A stretch of DNA of 64,000 nt, taken from positions 2,914,001 through 2,978,000 of the forward strand of contig NZ_CP043808.1 of the NCBI RefSeq assembly GCF_008386315.1. The letters are read 5' to 3'. The notes below the pieces were generated by a model that was not told where the DNA came from, did not search any database, and worked only from the letters and a program-made list of their open reading frames with translations. Origin of the DNA: Serinicoccus marinus DSM 15273 (GTDB lineage Bacteria; Actinomycetota; Actinomycetes; Actinomycetales; Dermatophilaceae). A program made the translations under genes and the position numbers. Below, one piece after another: positions 1-64,000 of this stretch (its first letter is position 1; each line of letters begins with the position of its first letter).

Positions 1-367
1 GCTCCCGCCAGAACGGTTCCTCCGCCTGTACCACCCGAACCGGTGTCCGCCCCACCACGTACACCACACCACCGGTCTCCACCCGGCCCGGCGACGTCGA
101 GGTCACCACCCCCGACAACCCGTTCACCGCCACCACCCCCACCGGCTGCCGCACCGTGGTCGACAACGGCAACGACCGCCCCACCGACCCCTGGACCACC
201 TCACCCCACACCACCTCACCCGCCGGCGAGCTCGACTCGCCCACCGACGTGTCCGGCAACGTCGCCCGCGACGCCCACCACCCCGCCGCCCCAACCCCGA
301 TCACCAGCAGCACGACCAGCAGCGCGACGCCCGACTTGCGCGAGGTCCTCCCCGCACTCCTTACCAT
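1..367 (-). CDS. Efflux-type membrane-anchored adaptor, N-terminal part (runs off window)
   Basis: Read from an ATG at 367 towards position 1, this frame stays open and leaves the window, so only about 122 N-terminal residues are visible. Residues 12-30 form one hydrophobic anchor (SGVALLVVLLVIGVGAAGWW), followed by an extracytoplasmic region. The visible C-terminal stretch GGVVYVVGRTPVRVVQAEEP resembles the part of actinobacterial MacA/HlyD-like or peptidoglycan-binding adaptors that usually precede an ABC exporter. GGAAGGA lies 7 nt before the start. Exporter genes would be expected beyond position 1. The family call is by motif resemblance only. Confidence 0.6.
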   Translation of the reverse strand, partial: MVRSAGRTSRKSGVALLVVLLVIGVGAAGWWASRATLPDTSVGESSSPAGEVVWGEVVQGSVGRSLPLSTTVRQPVGVVAVNGLSGVVTSTSPGRVETGGVVYVVGRTPVRVVQAEEPFWRE

Positions 368-750
368 CCGCCGATCCTTCCACAGATAGCACGAGCCTCC
401 TGGGTTCTTGCTAACGGGCTCCTCCTGTGGGCACCGCTCCTCCACATCGGCCCGTTTAACGTCACTGACCGTGACCTGTTCATAGATGTCGGCTCCCGCG
501 ACCCAGGCTCCTGCAGACACTTACCGGTCAGCCGAAGTGCCTCCTCGTCAACCCCTTTGCCTTTGGCGCGACTCTGTCGGTGCTCACCGTAGACGAGAGA
601 TCGACCACCCTGCACCCCAGCAACCAGTGCCGGGATGACCACCGGCAACACCATGCTGAGGCGACCACCCAACGAACACTGATCTGCTACACAGAGACAG
701 GTCTTTCTCGCGAGGCCATGAGAGCGCCGTAGACACGTCACACATTTGAG
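368..750. other. Intergenic region without a supported gene
   Basis: About 380 bases between two minus-strand genes. A 126-codon minus frame exists but has no ribosome-binding site, mixed third positions and no recognisable sequence. The promoter of the adaptor gene should lie at about 380-450. I see no RNA gene or repeat. Confidence 0.5.
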
Positions 751-1311
751 CTACTCTTGCGCGTTGATGTCCGGCTCAGGGCACGATTCGGTCATGATTG
801 ACCCTTCGCCGGTTGAGGGCAAGAACGGGGACCAGGGGGACCGTCCTTCACGATAATCTGCCAGGAACACGCCGAAACTCACCGGCTCGGACGGCGAGAA
901 TCCCTCCGAAACCAGGCATTCATAGGCCTTGACATTCTCGTCAAACAACCATCGGATCTCTTCATCGGTCAGGGGAGCAGCCGCAGCCCCGTAGTCCACC
1001 TCTTGATCGCACGACTCATTAGCCTGCTCGTAGGCCTGCCGTTGTTCGCCCACCTCCACCGTCAGCGTGCCATCGGCGTTTTGCTGAGACGGGAATCCTC
1101 GGTCTTCCAAGCACTGTCGACGCTGCTCCAGCGCCTCCCGGGCCGCGGTCCCTCGCAATTGTCGAGACTCTTCGACGCTCAGGGTCGACAGGTCGGTGGC
1201 CTGCGAGGCATCAGTGCTTCGCTCCTGATCGACGGTCCCCGGACTACTGCATCCCCAGAGGACCGCGAGGGCTAGCGCAATGGCAGAGAGTCGCCTGACG
1301 CGAGCCCCCAC
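751..1311 (-). CDS. Putative lipoprotein of unknown function
   Basis: A GTG start at 1311 gives a protein of about 186 residues beginning with a short arginine-rich segment, a hydrophobic stretch and the lipobox LWGC, so it should be lipid-anchored outside the membrane. The mature part is acidic, with several Cys, and contains ALEQRRQCLEDRGF and YECLVSEGF, two similar segments of the kind seen in small actinobacterial lipoproteins with paired cysteines. The frame is open further upstream to 1455, but that would overlap the next gene and bury the signal peptide. GTG at 1299 is an alternative start. Function unknown. Confidence 0.6.
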   Translation of the reverse strand: MGARVRRLSAIALALAVLWGCSSPGTVDQERSTDASQATDLSTLSVEESRQLRGTAAREALEQRRQCLEDRGFPSQQNADGTLTVEVGEQRQAYEQANESCDQEVDYGAAAAPLTDEEIRWLFDENVKAYECLVSEGFSPSEPVSFGVFLADYREGRSPWSPFLPSTGEGSIMTESCPEPDINAQE

Positions 1312-1340
1312 TGCGATCCGCAGTCTGCCGGACGCCGGGT

Positions 1341-1673
1341 TCAGGGCGAACCGTCGCCGCAGAAGGCGTACGTGCCCGGTTTGTCGAGACTCAGACTGCC
1401 CGTTGCGGCCCAGTAGCCCCCTTGTGCCATTCCCTTGGTGTTGTGGGTACGCCAACTGCTGCTGTAGGAGATGATGACGTACTGGCTGCTTCCTGGCCCC
1501 ATGATCTGGCCTTCACCACGCCACCGAGCGTGTGTCCATGGGTCCGTCCACGAGCTGCAGGAACTGTCGTAGAACCATCCCGAATGACGCACAACTGCGG
1601 ATGCAGGACCCGCAGTTGCTCCGACCACGGCCAGCGCCGCTGCGCCAGCAGTCAGTTTTCGCAAGAATCGCAT
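1341..1673 (-). CDS. Small secreted protein of unknown function
   Basis: A 110-residue protein with a clear Sec signal peptide (MRFLRKLTAGAAALAVVG, predicted cleavage after ASA near residue 26). The mature domain is about 85 residues, rich in Trp, Ser and Gly, with three Cys including SSCSSW and FCGDG. The ATG at 1673 is chosen because GGAGG sits 9 nt upstream; a TTG further up would include that site. The gene lies just upstream of the lipoprotein on the same strand, so the two may be co-transcribed. The fold is not recognised; a small extracellular factor or lactococcin-like peptide is conceivable but unsupported. Confidence 0.6.
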   Translation of the reverse strand: MRFLRKLTAGAAALAVVGATAGPASAVVRHSGWFYDSSCSSWTDPWTHARWRGEGQIMGPGSSQYVIISYSSSWRTHNTKGMAQGGYWAATGSLSLDKPGTYAFCGDGSP

Positions 1674-1798
1674 ATATCTGCCCTCCAAGATGCTGGGAGC
1701 GTCTTCGCCGCCAAGCTATGATTCGACCGTACCCCCCCCCGATCGGCTTAGCAACATCGAGGCCAGGCTCTTGACCAAACCTTTACTCCAGGAACTCT

Positions 1799-2680
1799 TC
1801 ACCTCTTCTCCAGCTTCGGGTCCAGCCAGTCCCGCAGTCCGTCGCCGAAGAGGTTGAAGCCGAGCACCGACAGCGCGATCGCCGCGCCGGGGATGAGCGC
1901 CAGGTGCGGCGCCGTGCGCAACGTGGTCTGCGCCTCGTAGAGCATCCGCCCCCAGCTCGCCTGGCCGGTCGGCGTGCCCAGGCCGAGGTAGGCCAGCGCC
2001 GCCTCGGCGAGGATCGCGATGGCGAAGGAGACCGACGCCTGCACGATGACGAGCCCCGCCACGTTGGGTATGACGTGGCGCACCGCCATCCCCAGCGGCG
2101 AGCGTCCCGCGGCCCGGGCGGCGACGACATACTCGGTCTTCATCACCCCGAGCGCGCCGGAGCGGGTGATGCGGGCGAAGGCCGGGATCGTCGCGATGCC
2201 GATGGCGATCATCGCCACCCGCGTCGACCCGCCGTAGAGCGCGGCGAACATGATCGCCAGCAGCAGCGCGGGAAAGGCCAGCAGCACGTCGTTGGAGCGC
2301 ATCACGAGCTGGCCGAGCCAGCCGGGCGACATGGCCGCGAGGATCCCGAGCGGCACCCCGACAAGCGCCGCGACGCCGACGGCGACGAAGCCGACATACA
2401 GGGTCGTGCGTGCCCCGACGAGGATCTGGGTGAAGACGTCGCGGCGGTAGCGGTCGGTGCCGAGCCAGTGCTCGGCGTTGGGCGTCTGGTAGGCCTCGAC
2501 CGGGAGGACCCGCATCGGCACATACGGCGTCCAGACGTAGGAGACGAGCGCGAGCACGACGACCACGGCGACGAGACCCCCGCCGAGGAGCAGCGAGGGG
2601 TTGAGCCGGCGCCCGCCCGAGCCGCCGGCAGGGGCCTGCCCCTCGAGCCCTTGCGCGGCCGCGCCCTGGATCTCGCTCAT
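1799..2680 (-). CDS. Peptide/nickel-type ABC transporter permease (DppC-like)
   Basis: 293-residue inner-membrane permease. It has the usual DppC/OppC layout: a short cytoplasmic N-terminus, a first transmembrane helix at about residues 30-50, a periplasmic loop with the typical HWLGTDRYRRDVFTQILVGA segment, then a five-helix transport domain carrying the EAA-type loop (RAAGRSPLGMAVRHVIPN). The ATG at 2680 overlaps the stop of the upstream permease (ATGA), so the two are translationally coupled. It would form the heterodimeric channel with the DppB-like protein and receive substrate from the binding protein encoded just upstream. No ATPase gene is adjacent, so a distant or shared ATPase is expected. 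Confidence 0.88.
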   Translation of the reverse strand: MSEIQGAAAQGLEGQAPAGGSGGRRLNPSLLLGGGLVAVVVVLALVSYVWTPYVPMRVLPVEAYQTPNAEHWLGTDRYRRDVFTQILVGARTTLYVGFVAVGVAALVGVPLGILAAMSPGWLGQLVMRSNDVLLAFPALLLAIMFAALYGGSTRVAMIAIGIATIPAFARITRSGALGVMKTEYVVAARAAGRSPLGMAVRHVIPNVAGLVIVQASVSFAIAILAEAALAYLGLGTPTGQASWGRMLYEAQTTLRTAPHLALIPGAAIALSVLGFNLFGDGLRDWLDPKLEKR

Positions 2681-3627
2681 CGCGACCCCGTCCGCAGCCG
2701 TGGGTCGATGACGAGGTAGAGCGCGTCGACGAGGAAGTTGATGAGCAGCGTGGCCACCACGAGGACCATGACGACGGTCTGCACGGTGAGGAGCTCGCGG
2801 TCGGCGACCGAGTCCAGCAGCAGCGACCCCAGGCCCGGGATGACGAAGACCTGCTCGATCACAACCGCGCCGATGAGCAGGGTCGCGAGCTGCAGGCCGA
2901 GCACGGTGACCACCGGCACCGCGGCGTTGCGCAGACCGTGCCGCCACAGCGCCTGCACCGGGCGCAGCCCCTTGGCCCGGGCGGTGCGAAGGTAGTCCTC
3001 GCGGAGCACGTCGAGGACGGCGGAGCGGACATACCGCGCCAGCACCGCCGCCTGCACCATCGCGAGCGCGACCGACGGGAGGACGATCCGCTGCAGGAAG
3101 CCCACCGGGTCCTGCGACGGCACGACCCAGCCGCCGCTCGGCACCCAGCGCAGCCGCACCGCGAAGACCGAGATGAGCACGATGCCGGCGAGGAAGGCCG
3201 GGATCGCGACGCCGACCTGGGACAGCGCCGACATGAGGAGCCCGTCGAGGTGGCGGTGGCGCACCGCCATCCAGATGCCGACCGGGACGGCGACGAGCAC
3301 GGCCAGGACCATGGCCGTGACGACGAGGATGAGGGTGACCTGCAGCCGGTCGGCGATCTGCGGGCCGATCGCCGCCTTGGAGACGAACTCGATGCCCGGG
3401 TCGAGGGTGACCAGGCCGCGCATCCAGTCGAGGTACTGCACCACGAGGGGCCGGTCCAGCCCGAACTGCTCGCGCAGCCGCGCGACCGCCTCGTCCGAGG
3501 CATTGATCCCGAGCGCCACCCGCGCCGGGTCACCCGGCAGCACCCGCATGAAGCCGAAGACCAGCACCGACGCCGCCAGGACGCTGGCCACGAGGACCAG
3601 CGCGCGGTGCAGCAGGCGCAGGAGCAT
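2677..3627 (-). CDS. Peptide/nickel-type ABC transporter permease (DppB-like)
   Basis: 316 residues, the normal length for DppB/OppB. The N-terminal helix is followed by the family signature FMRVLPGDPARVALG, a periplasmic domain containing FGLDRPLVVQYLDWM, and the six-helix core with the EAA loop RTARAKGLRPVQALWRHGLRN. The C-terminus ends in the typical DALYLVIDPRLR. It is the first permease of the operon after the solute-binding protein. The 185 bp between them contains inverted repeats that could modulate transcription. The substrate class (peptide, opine or nickel) cannot be told from the permease. Confidence 0.9.
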   Translation of the reverse strand: MLLRLLHRALVLVASVLAASVLVFGFMRVLPGDPARVALGINASDEAVARLREQFGLDRPLVVQYLDWMRGLVTLDPGIEFVSKAAIGPQIADRLQVTLILVVTAMVLAVLVAVPVGIWMAVRHRHLDGLLMSALSQVGVAIPAFLAGIVLISVFAVRLRWVPSGGWVVPSQDPVGFLQRIVLPSVALAMVQAAVLARYVRSAVLDVLREDYLRTARAKGLRPVQALWRHGLRNAAVPVVTVLGLQLATLLIGAVVIEQVFVIPGLGSLLLDSVADRELLTVQTVVMVLVVATLLINFLVDALYLVIDPRLRTGSR

Positions 3628-3674
3628 GGCTCAGCACCCTAGAGGGTGACGCGGGCACGGACCCGGCGGCAGGC

Positions 3675-3785
3675 ATACCTCGACCTGGGCAAGGGTGTGC
3701 TGCACGTCTGGGACCTGCGCAAGGTTGTGCACCAGATGCGCCCTTCTCGACGGCGGATCCGGTGCACAAGGTTGCCCAGGTCAGG
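3675..3785. promoter_or_regulatory. Inverted-repeat-rich gap between binding protein and permease genes
   Basis: The plus strand reads cctgggcaagggtgtgctgc near 3685, and a partly matching inverted copy ending gcacaaggttgcccagg lies near 3765-3782. Smaller GTGCAC-centred palindromes lie between them (gttgtgcacc and ggtgcacaag). This could be a transcript-processing or attenuating stem that lowers permease expression relative to the binding protein, a common arrangement in ABC operons. It is not a canonical terminator because no T run follows. Confidence 0.4.
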
Positions 3786-3812
3786 CGGAGGCGCCGAGAG
3801 CCCCGGGCGCCG

Positions 3813-5402
3813 TCACTCCCGCGCGAGGTCGCCCAGGTCGAAGGACTCCCGGAGGGCGTTGGTCGGCAGCCCGGTGATGTCCGGGTCGGCGACCATGAGG
3901 TTGGGCAGCAGGAAGAGGAAGTCGGCGGCGGCCTCCTCGCTGATGAGCGCCGCGGCCTCCTGCAGCTTCTCGGTCTGCTCCTCCTCGGTGCCGGCGTCAG
4001 CCTCCTCGAAGAGGGTCTGGACCTCCTCCGTGCCGTAGGTCGTGTAGTAGTCCGGGTTGCCGAACACGGCAGACATGTCACGCCCCTCGACGTGCGACAC
4101 GATCGACATGTCGTAGTCCTTGTTGGTGAAAACGGTCTCCAGCCAGGCCGCGGGGAACTCCAGCTCGTCGATGGTCACCTCCAGCCCGGCGTCCTCGAGC
4201 ATGGACTCGACGACCGTGCCGCAGGAGACGGCATACGGCAGCGACGGTATGCGCAGCCGCAGCTCGGTGCCCTCGGCGCCGGCCTCGGAGATGAGCCGCT
4301 GCGCCTCCTCGAGGTCGAAGGGGTAGTCGCCGGTGCGGTCCTCGTACCACGGGTCGGTGACCGGGACCATTGAGCCGATCAGCTCGCCGCGTCCGGCCCA
4401 GCAGGTGTCCATGAGGGCCTGGTGGTCGATGGCGTGCCGGACCGCCCGCCGCAGCTCGACGTCGGCCAGCGGGTTGCCCTCCTCCTGGTTCATCGACAGC
4501 ACGACCTCGCCGTTGGTGGTCCCCTCGACGATCTGGAAGTCGCCGCCCTCGAACTCGGCCAGCGACTCCGGGGCCTGCACCGTCGAGACGACGTCGATGG
4601 AGTCGGTGAGCATCGCGTTGTTGAGCGCGTTGGCGTCGTCGAAATAGCGCATCTCGACGGAGGCGAAGTAGGGCGCATCGCCGTGGTAGTCGGGGTTGCG
4701 CTCCAGCGTGATCTGCGAGCCGCGGTCCCAGTTCTCGAAGACGTAGGGGCCGGTGCCGATCGCCTCCTCGGCGAGGTTGTCGACCCCCTCGGTGTCGAAC
4801 ATCGCCCCGACGAGGGTCGTCAGGTTGTAGAGGAACTGGTTGCTGGGGCGGGTGAGCGTGACCTCCAGCGTGGTGTCGTCGACCGCCTCGACCGACTCCA
4901 CGACGTCGAACTTGGCCTTGAGCCCGTTGGTCCAGGCGTCGGAGGAGACCCGCTCGATCGAGAACTTCGCGTCCTCGGCGGTGAACTCGCTGCCGTCGGA
5001 GAAGGTGACGCCCTCCTCGAGCGTGAAGGTGTAGGTCAGCCGGTCCTCGCTGACCTCCCACTCCGTGGCGAGTCCCGGCACGATCTCCGCGCTCTCCCCG
5101 TCGATCTGCACCAGGGTCTCGTAGACGTTGTCCATCATGACCTGAGGGATCGCCGCCCCTCCATTCGTGGTGAAGTCGAGGCTGGCCGGCTCGGCGACGA
5201 GGCCGATGCGGACCGTCTCGTCCGAGCCACCGGGCTCCGGGGCCGCGGCGGTGTCGTCGCCGCCGTCACCGGAGCCGGCGGACTCCCCCTCCTCCTGCGA
5301 CCCGGTGTCCGAGCTGGTGCCGGCCCCGGCGTTGCAGCCGGCGAGCAGTGCGGTCGCGGCCAGCGCGGCGATGAGCGAGCGAGTCTTCGTCGACGTCGTC
5401 AT
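3813..5402 (-). CDS. Extracellular solute-binding lipoprotein, family 5 (peptide/nickel type)
   Basis: 529 residues from ATG 5402; in-frame ATGs at 5411 and 5414 are alternatives. The signal sequence ends in the lipobox LLAGC, followed by a disordered Gly/Ser/Asp/Glu linker of about 40 residues and then the SBP_bac_5 domain, starting TVRIGLVAEPASLDF and containing TFTLEEGVTFSDGSEFTAEDAKFSIERV, the family hallmark. It should capture a peptide-like ligand and deliver it to the two permeases downstream. It is divergent from glycerate kinase, with only about 50 bp between the starts. A missing ATPase is the only oddity of the operon. Confidence 0.9.
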   Translation of the reverse strand: MTTSTKTRSLIAALAATALLAGCNAGAGTSSDTGSQEEGESAGSGDGGDDTAAAPEPGGSDETVRIGLVAEPASLDFTTNGGAAIPQVMMDNVYETLVQIDGESAEIVPGLATEWEVSEDRLTYTFTLEEGVTFSDGSEFTAEDAKFSIERVSSDAWTNGLKAKFDVVESVEAVDDTTLEVTLTRPSNQFLYNLTTLVGAMFDTEGVDNLAEEAIGTGPYVFENWDRGSQITLERNPDYHGDAPYFASVEMRYFDDANALNNAMLTDSIDVVSTVQAPESLAEFEGGDFQIVEGTTNGEVVLSMNQEEGNPLADVELRRAVRHAIDHQALMDTCWAGRGELIGSMVPVTDPWYEDRTGDYPFDLEEAQRLISEAGAEGTELRLRIPSLPYAVSCGTVVESMLEDAGLEVTIDELEFPAAWLETVFTNKDYDMSIVSHVEGRDMSAVFGNPDYYTTYGTEEVQTLFEEADAGTEEEQTEKLQEAAALISEEAAADFLFLLPNLMVADPDITGLPTNALRESFDLGDLARE

Positions 5403-5462
5403 GCGCGCCATCATCGTGCATCCGCACACGCCCGCGCCAATCCTTGCCCTAGGGTCAGGGCT

Positions 5463-6512
5463 GTGAGCACCGCCGCCGACACCCCCGCCCGCCCCGTCGT
5501 GCTGATCGCGCCGGACAAGTTCCGCGGGTCGCTGACCGCTCCCGAGGTCGTCGCGGCCGCTCGCTCCGGGGCGCAGGCGGCGGGCTGGGACGTCATCGGT
5601 ATGCCGATGGCCGACGGCGGTGAGGGCATGCTCGACGCCTTCGGCGGGGCCAACCGGACCAGCGCCGTGACCGGACCGCTGGGCACGCCGGTCGAGGCGC
5701 AGTGGCGGCTGGGGGACGACGGCGTGGCGGTCATCGAGTCCGCGGCGGCCAGCGGGCTGGTGCTGGCCGGCGGCAAGGAGGGCAACGACCCCGTAGGCGC
5801 GACCAGCGCCGGCACCGGTGAGCTCGTCGCGCAGGCCGTGCGTGACGGGGCGACGCGCGTGATCGTGGGCCTCGGGGGGTCGGCGATGAGTGACGGCGGG
5901 CGCGGGGCGGTCGAGGCGGCGCGGGCCGTGCTCGACGGGCAGACACCGGCCGAGCGCGGGGTGGAGCTGCTCGCGGCGTGCGACGTGCAGACACCCTTCG
6001 TCGAGGCCGCTCAGGTCTTCGGGCCGCAGAAGGGCGCCAGCGGCGACCAGGTCGTCGAGCTCACCGGGCGCCTCTTCGAGCTGCAGGGCAGGTATGTCGA
6101 GGAGTTCGGCGTCGACGTGTCGACCACTCCTGGCGCGGGTGCGGCCGGCGGCCTCGGGGGCGGGATGCTCGTGCTGGGCGGCTCCCTCGTGCCGGGGCTC
6201 CGGCTGGTGGCCGAGCAGGTCGGGCTGGCCGACGCGGTCGCGCGGGCCGACGCGATCGTCACCGGCGAGGGCGCCCTGGACGCCGAGTCGTTCAACGGCA
6301 AGGTCGTCGGCGGGGTGGTCGACGAGGCCGAGCCCTACGGCATACCTGTCATCGTCGTCGCGGGCGTGGTGCGCGAGGACGCCCCCGCGGCGCGGCTCGC
6401 CGGGCTCCGCGTCGTCGACCTCTCGGCGACCTACGGCGCCGCCGCCTCCTGGACCGACACCGCCGACTGCCTCGAGCGCGCCGTCACCGAGCAGCTCACC
6501 ACCCTCGCCTGA
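5463..6512 (+). CDS. Glycerate kinase (GckA/GarK, type II family)
   Basis: 349 residues. It begins with the family signature APDKFRGSLTAPEVV, followed by MADGGEGMLDAF and a glycine-rich GLGGSAMSDGGRG, and later TPGAGAAGGLGGGM and VTGEGALDAESFNGKV, all typical of PF02595 glycerate kinases. The reaction is ATP-dependent phosphorylation of D-glycerate, feeding glyoxylate or serine carbon into glycolysis. The GTG start at 5463 has no Shine-Dalgarno sequence. TAGGGT at 5450-5455 ends 7 nt before it, so the mRNA is probably leaderless. The gene is monocistronic and divergent from the transporter operon. Confidence 0.9.
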   Translation: MSTAADTPARPVVLIAPDKFRGSLTAPEVVAAARSGAQAAGWDVIGMPMADGGEGMLDAFGGANRTSAVTGPLGTPVEAQWRLGDDGVAVIESAAASGLVLAGGKEGNDPVGATSAGTGELVAQAVRDGATRVIVGLGGSAMSDGGRGAVEAARAVLDGQTPAERGVELLAACDVQTPFVEAAQVFGPQKGASGDQVVELTGRLFELQGRYVEEFGVDVSTTPGAGAAGGLGGGMLVLGGSLVPGLRLVAEQVGLADAVARADAIVTGEGALDAESFNGKVVGGVVDEAEPYGIPVIVVAGVVREDAPAARLAGLRVVDLSATYGAAASWTDTADCLERAVTEQLTTLA

Positions 6513-6565
6513 CCGACCGCACGGCCAAGCACGCACCGACCGCACGGTCTGCAGGGCCGAGCGGT

Positions 6566-6653
6566 TACCCGCGGGTAGGGAGCTGAGGGGCCGGTATAGA
6601 CTGACGCCAGATACGGCGTACCGTCGGTACCGCATACCTGACCAGAGGTCAGG
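6566..6653 (+). promoter_or_regulatory. Promoter/operator region of the acyl-CoA dehydrogenase gene
   Basis: Three perfect palindromes precede the gene: TACCCGCGGGTA at 6566-6577; GTACC-GTC-GGTAC at about 6618-6630; and CCTGACC-AGA-GGTCAGG at 6637-6653. TATAGA at about 6594-6599 is a good -10, which puts the first palindrome over the -35 zone, as expected for a repressor operator. TetR-type regulators commonly control fadE genes in actinobacteria, but the regulator is not in this window. Confidence 0.45.
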
Positions 6654-6675
6654 ACCGCACACCTGAGGAGCCAGC

Positions 6676-8571
6676 GTGGGCCACTACCGCAGCAACGTCC
6701 GGGACGCGGAGTTCGTCCTCTTCGACGTCCTCGGCCGCCAGGACGTCCTGGGCCGGGCGCCCTACGAGGAGGTCGACGTCGAGACCGCCCGCGCGGCGCT
6801 GGCGCAGGTCGCCGAGCTGGCGGAGGGCCCGATCGCCGCCTCCTTCACCGAGTCCGACCGGACACCGCCCGTCTTCGACCCGGCCACCGGCGAGGTCAGC
6901 ATGCCGGAGAGCTTCGTCCGGTCCTACCAGACCTGGGTGGAGAACGAGTTCTGGCGGCTGGAAATCGAGGAGGGGCTGGGCGGTACGCCCGCTCCCCCGA
7001 GCCTCACCTGGGCGATGTCCGAGCTGGTCATGGGCGCCAACCCGGCGGTCAAGATGTTCGCCGCGGGCTACACCTTCGCCAACGTCCTCCACCGCCTCGG
7101 CACCCCGCAGCAGCAGCAGCTCGCGCAGCTCATGGTCGACAAGGCGTGGGGCGCGACCATGATGCTCACCGAGCCCGACGCCGGCTCCGACGTCGGCGCG
7201 GGCCGGACCAGGGCGGTCAAGGCCGGCGACGGCACCTGGCACCTGACCGGCACCAAGCGCTTCATCACCAGCGGCGTCGCGCCGTTCTACGACAACGTCG
7301 TCCACTTCGCCCTGGCCCGCCCGGAGGGCGCCGGCCCGGGCACCAAGGGGCTCTCGCTGTTCATCCTCACCGACCGGCACGTCACCGACCTCGAGACCGG
7401 TGAGCTCGGCGAGCGCAACGGGGTCCGGGTCACGGGCCTCGAGCACAAGATGGGCCTCAAGGTCTCGACGACCTGCGAGGTCTCCTTCGGCGAGGACCCG
7501 GACCGCCCGGCCGTCGGCTACCTCCTCGGCGAGGTACACGACGGCATCGCGCAGATGTTCCGGATCATCGAGTATGCCCGGATGCTCGTCGGCACGAAGG
7601 CGATCGCCACGCTCTCGGCCGGCTACCAGGCGGCCCTCGCCTATGCCAAGGAGCGGGTCCAGGGCGCCGACCTCACCCAGATGGCGGACAAGACCGCCCC
7701 GCGGGTGACGATCACCCACCACCCCGACGTGCGCCGCTCGCTGCTGCTGCAGAAGTCCTACTCCGAGGGGCTGCGGGCGCTCATGCTCTACACCGCCAGC
7801 GTCCAGGACCAGGTCCACGCCGCGCAGGACCAGGGCGAGGACACCGGCGACGGCCCCGACGTCGGGCTGGCCGCTCGGGTCAACGACCTGCTGCTGCCGC
7901 TGGTGAAAGGCTGCGGCAGCGAGCGCGCCTTCACGCTGCTCGGCACCGAGTCGCTGCAGACCCTGGGCGGCTCCGGCTTCCTGCAGGACTACCCCATCGA
8001 GCAGTACGTCCGCGACGCCAAGATCGACAGCCTCTACGAGGGCACCACCGCGATCCAGGGGCAGGACTTCTTCTTCCGCAAGATCCTGCGCGACCGCGGT
8101 CAGGCCCTCGGCCACGTCGCGGCGCAGGTGCAGCAGACCGCCTCGGCGCAGGTCGACGACGGCCTCGGCGACATCCGGGGCGCGGTGCTGCGCGGGCTCG
8201 GCGAGGTCAACGAGATGGTGGAGTTCCTCACCGCGAGGGCGGTGGAGAGCCAGACCCGGCCCGAGGCGGTGTATGCCGTCGGCCTGGGCACCACCCGCCT
8301 GCTGCTCGCCACCGGTGACCTGCTCATCGGCTGGCTGCTGCTGCGCGAGGCGGAGGCCGCCCAGCGGCTGCTGGACTCCGGCGAGCGCGGCGTCAGCGGG
8401 GTGAGCGCCGCCGACGACGACGGCCAGGCCTTCCTGCAGGGCAAGGTCGCCGCGGCCCGCTTCTTCGCCACCGAGGTGCTCCCGCGCCTGGGCGCCGACC
8501 GCCGCACCGTCACCGCCGCCGATGACGGTCAGGTGGCGTCCGTGATGGGTCTTCCGGAGGCCGCCTTCTGA
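6676..8571 (+). CDS. Acyl-CoA dehydrogenase, long FadE5-like type
   Basis: 631 residues, the length of the large mycobacterial FadE5-like class rather than the 380-400 of short-chain enzymes. The FAD/substrate-binding middle domain holds MLTEPDAGSDVGAGRT and WHLTGTKRFITSG. The C-terminal domain has QTLGGSGFLQDYPIEQYVRDAKIDSLYEGTTAIQGQDFF, including the likely catalytic Glu of the YEGTT motif. An extra C-terminal helical domain follows. It oxidises acyl-CoA to trans-2-enoyl-CoA in beta-oxidation. The GTG start at 6676 is preceded by GAGGAG. No electron-transfer flavoprotein or other beta-oxidation gene is adjacent. Confidence 0.92.
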   Translation: MGHYRSNVRDAEFVLFDVLGRQDVLGRAPYEEVDVETARAALAQVAELAEGPIAASFTESDRTPPVFDPATGEVSMPESFVRSYQTWVENEFWRLEIEEGLGGTPAPPSLTWAMSELVMGANPAVKMFAAGYTFANVLHRLGTPQQQQLAQLMVDKAWGATMMLTEPDAGSDVGAGRTRAVKAGDGTWHLTGTKRFITSGVAPFYDNVVHFALARPEGAGPGTKGLSLFILTDRHVTDLETGELGERNGVRVTGLEHKMGLKVSTTCEVSFGEDPDRPAVGYLLGEVHDGIAQMFRIIEYARMLVGTKAIATLSAGYQAALAYAKERVQGADLTQMADKTAPRVTITHHPDVRRSLLLQKSYSEGLRALMLYTASVQDQVHAAQDQGEDTGDGPDVGLAARVNDLLLPLVKGCGSERAFTLLGTESLQTLGGSGFLQDYPIEQYVRDAKIDSLYEGTTAIQGQDFFFRKILRDRGQALGHVAAQVQQTASAQVDDGLGDIRGAVLRGLGEVNEMVEFLTARAVESQTRPEAVYAVGLGTTRLLLATGDLLIGWLLLREAEAAQRLLDSGERGVSGVSAADDDGQAFLQGKVAAARFFATEVLPRLGADRRTVTAADDGQVASVMGLPEAAF

Positions 8572-8611
8572 GCGCACTCGCCGCCCGGTCGCGCCGCCGG
8601 AGCGGAGCGTC

Positions 8612-9112
8612 TCAGGTGTAGCGCTTCAGCCGGAAGACGAAGCTGCGCATCATGAGATACATGAAGACGGCCTCGCACGCACCGGCGATCAGCCGCGCGG
8701 CGAGGAACTGCACGCCCACCCACTCCAGGGTCGTGGACAGCGCGAGGATGAAGAGCAGGTAGTTGGCGACGACGGTCAGGACGTAGCGCCCGGTCTGGCG
8801 GCCCACCGGGCCGTGGCTCTGGAAGTTGAGCCAGCGGTTGAGCACGAAGGCGAGCCCGAAGGCGACGACGTAGCCCGTGGTCACCGCGAGCGGGTAGGGC
8901 CAGCGCAGGACGTCGAAGAGGACCGCGAGCAGCGTCAGGTCGACGGCATACGTGAAGCTGCTGATCGCGGCGAAGCCGATCGCGGTCTCCGGGACCCACC
9001 GACGGAGCAGCCGCGGGAGGGCGGCGTAGACCCGGGCGCGGGCCCGGGCGAAGCGGTCGGCGGCGCTCCGGCGCTCAGTAGCCGTCGCGGTCGCGGTAGC
9101 GGGTCTCACCAC
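8612..9112 (-). CDS. GtrA-like membrane protein
   Basis: 166 residues with four predicted helices in the GtrA/DPMS order. It has FAAISSFTYAVDLTLLAVLF in helix 1, the conserved FVLNRWLNFQ motif after helix 2, and a short basic C-terminus RSFVFRLKRYT. GtrA proteins are thought to move or present polyprenyl-linked sugars for cell-surface glycosylation. The N-terminus starts with two consecutive GTG codons and overlaps the upstream DUF6458 gene by 38 bp, so a slightly later start is possible. The nearest polyprenyl-linked sugar genes in this window are at 31.9 kb and 42 kb. Confidence 0.8.
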   Translation of the reverse strand: MVRPATATATATERRSAADRFARARARVYAALPRLLRRWVPETAIGFAAISSFTYAVDLTLLAVLFDVLRWPYPLAVTTGYVVAFGLAFVLNRWLNFQSHGPVGRQTGRYVLTVVANYLLFILALSTTLEWVGVQFLAARLIAGACEAVFMYLMMRSFVFRLKRYT

Positions 9113-9314
9113 GGTTGTTGCGCTCGATGATCTCGCGGTGCGTGGTGTTGTTGCGCTGGGTGTTCATCACCAGCCCCAGCAGCAGCGAGAGCACACCGGC
9201 GGCCATGAGGATGTAGCCGACGGTCGGGAGGTCGACGACGCTCGTCAGGTCGCCCACCGCGAACGACAGGATGGCGCCGACGGCGAGCAGGAAGATTCCG
9301 AGGCCGATGCCCAT
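9075..9314 (-). CDS. DUF6458-family small membrane protein
   Basis: 79 residues: MGIGLGIFLLAVGAILSFAV (helix 1), a short loop with DLPTVGYILMAAGVLSLLLGL (helix 2) and a charged tail rich in Arg and Asn (NNTTHREIIERNNRGETRYRDRD). This is the standard form of the actinobacterial DUF6458 family, of unknown function. The ATG at 9314 is supported by AAAGGA upstream. The last 13 codons overlap the start of gtrA, so the two are probably co-transcribed. Confidence 0.8.
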   Translation of the reverse strand: MGIGLGIFLLAVGAILSFAVGDLTSVVDLPTVGYILMAAGVLSLLLGLVMNTQRNNTTHREIIERNNRGETRYRDRDGY

Positions 9315-9359
9315 GAGTGATCCTTTCGATGTGCCTGGGGCCACCCTAACCGGCGGCCC

Positions 9360-10190
9360 TCACAGACGGCGGTCGGAGAGCACGGGGAAGGCCTCACGCA
9401 CCCGCCCCACCTGCGAGGCGTCGATCTCGACCGAGAGCGTCTCCTCCCCTGCCCCAGCCTCGGCGAGCACGGAACCCGCGGGGTCGACGACCGCGCTGTG
9501 GCCGCCCATCTCGACCCCGGCGTGCGTGCCGGCGGTGTTGGCGGCGACGACGAAGCACTGGTCCTCGACCGCGCGCGCCCGCAGCAGCAGCCGCCAGTGC
9601 TCGACCCGCGCCATCGGCCAGGCCGAGGGGATGACGAAGACCTCGGCGCCGCGGTCCAGCTGGGCGCGGTAGAGCTCGGGGAAGCGCAGGTCATAGCAGG
9701 TCGACAGCCCGATCCTCAGCCCGTCCGCCGGGGCCGGCAGGTCGGTGACGACCACCTCGCCGCCGGCCTCCATGAGCTTCGGCTCGCCGCCGCCGAAGCC
9801 GAAGCGGTGGACCTTGCGGTAGGTCGCGCACACCTCGCCGCGCGGGTCGAGCACGACCGAGGTGTTCCACAGGTGGCGCCCCTCCTCGCCCGGCTCGGCG
9901 GTCCGCTCCACCACGGACCCGGTATGCACGACCGCACCGATCTCGCGCGTCGCCTCGGCGACCGGCACCAGGGCCGGAGGCAGCTCGCCGCGCTCCAGCC
10001 CGGAGAGGTCCTGGCTGCGCTCCTCCCACTCCGTCGAGGCGAAGCCGCCGGCGCTCCACAGCTCGGGCAGCAGCACGAGGTCGTGGCCGGCGCCGGCCGA
10101 GCGCACCAGACCGGCGACCCGCTGCGCCCGGGCCTCGACGCTCTCGTCGGCACCCTCGGCATACCCGAGCTGGATGATCGCGACCTTCAC
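9360..10190 (-). CDS. Carbon-nitrogen hydrolase (nitrilase superfamily)
   Basis: 276 residues. The catalytic triad is visible in order: Glu in LLPELWSAGG, Lys in YRKVHRFGF and Cys in STCYDLRFPELYR, the last being the typical active-site block of the omega-amidase/Nit2-like branch. Likely substrates are amides of dicarboxylates or deaminated glutathione; the sequence does not separate these. The GTG start at 10190 overlaps the stop of the upstream CopD-CtaG gene (GTGA) and has a GGAG-type site, so it is translationally coupled to a copper/cytochrome oxidase gene, an unexpected partner with no obvious metabolic link. Confidence 0.88.
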   Translation of the reverse strand: MKVAIIQLGYAEGADESVEARAQRVAGLVRSAGAGHDLVLLPELWSAGGFASTEWEERSQDLSGLERGELPPALVPVAEATREIGAVVHTGSVVERTAEPGEEGRHLWNTSVVLDPRGEVCATYRKVHRFGFGGGEPKLMEAGGEVVVTDLPAPADGLRIGLSTCYDLRFPELYRAQLDRGAEVFVIPSAWPMARVEHWRLLLRARAVEDQCFVVAANTAGTHAGVEMGGHSAVVDPAGSVLAEAGAGEETLSVEIDASQVGRVREAFPVLSDRRL

Positions 10191-12166
10191 CTGCTGCTCC
10201 TCTCCGCCAGCCGCTGGAGCCGCGCGTTGTAGGCGGCCAGCTCGGCGTCGTCGTCGCGCTCGGCCCGCCGGTCCGAGCGTCGGGTCTCCCGGTCGTCGCT
10301 GCGCATCCAGTCGACCATGACCATGAGCACGAGCACCACCGTCGGCAGCTCTCCCACGCCCCAGGCGATGGTGCCGCCCAGCTGCTGGTCGACGAGCAGG
10401 TCCTCGACCCAGGGCACCTCGATCGTCTTGAAGAAGCCGGGCGCGAGCAGCCAGGTGCCCTGCATCAGTGCCAGCCCGAAGAAGGCGTGCGCGGCCAGGG
10501 TCCCCAGCAGCACCATGATCCGCAACGGCGGCGCCCACCGCGGCGGGCCCGGGTCCTGCCCGACGAGCGACCAGACGAAGGCGAAGCCGGTGAGGGTGAA
10601 GTGGGCCACCATGAGCACGTGACCGGTGTGCGTGGTCAGGGCGAGCTCGAACAGCCCGGTCCAGTAGAAGGCGATGAGGCTGACGAAGAAGATGACCCCG
10701 GCGACCAGCGGGTTGGCGACGAAGGCGGCCCACCGGGAGTGGACCACGGCGGTGAGCACCTCGCGCGGCCCGAGCGTGCGGTCCTTGCGCGCCGGCAGCA
10801 CGCGGTAGGCCAGCGTGATCGCCTGAGCGGGCACCAGGAAGATCGGCACCGCCATCATGAGCGTCATGTGCATGACCATGTGCTGGGAGAACATCACCCG
10901 GCCGTAGACCCCTGGAGCGCCGTTGGTCGCGTAGCCGAAGACCGCCCAGCCGAGCACCCACACGAGCAGCCGCCACCAGGGCCACCGGTCCCCGCGCCGC
11001 CAGAGGCGCACGCAGCCGACGGCATACAGGCCGACCGCGATCAGCGCGACGAGCAGGAAGAGCCAGTTGACCTGCCACACGTCCAGCAGTCGGGCCGGGG
11101 CGTAGGGCGGCGGCATGGGGTAGCCGGTGAGGGCGTAGACCGCGGTGTCCGTCGCCGCGGAGGACTCGACCTCCGGCGGGGGGGTGCGTGACAGCACGGT
11201 CCCCAGCGCGACGGCGGCGGCCATGACGGCGAGCTCGCTCGCGGCGAGCGCGGCGAAGAGCCAGGGCCGGTCGGCGCCGCGGGCGATGATCGCCCGTCGC
11301 TGGAGCACCCCGAAGGCCCCGAGCACACCCAGCAGCACCACCTTGGCCCAGATCACGGCCCAGTAGGCGGTGGTGAGGTCGCCGAGGTCGTCCGCGGTGA
11401 GCAGCGCGAAGAGGACACCGGAGAAGCCGATCGCGACGAACGACCAGGTGGCCAGCGCGGAGTAGCGACGCAGCGTCTCCGGCAGGGCCGAGCCGAGGAC
11501 GGGCAGCAGCAGGCCCAGCGCCATGAGCCCGCCGACCCAGACGGTCATCCCGCCCAGGTGCAGCAGCAGCGCGGTGACGGCCGTCTCGTGGCCGTCGGTG
11601 CCGCTGGCGTGGCCGCCGTAGGCCTGCGGCACCAGGGCGGCCAGCGCGAGCGCCGCGGACCAGGCGAGCGCGCCCCGGGTCCGCGCCGCCGCGGCCAGCG
11701 GCACGAGCAGCGCGACGAGGAGCACCTCGATCAGCCGTAACCGGAGCGGCTCCAGGCCCCAGAGGTTGGCGGTGAGGTCGGACAGGTAGCCCGGTGTGCT
11801 CGGCGGTATGCCCGCCAGGTCGCCGAAGCCGACGACGAGGATCGCCGCGGCGCAGGTGGCCCAGAGCAGCGCGGCCAGGGCGGCGACGCGGGCGGCGGTG
11901 CGGCGCCGGTCGGTCTCCCGGCCCTCCCGCACCAGGAAGGCCGCGACCACGAGCAGGCCGATGGTGAGCGCCGCGGCCAGGTGGTGGACCGTCTCGACGA
12001 CAACCATCCCCCAGCGCACGAGCGGCCCGGCGTCGCCGATGACCAGCGGCGCCGCCGCCCCGCTCAGCGCGGCGGCCGGGACCGCGACGACGAGCGCGGT
12101 CAGGACCGTGGTGACGGGGACCGTCCAGCGCAGTGCCGCTGGGGTCGCGGCAGGGGGCACGGGCAT
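10187..12166 (-). CDS. CopD-CtaG fusion: copper-handling/cytochrome c oxidase assembly membrane protein
   Basis: 659 residues with about 15 hydrophobic segments. The N-terminal half (about 1-330) is CopD-like, with VETVHHLAAALTIG and HLGGMTVWVGGLMAL. The C-terminal half (about 350-630) is caa3-type CtaG, with FSQHMVMHMTLMM, VAHFTLTGFAFVWSLVG and LMQGTWLL, including conserved His and Met that could bind copper. This fusion is common in actinobacteria and is tied to maturation of the Cu centres of cytochrome oxidase. No Shine-Dalgarno spacing fits. TACCAT at 12173-12178 (minus strand) ends 6 nt before the ATG, so the mRNA is probably leaderless. Confidence 0.88.
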   Translation of the reverse strand: MPVPPAATPAALRWTVPVTTVLTALVVAVPAAALSGAAAPLVIGDAGPLVRWGMVVVETVHHLAAALTIGLLVVAAFLVREGRETDRRRTAARVAALAALLWATCAAAILVVGFGDLAGIPPSTPGYLSDLTANLWGLEPLRLRLIEVLLVALLVPLAAAARTRGALAWSAALALAALVPQAYGGHASGTDGHETAVTALLLHLGGMTVWVGGLMALGLLLPVLGSALPETLRRYSALATWSFVAIGFSGVLFALLTADDLGDLTTAYWAVIWAKVVLLGVLGAFGVLQRRAIIARGADRPWLFAALAASELAVMAAAVALGTVLSRTPPPEVESSAATDTAVYALTGYPMPPPYAPARLLDVWQVNWLFLLVALIAVGLYAVGCVRLWRRGDRWPWWRLLVWVLGWAVFGYATNGAPGVYGRVMFSQHMVMHMTLMMAVPIFLVPAQAITLAYRVLPARKDRTLGPREVLTAVVHSRWAAFVANPLVAGVIFFVSLIAFYWTGLFELALTTHTGHVLMVAHFTLTGFAFVWSLVGQDPGPPRWAPPLRIMVLLGTLAAHAFFGLALMQGTWLLAPGFFKTIEVPWVEDLLVDQQLGGTIAWGVGELPTVVLVLMVMVDWMRSDDRETRRSDRRAERDDDAELAAYNARLQRLAERSSR

Positions 12167-12201
12167 ACCTCCATGGTAGGTCGCCTCGTTAGGCTGGCCA
12201 T

Positions 12202-13110
12202 ATGGTCGTCCACCCCGCCCCGCCCGCCGACGTGCCCGGCTTCGTCGAGGCATACCGCCAGGTGCTGCTGTCCCTGGTCAACGTCTGCGACGGGCTGCGC
12301 GAGGCCGAGTGGGAGCTGCCCACCGACTGCCCCGGGTGGAGCGTCCGCGACCACGTGGCGCACGTCGTGCACGTCGAGGACTACCTCTCCGGCTCCGCCC
12401 AGCCCGTCGTCGAGGAGACGATCGAGGTCGGCACCCCCGAGCACGTGCGCAACGACCTCGGTGTCTGGATGGAGCAGGGGCTGCGCTCGCGGGCCGCCCT
12501 CTCCCCCGAGCAGCTGCTGGCCGAGCTCCGCTCCCTCGTCGAGATCCGCACGGCGGACCTGTATGCCCCGGACCTGGAGCTGGAGTCGACGGTCCGCTCG
12601 ATCCGTGACCAGGAGGCGCGCTTCGTCGACCTGGTGCGGCTGCGGCTGTGCGACATCTGGACCCACGAGCAGGACATCCGGGAGGCGGTGGGACGCCCCG
12701 GGTCGCTCGACGGCGACGGCGCCGCGCAGTGGACCGCGATGGTGCTCGACGCCGTGCCGCGCGTCGTGCTGCGCCGCGTGGCGCCGGAGCCGGGGACGGT
12801 GGTCATCGTCGAGAGCACCGGCCCGGTGACCGGGCGGGCCGGTGTGCGGGTCGACGTCGACGAGGCCGGTGAGCCGGTCGCGCACGAGCTCTTCACCGGC
12901 CACTCGGCGGCTGAGGAGGAGGACGACGTGCCGGTCACCGAGTCCGATTCGGGCGTGGGGTCGTCGCCGACGACCACGATCGCGATGTCCACCCACGCGC
13001 TGGCCCGCCGCACCGCCGGCCGCACGCCCACCGGGCAGACGGCATACCACGTGAGCGGCGACGAGGAGCTCGCCCGCCGGGTGCTCGACGCGCTGACGCT
13101 GACGCGGTGA
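12202..13110 (+). CDS. Maleylpyruvate isomerase/DinB-like mycothiol-dependent enzyme family protein
   Basis: 302 residues. The N-terminal four-helix DinB/MDMPI_N domain contains WELPTDCPGWSVRDHVAHVVHVEDYL, with His residues in the usual metal-ligand positions, and RLRLCDIWTHEQDIREAVGRP, which supplies the third His. The C-terminal SCP2-like domain is more variable. The family uses mycothiol as cofactor or substrate in many actinobacteria; the reaction here is unknown. TAGGCT at 12190-12195 lies 6 nt upstream of ATG 12202, so this is a leaderless start divergent from the CopD-CtaG gene; their -10 boxes are only about 12 bp apart. Confidence 0.82.
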   Translation: MVVHPAPPADVPGFVEAYRQVLLSLVNVCDGLREAEWELPTDCPGWSVRDHVAHVVHVEDYLSGSAQPVVEETIEVGTPEHVRNDLGVWMEQGLRSRAALSPEQLLAELRSLVEIRTADLYAPDLELESTVRSIRDQEARFVDLVRLRLCDIWTHEQDIREAVGRPGSLDGDGAAQWTAMVLDAVPRVVLRRVAPEPGTVVIVESTGPVTGRAGVRVDVDEAGEPVAHELFTGHSAAEEEDDVPVTESDSGVGSSPTTTIAMSTHALARRTAGRTPTGQTAYHVSGDEELARRVLDALTLTR

Positions 13111-13113
13111 CGC

Positions 13114-13518
13114 TCAGCGCGCGTGCAGGCCGCGGCTGAAGCTCCACAGCCCGCCGACGAAGATCGCCAGCACCCCGAGCGCGGTGCCGGCCACCCACAG
13201 CCCGGGCGGCCACTGCAACGTGAGGTCCAGGATGACGCCGACCAGCGCGATGAGCAGCGCCCCCTGCCCCGCGAGTCTGGTCGCGCGGAACTGCGCCATC
13301 GCTTCGGCGCGGTCCGCCTCGCTGCCGGTGAGCAGCCGCGCGGCCGGCTCGAGCCGCCGGGTGACCGCGTGCAGCACGCCGTAGCCGAGGAAGAACGCCG
13401 CGCCGATCACGGCGACCCGGGTGTTGCCGCGGGACATCCCCGCGACGAAGATGACGACCGCCGCGAGCGTGGTGAGGATCGTCAGGAGGCGGTCCTGCAG
13501 GCGCGGGCGGGCGGGCAT
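13114..13518 (-). CDS. Small membrane protein of unknown function
   Basis: 134 residues with four hydrophobic stretches: two near the N-terminus (LLTILTTLAAVVIFVAG and AVIGAAFFLGYGVLHAV) and two near the C-terminus (GALLIALVGVILDLTL and LWVAGTALGVLAIFVGG), joined by a charged loop. The fold is not recognised. The gene converges on the DinB-like gene with only 3 bp between stops. ATG 13518 is probably leaderless because TACCAT (13525-13530, minus strand) ends 6 nt upstream. Confidence 0.7.
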   Translation of the reverse strand: MPARPRLQDRLLTILTTLAAVVIFVAGMSRGNTRVAVIGAAFFLGYGVLHAVTRRLEPAARLLTGSEADRAEAMAQFRATRLAGQGALLIALVGVILDLTLQWPPGLWVAGTALGVLAIFVGGLWSFSRGLHAR

Positions 13519-13544
13519 ACCTCGATGGTATGCGTCGGGTGCAC

Positions 13545-13682
13545 CTAGCCTGTCCGTTTCTCGCCGCCGGGCCCGTCACCCTCGCGCTGAGCAAGCACGA
13601 GGGTGCGGGCCATCCGTTCGGTGGCCTTCTCCATCAACGGGGCCATCCGCTCCTGCGGGGTGGTGCCGGTCACCATGGCCAT
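13545..13682 (-). CDS. Possible 45-residue small protein or gene relic
   Basis: The minus frame MAMVTGTTPQERMAPLMEKA onwards reads like real protein, with good third-position GC, and continues in frame upstream (AATYSEAVYVPAPGTTG) without a clear start. There is no ribosome-binding site. It may be a short amphipathic protein or the 3' remnant of a lost gene between two intact neighbours. I do not recognise it. Confidence 0.25.
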   Translation of the reverse strand: MAMVTGTTPQERMAPLMEKATERMARTLVLAQREGDGPGGEKRTG

Positions 13683-13754
13683 CCCGGTGGTGCCGGGCGC
13701 AGGGACGTAGACTGCCTCGGAGTAGGTGGCTGCACTCCCATTAGGCTGCTCGGC

Positions 13755-14711
13755 GTGACCGACACCTCCTCCGCCACGGCTCAGACGTCCGGCCGCAGCC
13801 GGCTGCTGCTGCCCCTGGACCTGCTGCGCGGCTTCCTCATCGGCATGGCCGAGCTCATCCCGGGTGTCTCGGGCGGGACGGTCGCGCTGGTGACCGGGCT
13901 CTACGAGCAGCTCATCGGCTCGGCCTCGCACGTCGTGTCCGCCGCCAAGGCGCTCGTCGTGGGCGGCGAGCAGGGCCGCGTCGCCAGCGCGCTCACCGAG
14001 CTGCGCCGGACCAACTGGTGGCTGCTCGTGCCTGTCGTCGTCGGGATGGGCCTGGCGGTCCTCACGATGGCCGGGGTGATGAGCAGCTTCGTCACCAACA
14101 CGCCCGAGCACGCGCGCGGACTCTTCCTCGGCATGGTCGCCATGAGCGTCCTCGTGCCGCTGCGGATGCTCCCCGAGCGCCGCCGGCCGGTCTGGCTCGA
14201 GGTCGTCCTCGCCGTGGGTGCGGCCGTGCTCGCCTGGACGCTCATCGGCCTGGCCGGTGGGGGCACCGTCTCCGACCCGCCGCTCATCCTCGTCTTCGCC
14301 GTCGCCGCCGTCGCGATCTGCGCGCTCGTCGTCCCGGGTGTCTCCGGCTCCTTCTTCCTGCTGGCCGTCGGTCTCTACACCGCCACCCTGGAGGCGGTCG
14401 ACTCCCGCGACCTCGTCTACATCGGCGTCTTCGCCCTGGGCGCCATCACCGGCCTGGCCTCTTTCGTCCAGCTCATCAGCTGGCTGCTGGAGCACCACCG
14501 GCGCAGCACGCTGCTGGTCATGTCAGGACTCATGGTCGGCTCGCTGCGCGCGCTGTGGCCCTGGCAGGAGTCCGCGGGCGACGACCACGGGCCGGGTGCG
14601 CTGGTCGCTCCCTACGACCCGGTCCTCGGTCCCACCATGCTCACCCTGCTCGGTGCCGGTGTCGTGGCCGCGCTGGTCGTCGTCGAGGCCCGCAGCAGCG
14701 ACGACGCGTAA
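13755..14711 (+). CDS. DUF368 (PopT-type) polyprenyl-phosphate transporter
   Basis: 318 residues, eight or so hydrophobic segments. It contains the two inverted-repeat signature motifs of the family, GMAELIPGVSGGTVALVTGLYE near residue 40 and LVVPGVSGSFFLLAVGLY near residue 205. DUF368 proteins were shown to return undecaprenyl phosphate across the membrane (PopT), recycling the carrier used for peptidoglycan and surface glycans. That role would suit the glycan loci in this window, though this gene stands alone. TAGGCT at 13742-13747 is 7 nt before the GTG, so the start is leaderless. Confidence 0.85.
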   Translation: MTDTSSATAQTSGRSRLLLPLDLLRGFLIGMAELIPGVSGGTVALVTGLYEQLIGSASHVVSAAKALVVGGEQGRVASALTELRRTNWWLLVPVVVGMGLAVLTMAGVMSSFVTNTPEHARGLFLGMVAMSVLVPLRMLPERRRPVWLEVVLAVGAAVLAWTLIGLAGGGTVSDPPLILVFAVAAVAICALVVPGVSGSFFLLAVGLYTATLEAVDSRDLVYIGVFALGAITGLASFVQLISWLLEHHRRSTLLVMSGLMVGSLRALWPWQESAGDDHGPGALVAPYDPVLGPTMLTLLGAGVVAALVVVEARSSDDA

Positions 14712-14747
14712 GCGACCGTGCACGCCAGCACCGAGGCCATCCACGAT

Positions 14748-14771
14748 TTCTGGGGCCGGAGCCCCAGAAAC
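14748..14771. terminator. Bidirectional terminator hairpin
   Basis: A perfect 10-bp stem, TTTCTGGGGC then loop CGGA then GCCCCAGAAA, sits between the convergent PopT-type gene and the E2 gene. The TTT/AAA arms give a short T run on either strand, so it can serve both genes. Confidence 0.75.
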
Positions 14772-14790
14772 GCTTGTCCAGAACCTGAGG

Positions 14791-16245
14791 TCAGGTCCAG
14801 GCGAGAGCGCGAGCCGGGTCCTCCAGCACGGCGGCCAGGTCGGCGAGGAACCGCGAGCCGAGCTCGCCGTCGATGAGCCGGTGGTCGAAGCTCACCGCCA
14901 GCTGGGTCACCCAGCGCGGCTCGATCCGCTCCTCGGCCCCGCTGCCCACGACCCACGGCATACGCCGGACCGCGCCGAAGGCGACGATCGCCGACTCGCC
15001 GGGGTTGATGATCGGGGTGCCGGTGTCGACGCCGAAGACGCCCACGTTGGTGATCGTGATCGTCCCGCCGGACATGTCGGCCGGCTGCGTCCTCCCGGCC
15101 TTGGCGGTCGCGACGAGGTCGGTCATCGCCTCGGCGAGCTGACGCAGGTCCATGAGGTCGGCGTCCTTGATGTTGGGCACGACGAGCCCGCGCGGGGTCG
15201 CCGCGGCGATGCCGAGGTTGACGTAGTTGCGCTGCACGATCTGCTGGGCGTCCTCGTCCCAGACGGCGTTCATCCCCGGGTTGCGCCGCACCGCGACGGT
15301 CATCGCCTTGGCCAGCACGAGCAGCGGGTTGATCCGCAGGTCGCGCAGCTCCCGGTCCGCCTTGAGCCGGTCGATCAGCTCCATCGTGCGGCTGACGTCG
15401 ACGGTGATGAACTCGGTGACGTGCGGCGCGCTGAAGGCCGAACCGACCATGGCCTGCGCGGTCATCTTGCGCACGCCCTTGACGTCGATCCGCTCCTCCC
15501 GCTCACCGGAGCGGTCGAAGACCGGCCGCTGGTATGCCTGACCGCCAGACCCCGCGGCCGCCGCGTCTGCGGTGGCGCCCGCGTCGGCGCGAGGCGAGCC
15601 GGTGGCGGCAGCGGGCTCGGGCTGCGCCTCCGGCGGGGCACTGCCGCCGTCGAGGAAGGCGTCGATGTCGGAGCGGCGCACGATGCCGGTCGGTCCGGCG
15701 GCGGGCACCTGGTTGATGTCGACGCCGCGGTCCTGGGCATACTTCCGCACCGGCGGTGACGCCTTGGCCTTGCGCTGCGGGGTCGTGGCCGCCTCGGCCT
15801 CGGCGCCCGAGGCCCCCCGGCGCCGCTTGCGCCGGGTGGTCGAGCCCTCGATCGCGCCGTAGCCGACGAGCACCGCCTCCCGCTTGCTGCCGGTGCCGCC
15901 CTCGCCGCCGTCGGGCGGGCTGGGCACCAGGTCGTCGGAGGCCGCGGCCTGCTCGTCGGTGACGTCCTCGGCGTCGGTGCCGCCTGACCCGCTGGAGGCC
16001 CCCTCGCCGCTCCCGTCGTCGACGACGACGATGGGCGTGCCGACCTCGACCTCGTCGCCTTCCGCGGCGAGCAGCTCGGTGACCGTGCCGTCATACGGGA
16101 TCGGCAGCTCGACCAGCGACTTGGCGGTCTCGACCTCGACGACGATGTCGTTGGTCTTCACGGTGTCGCCGACGGCGACCTTCCACTCGACGATGGTGGC
16201 CTCGACGAGACCTTCGCCGGGGTCGGGGAGCTTGAACTCTGGCAC
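14791..16245 (-). CDS. bkdC: Branched-chain 2-oxoacid dehydrogenase E2 (dihydrolipoyl acyltransferase)
   Basis: 484 residues. A lipoyl domain (1-75) has the lipoylation lysine at residue 42 in VETAKSLVELP. A long acidic/Gly-Ser linker, an E3/E1-binding domain (KASPPVRKYAQDRGVDINQV...GIVRRSDIDAFL) and a second linker follow, then the catalytic domain ending with SFDHRLIDGELGSRFL, whose His and Asp form the acyltransferase motif. It is the last gene of the E1alpha-E1beta-E2 operon, so it transfers acyl groups from E1 to CoA in valine, leucine and isoleucine degradation. No E3 gene is present. A pyruvate-type complex cannot be wholly excluded. Confidence 0.9.
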   Translation of the reverse strand: MPEFKLPDPGEGLVEATIVEWKVAVGDTVKTNDIVVEVETAKSLVELPIPYDGTVTELLAAEGDEVEVGTPIVVVDDGSGEGASSGSGGTDAEDVTDEQAAASDDLVPSPPDGGEGGTGSKREAVLVGYGAIEGSTTRRKRRRGASGAEAEAATTPQRKAKASPPVRKYAQDRGVDINQVPAAGPTGIVRRSDIDAFLDGGSAPPEAQPEPAAATGSPRADAGATADAAAAGSGGQAYQRPVFDRSGEREERIDVKGVRKMTAQAMVGSAFSAPHVTEFITVDVSRTMELIDRLKADRELRDLRINPLLVLAKAMTVAVRRNPGMNAVWDEDAQQIVQRNYVNLGIAAATPRGLVVPNIKDADLMDLRQLAEAMTDLVATAKAGRTQPADMSGGTITITNVGVFGVDTGTPIINPGESAIVAFGAVRRMPWVVGSGAEERIEPRWVTQLAVSFDHRLIDGELGSRFLADLAAVLEDPARALAWT

Positions 16246-16273
16246 GAGGATCGCCTCTCTGTGGCGTGAGCCG

Positions 16274-17317
16274 TCAGTATGCGAGCAGGGTCTCGACCGC
16301 GTGCAGGACGCGGTCGAGGTCGGGGAGGAAGACCTCCTCGTGCCGGCTCGGCGGGTAGGGGATGTTGTAGCCGCCGACCCGCAGGACCGGCGCCTCGAGG
16401 TGGTAGAAGCAGTGCTCCTGGACGTGCGCGGCCAGCTCGGAGGTGATGCTGGAGAAGGTCTGCGCCTCGGACAGCGCGATGCAGCGTCCGGTCTTGCTCA
16501 CCGACTCCTCGATGAGCTCGGTGTCCAGCGGCGAGAGCGAGCGCAGGTCGATCACCTCGATCGAGGGGCCGTCCTCCAGCTCGGCGGCCTGCGCCGCGGC
16601 GTGCGCGACCTTGACCATGGGGCCGTAGGTCAGCACCGTGACGTCGCTGCCCTCGACCCGGACCACACCCTCGTCCAGCGCGTGCGGCGCGTCGTCGAGG
16701 GAGGCCCCCGATCCGGCCTCGCCGAGGTCGAGCACCCCGCGCTCGTGGTAGCGCCGCTTGGGCTCGTAGAAGACGACCGGGTCGTCGCTGGCGATCGCCT
16801 GCTGCATCATCCAGTAGGCGTCCTCGGTGCTCGAGCAGGTCACGACCCGCAGGCCCGCGGTGTGCGCGAAGTAGGACTCGTTGGACTCGCTGTGGTGCTC
16901 CACCGCGCCGATGCCGCCGCCGTAGGGGATGCGGATGACCATCGGCACCTTGAGCGCGCCGAGGCTCCGGTTGTGCATCTTGGCGACCTGGCTGACGATC
17001 TGGTCGAAGGCGGGGTAGACGAAGCCGTCGAACTGGATCTCCACCACCGGCCGGTAGCCGCGCAGCGCCATCCCGACGGCCGCACCCATGATCCCGGCCT
17101 CGGCGAGCGGGGTGTCGATAACGCGGTCCTCGCCGAAGTCCTTCTGCAGCCCCTCCGTGATCCGGAAGACGCCGCCGAGCTTGCCGACGTCCTCCCCCAT
17201 GAGGACGACCTTGGGGTCGCGTTCCATCGCCGCGCGCATCCCCGCGTTGAGCGCCTTGGCGATCGTCATCCGGGTGCCGCTGCTCGCGCCGCCGCGCGCC
17301 TGTGCCTGCGTGCTCAT
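16274..17317 (-). CDS. bkdB: Branched-chain 2-oxoacid dehydrogenase E1 beta subunit
   Basis: 347 residues. The transketolase pyrimidine-binding domain begins near residue 18 (TIAKALNAGMRAAMERDPKVVLMGEDVGKLGGVF) and includes the Glu that activates TPP in MGEDVG. TPLAEAGIMGAAVGMALRG and the C-terminal transketolase domain (SIEVIDLRSLSPLD) follow. It forms an alpha2beta2 heterotetramer with the product of the gene just upstream. The gaps to both neighbours are short (11 and 28 bp), so one transcript is expected. Confidence 0.92.
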   Translation of the reverse strand: MSTQAQARGGASSGTRMTIAKALNAGMRAAMERDPKVVLMGEDVGKLGGVFRITEGLQKDFGEDRVIDTPLAEAGIMGAAVGMALRGYRPVVEIQFDGFVYPAFDQIVSQVAKMHNRSLGALKVPMVIRIPYGGGIGAVEHHSESNESYFAHTAGLRVVTCSSTEDAYWMMQQAIASDDPVVFYEPKRRYHERGVLDLGEAGSGASLDDAPHALDEGVVRVEGSDVTVLTYGPMVKVAHAAAQAAELEDGPSIEVIDLRSLSPLDTELIEESVSKTGRCIALSEAQTFSSITSELAAHVQEHCFYHLEAPVLRVGGYNIPYPPSRHEEVFLPDLDRVLHAVETLLAY

Positions 17318-17328
17318 CGCCTCGCCCC

Positions 17329-18510
17329 TCAGTCCTCGAACCCGGCCTGGTAGTCCGCGAAGGACGCGGACTCACGCTCGATCAGCGGGTGCGGCTCGGC
17401 ATACACGTGCGCGAACATCTCCTCGTGCGGCGGGTCGGGCATCGTCTGGCAGGCCTTGCGGATCCGCTTGGCGAGCTCGTCGGCCTCTCCTTCAGTCTGC
17501 TCGACCCAGGCGTCGTCGATCGCACCCTCGGCCGTGAGGTATGCCTTCATCCGGTCGATCGGGTCCTTCGCCTTCCACGCGTCGACCTCGGCGGAGATGC
17601 GGTACTTCGTCGGGTCGTCAGAGGTGGTGTGCGCGCCCATCCGGTAGGTGAACGCCTCGATGAGCGTCGGGCCCTGGCCGCTGCGGGCCCGGTCGAGGGC
17701 ATACCGCGTGACGGCGTAGCTGGCGAGGACGTCGTTGCCGTCGACCCGGATGCCGGGGAAGCCGAAGCCGTCCGCGCGGCGGTAGGGCGGGATGGTGAAC
17801 TGCCGGTCGTTGGGCTCGGAGATCGCCCAGTGGTTGTTCTGCACGTAGAAGACGACCGGGGCGTTCGTCACCGAGGCGAAGACGAGGGCCTCGTTGAAGT
17901 CGCCCTGCGCGGTGCCGCCGTCGCCGGTGAAGGCCATGACCGCGGTGTCCCGGTCGGCGTCGCCGGTCGCGACATCACCGTCGCGGGCCACGCCCATGGC
18001 ATACCCGACCGCGTGCAGCATCTGGTTGCCGATGACGATCGTGTAGAGGTGGAAGTTGTTCTCGTTGGAGTCCCACCCGCCGTGGTTGACCCCGCGGAAC
18101 ATGCCGAGCAGGTTCTCCGGCGGCACCCCCTTGCACCAGGCGACGCCGTGCTCGCGGTAGCCGGGGAAGGCATAGTCCTGCAGGCGCATCGCGCGGCCGG
18201 CGCCGACCTGGGCGGCCTCCTGGCCGAGCAGGCTGGGCCAGAGCCCGAGCTCGCCCTGACGCTGCAGCGCGAAGCCCTCGGCGTCGACGCGGCGGACGAG
18301 GATGAGGTCGCGCAGGAAGCCGACCATGGTCTCGTGGTCGACGTCCTCCAGGTATGCCGCGTAGGGCTCGCTGGTCTCGCTCGGCTCGACACGGGTGCCG
18401 TCCGCGGCCAGGAACTGGACCATGTCGGGCCCGCCGTCGGTGATGTCGCGCTCGGGCGGTTCGTGACCGGTGGGGCTGCCGCTGCTGGCCGCGACCTCGT
18501 CGTCGCTCAC
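17329..18510 (-). CDS. bkdA: Branched-chain 2-oxoacid dehydrogenase E1 alpha subunit
   Basis: 393 residues. The TPP/Mg motif appears as GDGGTAQGDFNEALVFASV followed about 20 residues later by FYVQNNHWAISEP. FTYRMGAHTTSDDPTKY is the conserved phosphorylation-loop region of E1 alpha. It decarboxylates branched 2-oxo acids and passes the acyl group to the E2 lipoyl arm. The GTG at 18510 has GAAGGAG 6 nt upstream, unlike the many leaderless starts around it. It is the first gene of the three-gene operon. Confidence 0.92.
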   Translation of the reverse strand: MSDDEVAASSGSPTGHEPPERDITDGGPDMVQFLAADGTRVEPSETSEPYAAYLEDVDHETMVGFLRDLILVRRVDAEGFALQRQGELGLWPSLLGQEAAQVGAGRAMRLQDYAFPGYREHGVAWCKGVPPENLLGMFRGVNHGGWDSNENNFHLYTIVIGNQMLHAVGYAMGVARDGDVATGDADRDTAVMAFTGDGGTAQGDFNEALVFASVTNAPVVFYVQNNHWAISEPNDRQFTIPPYRRADGFGFPGIRVDGNDVLASYAVTRYALDRARSGQGPTLIEAFTYRMGAHTTSDDPTKYRISAEVDAWKAKDPIDRMKAYLTAEGAIDDAWVEQTEGEADELAKRIRKACQTMPDPPHEEMFAHVYAEPHPLIERESASFADYQAGFED

Positions 18511-18610
18511 GCGTGACTCCTTCGTGCTGGGGGCGTGTCACGGGACGTTACCGCAGACGTCAGCCTGACCCCGGGGCATGCTGACCGTGCCGGGCCGGGC
18601 ACCGGCATGC

Positions 18611-18988
18611 TCAGTCGCGACCGTCGGGCAGGAGCATCCCGACGACCATCGAGACGGCCGAGACGATGACCGCCCCGAGGACGGCGTCCCACCAGAAGTC
18701 GTCCACCCGGAAGTCCAGGCCGAGCACGCCGGCTAGCCACGAGGTCAGCAGCAGCATGAGGGCGTTGACCACGACGAGGAACAGGCCCAGCGTGAGGATG
18801 ATGAACGGCAGCGACAGCAGCTGGGCCAGCGGCCGGACCACGGCGTTGACCACGCCGAAGACGGCGGCCACGAGCACGACGGTGAGCACCGTCGACCACC
18901 CCTGCCCGCCGAACTCGATGCCGGACACGAGGGCCGAGGCGACCCAGAGGGCCACGCCGTTGGCGACGACGGTCGCGAGGATTTTCAT
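18611..18988 (-). CDS. Phage holin family 4 superfamily II (DUF/PF04020) membrane protein
   Basis: 125 residues with four helices. VFGVVNAVVRPLAQLLSLPFIILTLGLF, the family signature, is followed by NALMLLLTSWL. The family name comes from distant similarity to holins, but the proteins are widespread chromosomal membrane proteins of unknown role in actinobacteria. No phage genes are nearby. ATG 18988 is chosen; an ATG three codons upstream (18997) is equally possible. Confidence 0.82.
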   Translation of the reverse strand: MKILATVVANGVALWVASALVSGIEFGGQGWSTVLTVVLVAAVFGVVNAVVRPLAQLLSLPFIILTLGLFLVVVNALMLLLTSWLAGVLGLDFRVDDFWWDAVLGAVIVSAVSMVVGMLLPDGRD

Positions 18989-19073
18989 GCCGCTCATCGT
19001 CCCACGGGCGGTCGGCTCGGTGCGGGGCCGTCCGCAAGGTCGGGGTGCTGCCGGTGCGGCCGGCCGGGCAGGA

Positions 19074-19105
19074 GGTAGAACGGTAGACCGGCGCGACGGT
19101 AGACT
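19074..19105 (+). promoter_or_regulatory. Leaderless promoter with repeated GGTAGA boxes upstream of vapB
   Basis: GGTAGA occurs three times (19074-19079, then within CGGTAGA at 19081-19087 and 19097-19103). The third overlaps the -10 hexamer TAGACT at 19100-19105, which ends 6 nt before the vapB ATG. Repeated boxes over the -10 fit autorepression by the VapB-VapC complex. Confidence 0.45.
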
Positions 19106-19111
19106 GGCGCC

Positions 19112-19387
19112 ATGAGCCTCAACATCAAGAGCGAGCGGGTCCATGCCCTCGCCCGAGAGGCCGCGCGCGTGACCGGGCGGTCGCAGACCGGCGCCGTCGA
19201 GGAGGCGCTGACCCGGCTGCTGCGCGACTACGAGATCGATCCGGACAGGGCGGGGCTGGAGCCCCGCATGGAGCGGGTGAGGGCGGTGGTCGACGCATAT
19301 ACCGCTGCCGACGCCCAGCTCGGACCGGAGGTGGAGATCACCACGACCGACGATCTCTACGACGACCGGACCGGGCTGCCCCGATGA
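19112..19387 (+). CDS. vapB: VapB-type antitoxin
   Basis: 91 residues. The N-terminal MSLNIKSERVHALAREAARVTGRSQTGAVEEALTRLL is the PSK_trans_fac/Rv0623-like antitoxin domain that binds DNA as a dimer. The acidic C-terminus ([19 protein letters not shown]) should wrap around the toxin and block its active site. The stop overlaps the vapC start (ATGA), the usual coupling in type II toxin-antitoxin operons. The start is leaderless (see the promoter entry). Confidence 0.88.
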   Translation: MSLNIKSERVHALAREAARVTGRSQTGAVEEALTRLLRDYEIDPDRAGLEPRMERVRAVVDAYTAADAQLGPEVEITTTDDLYDDRTGLPR

Positions 19388-19773
19388 TCGTCGACTCCTC
19401 CGCCCTGCTCGCGATCGCGCAGGCCGAGGAGGGCTTCGAGGACCTCGCCCGGACGGCGCTCGCGCACCCGTGCCGCATGTCGGCGGCGACCTGGCTGGAG
19501 GTCGGCATCGTGGCCGACCAGCGGTCCACCACGCACGGCGCCCGCCTGGACGACCTGGTGCGCGAGCTCGCCATCGAGGTCGTGCCCGTGACGCCGCGGG
19601 ACGCCGAGGTCGCGCGGGCGGCATACCGGCGCTTCGGTCGTGGCTCCGGTCACCCGGCCCGGCTCAACTACGGCGACTGCTTCGCGTATGCGCTCTCGGT
19701 CACGAGCGGCGAGCCGCTGCTCTTCGTCGGCGGGGACTTCGCGGCGACCGACGTGCTCCCGGCGCGTCGCTGA
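19384..19773 (+). CDS. vapC: VapC PIN-domain ribonuclease toxin
   Basis: 129 residues. The four acidic PIN positions can be placed: Asp in [10 protein letters not shown], Glu in TWLEVGIV, Asp in [12 protein letters not shown] and Asp in [10 protein letters not shown]. These chelate Mg/Mn for endonucleolytic cleavage of tRNA or rRNA. It closely resembles the Rv0624-type VapC that pairs with Rv0623-type VapB. It looks intact, so the module is probably functional. Confidence 0.9.
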
Positions 19774-19798
19774 CCTCGCCAGCCTCGGTCATACCTGG

Positions 19799-19910
19799 GC
19801 ACGCTTGCTGGGGCGGAGCCGAGGAAATATCTGCAGCCTTGCTTCAGCAAGCGTGCACAGGTGCGGCTGGGGTTCCTGTGGCGTGCACAGGCTGCAGATC
19901 CGTGCACAGG
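19799..19910. repeat. Interlocked inverted and direct repeats upstream of the aminotransferase gene
   Basis: A perfect 12-bp inverted repeat GCACGCTTGCTG (19799-19810) pairs with CAGCAAGCGTGC (19845-19856). A second perfect 10-bp pair, ATCTGCAGCC (19829-19838) and GGCTGCAGAT (19890-19899), has its first arm inside the loop of the first, a pseudoknot-like order. Three exact copies of CGTGCACAGG start at 19852, 19882 and 19901. No protein is encoded here. It may be a regulator-binding array or a structured RNA. Confidence 0.55.
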
Positions 19911-19963
19911 GAGGGGCTGAGGGTAGGCAGCTCCGGCCGCGGAGCCCTGGCTACGCTGAGCTC

Positions 19964-21055
19964 ATGACCGACCAGCCCGCGCCCGTCCGTCTCCGCAGCA
20001 CCCTGGCCGGGGTTCCGGCCTACGTCCCGGGGAAGCCGCCGGCGCCCGTCGAGGGGGTCACGTCCTACAAGATCTCGTCCAACGAGAACCCCTTCCCCCC
20101 GCTGCCCTCGGTCACGCAGGCCATCTCGGACGCCGCGCAGCAGGTCAACCGCTACCCCGACATGGGGGTGGTCGCGCTCACCGAGGCGCTGGCCGTGCGG
20201 CTGGGCGTCCCCGTCGAGCAGCTGGCCACCGGCACCGGCAGCGTCGCGGTCCTCGCGCAGCTCGTGGCCATCGCGTGCGACCCGGGCGACGAGGTGGTGT
20301 ATGCCTGGCGCAGCTTCGAGGCCTACCCCATCGTCGTGGCGCTCTCCGGGGCGCGCTCGGTGCAGGTGCCGCTGACCGACGACGCGCGGCACGACCTCGA
20401 CGCCATGGCCGAGGCGATCACCGACCGCACCCGGCTGGTGCTCGTCTGCACGCCCAACAACCCGACCGGTCCGGCGGTCACGGAGGCCGAGCTGCGGGCC
20501 TTCCTCGACCGGGTGCCCCGCGACCTCATCGTCGTGATCGACGAGGCCTACCTGGAGTTCACGACCGAGGAGTCGGTGCCCGACGCGCTCGCGATCGCCC
20601 GGGAGCACCCCAACGTCGTAGTCCTGCGCACCTTCTCCAAGGCCTACGGCCTGGCCGGGCTGCGGGTGGGGTATGCCGTCGCCCATCCTGAGGTCGCGAC
20701 GGCCCTGCGCAAGGCGGCCACGCCGTTCGGGGTCACCGACCTCGCCCAGCATGCGGCGATCGCCAGCCTGGAGGCCGAGGACGAGCTGCTCGCCCGGGTC
20801 GCGGAGCTCGTCGCCGAGCGCGAGCGGGTCGTGGCCGCGCTGCGCGAGCAGGGGTGGTCGGTGCCGCAGGCCCAGGGCAACTTCTGCTGGCTGCCGCTGC
20901 TCGACGACGCCGTGCCCTTCGCCCAGGCCGCCCAGGCGCGCGGGCTCATGGTGCGGCCGTTCGCCGGCGACGGGGTGCGCTGCACGATCGGCGAGACCGA
21001 GGCCAACGACCGGCTGCTGGACGTCTGCGCGGAGTGGCTCCAGCGCGAGGGCTGA
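19964..21055 (+). CDS. Histidinol-phosphate/aromatic aminotransferase (HisC/Pat-like)
   Basis: 363 residues, fold type I PLP enzyme. Visible motifs are [11 protein letters not shown] at the N-terminus, [21 protein letters not shown] and [17 protein letters not shown] with the PLP lysine, followed by [14 protein letters not shown] near the C-terminus. It is a second HisC or the aromatic aminotransferase Pat; it lies outside a his operon, which favours Pat (phenylpyruvate/hydroxyphenylpyruvate amination). TACGCT at 19952-19957 ends 6 nt before ATG 19964, so translation is probably leaderless. The repeats at 19799-19910 lie just upstream. Confidence 0.87.
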
Positions 21056-21064
21056 GCGCCCCGT

Positions 21065-21463
21065 TCACCGCCCCCGTCGGCGCACGGTGACCCGCGTCAG
21101 GGTCGAGACCACCCAGGTCATACCCCAACTGGTCACCAGGACGACGAGCGAAGGCAGCAGCACCCCCTGGCCCTGCTGGGCGAAGGCGAGCCCGAAGAAC
21201 CACGGCACGGTCATCCCGACGGCCCCCGCCGTCGCCATCATCCAGGCGCGGCCACGCGGCCCGGCGACGAGTTGGGCCGCGACCGCCATGACCGCCAGGT
21301 TGCCGTAGGCCATGAGCACCTGGAAGACCTCGCCGGAGCCGCGCTGCACGCTCCACGACTGCCCCGCGACCCACGCGAGGACCCCGCCGAGCAGCATGAT
21401 CGGCAGGCCCTTGCGCAGGGAGCCGGTCGCCACGGCGCTGGATCCGTGCGGGGAGAGAGTCAT
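21065..21463 (-). CDS. Small four-helix membrane protein of unknown function
   Basis: 132 residues with four hydrophobic segments (LPIMLLGGVLAWVAG, FQVLMAYGNLAVMAVAAQLV, ATAGAVGMTVPWFFGLAFA, VLLPSLVVLVTSWGMTWVV) and a basic C-terminus. ATG 21463 is supported by GAGGAGG 5 nt upstream. It converges on the aminotransferase gene with 9 bp between stops. Not recognised. Confidence 0.7.
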   Translation of the reverse strand: MTLSPHGSSAVATGSLRKGLPIMLLGGVLAWVAGQSWSVQRGSGEVFQVLMAYGNLAVMAVAAQLVAGPRGRAWMMATAGAVGMTVPWFFGLAFAQQGQGVLLPSLVVLVTSWGMTWVVSTLTRVTVRRRGR

Positions 21464-21535
21464 CGGGCCTCCTCGGGTCCCGCCCACGATAGTGGGAGTG
21501 GGACCCTCGCGCCCGCGACCGGTAGCGGCACCCGG

Positions 21536-22102
21536 TCAGCCACCGCTGACCGGCGAGACCGACTCCCCCGCATAGGTCACGACCTGGCCCGGCCGCACCT
21601 GCGTGCCGCGCCGCATCACGGTCTCGCCGTCCACGGCGACCTCGCCGTTCTCGATGACCATGCGGGCCATCGCGCCGTCGGGCACCAGCCCGGCGAGCTT
21701 GAGCAGCTGGCCCAGGCGGATGCTCTGGTCGCGGATCTCGACGGTGGGCACGTCGCCCGCCCCGTCGTCGGGCTCGTCTTCGCCGACCACCTCGTCGTCG
21801 TGCCGCGGTTGCGCCACGTCCCCAGCACCCACGATCAGGTCGGCGTGCTCGGGGTGCTCGGCGACGTAGCGTGGGACGAACGGGCAGGTGGGCCGCACCC
21901 GCAGCCCTTCGTCCCGGGCATACCCCAGCGCCTCCTCGACCAGCCGGCCGCCGAGCCCCTGGCCGCGCGCCTCGGGCTCGACAACCGTGTGCTGCAGGTC
22001 GAGGACGCCGCCCTCCAGCTCGTAGGACAGGTAGCCGATCTCGCGGTCCTCGGACCGGGCGACCCAGCGCTCGCGCTCGGGCAGGTGGTCGATCTGCGTC
22101 AT
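21536..22102 (-). CDS. Fusion of a GNAT/NATD1-type acetyltransferase with an S4-like RNA-binding domain
   Basis: 188 residues. Residues 1-85 are a short YjdJ/NATD1-like acetyltransferase (GYLSYELEGGVLDLQHTVVEPEARGQGLGGRLVEEAL, then RVRPTCPFVPRYVAEHPE). An acidic linker follows, and residues 120-188 are an RlbA/YbcJ-like S4 domain (IRLGQLLKLAGLVPDGAMARMVIENGEVAVDG). The first half suggests acetyl transfer to a small or exposed substrate, the second binding of structured RNA such as rRNA. Fusion of these two families is unusual. TACCCT (22109-22114, minus strand) lies 6 nt before ATG 22102, a leaderless start. Confidence 0.8.
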   Translation of the reverse strand: MTQIDHLPERERWVARSEDREIGYLSYELEGGVLDLQHTVVEPEARGQGLGGRLVEEALGYARDEGLRVRPTCPFVPRYVAEHPEHADLIVGAGDVAQPRHDDEVVGEDEPDDGAGDVPTVEIRDQSIRLGQLLKLAGLVPDGAMARMVIENGEVAVDGETVMRRGTQVRPGQVVTYAGESVSPVSGG

Positions 22103-22144
22103 GCGCCCAGGGTATGCCGCGGGCCACGCCACCCCGCGCCGTCC

Positions 22145-22774
22145 CTACGCGGTGCCACCACCCGTGGTCGCGTCGGCGTCCTCGTCCGTGCTCCCCTCGG
22201 TGTCCTGCTCCGTCTCGTCCGGGGAGCCCGTCCCGTCCGGCTCGCCCTGGTCCTCCGGGTCCCAGGGCAGGTCGGCGCCCTCCCGGCCGGGCACCGTCCC
22301 GCCGACCTCACCCTGCGGGCCGCCCGGTGGGACCATGCCGCCGCCCGGCCCCACCATCCCGGCCATCGGCTCGTCGAGGAGCGCGGTGAGCCGCTCCTGC
22401 GCCTGCACCATCAGGGCGTCGACCACCTCCTGCCGGTCCACCCCCTGGGCGTCGGCGATCGCGCCGAGGGTGGTGCCCTCGGCCAGCCGGGCGAGCAGAT
22501 CGTCCTCGGTCAGCCCCAGCGTCTCGGCGGCCGTCGCGAGCGACACCCCGTGCGGTCTGGCCGTCCCGCGCGTCCCGTGACCGCCCGGCACACCCCCGTC
22601 CGCCGGCGCCGCGGAGCCGTCGGGCTCTACCGTGTCCGCCGCGGCGGCGGTGCTGGTGCTGGTGCCGTTGTCGCTGTCCTCGGCGAGGCTGGGCACGGCC
22701 ACGCCGAAGCCGATGACGGCGGCGGTCAGGCCCGTGACACCGAGGGCGGTGGCGGTGGCGGTGGAGGTCTTCAT
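22145..22774 (-). CDS. Secreted low-complexity protein with an AAETLGLT-type helical motif
   Basis: 209 residues. A signal peptide (TATALGVTGLTAAVIGFGVAVPSLA) is followed by a Thr/Ala/Asp-rich segment. A compact 45-residue domain (GVSLATAAETLGLTEDDLLARLAEGTTLGAIADAQGVDRQEVVDALMVQAQERL) follows, then a Gly/Pro/Glu/Asp-rich tail. The middle domain is widespread in actinobacterial exported proteins and resembles two short helix-turn-helix-like hairpins; its role is not known. It is divergent from the lipoprotein gene at 22983, and GGAAGGA precedes the ATG. Confidence 0.75.
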   Translation of the reverse strand: MKTSTATATALGVTGLTAAVIGFGVAVPSLAEDSDNGTSTSTAAAADTVEPDGSAAPADGGVPGGHGTRGTARPHGVSLATAAETLGLTEDDLLARLAEGTTLGAIADAQGVDRQEVVDALMVQAQERLTALLDEPMAGMVGPGGGMVPPGGPQGEVGGTVPGREGADLPWDPEDQGEPDGTGSPDETEQDTEGSTDEDADATTGGGTA

Positions 22775-22982
22775 GGTGGATCCTTCCGGCTCGTCGGTCC
22801 GCCGCAGGGAGCGGCGATGACCCCACGCTCCGCTCCCCCGGTATGCCCTTGCCCAGCGCGACCTGTGCCTTACCTGTCAGTCCCGAGGTCAGGTCCCGGC
22901 GGGCCCGGTCGAGCCCCCACCGCGTCCGCACGCCCCTACAGTGGTCCGCAGGACCCGGATGCGCCGTGACCAGGGAGGTGAC

Positions 22983-23333
22983 ATGGCTGCCGACCGCAGA
23001 CCCGCCGCGTGGCACGCCGCGCTCCTCCTGTGCCTGCTCCCGACCGTGTCGGCGTGCCTGGGCGACCCGCCGCCGGACCCTGCCTCCGCACCGCTCGAGG
23101 TCGTCCTCGACGGGTGCGGCCTCAACCGCGACAAGGTCGCGCCCGGCGAGCACGAGGTCAGCGTGGTCGGCGAGGGCAGGCTCGTCGTCACGGACGCGGC
23201 GGGCCAGGAGGTCCTGAGACTGCCCGGTGGCACCAGCACCCTGGCCACGACGGCCCAGACCTACACGATGACCTGCGTGGTCGAGGGCGAGGAGACCACC
23301 GCGACGCTGACCTCGGTCGCCGAGGGCGGCTGA
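22983..23333 (+). CDS. Small putative lipoprotein
   Basis: 116 residues with a signal peptide ending in VSAC (lipobox), then a single beta-rich domain (PLEVVLDGCGLNRDKVAPGEHEVSVVGEGRLVVTDAAGQEVLRLPGG) that looks like a small cupredoxin- or Ig-like fold. Three Cys are present. AGGGAGGT lies just before ATG 22983 and TACAGT near 22934 is a possible -10. Its stop is 7 bp from the stop of the convergent CPBP gene. Function unknown. Confidence 0.7.
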   Translation: MAADRRPAAWHAALLLCLLPTVSACLGDPPPDPASAPLEVVLDGCGLNRDKVAPGEHEVSVVGEGRLVVTDAAGQEVLRLPGGTSTLATTAQTYTMTCVVEGEETTATLTSVAEGG

Positions 23334-23340
23334 GTCAGGC

Positions 23341-24123
23341 TCAGAGCCAGTCGACCCGGCCGGCGAGCGCGGCATACCCGACGAAGGCCACGACGTCGAG
23401 CAGCGTGTGCGCCACGACGAGCGGCATGACCCGGCGGGTGCGGGTGTAGAACCAGCCGAGGATCACGCCCATCGCGACGTTGCCGACGAAGCCGCCGAAG
23501 CCCTGGTAGAGGTGGTAGCTGCCGCGCAGCAGCGCCGAGGTCAGGATGATCGCCCACGTCGACCAGCCGGCCTGCGCCCACCTGGTGAAGAGGTAGCCCA
23601 CGACGACCACCTCCTCCACCACGGCGTTCTGCACGGCGGCGAGCACGAGGACCGGCACCGCCCACCAGACGTCCGCGAGGTTCGAGGGGGCGACGGTGGT
23701 GTTGACGCCGAGCCCGCGGGCGACGAGATAGAGCCCGAGGCCGGGTATGCCGATCACGGCGGCGAGCATCGTCCCCTGGGCGAGGTCGCGGACGGGCCGT
23801 GACCGGTCGAGCCCGAGCAGCCGCCAGGGACGCGCGACGTCGCGCCCGAGCAGGTGCACCGCCAGCAGCACCGGCACGAGGGCGAGCCCGATGCCGACGA
23901 GCTGGTAGGCCAGGTCGAGCCAGGGCCGGTCGGGGGTGGCGCTGGTGTTCATGCTCGTCGTCTGCGCCGCGAGGCCGCCCTCGGCGGTGAGCTTGCGGAT
24001 CAGGGACAGGACCGACCAGATCGCCGAGGCCCCGAGGCTGACGCCGAGCACGAGCAGGGTCTCGACGAGCAGGCTGCGCCGCGCCAGGGCGGTGGGCGGT
24101 GTCGGCGGACCCTGGGTGCTCAC
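23341..24123 (-). CDS. CPBP-family intramembrane metalloprotease (Abi/CAAX-like)
   Basis: 260 residues with about seven transmembrane helices. The Abi motifs are present: motif 1 NAVVEEVVVVGYLFTRW (paired Glu, but the usual Arg after EExxx is replaced by Gly), motif 2 LLRGSYHLYQGFGG with the metal-binding His, and motif 3 VVAHTLLDVVAF with the second His. Such proteins are putative membrane proteases, some involved in bacteriocin immunity. TAGTCT (24130-24135, minus strand) ends 6 nt before the GTG, so the start is probably leaderless. Confidence 0.85.
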   Translation of the reverse strand: MSTQGPPTPPTALARRSLLVETLLVLGVSLGASAIWSVLSLIRKLTAEGGLAAQTTSMNTSATPDRPWLDLAYQLVGIGLALVPVLLAVHLLGRDVARPWRLLGLDRSRPVRDLAQGTMLAAVIGIPGLGLYLVARGLGVNTTVAPSNLADVWWAVPVLVLAAVQNAVVEEVVVVGYLFTRWAQAGWSTWAIILTSALLRGSYHLYQGFGGFVGNVAMGVILGWFYTRTRRVMPLVVAHTLLDVVAFVGYAALAGRVDWL

Positions 24124-24127
24124 CCGT

Positions 24128-24505
24128 TCAGACTAGGTGCGGCCAGCGCGCGTCAGTCGTCGTCCCGTCGAAGTCGTCGTCCCAGTCGTCGTCGCACTCC
24201 CCCCACCCGTCGTCGTCCCAGCACTGGACGGGCCCGGGTTGCACCGGGGCGGGTTGCGACTGCTCGACCTGACGGGCGGCCTCCTGCTCCGCGGCCGGGC
24301 AGCGGCCCGTTCTTCGTCCGCCCTGACCAGCAGGCGATCGCGCCACCAGGGGACAGAAGGCGTGGACCGCCGCGAGCCCCGTGACCGTCGGCTCGGCCCC
24401 GCCGCTCCTCCTCAGCTCCTGCTCCACCTCTTTCGTGCACCCCGGCGCGCGGCGAGCGGCGCTGCACCCTGAAAGGGCCACACGCCCCCATACCTCAGCG
24501 CTCAC
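24128..24505 (-). CDS. Questionable 125-residue protein coupled to the DUF2891 gene
   Basis: A GTG at 24505 overlaps the stop of the upstream DUF2891 gene (GTGA), the same coupling used by other operons here. The product is Gln/Pro/Cys-rich and ends in an acidic Trp-Asp stretch (CWDDDGWGECDDDWDDD). Third-position GC is low for this genome, no signal peptide or domain is seen, and the -10 box of the CPBP gene lies inside its 3' end. It may be a young or decayed gene, or not a gene. Confidence 0.3.
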   Translation of the reverse strand: MSAEVWGRVALSGCSAARRAPGCTKEVEQELRRSGGAEPTVTGLAAVHAFCPLVARSPAGQGGRRTGRCPAAEQEAARQVEQSQPAPVQPGPVQCWDDDGWGECDDDWDDDFDGTTTDARWPHLV

Positions 24506-25572
24506 GACCGGTCCAGGGCACCGTCGGCGAGCAGCGCGAAGGACACCAGCCAGTGGGTAGCCATGAAGTCGCCGTCCGTGATGTGGCCCAGCACCGCCGC
24601 CTCCTGGTCGTCGGCCGCCGCCCGCAGCCGTGCGGCCGCGCGCTCGTGCCCCCAGGGTGCCAGAGCCCGCAGCGCCCAGGCCCGCGACAGGGCGAGCCCG
24701 AGCAGGTGGGCGCCCTGCCCGTCGGTCGGGTCGCGGACCTCCGGCACGGCCAGCAGGGGCGCATGCCGGCCCTCCCCGAGCCCGGGCAGCACCCGCTCGA
24801 GCCAGCGCCGCGCGTCGCCCGGCTCGAGCACCGCCGTCATGAGCAGCGCCTCGGTGAGCGCCGGCGACAGGAAGTCCGACCCGCCGGGCTCTGCGTCCGT
24901 GGGCGCCGGCCCGTCGTCGGCGAACCACGCCCGCGCCGCCTCCTCGCAGGCGCGCACCACGTCGTCCCGGCCCAGCCGGCCGTAGGCGTCGCGCAGGAGC
25001 AGCAGGGCGAAGGCGTCGTTCTGGTGCTTGCCGTGGCGGACGGGGTAGGCCTGCCGCGGCAGGTGACCGAGCACCCGCTCCGCGAGGAGGTCCGACAGCG
25101 GGACGAGGGCCTGCGCCCAGCGGGCGGCCTGCTCGTCGCGCCCGCCGAGCTCGCGGGTGGCCGCGGCGAGCTGGGCGGCCCAGGCCCAGCCGTAGGGCCG
25201 CTCGAACCCGGGGCGGGCGCGCAGGTAGGCGACCTCCACCTGCAGGTGCTCCGGCGTGAGCCGCTCCTCCAGCAGCGAGCGCGCGGCGGCGGCCTCGCGC
25301 GCGCCGAGCGCACCGGCATACCTCGTGAGCAGGGTGACCAGCGACCACTGCATGTGCACGCAGGAGTGCCAGTCGAGGGCGCCGTGGAAGGCCGGGTGCA
25401 GCCGGTGCGGCGTGACGTCGGTGTCGTCCGGGCCGGTGACCACGTGCGCCGGCGCCCAGGGGTATGCCGTGCCGATCACCTCTCGGGCGATCCGGCTCCA
25501 GTCCGCAGCGTGCCGGGCGGCGGCGGACCGTGCGCCGGTCGGGTCGCCCGGGGTCGTTGCGCGAGATGGCAT
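24502..25572 (-). CDS. DUF2891 family protein
   Basis: 356 residues, mostly alpha-helical. Family features are LHPAFHGALDWHSCVHMQWSLVTLLTRY near residue 65, FERPYGWAWAAQLAAA, RHGKHQNDAFALLLLRDAYGR, GSDFLSPALTEALLM and a C-terminal DGDFMATHWLVSFALL. The repeated His/Trp motifs suggest an (alpha/alpha)6-barrel, perhaps a glycan-active enzyme, but no activity is established. ATG 25572 is the likely start; the frame also opens at 25599. It is divergent from the thioesterase gene with about 25 bp between the starts. Confidence 0.85.
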   Translation of the reverse strand: MPSRATTPGDPTGARSAAARHAADWSRIAREVIGTAYPWAPAHVVTGPDDTDVTPHRLHPAFHGALDWHSCVHMQWSLVTLLTRYAGALGAREAAAARSLLEERLTPEHLQVEVAYLRARPGFERPYGWAWAAQLAAATRELGGRDEQAARWAQALVPLSDLLAERVLGHLPRQAYPVRHGKHQNDAFALLLLRDAYGRLGRDDVVRACEEAARAWFADDGPAPTDAEPGGSDFLSPALTEALLMTAVLEPGDARRWLERVLPGLGEGRHAPLLAVPEVRDPTDGQGAHLLGLALSRAWALRALAPWGHERAAARLRAAADDQEAAVLGHITDGDFMATHWLVSFALLADGALDRS

Positions 25573-25597
25573 GGGTCCATTACTACACTCGCGCACC

Positions 25598-26383
25598 ATG
25601 ACAGCGGACGGGCGGCACTACTTCACAGCGCTGGGCGAGGGGAGGTATCAGCCGACCGAGCACGTGCAGGGGGCGTGGTCGCCGGACGAGCAGCACGTGG
25701 CCCCGGTCATCGGGCTGCTGCTGCACACGCTGGAGCTGAACCATCCGCGCGAGGACCTGCAGTGGGCGCGGCTGAGCGTCGACATCCTGGGCTTCATCCG
25801 CCGCGAGGAGATGACCGTCACGACGCGGGTGCTCCGGCCGGGGCGCACCATCGAGCTGCTGGAGTCCAGCGTCGAGATCGCCGGTCGTGCTGCGGTGCGG
25901 ATGACCGCGTGGCGGCTGGTCACGGGCGACACCACCGCCGTGGCCGAGACCGAGCACGCCGACCTGCCCGGCCCCGAAGGTCTCGAGGCATGGACCGGGA
26001 TGGACCACTGGGACGGCGGCTTCATCCGCTCGCTGGACTTCCGCTCGGTGCCCGGGTCGCGGGCCGGGCGCGGCCGGACCTGGGTGCGGACGTCGGTGCC
26101 CCTGGTCGGTGGTGCGGAGGAGGCCTCGGCCCTGGCCTCGTGGGTGGGGCTGCTGGACACCGCCAACGGGACCGCGGGGCGGGCGGCCCCGCACGACTGG
26201 GCCTTCCCCAACGTCGACCTCACGCTGCACCTGCACCGCCTGCCCGAGGGGGCGTGGGTGGGGCTGGACACCCGCGTCTCGTGGGGGCCGACCGGCGTGG
26301 GCCAGACCTCGAGCGTCGTGCACGACGAGGCGGGTCCGGTGGGCACGCTGGTGCAGGCGCTGACGCTGCGCCCCGCGCGCTGA
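25598..26383 (+). CDS. Acyl-CoA thioesterase-like protein (double hotdog)
   Basis: 261 residues resembling the TesB-like/thioesterase-like superfamily. The N-terminal hotdog includes HVAPVIGLLLHTLELNHPREDLQWARLSVDILGFIRREEMTVTTRVLRPGRTIELLE. The C-terminal hotdog contains DWAFPNVDLTLHLHRLPEGAWVGLDTRVSWGPTGVGQTSSVVHDEAGPVG, with the family's late Asp/Gly-rich turn. It would hydrolyse an acyl-CoA to free acid. TACACT lies 8 nt before the ATG, so the leader is very short or absent. Confidence 0.8.
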   Translation: MTADGRHYFTALGEGRYQPTEHVQGAWSPDEQHVAPVIGLLLHTLELNHPREDLQWARLSVDILGFIRREEMTVTTRVLRPGRTIELLESSVEIAGRAAVRMTAWRLVTGDTTAVAETEHADLPGPEGLEAWTGMDHWDGGFIRSLDFRSVPGSRAGRGRTWVRTSVPLVGGAEEASALASWVGLLDTANGTAGRAAPHDWAFPNVDLTLHLHRLPEGAWVGLDTRVSWGPTGVGQTSSVVHDEAGPVGTLVQALTLRPAR

Positions 26384-26400
26384 GGCATACCTCGAGTGAA

Positions 26401-26416
26401 TGTGATGCATATCACA
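26401..26416. promoter_or_regulatory. CRP/GlxR-type binding site
   Basis: TGTGATGCATATCACA matches the CRP-family consensus TGTGA-N6-TCACA exactly on both half-sites. CRP/GlxR regulators are widespread in actinobacteria. It lies after the thioesterase stop and upstream of a hairpin-rich stretch and a lipoprotein gene, so it more likely controls something downstream. Confidence 0.6.
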
Positions 26417-26458
26417 GTATCTGGATGCAACGAATCGGCTCTCACCGACGTCTAGGTA

Positions 26459-26565
26459 GTGTCGGTTCGGGACAGCCGACACACCCCGTCGTGAGGGGCC
26501 GCACTCGTGCGGGACGGTGGGGGTGACAGGAGGGTGGGGCGCCGGATCAGGGACCGGCGCCCCAC
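26459..26565 (+). ncRNA. Candidate structured RNA: four tandem hairpins
   Basis: Four hairpins follow in about 107 bases: GTGTCGG/CCGACAC (26459-26482), CCCC/GGGG around 26483-26498, CCGCAC-TC-GTGCGG, and a perfect 12-bp stem GTGGGGCGCCGG/CCGGCGCCCCAC (26534-26565) that could terminate transcription. There is no open frame with coding character. The CRP-type site lies about 45 bp upstream. A regulated small RNA is one reading; a 5' leader element of the lipoprotein gene is another. No known Rfam family was recognised. Confidence 0.35.
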
Positions 26566-26647
26566 ACTCTCACCCTCATCGCACCGCGGATCACGCCCCG
26601 ATGCACCGACCTAGACTGGCGGGGACGCGACTTGGAGGTGTCATCCC

Positions 26648-27229
26648 ATGACCCGCACCCGCCCGATCACGCTCGCCCTCGCGGCTCTCTCGCTCAGCGC
26701 CGCGCTCGCCGGCTGCGGTGATACCGATGCGACCGCAGGAGCCGAACCGACCGCGTCGTCGGCAGGCGCGAGCGACGAGGCTGCCGGGGAGAGTGGCGAC
26801 GAGACCGGCGACGAGACCAGCGAGGACGGGAGCACCGTGACCAAGGACGAGCCCATCGGGGACAAGCCGATCCAGACCGGACCTGCCGGTGAGGCGTCGC
26901 TGCCGCTGGGGGCCGTGCCGGACGCGATCGTGCAGCGCGACGACGTGCAGGCCGCGATCGACGCGGAGGCCAAGCGTGCCGGGGTCGGCCGTGAGGCCGT
27001 GACGGTGGCGGGGTATGCCGACGTCACGTGGAGCGACGGCTCGATCGGCTGCCCGCGCGAAGGGATGATGTATACCCAGGCGCTCGTCCCCGGGCACCAG
27101 CTCGTCCTGGAGGTCGACGGCGAGCACGCGAGCTATCACGCGGCGCAGGGCAAGGACTTCAGCTTCTGCGCCCAGCCCGTCGGCCCGGCGACCTCGGAGT
27201 CTTCCGGCGGGCCGGTCACCGACCGCTGA
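26648..27229 (+). CDS. Putative lipoprotein of unknown function
   Basis: 193 residues. The signal peptide ends in LAGC (lipobox). A 60-residue acidic Ser/Thr/Glu linker follows, and then a globular domain (DDVQAAIDAEAKRAGVGREAVTVAGYADVTWSDGSIGCPREGMMYTQALVPGHQLVLEVDGEHASYHA). The latter resembles small actinobacterial lipoproteins whose 'WSDGSLGCP..GM.YTQALVPGY' block is conserved with two Cys (second in FSFCAQP). GGAGGTGT precedes the ATG. The end of the gene runs into a 30-bp tandem repeat. Confidence 0.8.
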   Translation: MTRTRPITLALAALSLSAALAGCGDTDATAGAEPTASSAGASDEAAGESGDETGDETSEDGSTVTKDEPIGDKPIQTGPAGEASLPLGAVPDAIVQRDDVQAAIDAEAKRAGVGREAVTVAGYADVTWSDGSIGCPREGMMYTQALVPGHQLVLEVDGEHASYHAAQGKDFSFCAQPVGPATSESSGGPVTDR

Positions 27230-27360
27230 GGCACCGGACCGCAGCCACGACCGCTGCGGCATACCGGCCCGCAGCCACAACCACTGAGGCACACCGGCCC
27301 GCCGCCACAACCGCTGCGGCATACCGGCCCGCAGCCACAACCGCTGCGGCATACCGGGCG
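27219..27360. repeat. 30-bp tandem repeat starting at the lipoprotein stop codon
   Basis: Four contiguous 30-bp units occupy 27241-27360. Each begins GC(A/C)GCCAC(A/G)ACC, has a GCAGC/GCTGC mini-stem and ends in (A/G)CACCGGCCC or GCATACCGGCCC. A partial older unit (27219-27240) forms the last codons and stop of the preceding gene. The units differ at a few positions, including the three bases corresponding to the stop codon. Direct tandem spacing without unique spacers rules out CRISPR. Confidence 0.85.
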
Positions 27361-27440
27361 CTCCGACCGTGACCACCGGGACGTCGCGCGCGGCCGGCCT
27401 GCTCATCCCTTCAGCCCCAGGCGTCCCACCCGCCCCGGAA

Positions 27441-27497
27441 CGCCGGGACATTCTGATCCGCGCAGGTTATAGCTCGCGCGGATCAGAGTTTCCCGGC
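27441..27497. terminator. Large hairpin between convergent genes
   Basis: CTGATCCGCGC (27453-27463) pairs perfectly with GCGCGGATCAG (27476-27486), and the outer arms GCCGGGA and TCCCGGC extend the stem after a small internal mismatch. It lies between the convergent lipoprotein and metZ genes and likely terminates both. The stretch between the repeats and this hairpin holds nothing else recognisable. Confidence 0.65.
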
Positions 27498-27533
27498 ATC
27501 ACGTGATGCGCGGTGCCTATGGGGCGGACGGGG

Positions 27534-28724
27534 TCAGCCGAAGGCGGCGGCGAAGCCCCGCGCCAGGTCGGCGCGCAGGTCGTCGATGTCCTCGAGCCCG
27601 ACCGACAGCCGGATCGTGCCCTCGGTGATGCCCGCGGCCCGGCGCGCCTCCTCCGGCAGCCGCCGGTGGGTCGTCGTCGCCGGGTGGGTGGTCAGCGACT
27701 TCGTGTCACCCAGGTTGTTGGAGATGTCGACCACCTGCAGCGCGTTCATGAAGGCGAAGGTCTCCTCCTGCCCGGCGTCGAGGGTAAAGGTCACCACGGT
27801 CCCGCCGCCGGTCATCTGCCGCCGTGCGAGCTCGGCCTGCGGGTGCGACTCCAGCCAAGGGTGGTGCACGGCCAGCACCCGCGGGTCGGCCTCGAGCTCC
27901 TGCGCGAGGGTGAGCGCGGTGGCCGCCTGCCGCTCGACGCGCAGGGCCATCGTCTCCAGCCCCTTGAGCGTGACCCAGGCGTTGAAGGGCGACATCGCCG
28001 GTCCGGTATGCCGAAGCAGCGTCTGGATCGGGCCCGCCACGAGCTCCTCCGGGCCCAGGATCATGCCGCCCATGACCCGACCCTGACCGTCGATGTGCTT
28101 GGTCGTGGAGTAGACGACGATGTCGGCGCCGTGGTCCAGCGGCCGCGAGAAGACCGGCGTGCCGAAGACGTTGTCGACCACGACCGTGGCGCCGGCCGCG
28201 TGGGCGAGCTCGCTCACCGCCGCGATGTCCACGAGCTCCTGGGTCGGGTTGCTCGGGGTCTCGAAGAAGACGGCTTCGGCAGGGGTGGCGAGCGCCTCGC
28301 GCCAGGCGTCGAGGTCGGTGCCGTCGACGAAGGTGCTCTCGACGCCCCAGCGCCGCAGCACCTCGTCGATGATGACGAAGCAGGAGCCGAAGAGCGCCCG
28401 GCTCGCGACGATCCGGTCACCGGCGGCGCACAGCCCGCCGAGCGCGGTGAAGACGGCGGACATCCCCGAGGCGGTGGCCTGCGCCGCCTCGGCGCCGTGC
28501 ATGACCCGCATCCGCTCCTCGAGCATGGCGACCGTCGGGTTGCCGTAGCGGCTGTAGACGAAACGCTCGATCTTCTCCTCGAACGCCGCCTGCGCCTCTT
28601 CGGCGCTGGAGTAGACGTAGCCCGAGGTCGGGTAGAGCGCCTCGGCCGTCTCGTCGAAGGGGCTGCGCATGAGGCCGCCGCGCACCGCGAGCGTGTCCGG
28701 CCGCCATCCGTCAGGGGTCTCCAT
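27534..28724 (-). CDS. metZ: O-succinylhomoserine sulfhydrylase (trans-sulfuration PLP enzyme)
   Basis: 396 residues of the Cys/Met metabolism PLP family. Key blocks: YVYSSAEEAQAAFEEK and SRYGNPTVAMLEERM near the N-terminus, ASGMSAVFTALGGL, VVVDNVFGTPVFSRPLDHGADIVVYSTTKHIDGQGRVMGG with the PLP lysine, and the C-terminal TTTHRRLPEEARRAAGITEGTIRLSVGLED. This pattern matches MetZ, which makes homocysteine from O-succinylhomoserine and sulfide; cystathionine gamma-synthase is the alternative. ATG 28724 is preferred over upstream codons. No riboswitch is evident in the 140-bp leader. Confidence 0.88.
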   Translation of the reverse strand: METPDGWRPDTLAVRGGLMRSPFDETAEALYPTSGYVYSSAEEAQAAFEEKIERFVYSRYGNPTVAMLEERMRVMHGAEAAQATASGMSAVFTALGGLCAAGDRIVASRALFGSCFVIIDEVLRRWGVESTFVDGTDLDAWREALATPAEAVFFETPSNPTQELVDIAAVSELAHAAGATVVVDNVFGTPVFSRPLDHGADIVVYSTTKHIDGQGRVMGGMILGPEELVAGPIQTLLRHTGPAMSPFNAWVTLKGLETMALRVERQAATALTLAQELEADPRVLAVHHPWLESHPQAELARRQMTGGGTVVTFTLDAGQEETFAFMNALQVVDISNNLGDTKSLTTHPATTTHRRLPEEARRAAGITEGTIRLSVGLEDIDDLRADLARGFAAAFG

Positions 28725-28766
28725 GGGGCACCAATCTAGGGCCTGACACCCGCGGTTCCGGCATCG

Positions 28767-28788
28767 GCATACCACCTTGCGGTATGCA
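28767..28788. repeat. Inverted pair of the over-represented word GCATACC/GGTATGC
   Basis: GCATACC and GGTATGC face each other around a 7-nt loop in the leader of metZ. The word is unusually common in this genome (see findings). Here the two copies could form a hairpin or a paired protein site. Confidence 0.4.
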
Positions 28789-28862
28789 GGTCCTTCCGCC
28801 AGAAGCACGCTTCCCGCAGCAACGCGGTAGCTTCCGCACAGATGCGCCGCCTCGACCGCAGA

Positions 28863-29942
28863 TCAGTCGGAGAGCGGGGCGACGCCGCGGTGATCCACCG
28901 CGAGCCGGACGATGTCGCCGACCTGCGGCCCGAGGTCGGCGGAGAGTGCCTCGCAGCGACCGAGCTCCTCGACGTCGACGGTGAGGTGCACGGCGTCGGA
29001 GACGGTGGTGGACCGGCGGACCGTGCCGGAGAGCGTGCCGCGCGGGTCGACCCGCAGCGCGCTGCGGCGCAGGGCGAGGACCGGACCGGCCGGGCGGGGG
29101 ACAACCATTCGCGACGCTCGGTCGGGAGATGTGGCGGCGGAGCCGGGGCCGGCCGGGTCGGGGGCAACCATTCGCGACGCCCGGTCGGGTGGGAGGTGCT
29201 GGCGCAGGACGGCTGCGGCGGGGCCCTCGAGGATCGTGTCGTAGCCGATGAAGGCCGCGACCTCGCGGGAGGCCGGCGTGTGCCAGACCTCGGTGGAGGC
29301 ACCTTCCTGGGCGATCCGGCCCTGCAGCATGACGGCCATCCGGTCGGCCACGGAGAAGGCCTCGTCGTGGTCGTGCGTGACGAGGATCGCGGTGGTGCCG
29401 GTCGAGACGAGGATCTCCCGCAGGTCCCCGGCGAGCCGGTCCCGCAGCGCCCGGTCCAGCGAGCTGAGCGGCTCGTCCAGCAGCAGCAGCTCGGGGTCGG
29501 CGGCCAGCGACCGGGCGAGCGCGACGCGCTGCTGCTCGCCGCCGGAGAGGGTGGCGGGGCGGCGGTCGGCATACCCGGGCAGCCCGACGAGCTCCAGCAG
29601 TTCGGCGACCCGGGCGGCCCGCGCGCCGCGCCCCGCGCCGCGCAGCCGCAGCGGGTAGCCGATGTTGTCGCCCACGCTGGCCTGGGCGAAGAGCTGCCCG
29701 TCCTGGAACATCAGGGCGAAGCCCCGCTCGTGCGTGGGCACCCCGGACAGGTCGGTGCCGCGCCAGCGGATGGTGCCGGCGGAGGGTCGTTCCAGCCCGG
29801 CGACCGCCCGCAGCAGCGTGGACTTGCCGCAGCCCGACGGCCCGAGGACCGCGAGGACGTCACCCCGCGCCACCTGCAGCGACACGTGGTCGACGGCGGT
29901 GGCCCCGGGGAAGGTCACGGTGAGGTCGGTGAGCTCGAGCAT
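28863..29942 (-). CDS. thiQ: ABC transporter ATPase, thiamine-type (ThiQ-like)
   Basis: 359 residues. Walker A GPSGCGKST at about 35, signature LSGGEQQRVALARSL, Walker B LLLLDEPLSSLD and the His loop VTHDHDEAF are all intact. A C-terminal regulatory domain (about 240-359) follows. Within it, DRASRMV plus a Pro-rich stretch occurs twice, from a roughly 40-bp direct repeat at about 29090-29130 and 29150-29190. ATG 29942 shares a base with the permease stop (TGATG). With the two-domain permease and the TPP riboswitch upstream, the substrate is thiamine or a derivative. Confidence 0.85.
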   Translation of the reverse strand: MLELTDLTVTFPGATAVDHVSLQVARGDVLAVLGPSGCGKSTLLRAVAGLERPSAGTIRWRGTDLSGVPTHERGFALMFQDGQLFAQASVGDNIGYPLRLRGAGRGARAARVAELLELVGLPGYADRRPATLSGGEQQRVALARSLAADPELLLLDEPLSSLDRALRDRLAGDLREILVSTGTTAILVTHDHDEAFSVADRMAVMLQGRIAQEGASTEVWHTPASREVAAFIGYDTILEGPAAAVLRQHLPPDRASRMVAPDPAGPGSAATSPDRASRMVVPRPAGPVLALRRSALRVDPRGTLSGTVRRSTTVSDAVHLTVDVEELGRCEALSADLGPQVGDIVRLAVDHRGVAPLSD

Positions 29943-31633
29943 CAGAACGCCCCTACGGAGCCGACCCGCAGCCGCTCGACCACGCCCATGACGACGACGG
30001 TCACCAGCGCGAGCAGCACGCTGGCGGCGAGCGCCATCCCGAGGTGGTCGGCGCCGGGCCGGGAGATGAGCTGGTAGATGACGACGGGCACGGTAGGCCG
30101 GTCCGGTCGGGCGAGGAAGCTGGTCGCGCCGAACTCCCCCAGCGAGACGGCGAAGGCGAAGCCGGTCGCCGCGAGCAGCGGGCGGGCCAGCACGGGCGCC
30201 TCGGCGGTCCACGCCGCTCGCCACGGGCCGGCGCCGAGCGTCGCGGCCGCCTCGCGCTGGCGCGGGTCGACCGAGCGCAGCACCGGGGCCAGGGTCCGCA
30301 CGACCAACGGCAGCGCCACCATGGCCTGCGCGATCGGCACGAGGATCGGAGAGGTGCGCAGGTCCAGCGGCGGACGGTCCAGGGTGATGAGGAAGCCGAA
30401 GCCGACGGTCACCGCGGAGATCCCGAGCGGCAGCATGAAGACCCCGTCCAGGACCGACACGGTGCGCGCCCACCCCGGCCGACGTGGCCGGCGGGAGACG
30501 ATGACCGCGACGACGAGCCCGAGGACCATCGCGAGCACGGTGGCGTCGACCGCGGTGCGCAGCGAGTTGGCCATCGCCTCGGTCACGCTGACCCGCAGGG
30601 CGTTCGTCGCCTCCGGGTCGGTCAGCGCACGGTAATGGGCGAGGCCCCACCCCTGCCCCACCCGCAGCGACCGGGCGACGAGCGTGCCGACCGGCAGCAG
30701 CACGAAGCCGACGACCAGGGCGGTCACCGCCAGGGCGGGTGTGTCGTCGCGCCGGGGGCGGCGCGCGGAGGCCTGGACGTCGACCCGGCGCAGCGCCTGC
30801 TCGCGGGTGCTCCGGGCGCGGGCGGCCACGGCGAGCATCGCCACGACGGCGACGAGCTGAAGGACCGACAGGACGGCCGCGCCCTGCAGGTCGAGGAACT
30901 GCACGGTCAGCAGGTAGATCTCGGTCTCGATGGTGCCGTAGCGCAGCCCGCCGAGGGTGAGCACGACCCCGAAGGCGGTGGAGCAGAAGAGGAAGACGAG
31001 GGTGCCGGCCGAGATGACGCCGGGCGCGAGCGCGGGGAGGGTGACGGTGCGCCATACCTGCCAGGGCGTCGCGCCCAGGGTCGCGGCGGACTCCTCGGCG
31101 CGCCGGTCCATCCCCTCCCAGAGCCCGCCGACGGTCCGCACGACGACGGCGAGGTTGAAGAAGACGAAGGCGAGCAGGATCGGCACCCACGTGCCGTCCA
31201 GCCCGAGGCCGCCCAGCGGCCCGCCGTCGGAGAGCAGCGAGCGGAACATCACGCCGACCACGACCGTCGGCAGCACGAACGGCATGACGACCACGGCGCG
31301 CAGCAGCGTCCGGCCGGGGAAGCGCAGCCGGTAGAGGACGAAGGCGACCGGGATCCCGAGCAGCAGGGTGACGACGGTGCCGGCCAGCGAGCTGACGAGG
31401 GTGAAGGTCAGGACGCGCAGGGTGCGGGCACGACCGAGCACCTCCGGGACCGCGCTGAGGTCGAGCCGGCCCTCCGGCCACAGCCCCCGCGCGAGCATCC
31501 CGCCCACCGGCAGGGCGAAGAAGACCGTGAGGAACGCCAGCGGGATCAGGGCGGCCAGCCCGAGGGCGATGCCCGGGCCGCTGAGGTATGCCGACGGCCC
31601 GCGTCGCGCTCGGCGCGCGGCAGGCTGGTCCAC
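29942..31633 (-). CDS. thiP: ABC transporter permease, thiamine-type (ThiP-like)
   Basis: 563 residues forming a duplicated permease: two MetI-like halves of about six helices each, with EAA loops ESAATLGATPWQVWRTVTLPAL in the first half and EAAATLGAGPWRAAWTAEAPVL in the second. This ThiP/FbpB architecture lets one polypeptide form the whole channel. The GTG at 31633 is preceded by GGGAG, which lies in the 3' end of the TPP riboswitch, so ligand-bound RNA could hide the ribosome site. The partner binding protein ThiB is not adjacent but encoded 8.6 kb away. Confidence 0.88.
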   Translation of the reverse strand: MDQPAARRARRGPSAYLSGPGIALGLAALIPLAFLTVFFALPVGGMLARGLWPEGRLDLSAVPEVLGRARTLRVLTFTLVSSLAGTVVTLLLGIPVAFVLYRLRFPGRTLLRAVVVMPFVLPTVVVGVMFRSLLSDGGPLGGLGLDGTWVPILLAFVFFNLAVVVRTVGGLWEGMDRRAEESAATLGATPWQVWRTVTLPALAPGVISAGTLVFLFCSTAFGVVLTLGGLRYGTIETEIYLLTVQFLDLQGAAVLSVLQLVAVVAMLAVAARARSTREQALRRVDVQASARRPRRDDTPALAVTALVVGFVLLPVGTLVARSLRVGQGWGLAHYRALTDPEATNALRVSVTEAMANSLRTAVDATVLAMVLGLVVAVIVSRRPRRPGWARTVSVLDGVFMLPLGISAVTVGFGFLITLDRPPLDLRTSPILVPIAQAMVALPLVVRTLAPVLRSVDPRQREAAATLGAGPWRAAWTAEAPVLARPLLAATGFAFAVSLGEFGATSFLARPDRPTVPVVIYQLISRPGADHLGMALAASVLLALVTVVVMGVVERLRVGSVGAF

Positions 31634-31640
31634 GTCGACT

Positions 31641-31722
31641 CCCTTCGCCGGTGCTAGCCGGAGCAGGTGCTCTAAGGGTCTGCGGGCCGTGCCGCACTCT
31701 CAGCTCGAGGCTCCCCTGTCGG
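31641..31722 (-). promoter_or_regulatory. TPP riboswitch (thi box) upstream of thiP
   Basis: On the minus strand the order of conserved pieces is GGGGAGCC, CTGAGAGTGCGGC, CGCAGACCCTT, ACCTG, CCGGCTAGCACCGGCGAAGGGAG, which is the THI element consensus including the pyrimidine-sensing CTGAGA. The terminal GAAGGGAG overlaps the thiP ribosome-binding site, indicating translational control. Confidence 0.93.
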
Positions 31723-31909
31723 TCGCCCGCAGCCTACAGGGCAGGCCGGGCCCGGGGTGCCCAGGGTCGGGGTCCACCCGGACGGTCCGGCGCGCGGGAG
31801 GCGACCGGCGGACCTAAGGTGTCGCTGGTGCGCCGCGCGGGACCCGCCGGGCGCCGTCCGGGTCGACCCCTCGTCTAGCCCGCGCCGTAACCGTTAAGGA
31901 GGACCACCG

Positions 31910-33040
31910 GTGCACGTCGTCGTCGTCGCCCACACGCGCCACCCCATCTCCCAACCCTTCGCGGGCGGGCTGGAGTCGGTGACGTGGCACCTGGCCCGCG
32001 GCCTGGTGGCGCGCGGTCACCGGGTGAGCGTCTTCGCCGACCGGCACAGCGATCCCATCCCCGGCGTGGACTACCTGTGGCCGGACCGGCTCGAGCTGTC
32101 CGAGGCGGCCCGGCGGGACGTGTCGATGCCGGAGGAGGGCTGGATGGAGCGTCATCACGCCTATCTCCAGCTCATGCTGCACCTGGCGCGGCGCACCGAT
32201 GTGGACCTGGTCCACACGCACGCACTGCACCACCTTCCGGCGGCGATGGCGCCGAGCCTGGGCGTGCCCACCGTGCTGACGCTGCACACACCGCCCACGC
32301 CCTGGCTGGAGTCGGCCATCGCGATCGCCGGCACCGCTCCCCGCCGCGACCGCCTGCACGTCACCGCGGTGAGCCGGTGGACGGCGGCGGCCTGGCGCCA
32401 CGTCACCCCGGCCCGCGTGGTGCGCAACGGGGTGGACGTGCGGGAGTGGACACCAGGGCCGGGGGGCCCGGGCCTGGTGTGGTCCGGCCGCATCGTCCCG
32501 GAGAAGGCGCCGCACCTGGCGGCCCGGATCGCCCGCCGCGCGGGCCTGCCGTTGACCATCGCCGGTCCGGTCAGCGACGAGGACTACGCCCGGGAGATGC
32601 TGTGGCCCTGGTGCGGGCGGGACGGCGGGGTGAGCTATGCCGGGCACCTCCCGACGGCCGAGCTGGCCCGCCTCGTCGGCCGCAGCGCGGCCCTGCTCGT
32701 GACGCCCGCCTGGGACGAGCCCTTCGGGTTGGTCGCCGCCGAGGCGCTCGCCTGCGGCACCCCCGTGCTGGGCTTCGCCCGGGGCGGGCTGCCCGAGGTG
32801 GTCGGACCCGGCGTGGGTCGGCTGGTCCCCCCGGGCGACGACGCGACCCTCGTGGAGCAGGCCGCGGCGCTGGTCCCCGACGTGGTGCGGCTCCCCCGCG
32901 CCAGGGCCCGGGCGCACGCGGTCGCCCACCACTCGATGGACCGCATGGTCGAGGACTACCTCGGCGTCTACGACGACGTGCTCGCGGCCGCACCACCCCG
33001 CCCCCTGGGTGCGGCGGTCGGCCCGGCGGCCGCGCGGTGA
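31910..33040 (+). CDS. Glycosyltransferase, family 4 type
   Basis: 376 residues, GT-B fold. The N-terminal domain has FAGGLESVTWHLARGLVARGHRVSVFAD. The C-terminal nucleotide-sugar domain has SGRIVPEKAPHLAARIARRAGLPLTIAGPV and DEPFGLVAAEALACGTPVLGFARGGLPEVV, including the two conserved Glu of the EX7E motif. It should be cytoplasmic or membrane-associated and transfer a hexose. GTG 31910 has a strong AAGGAGG site 9 nt upstream. It opens a run of six plus-strand genes that overlap by a few bases each, so a single translationally coupled operon is likely. Confidence 0.88.
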   Translation: MHVVVVAHTRHPISQPFAGGLESVTWHLARGLVARGHRVSVFADRHSDPIPGVDYLWPDRLELSEAARRDVSMPEEGWMERHHAYLQLMLHLARRTDVDLVHTHALHHLPAAMAPSLGVPTVLTLHTPPTPWLESAIAIAGTAPRRDRLHVTAVSRWTAAAWRHVTPARVVRNGVDVREWTPGPGGPGLVWSGRIVPEKAPHLAARIARRAGLPLTIAGPVSDEDYAREMLWPWCGRDGGVSYAGHLPTAELARLVGRSAALLVTPAWDEPFGLVAAEALACGTPVLGFARGGLPEVVGPGVGRLVPPGDDATLVEQAAALVPDVVRLPRARARAHAVAHHSMDRMVEDYLGVYDDVLAAAPPRPLGAAVGPAAAR

Positions 33041-34169
33041 TCGGCTACTACCTGCACCACGTCGGGCAGGGCCACCGGCGCCGCGGCACGGCGGTGGCGC
33101 GGTCGCTGCGGACCGAGGTGGTCGGGCTGGGCTCGGGTGGGCCGCCCGCGGGCTGGCCCGGTGACTGGGTCGAGCTGGAGCGCGACGACCATCCCCCGGT
33201 GGACCCGCGACTCTCGCAGCCGGAGGCCGGGGGTGCCCTGCACTGGGTGCCGCTGCACCATCCGGGGGTGGCTGGGTCTGGCCAGGCGTTCAGGTCGCCC
33301 GGTGGCTGGACCGCGCCCGTCCCGACCTCGTCGTGGTCGACGTGTCGGTGGAGATCGCCGTGCTCGTGCGGCTGTGCGGCGTGCCGGTCGTGCTGGGCGG
33401 CATGCCCGGGGACCGCGAGGACCAGCCGCACCGCCTCGCGCGATCCCTCGCCGAAGCCGTCCTGGCGCCGTGGCCGCCGGGCGCTCACGGCGACGGCGCT
33501 GCGAGCGGGCCGGCGCCCAGGACGTGGGAGGTCGGGGGCATCAGCGCCCTCGCGGTCGCCGGTGGCGCGTCCGGTGAGGGCTCGGCGCGGCCAGGGACCG
33601 GGCAGGGCGAGCCGGGTGCGCTCCCCGCCGGGAGCGGGCAGGGTGCCACGGGCGCGGTCGAGCCGGGGCGGGGCCCGCTGGGCGCGGTCGAGCCGAGGCG
33701 GGGCGGGGTCCTGGTCGTCTGGGGCTCGGGCGGCGCCGGACCCGGTGAGCACGACGTCGAGGCGGCACGGGCCAGCACGGGTCGGCGCTGGCTGGTCCGG
33801 GGCGGTGACCACCCGCCCTCCCCCGACCTCCTCGCGGAGATGCGGGCCGCCGAGGTCGTCGTGTGCCACGCCGGGCAGGGTGCGGTGGCCGATGTCGCGC
33901 TGGCGGGGCGCCCCGCCGTCGTCCTCGCCCAACCCCGGCCGCACGGCGAGCAGGAGGCCACGGCGCGCGCGCTGGAGCGCCGCGGCCTGGCCGCGACCGC
34001 CTCCGGGTGGCCGGCCGCCGAGGCCTGGCCCGGTCTGCTCGACCGCGCGCTGGCGACCGGTGGCGAGGGCTGGTCGGCCTGGGGGTCGCAGCAGGGCGCC
34101 GCCCGCGCGGCGCAATGCCTCGACGAGGCCGCCACCCGGCTGCAGGAGCAGCGGTGCTGGCCGTCCTGA
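33037..34169 (+). pseudogene. Glycosyltransferase-like gene (GT-B, UGT/MurG-like), frameshifted
   Basis: It starts GTG 33037 (GTGA overlap with the previous gene), reading VIGYYLHHVGQGHRRRGTAVARSL, typical of MurG/UGT-like N-termini with a His near the start. After about residue 75 the frame must slip by one base near the GGGGG run at 33264-33268 to continue as VARWLDRARPDLVVVDVSVEIAVLVRLCGVPVVLGG, then a low-complexity Gly/Ala insert, and finally VVVCHAGQGAVADVALAGRPAVVLAQPRPHGEQEATARALERRG, the donor-binding block. One missing G explains it. It could be a true pseudogene or a sequencing error; intact it would be about 377 residues. Confidence 0.7.
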
Positions 34170-35014
34170 CCCTCGCCCACGGCCGTCACGACCATCTGCG
34201 TGCCCAGGTGGCCGGGCTGGCGGCCGGGGTGCGCCGACCGGACCTGCACGTGGTGGTCGCGATGGACGACCCTGCCGTGGCGCAGGTCGCCCACCGGGCG
34301 TGGCGGGCGGCCGGCAACCCTCCCCCGGTGCTGGTGGAGCCGCTCGCGGCCGACCCGCTCGGCCTGCCCCTCGCCGCGGCGCGCAACGCCGCCGCCCGGG
34401 TGGCCACCGCCGCGGGCGCCGACCGGCTCGTCTTCCTCGACGTCGACTGCATACCCGGCCCCACCACGCTGACCACGTATGCCCGCCACCTCCACCCGAG
34501 CCCCTCCCGCCCGTCCCCGGCGGTGCTGGGCGCCGACGTGGCCTACCTGCCGCCGCGGCAGCCCGGGTGCGGCGGCTGGGAGCACCAGCTGTACCGGCTC
34601 GCCGAGGTCGGCGTGCACCGTCCCGACCGGGTGCGACCGGCACCCGGGGAGACCCGGGCCGAGCCGGACCTCACGAGGTTCTGGTCGCTGAGCTTCGCCC
34701 TCACCGCCGCCGACTTCGCCCGCACCGGAGGCTTCTGCCCGCTCTTCGTCGGCTACGGCGGCGAGGACACCGACTTCGCCCAGGTCGTCGGCTCCCTCGG
34801 GGGCAGCCTCACCTGGGTGGGGGGCGCGACGGCATACCACCAGCACCACCCCACCCGGACGCCGCCGGTCGACCATGTCGAGGCGGTGGTGCGCAACGCC
34901 GGCGTCTTCGCCGACCGGTGGGGGTGGTGGCCGATGCTGGGGTGGCTGGAGCAGCTGCGCGAGCGCGGTCTCGCGGCTCCCGACGGCGACGGGCGTTGGC
35001 AGGTGACCCGGTGA
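34154..35014 (+). CDS. Glycosyltransferase, family 2 / galactosyltransferase-like
   Basis: 286 residues, GT-A fold. LAVLTLAHGRHDHLRAQVAGL, then PLGLPLAAARNAAARVATAAGADRLVFLDVDCIPGP with the metal-binding DVD. RFWSLSFALTAADFARTGGFCPLFVGYGGEDTDFAQ is the glyco_transf_7C-type acceptor motif with GGxDxD, and there is a late ATAYHQHH histidine block. GTG 34154 follows AGGAG and overlaps the previous gene by 16 bp. Intact and in frame. Confidence 0.85.
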   Translation: MLAVLTLAHGRHDHLRAQVAGLAAGVRRPDLHVVVAMDDPAVAQVAHRAWRAAGNPPPVLVEPLAADPLGLPLAAARNAAARVATAAGADRLVFLDVDCIPGPTTLTTYARHLHPSPSRPSPAVLGADVAYLPPRQPGCGGWEHQLYRLAEVGVHRPDRVRPAPGETRAEPDLTRFWSLSFALTAADFARTGGFCPLFVGYGGEDTDFAQVVGSLGGSLTWVGGATAYHQHHPTRTPPVDHVEAVVRNAGVFADRWGWWPMLGWLEQLRERGLAAPDGDGRWQVTR

Positions 35015-36132
35015 CCATCCGGGTCCGGCAGATCCCGGCCGGGCACGCCTACGTCGCCGCCCTCCTGCCCGTCCGCCCCGACCCCCGCACCGAGCCCGCC
35101 GTGGTGCACCTGCCGGACCCGCCGGTGCCCGGCGCACCCCCCGGCCAGTGGTGGCCGCACCCCGCCCTCGACCCGGCCTGGCTGCGGGAGCACGCCAGCG
35201 AGCAGGACCTGGTGCACGTCCACTTCGGGCTGGAGGGCCAGGACACCGCCCGGCTCCGGACCTGGCTGGACATGCTGCGCGAGCAGCGCCTGCCGCTGGT
35301 GCACACCGTCCACGACCTGGACCACCCCCAGCTGCGGGACCAGCGGCGGCACCGGGAGCACCTGGAGCTGCTCGTCGAGCACGCCGCCGGGCTGCTCACC
35401 CTAACCGAGGGGGCCGCCGAGGCGGTGCAGCGGACCCTGGGGCGACGACCGCTCGTCGTGCCGCACCCGCACGTCGCCCCGCTGCCCCTGGTCGGCCGGC
35501 CCCGGCCGGCCCGGTCCGGGCCGCTGACCGTCGGGCTGCACCTGAAGTCGCTGCGCGCCAACCTGGCCCCGCTGCGCTCGCTGCCCGCCCTGGCCGCCGC
35601 GGTGCGGGAGGTCGACTCCGTGCTCCCGTCGGGCGCCCGGCTCGAGGTGCGCGCCCACCCCGAGGTGCTGGACCCGGACCGGCCCGGTCACGACCCCCGG
35701 GTGGTGGGGCTGCTCACCGAGCTGGGTGGGCCGGCCTGGGGGGTCGTCGACGTCCGGGTCGCCCCGCGGCTGCCGGACGACCAGCTCTGGGACTACCTGC
35801 GCGGTCTGGACGTGTCCGTGCTGCCCTATGCCTGGGCCACCCACTCCGGCTGGGTCGAGGCCTGCCGCGACCTGGGGACCTGGGTGCTGGCGCCCGAGGT
35901 CGGGCACCTGCGCGAGCAGGGGGGCGTGCTGTCGTGGGGTCCGGCGTCCCGGCCGCCGGACCCGGGCCGGCTGGCCCAGCTGCTGCTGCGCGCCGCGGGG
36001 TCCCCGCCGCCCCGCGTGGACCGGGAGGAGCGGGTGAGACAGCGGGAGGCAGGTGCCGCACTGCATACTGCGGTGTATGCGGCGGTGCTCTCGGGCCGCC
36101 GGGTCGACGCGGAGACGGAGGGCGTGCTGTGA
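35011..36132 (+). CDS. Glycosyltransferase-like protein, GT4-type fold
   Basis: 373 residues starting at a GTG that overlaps the previous stop (GTGA). LVHVHFGLEGQDTARLRTWLDMLREQRLPLVHTVHDLDHPQ matches the acceptor-side half of GT4 enzymes. LTEGAAEAVQRTLGRRPLVVPHPHVAPLPLVG precedes the linker, and the C-terminal half (DDQLWDYLRGLDVSVLPYAWATHSGWVEACRDLGTWVLAPEVGHLREQGG) has a shortened, divergent donor site without the canonical EX7E. It may act on an atypical donor or be a non-catalytic partner. Confidence 0.75.
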   Translation: MTIRVRQIPAGHAYVAALLPVRPDPRTEPAVVHLPDPPVPGAPPGQWWPHPALDPAWLREHASEQDLVHVHFGLEGQDTARLRTWLDMLREQRLPLVHTVHDLDHPQLRDQRRHREHLELLVEHAAGLLTLTEGAAEAVQRTLGRRPLVVPHPHVAPLPLVGRPRPARSGPLTVGLHLKSLRANLAPLRSLPALAAAVREVDSVLPSGARLEVRAHPEVLDPDRPGHDPRVVGLLTELGGPAWGVVDVRVAPRLPDDQLWDYLRGLDVSVLPYAWATHSGWVEACRDLGTWVLAPEVGHLREQGGVLSWGPASRPPDPGRLAQLLLRAAGSPPPRVDREERVRQREAGAALHTAVYAAVLSGRRVDAETEGVL

Positions 36133-37048
36133 GCGATGAGGGCCGACGCCGGCACTACGGCGCTTCTACGGGATCGACCCCCTGCCCGACGAGGGACTGC
36201 CCCTGCTGGCGGTCCACGGCAACTGCCAGGCGGAGGCGCTGCGCGTGGCGGTGGGCACCTCGGGCCGGGTCAGCGGGGTCCGGCTGCCCCCGGTGCACGA
36301 GCTGGTGGAGTCCGACCTGCCGCACCTGTGGCGCCTCCTCGAGCGGCTCGACGTGCTGGTGGCCCAGCCTGTCGGCGCGGACTACCACGGTATGCCGCTG
36401 GGCACCGCACAGGTGGCCACGCGGCTGCCGGAGGGGGCCCGGGTGGTCCGGGTCGCCAACTACTTCTCCGAGGCGCTCTACCCCGAGCAGGTGCTGGTCC
36501 GGCACGAGGACGATGAGGTGGTCGACCCGCCGGTCGTGCCCTACCACGACGTGCGCAGGCTGGGTCTGGCCGCCGGCTGGAGCGGCCCGGCCACGCTCCC
36601 CGCCGAGGCGGTGCGGCAGGTGGCGGCGGACTCCGGCGCCGAGCTCCGCCGGCGCGAGCAGGCGGAGGGCACGCTGCCGGTGAGCGACCTGGTCGCCGAG
36701 GCCGGGGCACGGGCCGGGTGGACGGTTGACCACCCCGGCAACGAGGTGCTCCTCGGGCTGGCCCAGCGCGTCGTGGACGACATGGGAGGAGACACACCCC
36801 GCGCCCGGGTCTCGGACCCGGGCCGGGTGCTGCTGTCCTCGGTGCGCACCCCGCTGCGCGCCGAGGTGCTGCAGGCCCTGGGGCTGCCGGGTGAGCCACG
36901 CGAGCACTGGCTGGTGGACGGCGAGGAGGTCACGGACGAGGAGGTGGCGCAGGCGCACCTGGAGTTCTACGCCCGGCATCCGCGCGTCGTCGAGGTCGGC
37001 CTGGACAAGAAGGGTGCCCGCCTCGCGGCGCTGGGATGGCGCCCCTGA
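36129..37048 (+). pseudogene. WcbI-like polysaccharide biosynthesis protein, frameshifted near its start
   Basis: GTG 36129 overlaps the previous stop (GTGA) and encodes VSDEGRRRHYG. One base is then missing near 36158-36166, and the frame continues FYGIDPLPDEGLPLLAVHGNCQAEALRVAV. LLAVHGNCQA is the hallmark of the WcbI/polysaccharide acetyltransferase-like family, associated with capsule modification. The remainder (about 300 residues) is unbroken, with the family's late DPGRVLLSSVRTPLRAEVLQALG. Downstream in-frame starts are weak, so the frameshift would matter if real. The 3' end overlaps the next gene by 13 bp. Confidence 0.65.
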
Positions 37049-39319
37049 CCCTGGCCCACCTCGTGCCCGGCCCGGCCGAGCACGGCGTGGTGCGGCACGG
37101 GGTGACGCTGCACCCGCACCTGGGCGATGCCGAGCTGCTGCGGCCCGGCACGCTGGAGGACCTGCCCGAGGGTGCGCTGGCCGGCAGGACGGTGCTGGCC
37201 CAGGTGACCGACCGGCTGCTGGCGAGGCAGCCCGCCGGGGCTCTCCCCGCGTGGCGCCGTGCCTGCGCCGGCGCGGCACGGGTCACGGTCGTGCTGCACG
37301 ACCTGCCGCAGGCCAGCGACGGGCGGTGGCGCGCCGACCGGGTGCGGCTCTATGCCGCGCTCGCCGCCGGGACCGACGCGGTCGTCGTGGCCAGCGAGCA
37401 CGAGCGGCTGCTGTTGCGCGCCGCCGTCCGGCACGCCCGGGGCGGCCTGGTGGCCGACGCCGTGGACCGCCGCACCCACGTGGTCCCGCTGCCGGTCGAC
37501 CCGCTGCCGGGTGCGGTCACGCCGGACCGCCCTCCAGTCGAGCCGCGGGCAGGCGGGCCGCGCAGCGTGGTGACCCTGGGCTACCTTTATCCGGGCAAGG
37601 GCCTGGAGCAGGTGATCGACGCGACGGCGGCCGCGGCGCGGGAGCCGGCGCTCCGGCACGTGCCGGTGGTCGGACGCAACCTGGGGCGGGCATCCCGCGG
37701 CCACGAGGACCTTCCCGACCTGCTGGCGGACCGCGCCCGGCGGGCGGGGGTGTCCTGGTCGACGACCGGGTGGGTGGCGGACGAGGCGCTGCCCGGCCTG
37801 CTGGCCGCGGCGACGGTGCCGGTGGCCGGGCACCAGCACGTGTCCGCCTCCGGGTCCATCGCCACCTGGCTGGCGGCGGGCAGGCGACCCCTGGTGCTCC
37901 GCTCGCGCTACACCAGCGAGCTGGCGCACCGGTTGCCGGGCGCGGTGCAGCTCGTCGAGCCGGGAGGGCTGGCGCGGGCGGTGACCACGGCGCTGCTGGA
38001 CCCCGACCTCACCTGGCTGGGCGAGGGGGTCACCCTGGGTCCGTCCTCGCCGGAGGCGGCGCGGGCGGTGCGGGAGGTGGCCGACCGTCCCGCGTGCACG
38101 GTGGTCGTCCCCTACTACCGCGACCAGCCGATGCTCGATCTCGTCCTGGCCCGGCTGGACGCCCAGCGCGGGGTCCTCGGGGGGCTGGAGGTGGTGGTCG
38201 CCGACGACGGCTCCCCCACCGAGCCGGTCCTGCGCCCGGTGCGGCTGCCGGTCACCGTCGTCCGGCAGCCGGACCTCGGCTTCCGCCTGGCCGCCGCACG
38301 CAACCTCGGTGCCACCCGGGCTCAGGGCCGGGTGATCGTCTTCCTCGACGGCGACACCGCGCCGGAGGACGACTACGTGGCGACGCTGCAGCGCGCCTGC
38401 CTGGAGGGCCCGACCCTCGCGGTGGGGCGTCGGCGGCACGCCCGGCTCGGCGGCGCCGGGACGGACCAGGACTGGCCGCCGTCGGCGTGCCTGACCGAGC
38501 CCGGGTGGCTGCGTGAGGGGTATGCCGCGACCCGCGACCTCCGGGATGCCGACGACACCTCGTTCCGCTACGTGATCGGGGCGGTCAGCGCGATCTCCCG
38601 GGACGTCTTCGAGGCGGTGGGCGGCTACGACGAGACGCTGACCGGCTACGGCGGGGAGGACTGGGACCTGGCCTGGCGGGCCTGGCTCGCCGGGGCGCGG
38701 TTGCGCCACGAGCCGGCTGCCCTGGCCTGGCACGACGGTCCCGACCTGGCGGGGCGACACGAGGGCGACGCCGCGGGGCTCGCGCGGCTGAAGAACGCCG
38801 AGACCGCCGCGCTGGCCGAGCGCATACCCCACCCGCTCGTCCGTGGTCGTGGGTGGCACCACACCCAGCCCGACGTCGTCGCCGTCCTGGGACCGGGGTG
38901 CGCCTCGTGGTCCCCCGGCCAGCTCGTCGTCGTCGTGGAGCGCTGCTGCGGCTGGGCGACCTCGGGGTCTGGGTGCCGCACCCGGCCCCGGTGCCGCCGA
39001 CCCCAGGGTGCACCGAGGGGACCCACCCGGACGGGTGCTCGCCCGCTGCCGCGCCGTGGTGGAGGTGACCCGCCCCGAGGCGGTGCTGCGGCTGCCCTGG
39101 CCGCCCGGTCCGGCGCACCTCACGCTCGGCGCGCCCCCCGGGGCGGATCTCGACGACGCCGGGACAACCGGGACAGCGGGGTGCGGGTGCGCTCGACCCG
39201 GCGCGAGGGTGAGGCCCGTGGGAGGGGGCACCGGCGCCCACCCTCGCCTCCCCGGCCGCTGGGTGGAGCCGGTGCCCGCCGACGTGGTCGTCGAGCACTG
39301 GCGGCAGCGGCACCCCTGA
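37036..39319 (+). pseudogene. Two-domain glycosyltransferase (GT4-like plus GT2), frameshifted near the 3' end
   Basis: From ATG 37036, about 345 residues form a GT-B-like domain (RSVVTLGYLYPGKGLEQVIDATAAAA, then LAAATVPVAGHQHVSASGSIATWLAAGRRPLVL). A GT2 domain follows (CTVVVPYYRDQPMLDLVLARL, VVVADDGSPTEP, AAARNLGATRAQGRVIVFLDGDTAPED, DETLTGYGGEDWDLAWRAW). After residue 620 the frame breaks: one G appears missing at 38895-38898 and one at 39033-39035, and more slips are possible near 39160-39230. The frame then resumes to RWVEPVPADVVVEHWRQRHP before 39319. The catalytic domains are upstream of the breaks, so activity may survive. Confidence 0.7.
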
Positions 39320-39408
39320 GCGTGGCGGGCTCGGGGCGGCCGGTGCCGGGGGCGTGCTCGGGGCGTGCCGGCGCCGGGGGCGTGCTCGGTGAGCAGCGAC
39401 CCGCACGG
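39320..39408. repeat. Short gap with a direct repeat
   Basis: GCCGGGGGCGTGCTCGG occurs twice (near 39345 and 39370) between the convergent glycosyltransferase and HAD genes. No hairpin terminator is obvious. Confidence 0.5.
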
Positions 39409-40212
39409 TCAGGCGCGGCCGGGCGCCGTCCCAGGCAGCCGTTGCAGGAGCTCGCGCAGCACCTGCACGGTCTCGTGGTGGTCCGCGACGGGCCGGGCCT
39501 GGACCCCGAGCCGCAGCACGGGGTAGTCGTTGCCCAGCGGGTCCAGCCGGTCGCCGACGAAGAGCACCTCGCGAGGGTCGGCGCCGACCTCGCGGGCGAA
39601 GCGACCGACGCCGTAGGCCTTGTCGACCCCACGCTCGGTGAGGTCGACCGAGGTCGAGCCCCCGACGCGGACCTCGAGGTCGGGCAGCCGCTGCGCCAGG
39701 TGACGGGCGAGCAGGGCGCGGCGGGCGCCGTCGGGGTCCCACGCCTGCTTGTCGGCGATGGCGGCCAGCTGCCCCAGCGCCGAGAAGGTCACCTGCGACC
39801 CCCTGTCCTCGATGCGTGCCCCTGTCACGCGGTCCTCGGGCTCCCACAACCCGAGCTCGCGCGCCGTCTCCTCCACGACGTGCACGGCCCGACGCCGCCG
39901 GGCGGGGTCCAGCTCACGGCTCTCGACCAGGGCCCAGTCCGCCGCCCCGGCGGCGCGACGGTAGTACCTCGTCCCACAGGTCGGCATGAGGTGCAGACCG
40001 CCCCAGCCGGTGGCCGGGGTCGGCAGCCGGGCCAGCAGCTGGTCGCGGAACTGCTCGAAGCTGCCGCCGGAGATCACGCAGACCGGCACCACCGCGGTCA
40101 GCTCGCTGAGCGCGGTGGCGGTGACCTCGGGGACGGGCGACTTGGAGGGGGCGAGGGTGTCGTCGAGGTCGAAGGCCACGGCCCGTACGGCCGGCGACCC
40201 CGAGCCGCTCAC
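39409..40212 (-). CDS. HAD-IIB family phosphatase
   Basis: 267 residues from GTG 40212. Motif I is AVAFDLDDTLAPSKSPV, motif II ISGGSFEQF, motif III the Lys in GVDKAYGVGRF and motif IV VLFVGDRLDPLGNDYPV. HLMPTCGTRYY between them is typical of the phosphomannomutase/sucrose-phosphatase-like IIB cap class. The start overlaps the thiB stop (GTGA), so it is translated from the TPP-riboswitch mRNA. A thiamine-phosphate or HMP-phosphate phosphatase role is therefore plausible, as the HAD-IIB protein Cof acts on HMP-PP in E. coli. A sugar phosphatase remains the alternative. Confidence 0.83.
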   Translation of the reverse strand: MSGSGSPAVRAVAFDLDDTLAPSKSPVPEVTATALSELTAVVPVCVISGGSFEQFRDQLLARLPTPATGWGGLHLMPTCGTRYYRRAAGAADWALVESRELDPARRRRAVHVVEETARELGLWEPEDRVTGARIEDRGSQVTFSALGQLAAIADKQAWDPDGARRALLARHLAQRLPDLEVRVGGSTSVDLTERGVDKAYGVGRFAREVGADPREVLFVGDRLDPLGNDYPVLRLGVQARPVADHHETVQVLRELLQRLPGTAPGRA

Positions 40213-41389
40213 CCGGTGGCGATGTCGGCCCACTCCCGCAGCCAGGTCTCTCGCTCGGCTTCGATCTGCCCGGGGGCGACCACGATCGGGTCCTCGGCGA
40301 CCTGCGCCCACTGGGCCCACAGCTCGGGCAGCTCGACCTCGTCGTCGACGGGGAAGACATACATCGCGTCGGGGATGGCCGCCTGCACCGCCGGGCTGAC
40401 CAGCCAGTCGACGACCGCCTGCGCACCCTCGGGGTTGTCCGTGCCAGCGAGGACGCCGGCATACTCCACCTGGCGGAAGCAGGTGTCGAGCAGCGCGCGG
40501 GTGGTGGGCTCGAAACCGCCGTCGGGGATGGTGAACGGTGGGCTCGAGGCATACGACAGCACGATCGGGCGGTCACCGTCGCCGCCGCCGGCGGTGAAGT
40601 CGACCGTGTAGGCGTCGGTCCAGCCGCTCGTGACCTTGGCCCCGTTGGCCATGAGGTCGGTCCAGTAGCCCTGCCACTCCCCCGGGCCGAACTCGCCGAC
40701 CGTCGCCAGCAGGAAGGCCATGCCCGGGCTGGAGGTGCTCGCGCCCGGGGTGACGAAGAGGTCCTCGTACTGCTCCTCGGTCAGGTCGGTCAGCGTCTCC
40801 GGCGGCTCGATGCCCTCGTTCGCGAACCACGCGGTGTCGATGTTGACGCAGACGTCGCCGTAGTCGACGGGGTGAGGTATGCCTCGCCCCCCTCGGTGAG
40901 GTCGTGCTCGGTGGCCGACTCCGGCAGCGCGTCGGGCTGGTAGGCCTGCAGCGCCTCGGCGGCGACGACCCGGCTGGCGAAGGTGGTGTCGATGCCGAAG
41001 ACGACGTCGGCGGTGGGGTTGCCGGCGGTCAGCACGACCTGGTTGGCCATCTGCCCGGCGTCGCCGGCCAGCTGGATCTCCAGGTCGTAGCCGGTGTCGG
41101 CCTCGAAGGCCGAGACCAGGTCGTCCGGCAGCGTGAACGAGTCGTGGGCGGTGAGCACCACGGTGCCGGTGTCGGCCGGGGTGGGCGCCGCGGCGGTCTC
41201 GTCGCCGGCGTCGGCGGTGTCGTCGCTGCCGGTCGGGCCCTGGTCGGCCGCCTCGGTGCTCCCGGTGGGCTCGTCCTCCCCGCCCCCGCCACCGGTGAGG
41301 GTGCAGGAGGCCAGGGTCAGGGTGGTGGCCGCAAGGACCAGGGTGGTGGTGATCCGTCGGGTGCGTGTGCGTGTCGTGGACGTGGTCAT
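40209..41389 (-). pseudogene. thiB: Thiamine-binding ABC lipoprotein (ThiB-like) with one frameshift
   Basis: The signal peptide ends in LASC (lipobox), followed by an acidic linker and the ThiB domain (TVVLTAHDSFTLPDDLVSAFEADTGYDLEIQ ... DVVFGIDTTFASR). At GGGG (40869-40872, plus strand) one base is missing: the first frame stops making sense after EAYLTP. The other frame resumes VDYGDVCVNIDTAWFANEGI and runs to 40209. Adding one G gives a normal protein of about 393 residues. ATG 41389 follows AGGAG; ATG 41404 is an alternative. A TPP riboswitch lies directly upstream. Sequencing error is at least as likely as inactivation. Confidence 0.8.
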
Positions 41390-41408
41390 GGCGATGCTCC
41401 TCATCGAC

Positions 41409-41489
41409 TTCCTTCGCCGGTGCTAGCCGGTGCAGGTTCGAGGGTCTGCGGCGGGTGCCGCACTCTCAGCGCTCGGGCGCTCCCCTGTC
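41409..41489 (-). promoter_or_regulatory. TPP riboswitch upstream of thiB
   Basis: The minus strand carries GGGGAGCG, GCTGAGAGTGCGGCA, CCGCAGACCCT, AACCTG, CACCGGCTAGCACCGGCGAAGGAAG in order. It is very similar to the riboswitch in front of thiP, consistent with duplication or co-ancestry. Its 5' part overlaps the 3' end of the upstream small gene. Confidence 0.93.
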
Positions 41490-41720
41490 GTGGTCGTCGC
41501 CGACACTATCACCGTCGTCCCGGTCGTCCCCGTCCCTGCCTTCCCCGCTGTCGCCCTGCTCCCCGACGTCCCCGTGCTCCTCGTCGCGCTGCGGCGGGCC
41601 GAGCACCACGTCCATACCGCGCAGCGTGCCCCGGGCACTGCCGAGGAAGACGGCCAGGGCGGCGACGGCGAGCAGGATCCACAGGAGGAGGACGGCCCAG
41701 CCCGGCAGCTCGAACGGCAT
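41466..41720 (-). CDS. Small single-helix membrane protein
   Basis: 84 residues: one transmembrane helix (AVLLLWILLAVAALAVFLGSA) and a hydrophilic tail very rich in Asp, Glu and Gly. The last codons overlap the 5' side of the thiB riboswitch, so the two may be on one transcript. Not recognised. Confidence 0.55.
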   Translation of the reverse strand: MPFELPGWAVLLLWILLAVAALAVFLGSARGTLRGMDVVLGPPQRDEEHGDVGEQGDSGEGRDGDDRDDGDSVGDDHDRGAPER

Positions 41721-41883
41721 GGCTCGGCGGTCTACCTTTCCGGTGGGGACGCTGGGTCAGGGCGAAAAAGTCCCCCGGCAACCCCGCCAGGGGATGAAAG
41801 CGCTCAGACCATAGCAAGAAAGCCGCGAGAGGCGAGTTCACCCCACAGGGTGAGTCCGGTCGTCGTGTGGCAGGATTCGGGTC

Positions 41884-42165
41884 ATGGGTAATCTCGTCGC
41901 CAAAGCCATGACCGTCGGCGCCGTCCTGGCGGCCAGCTCCATCGCCCGCAAGGCCACCGACGGCACCTGGAAGTTCGTCACGGGCAACGACTCCCCGACC
42001 AACCCGGAGGACCCGGACATCGACTTCAAGGAGGCCGTGGCCTTCGCGGTGCTCTCCGGCGCGCTGGTCGGGCTGGCGCGGATGCTGGCCAACCGGGAGT
42101 CGACCAAGGTGATCGCCAAGGCGAGCGGCAAGAGCCCCAAGCAGATCGCCGACGAGACGAACTGA
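41884..42165 (+). CDS. DUF4235 family protein
   Basis: 93 residues: VAKAMTVGAVLAASSIARKATDGTWKFVTGND at the N-terminus and DIDFKEAVAFAVLSGALVGLARMLANR in the middle, the standard two-helix pattern of this actinobacterial membrane-protein family. Function unknown. A CCACGGC/GCCGTGG stem just after the stop (about 42170-42200) may terminate it. It marks the end of typical backbone before the polysaccharide island. Confidence 0.85.
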   Translation: MGNLVAKAMTVGAVLAASSIARKATDGTWKFVTGNDSPTNPEDPDIDFKEAVAFAVLSGALVGLARMLANRESTKVIAKASGKSPKQIADETN

Positions 42166-42281
42166 CGTCCCACGGCGCGGCTCCGCAATGACGCGGGGCC
42201 GTGGTGATATAGGGCACGTTGCATTTCTGACCACTTCTGCCACACAATGACGTGTCCCGTCCCACCGTCAAAGGCCAAGAC

Positions 42282-44114
42282 ATGTCTGAATTCCGGTCGG
42301 CCGCCCATGCCCGGCGCGAGGTGGCCACCCGCACCTTCTGGGTGATCGTCGACGCTTCGTGCTGGGCCTTTGCCCTGATGATTGCCATCTGGGGCAGACT
42401 TGACTTTTCCTTGACTATTTTCACAGGTTCTAGCTTGTGGATCGGAATGGGCCTCGTGGCCAGCATCCACGCGATCGTGGGCCTGCTCACCGGCCCTTAC
42501 CTGGTGCGCCACATGCGTGGCAGCTTCGACGAGATCACAGCGCTGACGCGCACTGCGCTCATCACGGCTCTGGCGCTCATGGCGATCGCCTGGCTGACGC
42601 CGGCCGTCTTCATCCCCCGGTCGAGCGCCCTGCTGGCCCCGGCACTGGCGATCGTCCTCATGCTGGCCGCGCGCGTCTTCGTGCGCACCTATCGCTCCCG
42701 GCTGATGAGCCGCAACCCGAACGGCGAGAAGGTCATCGTCTTCGGCGCTGGCCTCGCCGGTCGGCGGTTGGTGCACAACATGCTGCACGACGACCGCTCG
42801 GAGTTCACGCCTGTCGCCCTGCTCGACGACGATCGCAGCAAGCGCCGCCTGAAGATCGAGGGCGTCCGGGTGGTGGGGACCTTCGCCAAGCTGGCGACGA
42901 CTGTGGAGAAGACCAGTGCGACCTACCTCGCGGTGGCAGTCCCACGTGCGACCCCCGAGCTGCTGCGCGACGTCCAGCGGCAGGCGCGCGAGCTGAACCT
43001 CAAGGTGCAGGTGCTCCCCCCGATCGAGGACTGGCTGCGCCAGACCGACCCGCAGGCGACGGACCTCCGCGACATCAACCTGGAGGACCTCCTCGGCCGC
43101 CGCGCCGTGGAGCTCGACCAGGAGACCATCGCCGACCACCTCACCGGCAAGGTCGTGCTGGTCACCGGCGCCGGTGGGTCCATCGGGTCCGAGCTGTGCC
43201 GGCAGATCGCCAAGTTCGCCCCGGCCCGGCTCATCATGCTCGACCGTGACGAGTCCGCCCTGCACGCCGTACAGCTGTCGCTGACCGGGCGTGGGCTGCT
43301 CGAGGGCGAGGACCTCATGCTCGCCGACATCAGGGACGCGGACAATCTGCGCACGCAGTTCTCGGTCACCCGCCCCGACGTGGTCTTCCACGCAGCGGCC
43401 CTCAAGCACCTGAGCCTGCTGGAGCGCTACCCCAAGGAGGCCTGGCAGACCAACGTGCTGGGCACCCTCAACGTCCTGACCGCCGCCGCCGAGCACGGGG
43501 TAGGCACCTTCGTCAACATCTCCACCGACAAGGCTGCCAGCCCCACCTCGGTGCTCGGCACAAGCAAGCGGATGGCCGAGCGACTCACCGCCGAGTTCGC
43601 GCTGCGCGAGCCCGGGCGCTACGTCTCCGTGCGCTTCGGGAACGTCCTCGGCTCCCGCGGCTCGGTCATCCCCGCCTTTACCGAGCAGATCCGCCAGGGC
43701 GGCCCGGTGACGGTGACCCACAAGGATGTCGAGCGCTACTTCATGCTCATCCCCGAGGCCGCCCAGCTGGTGCTACAGGCCGGTGCCATCGGTTGTGACG
43801 GAGACGTGCTCGTCCTCGACATGGGTACCCCCGTCAAAATCGTCGACGTGGCACGTGACCTCATCCGCACGTCGGGCAAGGACATCGAGATCCGCTACAC
43901 CGGACTACGCCCCGGCGAGAAGCTCAGCGAGGTGATCTTCACCGAGGGCGAGCGTTTCCGGACCACCGAGCACCCGCTCATTACAGCGGTCAACGTCCCG
44001 CGGATGGAGCCGGAGCAGGTCCGGTCGCGGCACTTCGGCACCGCCGAGCGGGCTGCCGCCTGGCTCGCGGAACACATCAACGAGGACGCAACCCCTCTCA
44101 ACACGAGCCGTTGA
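42282..44114 (+). CDS. CapD/WbpM-type membrane nucleotide-sugar 4,6-dehydratase/epimerase
   Basis: 610 residues from ATG 42282 (AAAGG upstream; GTG 42252 is an alternative). Four N-terminal transmembrane helices (to about 125) are followed by a CoA-binding-like Rossmann domain (VIVFGAGLAGRRLVHNML). The catalytic SDR domain follows, with the NAD motif VTGAGGSIGSELCRQI, NISTDKAASPTSVLGTSKRMAE and a C-terminal VRFGNVLGSRGSVIP. The SDR Tyr is replaced, as in WbpM/PglF, where Met or another residue occupies that place. It makes a 4-keto-6-deoxy or epimerised UDP-sugar for the first residue of a surface glycan. Composition is still near backbone. Confidence 0.9.
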   Translation: MSEFRSAAHARREVATRTFWVIVDASCWAFALMIAIWGRLDFSLTIFTGSSLWIGMGLVASIHAIVGLLTGPYLVRHMRGSFDEITALTRTALITALALMAIAWLTPAVFIPRSSALLAPALAIVLMLAARVFVRTYRSRLMSRNPNGEKVIVFGAGLAGRRLVHNMLHDDRSEFTPVALLDDDRSKRRLKIEGVRVVGTFAKLATTVEKTSATYLAVAVPRATPELLRDVQRQARELNLKVQVLPPIEDWLRQTDPQATDLRDINLEDLLGRRAVELDQETIADHLTGKVVLVTGAGGSIGSELCRQIAKFAPARLIMLDRDESALHAVQLSLTGRGLLEGEDLMLADIRDADNLRTQFSVTRPDVVFHAAALKHLSLLERYPKEAWQTNVLGTLNVLTAAAEHGVGTFVNISTDKAASPTSVLGTSKRMAERLTAEFALREPGRYVSVRFGNVLGSRGSVIPAFTEQIRQGGPVTVTHKDVERYFMLIPEAAQLVLQAGAIGCDGDVLVLDMGTPVKIVDVARDLIRTSGKDIEIRYTGLRPGEKLSEVIFTEGERFRTTEHPLITAVNVPRMEPEQVRSRHFGTAERAAAWLAEHINEDATPLNTSR

Positions 44115-45109
44115 TACAGCTCGCGCTCACGGCAGTGGCCTTGGCCGCAGCCGCGACTCCCCTTGTCCGCCAGGCAGTTCTTCGTTTCGGCGTGATGGAC
44201 GTGCCGAACACGCGCTCCTCCCACGACACGCCTGTGGCTCGCGGAGGCGGCATCGCCGTCGTAGCAGCGGTCGTCGGAGCGGCGCTCTGCGCATTCCTCA
44301 CCTCCTGGCCGGCACCGTGGTGGCCGGCCCTGGCCGCGGCCATCGTCCTCGCCGGCGTCGGCCTCTGGGACGACGTCGCCGGATTGGGCAGCCTTCCACG
44401 ACTCGCCCTCCAGATCAGCGTCGGCGCGGCTCTCGGAATCGCGTTGTCTGCTACAGAAGGGACTCAGCTGCTCTTGTGGGCCACACTGTCGGTCATCCTC
44501 GTCCCGCTCAGCGTGAACGTCATCAACTTCATGGACGGGGTCAACGGCATTACCGCTGTGACGATGCTCGTCTGGGGCGCAAGCATGTGGTGGGCTGCCG
44601 ACCGGTACAACGAGCCGACCGTGGCCGCCCTTGGCGTGATAACTGCTGGCGCCTCGATGGGGTTCTTGCCCTACAACGCGCCACGCGCCACACTCTTCCT
44701 TGGCGACGTGGGGAGTTACGGACTCGGGACACTAGTGGGCGCCACCACCCTTCTCGCCTTGTCTCGTGGTCTGACACCCGCCCTCGTGCTCGCACCACTC
44801 GTACCCTATTTCAGCGATGTTCTAATCACGCTTCTTCGCAGGCGTATACGAGGGACAGCCTTGCTATCGGCCCACCGTGAGCATGCCTACCAGCTACTTG
44901 TCCGTCCCGGAGGGTGGCCACACTTCGCAGTGGCCTTGCTTTGGGGCGCCCTGAGTGTAGTATGCACCTTGGCAGCCATGTCAGAGAAAACCTACTTGAG
45001 TATATGCATCTTCACCCTGATCGCCATGACGACCTGGTTAATTAGTGTCCGACTATCTCGACGCCTCTTAAACACCCAGACTCAGATGCCAACCGTGATC
45101 GATGGCTGA
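44111..45109 (+). CDS. Undecaprenyl-phosphate sugar-1-phosphate transferase (WecA/MraY-like)
   Basis: 332 residues with about ten helices. Motifs are VPNTRSSHDTPVARGGGIAVV, LWDDVAGLGSLPRL, VNVINFMDGVNGI with the catalytic acidic residue, LFLGDVGSYGLG, and SAHREHAYQLLV with the HXH-like loop. It loads the first sugar-1-phosphate on the lipid carrier. TTG 44111 overlaps the upstream stop (TTGA), so expression is coupled to the dehydratase that likely makes its substrate. GC drops within this gene compared with the backbone. Confidence 0.9.
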   Translation: MIQLALTAVALAAAATPLVRQAVLRFGVMDVPNTRSSHDTPVARGGGIAVVAAVVGAALCAFLTSWPAPWWPALAAAIVLAGVGLWDDVAGLGSLPRLALQISVGAALGIALSATEGTQLLLWATLSVILVPLSVNVINFMDGVNGITAVTMLVWGASMWWAADRYNEPTVAALGVITAGASMGFLPYNAPRATLFLGDVGSYGLGTLVGATTLLALSRGLTPALVLAPLVPYFSDVLITLLRRRIRGTALLSAHREHAYQLLVRPGGWPHFAVALLWGALSVVCTLAAMSEKTYLSICIFTLIAMTTWLISVRLSRRLLNTQTQMPTVIDG

Positions 45110-45126
45110 GGCAATGTTTAAACTGC

Positions 45127-45148
45127 AGCGAAGCATACGTGCTTCGCT
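45127..45148 (+). terminator. Hairpin after the WecA-like gene
   Basis: AGCGAAGCA, loop TACG, TGCTTCGCT: a perfect 9-bp stem 17 bp after the stop. There is no T run, so it may attenuate or process the transcript rather than end it. Confidence 0.5.
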
Positions 45149-45227
45149 CTGGAAAACACCACAATTGCGAGGCCGCGCCACCACTCAGAAGCGCAATGCT
45201 AGAAATCGCTACTAAAGGAGACGCCTC

Positions 45228-47303
45228 ATGAGAGTCGGTATACTTGGCTCCAGCGGATTCATCGGGCGGTCGACGTGCGCCGCCCTTCGACAACGTGGCC
45301 ACAACGTCGTGGAACTTCCCAGTATCCGCATCCCGCGCATTTCCGAAGAGCACTTGAAGCGCGACGTCGAGGCGATGGACCGAACTTCTCTGATCCAAGC
45401 CATGAACGGTTGCGACGCAGTCGTCAACTGCGCGGGCGACCCGGATGCTTCTAGCAGAGACATTCAAACCTTGCTCGCCGCAAATGCAGCTTTACCACTC
45501 TTTTCGGGTATAGCGGCGAAAGCAGCCGGATGCAATCGCTTCATTCACATCAGCAGCGCGGTGGTGCAGGGCAGAACGCGGCAACTAAACACCGAGCCGG
45601 CAGCTCTCCCCGGCGTCAGCCCTTACGCACATTCCAAGATATTGGGGGAGCAACTGCTTGGGTCCCTCCCAGAGGGGTTCGCCGTGATCTACCGACCTCC
45701 AAGTGTCCATGCGGCCGATAGACGTATCACACGCGCACTCAGCGTCATTTCCCGCAAGGGCCTAGGCGTAGTGGCTGGCGCCGGTGAAATGGCTAGCCCT
45801 CAAGCCCATATTGCAAACGTCGCCGATGCCATCGTATTCTTAGTAGAATCGGAAGTAAGCCCGCCCCCAATCGTGACGCATCCTTGGGAGGGGCAGACAA
45901 CTGGAAGTATTCTTCGCGCCCTAGGCAACAAAGAACCTCATCACGTCCCCGTGACGCTGGCGCGCGTAGGCATATCAGTCGCGTACGGGGCATGCAGGCT
46001 TCTTCCGACCCAGAAAGCTAACGTCCGCCGAGCAGAGATGATGCTGTTCGGCCAAGAGCAGGCGACAAGTTGGCTCACTGCTAATGGATGGCGCGGCGCA
46101 GCTGGCGCTGACGCATGGGAGGAGATCAGCACGAGAACCGCCGGGCCAGAGAAGGTCGTGGTAGTCGCTTCTGTTGCGTCGATGATCGAGAACTTCAACT
46201 TGCCTAACCTGCATCAACTGAAGTCGCTAGGTCTTGAGGTACACGTGGCGGCCAATTTCCAGTCCGGGAATACTGTTGACGACACCCGGCTTAAGGATCT
46301 TAAGAATGAGTTGGAGTCATGGGGCTTCGTCTGGCATCAGATCGACTTCTCTCGTAGAGCCACTGCGGCCAACTCGCACTTGCGGTCATTTGGTCAACTC
46401 CTGGGCCTGGTCAGCAGGTTGAATCCTCTATTTGTCCATGCTCATTCTCCCATTGGCGCTGCTATCGGCAGACTAGTTTGCGCCGTACATCGCATACCTG
46501 TCATTTATACCGCCCACGGATTTCACTTCATGAAAAAGGGCCCTAGTTCTGCTTGGATTAGCTACTTTCCTCTCGAATACGCCCTATCGCTTTTCACCGA
46601 CACCGCTATTTGCATAAACTCAGAGGATGCGGCAAGGGCTAAGCAAATGGGGTACTCGCGTGTGGTGTTGTCGCCTGGAGTCGGGGTGAAGCTTGACGAC
46701 TTCAAGATAGATCCCGGTTCACGGATAAGTGCGAGACTGCAACTGGGAATCAAACCGCATGAGACCGTGGTGCTGTCCGTTGGTGAGCTCAACAAGAACA
46801 AGAATCACCTGACTGCTGTACGAGCTATCGCTAGCCTTCGCAATCCCAATATCCGTTATATGATCTGCGGGCAAGGGGAATTGTACAGTGAATTAATGGA
46901 TGCCGCCGAGCGCCTCGGGCTTTGTGGTCAGTTGGAACTGACGGGCTACCAGAGAAACATCCGGAGATACTTAGAGGCGGCCGACATTTTCCTCTTCCCT
47001 TCACTTCGAGAAGGCCTCCCAGTAGCCCTGATCGAGGCCATGTCTGCTGGCCTGCCCTGTGCCGCCTCAGACATCCGCGGCGTTCGTGATCTGCTCGGCG
47101 AGACTGCGGGACTACTCTTCCCTGCAAAAGACTCCGCGTCCATAGCGGGTGCGGTGCAGTGCTTGGTCGAGAATGATGAACTCCGACTCAGCCTAGGGAG
47201 GGAGGCGCAGCGAAGGTCACGCCGATATAGTGTTGATGCCGCCATGTCAGTGATTCGACCAGTATATCGGCGGCTGTACGCCTCTCAAAGTCCCAGATCG
47301 TGA
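45228..47303 (+). CDS. Fusion of an NAD-dependent sugar epimerase/dehydratase-like domain and a GT4 glycosyltransferase
   Basis: 691 residues in one unbroken frame. Residues 1-300 are an SDR (RVGILGSSGFIGRSTCAALRQRGHNV, HISSAVVQG, SPYAHSKILGEQLL with the YxxxK-like AHSK, Tyr just before). Residues 310-691 are a GT4 (VVVVASVASMIENFNLPNLHQLKSLGLEVHVAANF, VYTAHGFHF-like IYTAHGFHFMKKG, SVGELNKNKNHLTAVRAIA, FLFPSLREGLPVALIEAMSAGLPCAA with the EX7E). The EpsD/CapM-like GT half acts early in capsule assembly. Fusing it to an epimerase would couple donor making and transfer. AT-rich codons mark it as foreign. AGGAG precedes the ATG. Confidence 0.88.
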   Translation: MRVGILGSSGFIGRSTCAALRQRGHNVVELPSIRIPRISEEHLKRDVEAMDRTSLIQAMNGCDAVVNCAGDPDASSRDIQTLLAANAALPLFSGIAAKAAGCNRFIHISSAVVQGRTRQLNTEPAALPGVSPYAHSKILGEQLLGSLPEGFAVIYRPPSVHAADRRITRALSVISRKGLGVVAGAGEMASPQAHIANVADAIVFLVESEVSPPPIVTHPWEGQTTGSILRALGNKEPHHVPVTLARVGISVAYGACRLLPTQKANVRRAEMMLFGQEQATSWLTANGWRGAAGADAWEEISTRTAGPEKVVVVASVASMIENFNLPNLHQLKSLGLEVHVAANFQSGNTVDDTRLKDLKNELESWGFVWHQIDFSRRATAANSHLRSFGQLLGLVSRLNPLFVHAHSPIGAAIGRLVCAVHRIPVIYTAHGFHFMKKGPSSAWISYFPLEYALSLFTDTAICINSEDAARAKQMGYSRVVLSPGVGVKLDDFKIDPGSRISARLQLGIKPHETVVLSVGELNKNKNHLTAVRAIASLRNPNIRYMICGQGELYSELMDAAERLGLCGQLELTGYQRNIRRYLEAADIFLFPSLREGLPVALIEAMSAGLPCAASDIRGVRDLLGETAGLLFPAKDSASIAGAVQCLVENDELRLSLGREAQRRSRRYSVDAAMSVIRPVYRRLYASQSPRS

Positions 47304-47519
47304 GCAGTCTGCTGCGGTCCTGTGGTCCACCTATCCCTAGCATTATCTAGGCGAACTCTTCAATATTCGGTGTACTGTATTCATGATACCTGCGCATGCG
47401 ACGGGAGTATTGTTTGACCGGCGAGTGATCGATTCCACTAGGGCTTGGGCTCCAAGCCGCCCGCGGCAGCTGCGTACCCGTGACATATATGTAAACGTGA
47501 CTTTTTGTCTTTGGGGGTG
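47304..47519. other. Gap between the island and ISL3 debris
   Basis: About 215 bases of mixed composition without a convincing gene. The minus frame that ends here is the read-through tail of the ISL3 fragment. Confidence 0.4.
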
Positions 47520-47700
47520 GGGGCCATAGGTTCAGGCCGCCGCTGATGAGAAGCATGCGCAGGCGGTAGTCGTTGAAGGTGGTCACGCCTAGGGCGATCC
47601 GTCGGTGGAGTTCGATCAGACCGTTGATGGCCTCTGTGCCGCCGTTGTTGGCGCCGGTGTCGAAGTAAGCCGGCTCTTCGTATTTGAGCGGGGCGCCCGG
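47520..47700 (-). pseudogene. ISL3-family transposase, C-terminal fragment
   Basis: The minus strand encodes AYFDTGANNGGTEAINGLIELHRRIA and FNDYRLRMLLISGGL, the conserved C-terminal block of ISL3 transposases including its last catalytic Glu region. The rest of the catalytic domain is missing and the tail runs into unrelated sequence. It lies on the opposite strand from the N-terminal fragment next to it, so the element has been rearranged. Confidence 0.8.
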
Positions 47701-47707
47701 TAGGTGA

Positions 47708-47961
47708 TCGGGCTCGTGGCCCCGACATGCTGTTGGTCTCTCACCACCGACAGCGACGAGGCCACGAGCATGGACGACGGTACGGCAGTACTTCTGGGTC
47801 TGGAGGACGCGTTCACCGTCCTGCTGATCGGGCGGATCAACCCGGGGCGGGTGAAGGCGCTCATCGAGGTCAGGGCGAACGAGGGTGCCTGCCCGGGGTG
47901 CGGGGTCCTGACGAGGAGGGTCAAGGACCGTCCGATCATCGCGGTGAAGGACCTGACCTGA
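47708..47961 (+). pseudogene. ISL3-family transposase, N-terminal zinc-finger fragment with upstream hairpin
   Basis: GCTCGTGGCC (47708-47717) and GGCCACGAGC (47759-47768) form a perfect 10-bp inverted repeat just before the start. The plus strand from 47770 encodes MDDGTAVLLGLEDAFTVLLIG, then ALIEVRANEGACPGCGVLTRRVKDRPIIAVKDL, the ISL3 zinc-finger region, ending in a stop at 47961 created by the junction. Confidence 0.75.
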
Positions 47962-48099
47962 CTTCGGCCACATCGTGAGGCTTGGGGGGCGGGTGGGTCA
48001 CTGACCTGCTGGTTCGGCCTCCGGTGGAGCGGAAGTTGTGCACTAACCGGGTCACTAGAGTGGCTGGGTGGCTCACGTCCGGACGGTGAAGACTGCCTC

Positions 48100-48344
48100 G
48101 GGCCTGAGTTGTGACGTTTTGGTTACACTGTGTCGCCCCGGGTCTGGTGGAGGCTCTGAATCCTGGGAAGGATGATGAGCACCATGGCAGCACCGAGGAA
48201 GTACAGCGTCGAGTTGCAGCAGCGGGCGACGAGGATGGCGATAGAGGCCCGGAAGGACCCTGAGAGTGCGCGTGGGGCGATCAAGCGTGTCGCCGACCAG
48301 CTGGGGGTGCACCCCGAGGCGTTGCGTAACTGGGTCAGGCAGGC
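48100..48344 (+). mobile_element. Left part of an IS3-family element (call it ISy) with orfA N-terminus
   Basis: GGCCTGAGTTGTGACG near 48098 resembles the terminal repeat also found near 60504 (GGCCTGAGTTTGATC). OrfA starts at ATG 48172 or 48184 and encodes MAAPRKYSVELQQRATRMA and GAIKRVADQLGVHPEALRNWVRQA, a helix-turn-helix. It is cut at 48344 by another IS3 element. The missing rest of orfA is found inverted at 61027-60868. Confidence 0.8.
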
Positions 48345-48376
48345 TGTGGTTCCCCCCAGATCGTGGAGGCTTGCGG

Positions 48377-49318
48377 CTACGCGGCGTCCGGGATGGGCGT
48401 CGCGGTGGTCTGCTCGTAGTTGACCGGTGACATCATGCCAGCGGCGCTGTGCCGGCGTTGGTGGTTGTAGAAGTCGTAAGCCCAGTCGATGACCACGGCG
48501 CGGGCCTGAGTACGGGTGTCGAACTCGTGCCGGCACAGCACCTCCCACTCCAGGGAGGAGAACAGCGCCTCGGCAGCTGCATTGTCGAAGCACGAGCCGA
48601 CCCGACCCATCGACTGGCGGATCCCTAGCTGGGCGCACAACCGGCTGAACGAGCCCGCCGTGTAGGTCGAGCCCCTGTCGCTGTGGAAGATGACCCGCTC
48701 GGACTCGTCCTCGCGCCAGATCGCCTCCTTGCCGCCGCGGGCGGTCACGGCCATCCGGATCGCCGCGCACGCCAGCTCGGCGTCCGGGTGGTTGCTGGTC
48801 GCCGCGCCGAGCAGGCGGCGGGAGTACAGGTCGATGACGGTGGCCAGGTACAACTTGCCCTCAGCCGTGGGGATCTCGGTGATGTCACCGACCCACTTGC
48901 GGTTCGGGGCCGGCGCGGTGAAGTCCCGGCGCACCAGGTCGGGGAACTTCGGCGCGCTCTTGTCCTGCCTGGTCAGACCGCTGCGCCGCTTGATGACACG
49001 GGCCACCAAGCCCTGACGGCGCATCGAGTCAGCGACCGTCTTCTCACTGATCTGCCATCCCGCCTCGCGCAGGTCCTCGTGCAGGCGAGGTGAGCCGTGC
49101 AGCCCCTTGGCCTTCTTGAACGCGACCCGCACCGCGCGGTCGACGCTGTCGCGGCGCCGGTCGGTGTCGGTGAACAACCCGCTCGCAGCGCCCGGTCCCT
49201 CGGCCCGCTTGAGCCACTTGTAGAACCACGCCAGCGAGACCCCGAGCAAAACGCAGACCAGCGTGTGTGGCACGGCATAGTTGGTCCTCTGGTCGGCGAT
49301 GAAGCGTGCCACGCTCAC
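48377..49318 (-). CDS. ISx copy 1 transposase OrfB (DDE integrase)
   Basis: 313 residues. HTH_21-like N-terminal region (CVLLGVSLAWFYKWLKRAEG), then the rve core with the first Asp in KWVGDITEIPT, the second in IFHSDRGSTYT and the Glu in NAAAEALFSSLEWE; the C-terminus is SAAGMMSPVNYEQ. The catalytic triad is complete, so this copy can act in trans. GTG 49318 overlaps the orfA stop in the sister copy. Confidence 0.92.
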   Translation of the reverse strand: MSVARFIADQRTNYAVPHTLVCVLLGVSLAWFYKWLKRAEGPGAASGLFTDTDRRRDSVDRAVRVAFKKAKGLHGSPRLHEDLREAGWQISEKTVADSMRRQGLVARVIKRRSGLTRQDKSAPKFPDLVRRDFTAPAPNRKWVGDITEIPTAEGKLYLATVIDLYSRRLLGAATSNHPDAELACAAIRMAVTARGGKEAIWREDESERVIFHSDRGSTYTAGSFSRLCAQLGIRQSMGRVGSCFDNAAAEALFSSLEWEVLCRHEFDTRTQARAVVIDWAYDFYNHQRRHSAAGMMSPVNYEQTTATPIPDAA

Positions 49319-49331
49319 TTCGTCGCCTCCT

Positions 49332-49604
49332 TCACCCACCGGCCACGGATCGCTTGAGGACATCACGCTCCATCCGCAGCTCGGCGACCTCGGCGCGAAG
49401 CCGCTTCAGCTCCTCGACGTCGTCCTTGGACAGCTCGCCGTGACCCTCGCGCGCAGCGCGAGCACGTTGGACCCAGTTGCCCAGCGTGCCCTCGTTCACG
49501 CCAAGATCGCGAGCGACCTGCGCGATCGGTTTGTTCGTCTCCTCGACGATCCGGACCGCTCCCTCACGGAACTCCCGGTCGTACTTCTTGCGCTTCTCTG
49601 GCAT
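49332..49604 (-). CDS. ISx copy 1 transposase OrfA, 3' end altered
   Basis: About 90 residues: [20 protein letters not shown] with the helix-turn-helix [22 protein letters not shown] and a leucine zipper ([18 protein letters not shown]). Compared with copy 2, one G is missing in the run near 49336-49343, so it ends early as RSVAGG instead of [12 protein letters not shown] and no longer overlaps orfB. Confidence 0.85.
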   Translation of the reverse strand: MPEKRKKYDREFREGAVRIVEETNKPIAQVARDLGVNEGTLGNWVQRARAAREGHGELSKDDVEELKRLRAEVAELRMERDVLKRSVAGG

Positions 49605-49649
49605 CTCGATCCTCATTGTGGATGCCTCTACGCTCCGGGGGGAACCTCA

Positions 49650-50097
49650 GACAGGCGCGAACGCCCGGGTGGTGCGCACGACCAAGGCCCGCCCCGTGGA
49701 CCTGCTCGCGGCGGACACCGAGGCGATGCTGCCGTTGCCGCCGGCGTTGCTGCACCTGGGGTGGCGCAACCACGTGCGCCTGGGCCGGGACTACTACGTG
49801 CGCGTCGACACCAATGACTACTCCGTGCACCCGCGCGCGATCGGCGCCCGGGTCGACGTGGCCGCCGACCTCGACGTCGTCCGCGTCCGGCATGGTGGCC
49901 AGCTGGTGGCCGAGCACCCGCGCCGCTGGGCCCGGAGCATGACCGTCACCGACCCCGCCCACGTCACCGCCGCCGCGGCGTTGCGGCACGCCTACCAGCA
50001 CCCCAGGACTCGTCCCGAGGCCGAGGAGTTGGTCCGGGACCTGGCCGACTACGACAAGGCGTTCGGGATCGACGCCGGCGAGCTGGAGTCGCGATGA
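49650..50097 (+). pseudogene. IS21-family IstA transposase, C-terminal fragment
   Basis: The frame encodes TGANARVVRTTKARPVDLLAA, then GWRNHVRLGRDYYVRVDTNDYSVHPRAIG and RHAYQHPRTRPEAEELVRDL, the C-terminal domain of IstA. The catalytic domain is missing: the fragment begins directly at the end of ISx. It overlaps the IstB start by ATGA, as in intact IS21 elements. Confidence 0.85.
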
Positions 50098-50462
50098 GCC
50101 GCAAGCCGAACTCCGCCGGGACCGAGTCGCTCAAGCAGATCACCCACCTGGCCGCCGCGCTGAAAGCGCCCCGGATCACCGAGGCCGCCGCCCGCCTGGC
50201 CGACCACGCCCGGGACACCGGGTGGACCCACGAGGACTACCTGGCCGCAGTCCTGGAACGCGAGGTCGCCGCCCGCAACGCCTCCGGTGCCCGGCTACGG
50301 ATCCGCGCGGCCGGGTTCGGCGCGGTCAAGACCCTGGACGACTTCGACTTCGACCACCAACCCGGCGCCCGCACCCCCGTCCAGGCGTTGGCGTCCGGGG
50401 CCTACCTGGCCGAGCACCGCAACGTCGTCCTCCTCGGCCCACCGGGCACCGGCAAGACCACT
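50094..50462 (+). pseudogene. IS21-family IstB ATPase, N-terminal fragment
   Basis: From ATG 50094 the product reads through ITEAAARLADHARDTGWTHEDYL to the Walker A motif VVLLGPPGTGKTT, then switches to unrelated sequence. The missing middle (Walker B) is deleted and the C-terminal part lies at about 52036-52320. Confidence 0.85.
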
Positions 50463-50735
50463 GTGAGACTCAACGTCAAGCGCTCAAGCCATGAGCGTCG
50501 CGGGCGGTCCGGGTGTTAGCCGCGGGCCGTCTGCCAGAGTCGGTGCCGGTGATCATGACTGACCCGAAAGACTCATTGGCCGACCCCTTCGTGGGTCGCG
50601 CCTTCGCCTTGGATTTGTCGTCGTGGTCGCCGGCACCGGCCTGGCCCACCGACCGCTGGCCTGATCAGAAGCCTGGCCGACAGATGTCGTGCCTCATCAC
50701 AGTCCTGCCGCGCGGGGGGTCTTGCCCCATGGTGG
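50463..50735. other. Unassigned remnant between IstB and an IS3 element
   Basis: About 270 bases that match neither IS21 nor the adjacent IS3 element. A plus frame from 50513 is open but has no recognisable motif, and the 3' end of the IS3 orfB reads through here on the minus strand. Probably the edge of another, lost element. Confidence 0.4.
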
Positions 50736-51649
50736 TGGACACGGGGGTGGTGGTTACGCGGGGATGGCCAGGTAGCGGTGAGGGTGGTCTCGTAGGTGAA
50801 AGGGGCCTGGTAGTTGGAGGCGGAGTGGCGCCGGCGGGTGTTGTACCGGTTGGCCCACCAGAAGATGCGACGCCGGCAGGTCTCGGCGTTGGGGAAGGCG
50901 TGCCCACCGGCGAGGAGCTCGCGTTTGCAGGTGGCGTTGAAAGACTCGGCCAGGGCGTTGTCCGCGCTCGATCCGACAGCCCCGCGGGACAGCCTCAGAC
51001 CGTGCCGACCGGCGGAGGCGGCGAAGTCCTTTGAGACGTACTGGGCGCCGTGGTCGCTGTGAAAAATGGCCCCGGCCAGGGATCCGCGGGCAGCGGCGGC
51101 CATGTCGAGGGCGTCGGTGAGAAGGCTGGTGCGCATGTGATTGGCGATCGCCCACCCGACCAGCGCTCTTGAACAGCAGTCGATGACGGTGGCCAGGTAG
51201 AGGAACCCGCCGGTGGCGATCGGCAGGTAGGTGATGTCGCCGACGTACTTGGTGTTCGGCGCATCGGCGGTGAAGTCCCTGTTCAACAAGTCGGGGACGT
51301 CCCGGTCCGCGGGGTCCGGGATCGTGGTCCGCACCCGCCGGCGCAGCCGCAGCCCAGGCAGGTGCTGCTTACGCATCACCCGTGCCACGCGCTTGTGGTT
51401 CACCCGCTCCCGTGGATCGGCGCCGTCGTTGAGCTCGGCGGTCACCCGTGGTGCCCCGTAGGCCGGGTCATCCTTCTGCACGGCCCGGATCCGCTCGGCC
51501 AGGGCCTGGTCGGCGGCGGCCCGCTGCTCCCTGGCCAGCGCCGCTTCGGCCCAGGCGTAGAACGAGGACCTGTTGACCTCCAGGACCTGGCACAGCCGCT
51601 TCACCTCGTAGGTGTCCCGGTGGTCGACGACGAACTGAAAGCGGCTCAC
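50573..51649 (-). CDS. IS3-type transposase OrfB
   Basis: 358 residues. HTH_21 region (CQVLEVNRSSFYAWAEA), rve core with Asp in KYVGDITYLPI, Asp in IFHSDHGAQYVS and Glu in NALAESFNATCKRE. All three catalytic residues are intact. The natural end should be near the left terminal repeat at 50736; because no stop occurs inside the element, the last 50 or so residues are translated from flanking DNA. Confidence 0.88.
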   Translation of the reverse strand: MSRFQFVVDHRDTYEVKRLCQVLEVNRSSFYAWAEAALAREQRAAADQALAERIRAVQKDDPAYGAPRVTAELNDGADPRERVNHKRVARVMRKQHLPGLRLRRRVRTTIPDPADRDVPDLLNRDFTADAPNTKYVGDITYLPIATGGFLYLATVIDCCSRALVGWAIANHMRTSLLTDALDMAAAARGSLAGAIFHSDHGAQYVSKDFAASAGRHGLRLSRGAVGSSADNALAESFNATCKRELLAGGHAFPNAETCRRRIFWWANRYNTRRRHSASNYQAPFTYETTLTATWPSPRNHHPRVHHHGARPPARQDCDEARHLSARLLIRPAVGGPGRCRRPRRQIQGEGATHEGVGQ

Positions 51650-52028
51650 CAGTTCGTCTCCCCGGCGAAATACTTGGCCGCCTTGCGCAGGATGTCCCGC
51701 TCGGTAGCCAGCATCATTTTATCCTCCTCCAGGCGTCGCACCTGGGCCTCCAGGCGGGCGATCCTCGCCTGCGGGGACTCACCCTCGGCGGCCTGACCGT
51801 CCCGGTCGGGGTCCTGGGTCCTGGGGCCGGTGTACCCCTGCTCACGACGCCAGGCCGCCAACGTGCCCCGGGAGATCCCCAGATCACCAGCGACCGCTCT
51901 CAACGTGGCACCAGGGGTGTGCTCATACAGCTCGACCGCCTCGCGCCGGAACTCCTCGGTGTAGCTCTTCCTCGGCATGGTGTAGATCTTCTCGCTTCCT
52001 CCAGCCAGTGCTGGGTTCGGCGTGTCCA
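50736..52028 (-). mobile_element. IS3-family insertion sequence of a third kind, inside istB
   Basis: About 1293 bp bounded by TGGACACG on both sides as inverted ends. It carries orfA and orfB on the minus strand with an ATGA overlap. No matching target duplication is seen, and part of istB is missing next to it, so its insertion or later rearrangement removed host sequence. Confidence 0.75.
51646..51978 (-). CDS. IS3-type transposase OrfA
   Basis: 110 residues: MPRKSYTEEFRREAVELYEH, helix-turn-helix RAVAGDLGISRGTLAAWRREQ and a leucine zipper (RIARLEAQVRRLEEDKMMLATERDILRKAAKYFAGE). Its stop overlaps the orfB start (ATGA). Confidence 0.88.
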   Translation of the reverse strand: MPRKSYTEEFRREAVELYEHTPGATLRAVAGDLGISRGTLAAWRREQGYTGPRTQDPDRDGQAAEGESPQARIARLEAQVRRLEEDKMMLATERDILRKAAKYFAGETNW

Positions 52029-52035
52029 CTGCCGG

Positions 52036-52320
52036 GGGTCAGGGCCCGTCGGCTACCTGCCCTTCGAGCAGGACGCGGCCAACCTCTTCTTCCAGCTCGT
52101 CTCATCCCGCTACGAGCACGCCTCGCTGAACCTGGCGTCGAACCTGCCGTTCAGCTCCTGGGCAGGCGTCTTCGGTGACCAGGTCGTCGCGGCCGCGATG
52201 ATCGACCGCATCGTCCACCACGCCGACGTCATCGCCCTCAAAGGCGCCTCCTACCGGCTACGCGACCGCGGCGTCGAGACCCTGCCCAGCATCAAGGCCG
52301 AACAAGAATCCCTAGACTGA
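52036..52320 (+). pseudogene. IS21-family IstB, C-terminal fragment
   Basis: VGYLPFEQDAANLFFQLVSSRYEHASLNLASNLPFSSWAGVFGD and AAAMIDRIVHHADVIALKGASYRLRD are the C-terminal AAA-type blocks of IstB. About 55-65 codons between this and the N-terminal fragment are missing, including the Asp of Walker B. Confidence 0.85.
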
Positions 52321-52372
52321 GACCGTCCACTCTTCGACCGCCGAAACCGTCCAGTTTTCGAGCGCCGTCGAC

Positions 52373-52504
52373 ATTCTTCGCGGTGCGCGGGGAGACCATG
52401 AACAGCTTGGCTACCGCGGCATAGGTCCAACCGTCCTCGACGACAAGCCGCGCCAGTCTCAGACGGGCACGAGCAGTCAGGGCAGCGTTAGCGTGGGACA
52501 GGAG
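52373..52504 (-). pseudogene. IS481-family transposase, N-terminal fragment
   Basis: LSHANAALTARARLRLARLV then VEDGWTYAAVAKLFMVSPRTAK is the N-terminal helix-turn-helix of IS481 transposases. The catalytic part is absent. Confidence 0.75.
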
Positions 52505-53134
52505 GGCCTCCGGTCGGTGAAGCGTTGAACTAGACAGCTCCACTTCACAACCGGAGGCCTTCACCTGTCAGCCCGACTCACCGCCGAACCGCAGGACAAC
52601 CTCCCTGGACATCACACCTAGGCCGAGGCGGTGGGCCGGTCGGTACCGCGTCGAGGGCCCTTGTGGCCGCCTCAACCGGTGCGGTGTCCTCGCAGCGGCA
52701 GACGTCGCCGCAGGCAACGCACGGGTGCTCCGGTGGCCGAGGTAGCATCGCACCAGCGTGCATCTTCTCTACACGGTCTAGCGGGGCACGCAGTGCATCT
52801 GCCCTAGAAGGACTGCGAACAGTGTGGTCTTCGCCCGATCGCGCCTGCAAGACTCTGAAGGAGGGCACGCATTTTGGTACTTCAGGTGTATCGTAAGTCA
52901 AGACCCTATGAGTCAACGACGCCCGCAGCGAACGTTGACGGATATTTCGCCATCCCTGTCGACGCCCAAGCGGAAATCTGCTCTAGCCTCCAAACGAAAA
53001 ACGCGTGGCCACGGCGTGGCGAGTACGGCATCCAGCGGCTCAAAAGGGACTTTGAAAGGGGAAACCAGTGCAGCAGTCAAGAAAGCCCGAGTGGCCCCCG
53101 GCGCGGGGCGCCACTGTCAGTGGTAGAGGTATGC
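52505..53134. other. 630-base stretch without a supported gene, upstream of the sulfotransferase
   Basis: It starts with the former 5' region of the IS481 fragment and then holds high-GC sequence of unknown origin. From about 52850 it becomes AT-richer and belongs to the glycan island, probably including the promoter for the sulfotransferase operon. An open frame in phase with the sulfotransferase continues upstream to 52874 but does not look coding. Confidence 0.45.
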
Positions 53135-54004
53135 ATGCGGAAGGCCGCCCAGATGTTGTTTGTCATCGGTTCGGGGCGATCTGGAACAACGTTGGCGAAC
53201 TCCCTTCTAGGTGCGCTGCCTGGAATGGCCTGTTTTCCGCGGCTGGCTGCTTTCGATCCACGATTTACGCCAGTCGCTAGCTATCTGGCTCGGTATACGA
53301 GCCGCCCGGCGTGGCTGCTGCGTGATTCCAGTGAAATAGTGAACGTACTGCGCGAAGCTGGTATAACGTATGATCTCGTCTCATCTTCGCTGTGCCCTGT
53401 AGGGGCCGAATCTCTCGAAGCGATCCGTCCAGAGTTGCTGCAGCATAGAGTGCATCAGCTGTTGAGATGGCGCGGCGTCTCGACCGCTGTCTTGAAAAAC
53501 ACCCTTAATGTGGCCAGGGTCGGGCTGCTTTCTGCCGCCTTTCCCGAAGCACGGTTCATCCACATCGTCCGAGATCCAGCCGATGTTGTCCGTTCACTTG
53601 AGCGAGTCGAATTTTGGATGACTATGCCCCTATGGTGGGACGGGAGAACAGTCTCGCAGTATATGCATGATGAAGGAGTATCTTCGGCCCGGTTAGCTGC
53701 GCGGCACTGGGCGCGCCAAGTACACACGGTTCTCGAATCGACTCACGGCATTGAATCGCACAGGATCGCCACGTTCACTTACCGCGAGATGACATCTGCG
53801 CCAGCCGAAGCCCTTTACCCTGCGCTAGCCAAGGTGGGATTTGACATCGATGCACGCATGATCGAGATGGCCGCTGAGCGCGTAGGCGTAACAGTGCCGC
53901 GGCGTGCTCAGAAAGCAGAGCCTGATCTAATTCACATTGTGAACGACGAATGCGGGGACGTTTTGGATTCCATCAGCGCCCTGTTCCCCCAGCTTACACT
54001 GTAG
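53135..54004 (+). CDS. Sulfotransferase family protein
   Basis: 289 residues. The 5'-phosphosulfate-binding loop is MLFVIGSGRSGTTLANSLLG at residues 7-26 and the 3'-phosphate-binding element is FIHIVRDPADVVRSLERVEFW near residue 145. It should transfer sulfate from PAPS to a hydroxyl or amine, here most likely on the surface glycan made by neighbouring genes. ATG 53135 follows a GAGG site. It is the first of five tightly packed genes, with AT-rich codon use unlike the backbone. Confidence 0.85.
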   Translation: MRKAAQMLFVIGSGRSGTTLANSLLGALPGMACFPRLAAFDPRFTPVASYLARYTSRPAWLLRDSSEIVNVLREAGITYDLVSSSLCPVGAESLEAIRPELLQHRVHQLLRWRGVSTAVLKNTLNVARVGLLSAAFPEARFIHIVRDPADVVRSLERVEFWMTMPLWWDGRTVSQYMHDEGVSSARLAARHWARQVHTVLESTHGIESHRIATFTYREMTSAPAEALYPALAKVGFDIDARMIEMAAERVGVTVPRRAQKAEPDLIHIVNDECGDVLDSISALFPQLTL

Positions 54005-54010
54005 CCAGCA

Positions 54011-55213
54011 ATGCGGAATGTCCTTAGGGCCCTTGCGCATCTGGCAGGTGGTAACGGCGTCGGCCAGATGGCGCTAGCGGTGTCGCTTCCCATTATTGCA
54101 ATGCAATATCCAGCGACAGCTCTGGGAGAATTTGCTGCAGTGACCTCCGCTGGCGCTGTGCTAGCAATCATCCTCACAGCCCGGTCGGAACAACTGCTAC
54201 CAAGGCTTGCTATCGATGCGTCTCGAGCGCTCGCTCTAACACTTACACTAATAGTTACTATTGGCGGGCTCGTCCTTGGGTTAACTGCGGCGATCGTTCC
54301 CTATGTGTCCAACGTAGTATCCGGAACGCAGTTGGGCGCGGTCCTTATTGCTACGGGACTAGCGAACGTGGCCTCTATGCGGCTCGTCGCCTCCGGTGCA
54401 TCTGCGCAACTTGGCCTTGCCCGAGCGACTAACGGGGTGGTTACGGCGGGAGGTCAGATTGGTATGGGGTTCTTATCACCCAGCACGGAAGCGCTCGTGT
54501 ATGCGTACGTGGCCGGAAGCCTGACGGTGGCCGGAATCGGCGCCACGGTGAATGCACCTACCGAGGCGGCCGACGTGGGCCTTCAGCATGCTCCCGTTGA
54601 AGCGCGGCAAATCCTTCCGCTATTGATCAACGGCTTGACATCCAACCTCGCAATCGCCCTTCCTATTTGGGCGATCACTGCCGGGGTGGGTACCGAGGCT
54701 GCCGGCGCGTTCTTCGTCGCGCGCAAAGCGCTATCCGCCTTGGCCCAGTTAAGCGGGACCGCATTGAGCGACATCACATATCGGCGAATTGCATCTGCCC
54801 GAGGACTCCCCGTTCGGCTCCATTCCCTGTTGTCGAAGCTCCGCCTAGGTCTCTTGGCTGGGGCCGCAGCCATGGTCGTGTGCGGAGTCGCCCTCGGCTT
54901 CGCTGCGCCGCACATCCTTTCTGGATACACTGGATTACAGGCGATGCTGTGGCTCTTCACTCCGGCCGCCGCAGTGCAAGTCATGCTCACCGGGATGACT
55001 GGTGCTTTGCTGGCTTTGCGTGCCGAATTCTTGCTAATGCGGCAAGCAATCGCAAGGCTTGTAGTAACCTGTGCAGCCACCTTTTGGTGGTTGGACATGA
55101 CCAACGGTGGCCTTGTTCTTTACGCGGCGGCCCTGTTTGGATCCTTGGCCGCCGTGTCGATGATCAATGTGACTATGGGCTGGCGTAGACTTACAAACTG
55201 GAGACATTTATGA
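54011..55213 (+). CDS. Polysaccharide flippase-like membrane protein (Wzx-type, MOP superfamily)
   Basis: 400 residues with about 12 hydrophobic segments and few charged residues inside them, as in Wzx/lipopolysaccharide transport proteins. ALGEFAAVTSAGAVLAIIL and the central EAAGAFFVARKALSALAQLSGTALSDITYRRIA (compare the 'G.Y..A..L..L' block of MOP flippases) support the family. It would move the lipid-linked repeat unit across the membrane before polymerisation. It starts 6 bp after the sulfotransferase stop and overlaps the next gene by ATGA. Confidence 0.8.
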   Translation: MRNVLRALAHLAGGNGVGQMALAVSLPIIAMQYPATALGEFAAVTSAGAVLAIILTARSEQLLPRLAIDASRALALTLTLIVTIGGLVLGLTAAIVPYVSNVVSGTQLGAVLIATGLANVASMRLVASGASAQLGLARATNGVVTAGGQIGMGFLSPSTEALVYAYVAGSLTVAGIGATVNAPTEAADVGLQHAPVEARQILPLLINGLTSNLAIALPIWAITAGVGTEAAGAFFVARKALSALAQLSGTALSDITYRRIASARGLPVRLHSLLSKLRLGLLAGAAAMVVCGVALGFAAPHILSGYTGLQAMLWLFTPAAAVQVMLTGMTGALLALRAEFLLMRQAIARLVVTCAATFWWLDMTNGGLVLYAAALFGSLAAVSMINVTMGWRRLTNWRHL

Positions 55214-55911
55214 AGCTATATTACATTGCTGGATATGGTCGTAGTGGCAGCACCGCCCTTGCGGCACACCTCGCGCAGGAACACGACGCCGTGATGGTCG
55301 GTGAAGCCGTCGCGTTCGGGGGGGCAGGTGCCAGTGAGGCGTGCTCGTGTGGGCGGGCTCTGTTCGAGTGTCCATTCTGGCGCAGCATAGTTGCACGGAG
55401 AGACGGCGTTCGTATGAAGGGCGTCAGCCTGCGTCAGTATGATCGACGTTGGCTTCTCTTTGTGCCTCTCCGAGTCTTAGAGAGGCTTATGGCATGCGGG
55501 GGCTCAGCAACAGGCTCGATGCAGCTGTACCGAGAGATTGGCGTCGCTGCCCAGCGTTTAGGGGCAAGTGCCGTGGTTGACGCGAGCAAGACGACTCGCG
55601 ATTCGGCCAACCGGGCACGAATGTATCATCTAGCGGGATACGACGTACAGCTTTATCTCCCGCAACGTCGTGTCTATGAGGTAATAAAGTCTGTGCGCGC
55701 GGCTAGGAAAAGGCGGGCTGTAGACAGTTGGTTTACGAGTGGAAGGGTAATTTGGGGATTATTTTCGTCGCGCATGGCTGCACATATCCTTGCCAAAAAA
55801 GTAGGTAAGCCCGTAGGCTATATCGACATGAATGGGATCGTACTTGACTTCGCAGACGGCTCCGGGTCCATACATTCGTTGCATGGCAATCGGATGATAG
55901 CGAAAGGGTGA
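55210..55911 (+). CDS. Second sulfotransferase-like protein
   Basis: 233 residues. KLYYIAGYGRSGSTALAAHLAQ is a sulfotransferase P-loop at the very N-terminus. GASEACSCGRALFECPFWRSI is a Cys-rich lid found in bacterial sulfotransferases (CSCG...CPFW). ASAVVDASKTTRDSANRARMYHLAGYDVQLYLPQRRVYEVIKSVR stands where the 3'-phosphate motif normally reads HLVRDPR, and here is degenerate. It may modify a different position of the same glycan or have altered donor use. The ATG overlaps the flippase stop. Confidence 0.8.
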   Translation: MKLYYIAGYGRSGSTALAAHLAQEHDAVMVGEAVAFGGAGASEACSCGRALFECPFWRSIVARRDGVRMKGVSLRQYDRRWLLFVPLRVLERLMACGGSATGSMQLYREIGVAAQRLGASAVVDASKTTRDSANRARMYHLAGYDVQLYLPQRRVYEVIKSVRAARKRRAVDSWFTSGRVIWGLFSSRMAAHILAKKVGKPVGYIDMNGIVLDFADGSGSIHSLHGNRMIAKG

Positions 55912-56969
55912 ATAGGGTGTTACGTGTTCTTCATGTGGCTACCGAACGCTTGCGCCCCGGCTCCGCCGCCGAAGTCCATTTTAAGGCGATCGCAGAGGGT
56001 GTTTCGGAGCAAGGTACTGCTTGGACAAGGCGATCGACCAGCGCCACGCGGTGGCCCGCCCTTAGGCTCGTTGCGGCCCAATTGGTCCACCTGAGGCGAG
56101 CCATATGGTCGGACGTGTGTTATGTGCGTTGGCATCCTCTCGACGTATGGTTACTCGCCTGTCGTTGGATCTTGCGTGTGCCCTATGTGTTGGAAGTTAA
56201 CGGCACTCAAGAGGACCTGTATATCAGTCATTCAAGCCTGCGTCGTTTTAGCCGGCTGATGGACTCAATCGTGGCACTCCAGATTCGTGAGGCCGCGGCG
56301 GTAGTTGCTGTCTCGCCGGGGCTACGGGACTGGGCGCGAGGGATAAAAGGGAGACGAAAAGAACCAGTCGGGTGGGCGCCAAATGGGGCCGTAGTTACGG
56401 TTGCGCCGACGGAAATGGTTCATCCCCCTTATGTTGTTTATGTGGGGGAACTTGCGCCCTGGCAGGGGCTTGAACTGCTACTGGCTGCTAAAGAAAGTTC
56501 ATGCTGGCCGGAGGGCGTGGCGCTGCATGTTGCTGGCTCGGGACAGATGGAGCCTCTGCTACGTGAAGCGGCGTCCCAGGGGCAAGTCGTGTGGCATGGG
56601 AGACTGCCGCGTGAGGATGCGCTAGGTCTGCTATCGCGGGCTGCGGTGAGTGTAAGTCCACAATCAAAACAGTTTGATCGCAATTTGCATATGGGGCGCC
56701 CGTTGAAGATAGCCGAATCGCTGCTGCTGGGTGTTCCAGTTGTGCTGACGGACTTCGGTGCGGATAGCCGCCTAGTTGCTTCGCTGCCTGGGTGTCGCTT
56801 GTTAACAGAAGAGGACCCGGACTTGTTGGCAGTGAATATTGCTGCAGTCCTAGACGGAGCCACGCCAGGGCAGCGTGCAGCGTTGGCTAGCGAGGCGGGC
56901 GAAGTGGCGTCTTGGCATCCAGCGATCGAGCTGGCTTGGACTTTGATACGACAGGTCACGTCCCATTGA
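55908..56969 (+). CDS. Glycosyltransferase, family 4
   Basis: 353 residues. RVLRVLHVATERLRPGSAAEVHFKAIAEGV at the N-terminus and PYVLEVNGTQEDLY in the acceptor half. The donor half has VVYVGELAPWQGLELLLAA and PLKIAESLLLGVPVVLTDFG, where the EX7E pattern is reduced to one clear Glu. The GTG start overlaps the previous stop (GTGA). It probably adds one sugar to the repeat unit. Confidence 0.85.
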   Translation: MNRVLRVLHVATERLRPGSAAEVHFKAIAEGVSEQGTAWTRRSTSATRWPALRLVAAQLVHLRRAIWSDVCYVRWHPLDVWLLACRWILRVPYVLEVNGTQEDLYISHSSLRRFSRLMDSIVALQIREAAAVVAVSPGLRDWARGIKGRRKEPVGWAPNGAVVTVAPTEMVHPPYVVYVGELAPWQGLELLLAAKESSCWPEGVALHVAGSGQMEPLLREAASQGQVVWHGRLPREDALGLLSRAAVSVSPQSKQFDRNLHMGRPLKIAESLLLGVPVVLTDFGADSRLVASLPGCRLLTEEDPDLLAVNIAAVLDGATPGQRAALASEAGEVASWHPAIELAWTLIRQVTSH

Positions 56970-58147
56970 ACAATGTGGAACTCTCACGCGTCGGGCGAAC
57001 GGCGCCTCAGGGCCAACCTAGGCTGGAGGCGGCTGGGTGGTCTGTGTTTGTACTCACAGTTACCCAATGCCTAATGTGGTCGTCGGTTCGAGTTGCTGGC
57101 CTCGGGGTGGCGTTCCTGCTGGCGCTTTGGGGTGCTCGTGCGATCAGCCGTGGTCGGGTCCCCGTGGCTTTTGCATTGTTCGTCTTGTTGCTTTGTCTCA
57201 GCGTGCTCTGGTCCGCGAATCCAATACGTTCCCTGGCAGAAGCAGGCGGCTCACTTGCTCTTTGCATCGTTGCCTTGTTGATAGTGCAATCCGCCAATTC
57301 AGTTTTGCAGTTCCATCGAGGATCTAGTTTTGGACTCAGTGCTCTCGTGCTCGGGAGCGGGTTAGTTGAGCTCGTGGGATTTAGTGTTAGCGAGACCACA
57401 TTCAGGGCTGCAACGGGCGTGTTTGTGAACCCAAACATATTGACTTTCGTGTGCGTTCTTGCGTTTGCGCTGTGGTTCCTGTGTCCAACCTCGCCCAACT
57501 GGGGCTATCTGCGAACGGGCACGCTCGTCGCTTCAGTCCTCCTTGTTGCAGCGGCGATGTCGCTGGGCGGGGTAGTCATCCTCAGTCTTGTTGTTGCCAA
57601 AGGTTTGGCCGGTGTGAGGCGCCGCGCGGTGTCCTCTGCGGTAGTCTTCACGCTTATAGGACTGGTATCGCTTGTTTTTTGGGAGTCAATCATGCGCGCA
57701 ACCCAAAAAGCAAGGACGTGGGGATCAATGGATGAGAGATTTGATCTGTGGTCTAGTTCCCTTGGGGCAGGCATGGATAGGCCGTTACTCGGCTATGGGC
57801 GGGCTGGGCTTACAGACGTGACGACCGGTCCGGCGGCATTGCGGGACATATGGGAGGCCGTAGGGTCGGTACAGTTCAATCCGCATAACGGGGTTATCGA
57901 GGTGTTTTTGGAACTGGGTGCAACGGGGCTGCTGCTTCTTGGAGTCTTTGTTGTGCAGGCGGGTATCCAACTATTTCGAACTGCTGGGAAGCACCATGGA
58001 TCAGCGGAGCGACTTGCGATGCGGTGGTTAAGAGTGTTGAGCGCCTTGCTTCTCATCTACAACCTTGTAGAGTCGCGCCTGCTCGATCCGCCACTGGCTT
58101 GGTTCTACGTCTGCATGCTGACTCTATTGGCGGCGCGCCGCGAGTGA
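56966..58147 (+). CDS. O-antigen ligase/polymerase-like membrane protein (Wzy/WaaL superfamily)
   Basis: 393 residues from TTG 56966, which overlaps the previous stop (TTGA). About ten hydrophobic segments. The large extracytoplasmic loop holds ERFDLWSSSLGAGMDRPLLGYGRAGLTDV and FNPHNGVIEVFLELGATGLLLL, the H(N)xxxE-type motif of O-antigen ligases. In a Gram-positive it should polymerise or transfer the flipped repeat unit. It is the last gene of the island before IS debris. Confidence 0.87.
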   Translation: MNNVELSRVGRTAPQGQPRLEAAGWSVFVLTVTQCLMWSSVRVAGLGVAFLLALWGARAISRGRVPVAFALFVLLLCLSVLWSANPIRSLAEAGGSLALCIVALLIVQSANSVLQFHRGSSFGLSALVLGSGLVELVGFSVSETTFRAATGVFVNPNILTFVCVLAFALWFLCPTSPNWGYLRTGTLVASVLLVAAAMSLGGVVILSLVVAKGLAGVRRRAVSSAVVFTLIGLVSLVFWESIMRATQKARTWGSMDERFDLWSSSLGAGMDRPLLGYGRAGLTDVTTGPAALRDIWEAVGSVQFNPHNGVIEVFLELGATGLLLLGVFVVQAGIQLFRTAGKHHGSAERLAMRWLRVLSALLLIYNLVESRLLDPPLAWFYVCMLTLLAARRE

Positions 58148-58197
58148 AGCGCCCCAGGTTTGATGCCGCTCCTGTTTGAGTCCAGGAGGATGAGCAC

Positions 58198-58506
58198 ATG
58201 CCGAAGAGGATCGATGCCGAGCTGCGGGCCCGGGCAGTGAGGCTGGTGCGGGAGCACCAGCAGGAGTACCCTCGCCGACGAGGCGATGGTCGCGGTGTCC
58301 AAGCAGTTGGGCGTCTCTTGCGAGTCGGTGCGCCGGTGGGTCGCCCAGGCGGAGGTCGACGCTGGCGACCGGCCCGGGGTGGCGGCGAGGAGCACGAGGA
58401 GATCAAGAAGCTCAAGGTCGAGAACCGGCGGTTGCGCGAGGACGTGGCGATCCTGAAGGCGGCCACGAGTTTCTTCGTGGGGGAACTCGACCCCCGCAAC
58501 CGTTGA
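58198..58506 (+). pseudogene. ISz OrfA, frameshifted internally
   Basis: Starts MPKRIDAELRARAVRLVREHQ and ends EEIKKLKVENRRLREDVAIL...FFVGELDPRNR. The helix-turn-helix between them (MVAVSKQLGVSCESVRRWVAQAEVDAGDRPG) lies in another frame, so two compensating frame changes, near 58271 and 58385, disrupt the protein. Confidence 0.8.
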
Positions 58507-58589
58507 TGATGGGCTTCATCGACACCAGGCGAGCTCAGGGCCACGCGGTCGAGTCGGTCTGCCGGGTGCTGCGCGAGCAGGGCTGTCAG

Positions 58590-60359
58590 ACCTGAGTTGG
58601 GTCACCGGTCCGTGATTATCGGGCCGGCGAGTCTATGACCTGGCACGATGTGGTGGCTTAGTGCGTCGTTGAGGCACTAATCGGGGTCCTAGGATCGTGG
58701 GATGGCGTGGATCCGGCGGGTGCGGACGGCCTCGGGGGCGACCGCGGTACAGATTGCGGAGTCCGTGGACGGGCGGCGGCGGATCGTGCGCCACGTGGGA
58801 TCAGCGCACGACGGGGCCGAGCTCGGGTTGCTGATGGCTCAGGCACGCCAACTGCTCGAGGGCGACGCTCAGGGCGAGCTGGACCTGGGACTGTCGATAC
58901 CGGTGCCCGAGCAGCGATGGTGCCGGCACCGTCCGCGGCGACGCTGTTCGACGACCCGGCCGGGCCGGTGGGCCGGCGCGCGGTGGTGGCCGCACCGCAG
59001 GTGCTGCGCACCTCCTCGGCGGTGCTGTACGACGCCCTGGCCGGGGTGTACACCGACTTGGGGTTCGACGCCCTGGGTGATGAGGTGTTCCGCGACCTGG
59101 TCATCGCCCGGTTGGTCGAGCCGACCAGCCTGCTGGACGCCGACCGGGTGCTGGCTGACCTGGGCCGGGTCTCCGCGAGTCTGTCGACCCGCAGTCGCAC
59201 GCTGAGGCGCTGCCAGGACGGGGCCTACCGGGACCAGATCGCCAAGCTGTGCTTCCAGCACGCCCGGGCCAGCGAAGATGTGTCGCTGTGTCTGTACGAC
59301 GTGACCACGCTGCACTTCGAAGCAGCCGACGAGGACGCGCTGCGCAAGGTCGGGTACTCCAAGGAACGACGAGTCGACCCCCAGATCATCGTCGGCCTGC
59401 TGGTTGACCGGGGTGGGTTCCCACTAGAGATCGGGTGCTGGGAGGGCAACAAGGCCGAGACCCACACGATCGTGCCGATCATCGAGGCCTTCGCCGCCCG
59501 GCACCAGATCAACGACCTGGTCGTGGTCGCGGACGCCGGGATGCTGTCCGCGGCCAATCTGAAGGCCCTGGACGAGGCCGGGCACACCTTCATCGTCGGG
59601 TCCAAGAACGCCAAGGCCCCGATCGACCTGGCCTCGCACTTCCGCTGGCACGGGGACGCGTTCACCGACGGCCAGGTCATCGACACCCTCACCCCCAAGG
59701 CTGGCAAGAACAAGGGGAACGACCCCGCCCTGCGCGCCGAGCCGGTGTGGGACCCGGAGCAGTACCCGACCTCGTGGCGGGCGGTGTGGTCCTACTCGGC
59801 CAGACGGTTCGCACGGGACAACAAGACCCTCACCGCCCAGGAGAACCGCGCCAAGGCAGCGATCGAGGGCAACAAACCCGCCCGCACGCCCCGGTTCGTC
59901 AAGACCCGCACCGACGGTCTGGTCCTGGACGACGCAGCGCTGGCACGGGCCCGACGACTCGCCGGGCTGAAGGGCCTGGTCACCAACATCCCGACCACAG
60001 TGCTGCCCGCGTCCGAGGTGATCAGCTCCTACGCCGACCTGTGGCACGTGGAGCAGTCGTTCCGGATGTCCAAGAGCGACCTGCGGGCCCGGCCCCTGTT
60101 CGCCCGACGTCGCGACTCCATCGAGGCCCACCTGACCATCGTGTTCACCGCCCTGGCCATCGCCCGCACCGTCCAGGCCCGCACCGGGCTCTCGCTACGC
60201 CGAGTCCTGCGCCAGCTGCGCCCATTGCGCTCGGCCACCATCGAAGCCAACGGCGCCATCCGCACCCTGCCACCAGCACTCGGCCCCGACGAGCACGCCC
60301 TCCTGAACGACCTCGGGCAGACCGATCCAAGGCACTAAGCCATTTGACCTAACTCAGGT
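58590..60359 (+). mobile_element. IS1634-like (IS4 superfamily) insertion sequence nested in ISz
   Basis: 1770 bp with near-perfect 15-bp terminal repeats ACCTGAGTTGGGTCA and (reverse) ACCTGAGTTAGGTCA. It is flanked by CAG on both sides (58587-58589 and 60360-60362), a 3-bp target duplication; removing it and one CAG restores ISz orfB in frame. Confidence 0.88.
58702..60338 (+). pseudogene. IS1634-like transposase with one frameshift
   Basis: ATG 58702 encodes MAWIRRVRTASGATAVQIAE and continues to IPVPEQR. At CGATGG (58915-58920) one base is missing, and the other frame continues MVPAPSAATLFDDPAGPVG to the end. The DDE domain is intact: LYDVTTLHFEAADE (first Asp), VVVADAGMLSAANLKAL (second), and SYADLWHVEQSFRMSKSDLRARPLF, the Y-(2)-R-(3)-E-like C1 motif. 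With one base added it is about 545 residues and full length. Confidence 0.85.
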
Positions 60360-60379
60360 CAGATCGCCGCGCGGACCTA

Positions 60380-61030
<651 letters not shown>

Positions 61031-61063
61031 TGAGGTTCCCCCCGGAGCGTAGAGGCATCCACA

Positions 61064-61366
61064 ATGAGGATCGAGATGCCAGAGAAGCGCAAGAAGTACG
61101 ACCGGGAGTTCCGTGAGGGAGCGGTCCGGATCGTCGAGGAGACGAACAAACCGATCGCGCAGGTCGCTCGCGATCTTGGCGTGAACGAGGGCACGCTGGG
61201 CAACTGGGTCCAACGTGCTCGCGCTGCGCGCGAGGGTCACGGCGAGCTGTCCAAGGACGACGTCGAGGAGCTGAAGCGGCTTCGCGCCGAGGTCGCCGAG
61301 CTGCGGATGGAGCGTGATGTCCTCAAGCGATCCGTGGCCGGGTGGGTGAAGGAGGCGACGAAGTGA
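61064..61366 (+). CDS. ISx copy 2 transposase OrfA
   Basis: About 96-100 residues with the same helix-turn-helix and leucine zipper as copy 1 but an intact end ([12 protein letters not shown]). The stop overlaps the orfB GTG (GTGA), showing that OrfB is made by translational coupling rather than by a classical -1 slip. Confidence 0.88.
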
Positions 61367-62097
61367 GCGTGGCACGCTTCATCGCCGACCAGAGGACCAA
61401 CTATGCCGTGCCACACACGCTGGTCTGCGTTTTGCTCGGGGTCTCGCTGGCGTGGTTCTACAAGTGGCTCAAGCGGGCCGAGGGACCGGGCGCTGCGAGC
61501 GGGTTGTTCACCGACACCGACCGGCGCCGCGACAGCGTCGACCGCGCGGTGCGGGTCGCGTTCAAGAAGGCCAAGGGGCTGCACGGCTCACCTCGCCTGC
61601 ACGAGGACCTGCGCGAGGCGGGATGGCAGATCAGTGAGAAGACGGTCGCTGACTCGATGCGCCGTCAGGGCTTGGTGGCCCGTGTCATCAAGCGGCGCAG
61701 CGGTCTGACCAGGCAGGACAAGAGCGCGCCGAAGTTCCCCGACCTGGTGCGCCGGGACTTCACCGCGCCGGCCCCGAACCGCAAGTGGGTCGGTGACATC
61801 ACCGAGATCCCCACGGCTGAGGGCAAGTTGTACCTGGCCACCGTCATCGACCTGTACTCCCGCCGCCTGCTCGGCGCGGCGACCAGCAACCACCCGGACG
61901 CCGAGCTGGCGTGCGCGGCGATCCGGATGGCCGTGACCGCCCGCGGCGGCAAGGAGGCGATCTGGCGCGAGGACGAGTCCGAGCGGGTCATCTTCCACAG
62001 CGACAGGGGCTCGACCTACACGGCGGGCTCGTTCAGCCGGTTGTGCGCCCAGCTAGGGATCCGCCAGTCGATGGGTCGGGTCGGCTCGTGCTTCGAC

Positions 62098-62341
62098 TGC
62101 GAGGATCGTGTCTGCGCCACCGCCTGGGGTCTGACCCTTGTTACGACCGGCCCCGCTGGGTGCCCTCGCGTTGACGTGTCGGCCCTGGGTGGTGGCGTGC
62201 ACCTGGCTGCTGGCCGGGTGGGCAGTGACCTGATAGGAGCCTGACTCGACCAGGGTCTCATCGCAGTCCTGTCCGCCCACTCCGGCCAGCTGAGCCATGG
62301 ACACCGCGCCCGGAGAATGCGAGAGAGGAACCCATAGCCCG
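62098..62341 (+). ncRNA. Probable bridge (seeker) RNA region of the IS110 element
   Basis: IS110-group elements encode a guide RNA in the non-coding end upstream of the transposase. This element has about 240 bp of such DNA here, with no coding frame of its own (the ISx frame merely reads in). It contains CTCGAC and CAGCTG, which resemble pieces of the target (TTCGAC and, in copy 1, CAGCTG), but the loops were not folded. Position and family are the basis. Confidence 0.45.
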
Positions 62342-63505
62342 ATGCCCAGCATGCAACTTCGCCGCGACGATGTCATTGTCGGCGTCGACACACACAAGGA
62401 CAACCACGTCGCCGTCGCGGTCGACGGCCTGGGCGGCCGACTGGGCGACCTCGTCGTGCCCGCCACCCTTGCCGGCTTCGAGGAGCTTGTCGCCTTCTGT
62501 GTTGCCTTCATCGGCCCTGAGGGTCGCCTGGTCGCATTCGGTGTCGAGGGCACCGGGTCCTACGGTGTCGGCCTGGCCCGCTACTTACGCCGCCAGGGCC
62601 ACGAGGTCCACGAAATCGCCCGCCCGGCGCGAGCCGTGGAACGGCGCCTCGCAGGAAAGAACGACACCCTCGACGCCGAGCACGCCGCACGCCAACTCCT
62701 GGCCGGGCACGGCCTGTCCACACCGAAGACCGCTGACGGCGAGGTCGAGACGATCAGGTTGGTCAAGATTGCCTACGACGGCGCCGTTCAGGCGCGCACG
62801 ACCGCGATGATCACGCTCAAGGCGACTCTGGCGACCGGGAGTGAGGCGTTGCGGACCGAGTTGGAGAAGCTGACCGATCACCAGCTCGTCCTCGCCTGCG
62901 CGGCCTTGGAGGGCCCGACCCCGCTACCGCCGGTGCGGCGGGGCGCACCAGCAGTCGTCCTACCCATCGACCCCGACGCGGCGATGCGGCACGTGCTGTC
63001 CTCGATGGCGAGGCGGTGGCTGAGCCTGCACGAGGAGGCCAAAGCCCATGCCGCCTCGCTGAAGGCCCTCACTGCAGCCGCCGCGCCGCGCCTCGTCGAG
63101 GCCGTCGGTGTCGGCTACGACACGGCCGCCCAGATGCTGATCACGGCCGGCGACAACACGGACCGGATCAAGTCCGAGGCCGCGTTCGCCAAGATGTGCG
63201 GCGCGTGCCCGATTCCCGCCGGGTCCGGCAAGACCAACAACAGACACCGCCTCTACAGGGGCGGGAACCGGCAGGCCAACGCCGCTCTCTACCGAGTCAT
63301 CATCGTCCGCATGCGATGGCACCAACCAACCATCGACTACGTGGCCCGTCGCACCGCCGAAGGCCTGTCCAAACGAGAGATCATCCGCTGCCTCAAGCGC
63401 TACCTCGCACGCGAACTCTTCCGCCTCCTCCCAGCACCCGATACCACGCCCCCCCCCGAGACGAGGAACTCGAGATGGTCGCCTGATCGACTTGACGATC
63501 TATAG
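62342..63505 (+). CDS. IS110-family DEDD transposase
   Basis: 387 residues from ATG 62342. The N-terminal RuvC-like DEDD domain has VIVGVDTHKDNHVAVAVD (first Asp), VAFGVEGTGSYGVGLARYL (Glu) and KNDTLDAEHAARQLL (Asp). The C-terminal Tnp_20 domain has LVEAVGVGYDTAAQMLITAGDN, FAKMCGACPIPAGSGKTNNRHRLYRGGNRQANAALYRV with the catalytic Ser in the PAGSGK region. It appears intact. Confidence 0.9.
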   Translation: MPSMQLRRDDVIVGVDTHKDNHVAVAVDGLGGRLGDLVVPATLAGFEELVAFCVAFIGPEGRLVAFGVEGTGSYGVGLARYLRRQGHEVHEIARPARAVERRLAGKNDTLDAEHAARQLLAGHGLSTPKTADGEVETIRLVKIAYDGAVQARTTAMITLKATLATGSEALRTELEKLTDHQLVLACAALEGPTPLPPVRRGAPAVVLPIDPDAAMRHVLSSMARRWLSLHEEAKAHAASLKALTAAAAPRLVEAVGVGYDTAAQMLITAGDNTDRIKSEAAFAKMCGACPIPAGSGKTNNRHRLYRGGNRQANAALYRVIIVRMRWHQPTIDYVARRTAEGLSKREIIRCLKRYLARELFRLLPAPDTTPPPETRNSRWSPDRLDDL

Positions 63506-63753
63506 GAGCATCAATGCAGCCGCCGAGGCGCTGTTCTCCTCCCTGGAGTGGGAGGTGCTGTGCCGGCACGAGTTCGACACCCGTACTCAGGCCCGCGCCG
63601 TGGTCATCGACTGGGCTTACGGCTTCTACAACCACCAACGCCGGCACAGCGCCGCTGGCATGATGTCACCGGTCAACTACGAGCAGACCACCGCGATGCC
63701 CATCCCGGACGCCGCGTAGCCGCAAGCCCTCCACGATCTGGGGGGAACCACAG

Positions 63754-64000
63754 TCATCTTCCTCCGCCCGTACAGCCCCTCGGGCGTGAGCCGGCGCCGG
63801 CCGTGCTGGTCGGTCGTCCAGGCGATGTCCCGCACGGCGTGCATGACCTGGGCGTCGGTGACGGTGCGCGCGGCCACGGCCCGGGTGGCGCACTTCCAGC
63901 TGCGGTAGGTCCGCGCGGCGATCTGGCAGCCCTGCTCGCGCAGCACCCGGCAGATCGACTCGACCGCGTAGCCCTGGGCCCTCATGGTGTCGATGAAGCC
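63754..64000 (-). pseudogene. ISz-type OrfB fragment running off the window
   Basis: The minus strand encodes GFIDTMRAQGYAVESICRV to [59 protein letters not shown] and is then cut at the end of ISx. It is closely related to ISz orfB at 58506-60510 but with several substitutions. Its start and orfA lie beyond 64000. Confidence 0.8.

Follow-up and report, generated by a model that had tools for sequence, protein, structure and literature searches.

Insertion sequences of the IS3 family, to which IS2 belongs, are about 1.2–1.5 kb long, carry inverted ends of the form TG...CA and leave a short target repeat; they encode a DDE transposase (orfB) and an upstream orfA with an HTH_Tnp_1 domain, and produce OrfAB via a programmed frameshift. 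In Staphylococcus aureus OC8, a one-megabase inversion via IS256 has been described, for which a course of deletion followed by inversion was proposed (PMC5065196). Intramolecular transposition in the IS6 family is described as leaving two opposite copies, each with one original and one target flank (PMC7986276), and recombination between a pair of IS2-like elements, RecA-dependent in that case, alters genome structure in Burkholderia thailandensis, where the dynamics and phenotype of a 208.6-kb duplication were followed by experiment (PMC9946442). Polysaccharide genes are inverted in the capsule clusters of Eggerthella lenta through 16-bp or 39-bp inverted repeats, inversions which are described there as reversible and tied to phage resistance (PMC13174815).

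The ISx locus of Serinicoccus marinus DSM 15273 is a fresh case of this well-known, ordinary type of bacterial rearrangement. Within the window (the whole stretch of 64,000 nucleotides that was analysed; NZ_CP043808.1, positions 2,914,001 to 2,978,000), a block carrying glycan genes (49650–61030; Table 1) is inverted relative to a state with the IS3-family element ISx in one continuous copy of a second element, ISy, and both breakpoints lie within the ISx copies. As described for S. aureus OC8, the inverted segment lies between opposite IS copies and the flanks of one IS are heterogeneous, a feature put down there to an earlier deletion between direct copies, but an IS3 element and 11 kb are involved here instead of IS256 and 1 Mb, and the inversion is read from one genome whereas that of OC8 was backed by an uninverted relative (PMC5065196). 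The flank pattern resembles that of IS6-family inversions, from which ISx differs in family and in transposition pathway (PMC7986276), while the B. thailandensis system shares the role of the IS pair but not the outcome, a single inversion being read here from sequence (PMC9946442). Nothing comparable to the short repeats, reversibility or phage resistance reported for E. lenta was seen at the ISx block (PMC13174815).

Table 1. Features of the ISx locus, in window coordinates.
Feature	Position	Strand	Remarks
ISy left half (5' part, IS3-type orfA)	48133–48344	+	Cut by ISx copy 1
GGC, 3-bp target repeat	48342–48344	+	Partner now GCC 61028–61030
ISx copy 1	48345–49649	− (sense)	1305 bp, IS3 family; NCBIfam IS3 transposase 4.6e-82
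Inverted block	49650–61030		11,381 bp
ISw (IS21 family), C-terminal istA and istB start	49650–50459	+	98% to G007; Pfam IstB_IS21, Mu-transpos_C_2
Another IS3-family element inside ISw	50460–52047	−	Probable outer limits, from the points where ISw stops and resumes
ISw remnant, istB end	52048–52373	+	99% to G007
Sulfotransferase (PF13469)	52874–54004	+	True start may lie near 53135
Hydrophobic protein, labelled 'flippase' in the earlier note	54011–55213	+	No family match
Probable second sulfotransferase	55210–55911	+	PF13469 in 27 of 34 listed homologues; no direct Pfam match
GT4-type glycosyltransferase	55908–56969	+
O-antigen ligase/polymerase-type protein (PF04932)	56912–58147	+
ISz-like remnant	58140–60502	+	58140–58590 and 60360–60502; IS1634-family element within (ORF 58707–60338)
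ISy right half	60553–61030	−	Cut by ISx copy 2
GCC	61028–61030	+	Reverse complement of GGC 48342–48344
ISx copy 2	61031–63752	+ (sense)	Two arms: 61031–62097 and about 63512–63752
IS110-family element splitting ISx copy 2	about 62098–63511	+
ISz (IS3-type), N-terminal part	63753–64000	−	99.7% over 619 bp to G029

Swapped flanks and the interrupted ISy element

The orfB of ISx encodes an IS3-type DDE transposase (NF033516, 276.2 bits, cut-off 160; also Pfam rve) and its orfA contains an HTH_Tnp_1 domain (PF01527, 5.4e-15), while the length of the element and its ends (TGAGGTTCCCCCC...GGGGGGAACCACA) fit the size and TG...CA termini of the family. Two copies were found in the genome (3.42 Mb, a single contig), in opposite orientation and bracketing the block: of at least seven matches, among the best 40 of 270 candidates scored, three belonged to copy 1 and to both arms of copy 2, and four were cross-matches to other IS3 elements (about 120 bp each, 69–73%). 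A plasmid search with ISx matched 323 records, in seven of which a single place spanned at least 80% of the element (best identity among these seven, 76.8%); the top 20 matches listed were all from actinobacteria, and 46 Escherichia records also matched partly. The IS110-family element in copy 2 has a second copy in the genome (C1:2728231–2729645, 98%). Up to this insertion the two ISx copies are identical at 1066 of 1067 positions, the difference being one 1-bp indel, and beyond it at 237 of 241; relative to copy 2, copy 1 lacks 1 bp close to the end of orfA. The earlier note had recognized copy 2 and its flank but set the end of the element one base too far, at 63753, a G with which the GTC flank begins.

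That note had also described opposite ISx copies with swapped flanks, and these were indeed seen: copy 1 lies between GGC and GAC and copy 2 between GCC and GTC, neither pair matching. Elements of this type habitually leave a 3-bp repeat: six of eight complete copies of ISx-like elements in Mobilicoccus caccae (about 90% similar) have matching 3-bp flanks. Unmatched flanks alone are not rare, being found in the other two of these eight control copies and in 9 of 27 end pairs from a wider set.

The strongest evidence for the inversion is the interrupted ISy. Its left half has further copies in the genome at C1:2732041–2732251 (96%) and C1:3015454–3015665 (94%), and its right half likewise (95% and 97%); in both native ISy copies the halves are contiguous and overlap by exactly 3 bp (2732041–2732043 and 3015663–3015665), which read GGC/GCC. 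Because the halves abut elsewhere in the genome and share exactly these 3 bp, the block between them is read as inverted. When the two ISy flanks of the window are joined, they align colinearly through the junction with another copy in the same genome (687 bp, 95.6%, one gap) and with a same-genus genome (693 bp, 86.9%, no gap), in agreement with the earlier proposal that the orfA halves rejoin as one ISy gene.

Re-inversion had further been said to restore perfect duplications at both copies. This holds for GGC/GGC, which coincides with the native ISy sites, but GTC/GTC joins two different elements and so does not amount to a single restored target. ISx cuts ISw at GAC (49650–49652) and ISz at GTC (63753–63755), the latter element running on to a window-equivalent position of 64371, and the reconstructed flanks of copy 2 belong to separate truncated elements, one an IS21-type istA and the other an IS3-type orfB, each of which natively carries GTC. 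The GTC/GTC match, whose weight is about 1 in 64, is the weaker evidence and is only consistent with the swap. The remainder of neither ISw nor ISz turned up within the 103 kb examined, so that copy 2 was probably also the site of one or more deletions bounded by ISx. An ISx-free join of ISw and ISz, sought as an exact 16-base pattern, was present in 0 of 186 genomes; it is considered less likely that ISx landed by chance on a pre-existing ISw–ISz junction than that a deletion bounded by ISx took place.

Origin of the inversion

The best explanation, and probably the correct one, is that the two inverted ISx copies underwent RecA-type homologous recombination and that a deletion occurred at copy 2. 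ISx would have entered a continuous ISy and duplicated GGC, and a second, opposite copy, with ISw as its neighbour on one side, would have come to lie about 11 kb away. A deletion involving this second copy, either earlier or later than the flip, would have joined it to ISz, and recombination between the inverted copies, which offer a substrate of about 1067 bp of near-identity, would have turned the 11.4 kb, so that the ISy halves were parted and the inner flanks exchanged. Four of the five differences between the copies lie in the 240 bp beyond the IS110-family element (binomial P 0.005), a clustering that would fit homogenization of the uninterrupted arm by recombination and may weakly favour this course. 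The five differences that make up the homogenization signal include two 1-bp indels, possibly sequencing errors.

The earlier note had likewise invoked homologous recombination; its inversion stands, as do the breakpoints in the ISx copies, and the mechanism is the likeliest one, although transpositional inversion leaves the same scar. IS3-family elements use the same copy-out-paste-in pathway as IS30. For IS30, IS dimer junctions are described as giving rise to inversions and deletions (PMC9333248). A single ISx in ISy, acting through an IS dimer or by replicative intramolecular attack on a GTC target, would accordingly create the second, opposite copy, leave one old and one target flank at each copy and account by a single event for the presence of exactly two copies, both at the ends of the block. 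We nevertheless regard this route as rather unlikely, as the clustering of the five differences beyond the IS110-family element weakly favours recombination after duplication; the extra ISx-bounded deletion on the ISw/ISz side burdens it and the favoured recombination model alike.

An assembly artefact, in which the real order is the opposite one and the assembly jumped from one inverted ISx copy to the other, is improbable: mis-joining is possible at near-identical inverted repeats of about 1.1 kb and would give exactly these swapped flanks, but the single 3.42-Mb contig (99.7% complete) suggests long reads that spanned the 1.3–2.7-kb element, and the IS110-family insertion tells the two copies apart. 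It is very improbable that no inversion took place and that a composite of ISx within ISy was duplicated in opposite orientation, each copy later losing one ISy half by ISx-bounded deletion; at least one such deletion probably happened here and ISy does have other copies, but a duplication and two deletions removing complementary ISy halves would be needed, and the reverse complementarity of GAC and GTC would be an accident (roughly 1 in 64).

Relatives and direction of the glycan genes

The glycan gene set of the block is of low GC and includes sulfotransferases. No family match backs the 'flippase' label, the 54011–55213 protein giving no match in Pfam (E up to 5) or NCBIfam and none that is meaningful among PDB sequences. 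In a comparison set of one genome per species, this protein and the 52874–54004 sulfotransferase were each present in two of 186 family genomes, own genome included (26% and 30%, respectively, to the other match), and the 55210–55911 and 54011–55213 proteins each in one of 396 order genomes, namely its own. Against 5.8 billion proteins, the 54011–55213 protein returned one entry (P0001; 249 amino acids, 100% identical) whose two members lie on separate contigs, the 3.42-Mb contig and a second one, in a search of limited reach that scored the best 7,998 candidates by shared words and did not have the 26% relative among its hits. A scan of genome contigs for the PF04932 protein gave 29 stretches that fit a pattern, none of which was confirmed as a relative. 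The block genes are thus nearly private to this genome, so that the ancestral orientation is unreadable from relatives, and in the comparison set, of one genome per species, no genome with the uninverted order was found.

Most likely the flip is a neutral scar of IS crowding, because the glycan set travels whole with its own upstream region. The breakpoints lie in ISx, where the cut genes are IS genes only, and no promoter or other gene was found to cross them, the glycan genes and about 3 kb upstream of these being contained entirely in the block; IS debris divides the glycan genes of the block from those outside. A scan of 47200–63800, covering the sigma-70 consensus only, gave two promoter-like sites against 2.1 expected in shuffles (chance level), both on the − strand and none upstream of the + strand glycan genes. 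As to a dedicated site-specific recombinase near the block, the 18 window ORFs that were scanned with Pfam, a part of those present, were glycan genes, IS genes or gave no match.

It is highly improbable that the ISx pair forms a living RecA-driven flip-flop whose direction tunes a sulfated surface glycan; on such a reading the block would have turned at least twice, because the low-GC glycan genes flanking the left breakpoint are now co-directional and were not so when ISx entered ISy. A functional phase switch, with repeated flipping that alters glycan expression or coupling as the earlier note suggested, is scarcely credible and found no support: the near-identical inverted homology, about 1.07 kb long, could allow a further round of recombination and invertible capsule loci are described elsewhere, e.g. 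in E. lenta (PMC13174815), but about 3 kb of the block precede its glycan genes and those outside lie about 5.6 kb off across mostly IS sequence, the upstream region moves with the genes, with mostly IS sequence on both sides, and no second orientation was seen.

The ISx locus provides a clean, base-level example of an inversion read from one genome, with the exchanged target repeats of an IS as the evidence and intact native copies of the target as the reference. It also cautions that coupling should not be inferred from present gene direction, and suggests that IS traffic, not gene function, can set the direction of strain-specific glycan genes.

Inversion of the block between the ISx copies

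The earlier note had proposed that the 11.4 kb between the two opposite copies of ISx (49650-61030, hereafter the block) have been inverted, and this reading is upheld by ISy, an IS3-type element cut by ISx. Searched against its own genome, the block's right flank (60512-61030) matched 2731566-2732043 (95%), 3015663-3015919 (97%), itself and, at 74%, three further sites, while the left flank (48130-48344) matched 2732041-2732251 (96%), 3015454-3015665 (94%), itself and three short stretches at 74%. At both genomic ISy sites the halves are contiguous, overlapping by exactly three bases, and their relative orientation is opposite to that in the window. When both window flanks were fused with a single GGC, the joined sequence aligned colinearly through the junction with the first own-genome copy (687 bp, 95.6%, one gap) and with G001, a genome of the same genus (693 bp, 86.9%, no gap). 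Such agreement is very unlikely to have arisen by chance; a single ISx most probably once lay between the ISy halves that now end at 48344 and 61030.

On re-reading the sequence, we confirmed the ISx flanks as GGC/GAC (copy 1) and GCC/GTC (copy 2); the sole correction to the ISx coordinates or flanks concerns the end of copy 2, previously placed at 63753, its start being unchanged. The genome is a single contig of 3,420,275 bases (99.7% complete), and an own-genome search (7 matches; 40 of 270 candidates scored) returned no ISx beyond the two window copies, four of the seven matches being cross-matches of about 120 bp (69-73%) to other IS3 elements. The IS110-family element within copy 2 has another genomic copy at 2728231-2729645 (98%), ~2 kb from another ISy copy. 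Copy 1 has one base fewer near the end of orfA (49339-49341), kept in copy 2 and in six compared relatives; this may reflect decay or a sequencing error.

Features at the block and beyond the window (G007 and G029 are other genomes; L048 is an own-genome stretch reaching past the window)
Feature	Position	Strand or orientation	Remarks
ISx copy 1	48345-49649	opposite to copy 2	
ISx copy 2	61031-63752	opposite to copy 1	split by IS110-family element
IS110-family element	about 62098-63511		within ISx copy 2
ISw, IS21-type	flank at 49650		cut within istA; 98% to G007
ISz, IS3-type	flank at 63753		cut within orfB; 99.7% to G029
Sulfotransferase	block, first of five genes	+	PF13469
Hydrophobic protein	54011-55213	+	among glycan genes; no Pfam or NCBIfam match
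Probable second sulfotransferase	block	+	PF13469 in 27 of 34 listed homologues, none in direct Pfam scan
GT4-type glycosyltransferase	block	+	
O-antigen ligase/polymerase-type protein	block	+	
cysN-cysD, first pair	L048:1894-4073		genome 2978894-2981073
cysN-cysD, second pair	L048:10518-12697		genome 2987518-2989697

Identical 3-bp flanks border six of the eight complete ISx-like copies (about 90% similar) of Mobilicoccus caccae and are lacking in two, a count that omits L084 (left end unseen) and the diverged loci L110 and L143. A wider end scan of 80 loci (L008 plus 79 from the best 80 of 250 relatives) yielded 27 end pairs, of which 12 matched over exactly 3 bp (two of these, L126 and L128, having the same flanks), five over 4 bp, one over 5 bp and nine not at all. 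The single ISx of the same-genus genome G014 (90%) also has a 3-bp flank match. A match is thus the usual state of the element and a mismatch is not rare, so that the ISy evidence, and not the flanks, bears the weight of the case for inversion.

Route of the inversion and the neighbours of copy 2

Homologous recombination between the opposite ISx copies is the likeliest way in which the block was inverted. It requires two opposite copies that are sufficiently identical, and the homology on offer here is 1067 bp with one indel. Of the five differences between the copies, one lies ahead of the IS110-family element, within 1067 bp, and four lie past it, within 240 bp (binomial P 0.005). Such an uneven spread would be consistent with the uninterrupted arm having been homogenised; the differences are few (n=5) and include two 1-bp indels, which sit within or next to short runs of G or C. 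Polarized against four Mobilicoccus copies, one Cutibacterium copy and G014, the derived state lies in copy 1 at four sites and in copy 2 at one. The main rival is transpositional inversion by ISx, which would leave an identical flank pattern (PMC7986276; for IS30 dimers, PMC9333248) and would account for exactly two copies in one step. An assembly mis-join could imitate swapped flanks but is less likely, the genome being a single contig and the ISx copies distinguishable.

The flanks GTC/GTC had been taken as a second perfect duplication. GTC does stand at both cuts, but the flanks belong to two different broken elements, ISw and ISz. Intact relatives of both carry GTC at the cut and then unrelated sequence, so a reconstructed copy 2 would lie between two different broken elements. 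A search of the 103 kb between the start of the window and genome position 3,017,000 recovered neither absent half, the sole ISz match there being a 140-bp cross-match (71%) with the IS3 element situated at 51.2 kb, and a direct ISw-GTC-ISz join occurred in 0 of 186 family genomes (exact 16-base pattern). The simplest reading is an ISx-bounded deletion beside copy 2, via recombination between direct copies or via transposition, on top of the inversion. With this extra deletion the GTC/GAC match would be worth roughly 1-in-64, equal base use being assumed. The deletion weighs equally on homologous recombination and transpositional inversion. For S. aureus OC8, PMC5065196 proposes these two steps as well, deletion and inversion, with IS256 as the element.

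The region is crowded by other elements: an ISz-like remnant (58140-60502), opposite in direction to ISz at 63753, is split by an IS1634-family element, and IS3, IS21, IS110 and ISL3-type pieces are present in the region too.

Glycan genes and the direction of the block

The protein at 54011-55213 had been called a flippase, a name that no family match supports; a search of 5.8 billion proteins, with 7,998 candidates scored, matched it solely to one identical entry, which occurs on two contigs. The five block genes have a GC content of 56-59% vs 73% in window 1-40000; outside the block, the gene at 45228-47303 stands at 56.5%. Glycan genes across 44111-58147 range over 56-63% vs 73% over the first 40 kb, suggesting that genes either side of the left breakpoint are foreign in origin. 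Just past the window lie two nearly identical, direct cysN-cysD pairs (sulfate activation; the second identified by its near-identical translation to the first), about 8.6 kb apart with capsule-type genes between them; they fit a sulfated glycan locus and could themselves recombine.

The block genes are, as previously described, codirectional with those at 42-47 kb, and we found no sign of the suggested expression switch. About 5.6 kb, mostly IS sequence in mixed directions, separates the two groups; the first block glycan gene has about 3 kb of upstream DNA inside the block, so that genes and upstream region turn together, and a sigma-70 promoter scan stood at chance level (2 found vs 2.1 expected). 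No close relative with the block genes was found among the family (n=186) and order (n=396) genomes searched. If the low-GC glycan genes on either side of the left breakpoint were formerly one collinear cluster, it is possible that ISx entered ISy with the block reversed and that the present direction is a return. Overall, the locus looks like a real, new instance of an IS-bounded inversion of an ordinary, known kind, probably with an added IS-bounded deletion.
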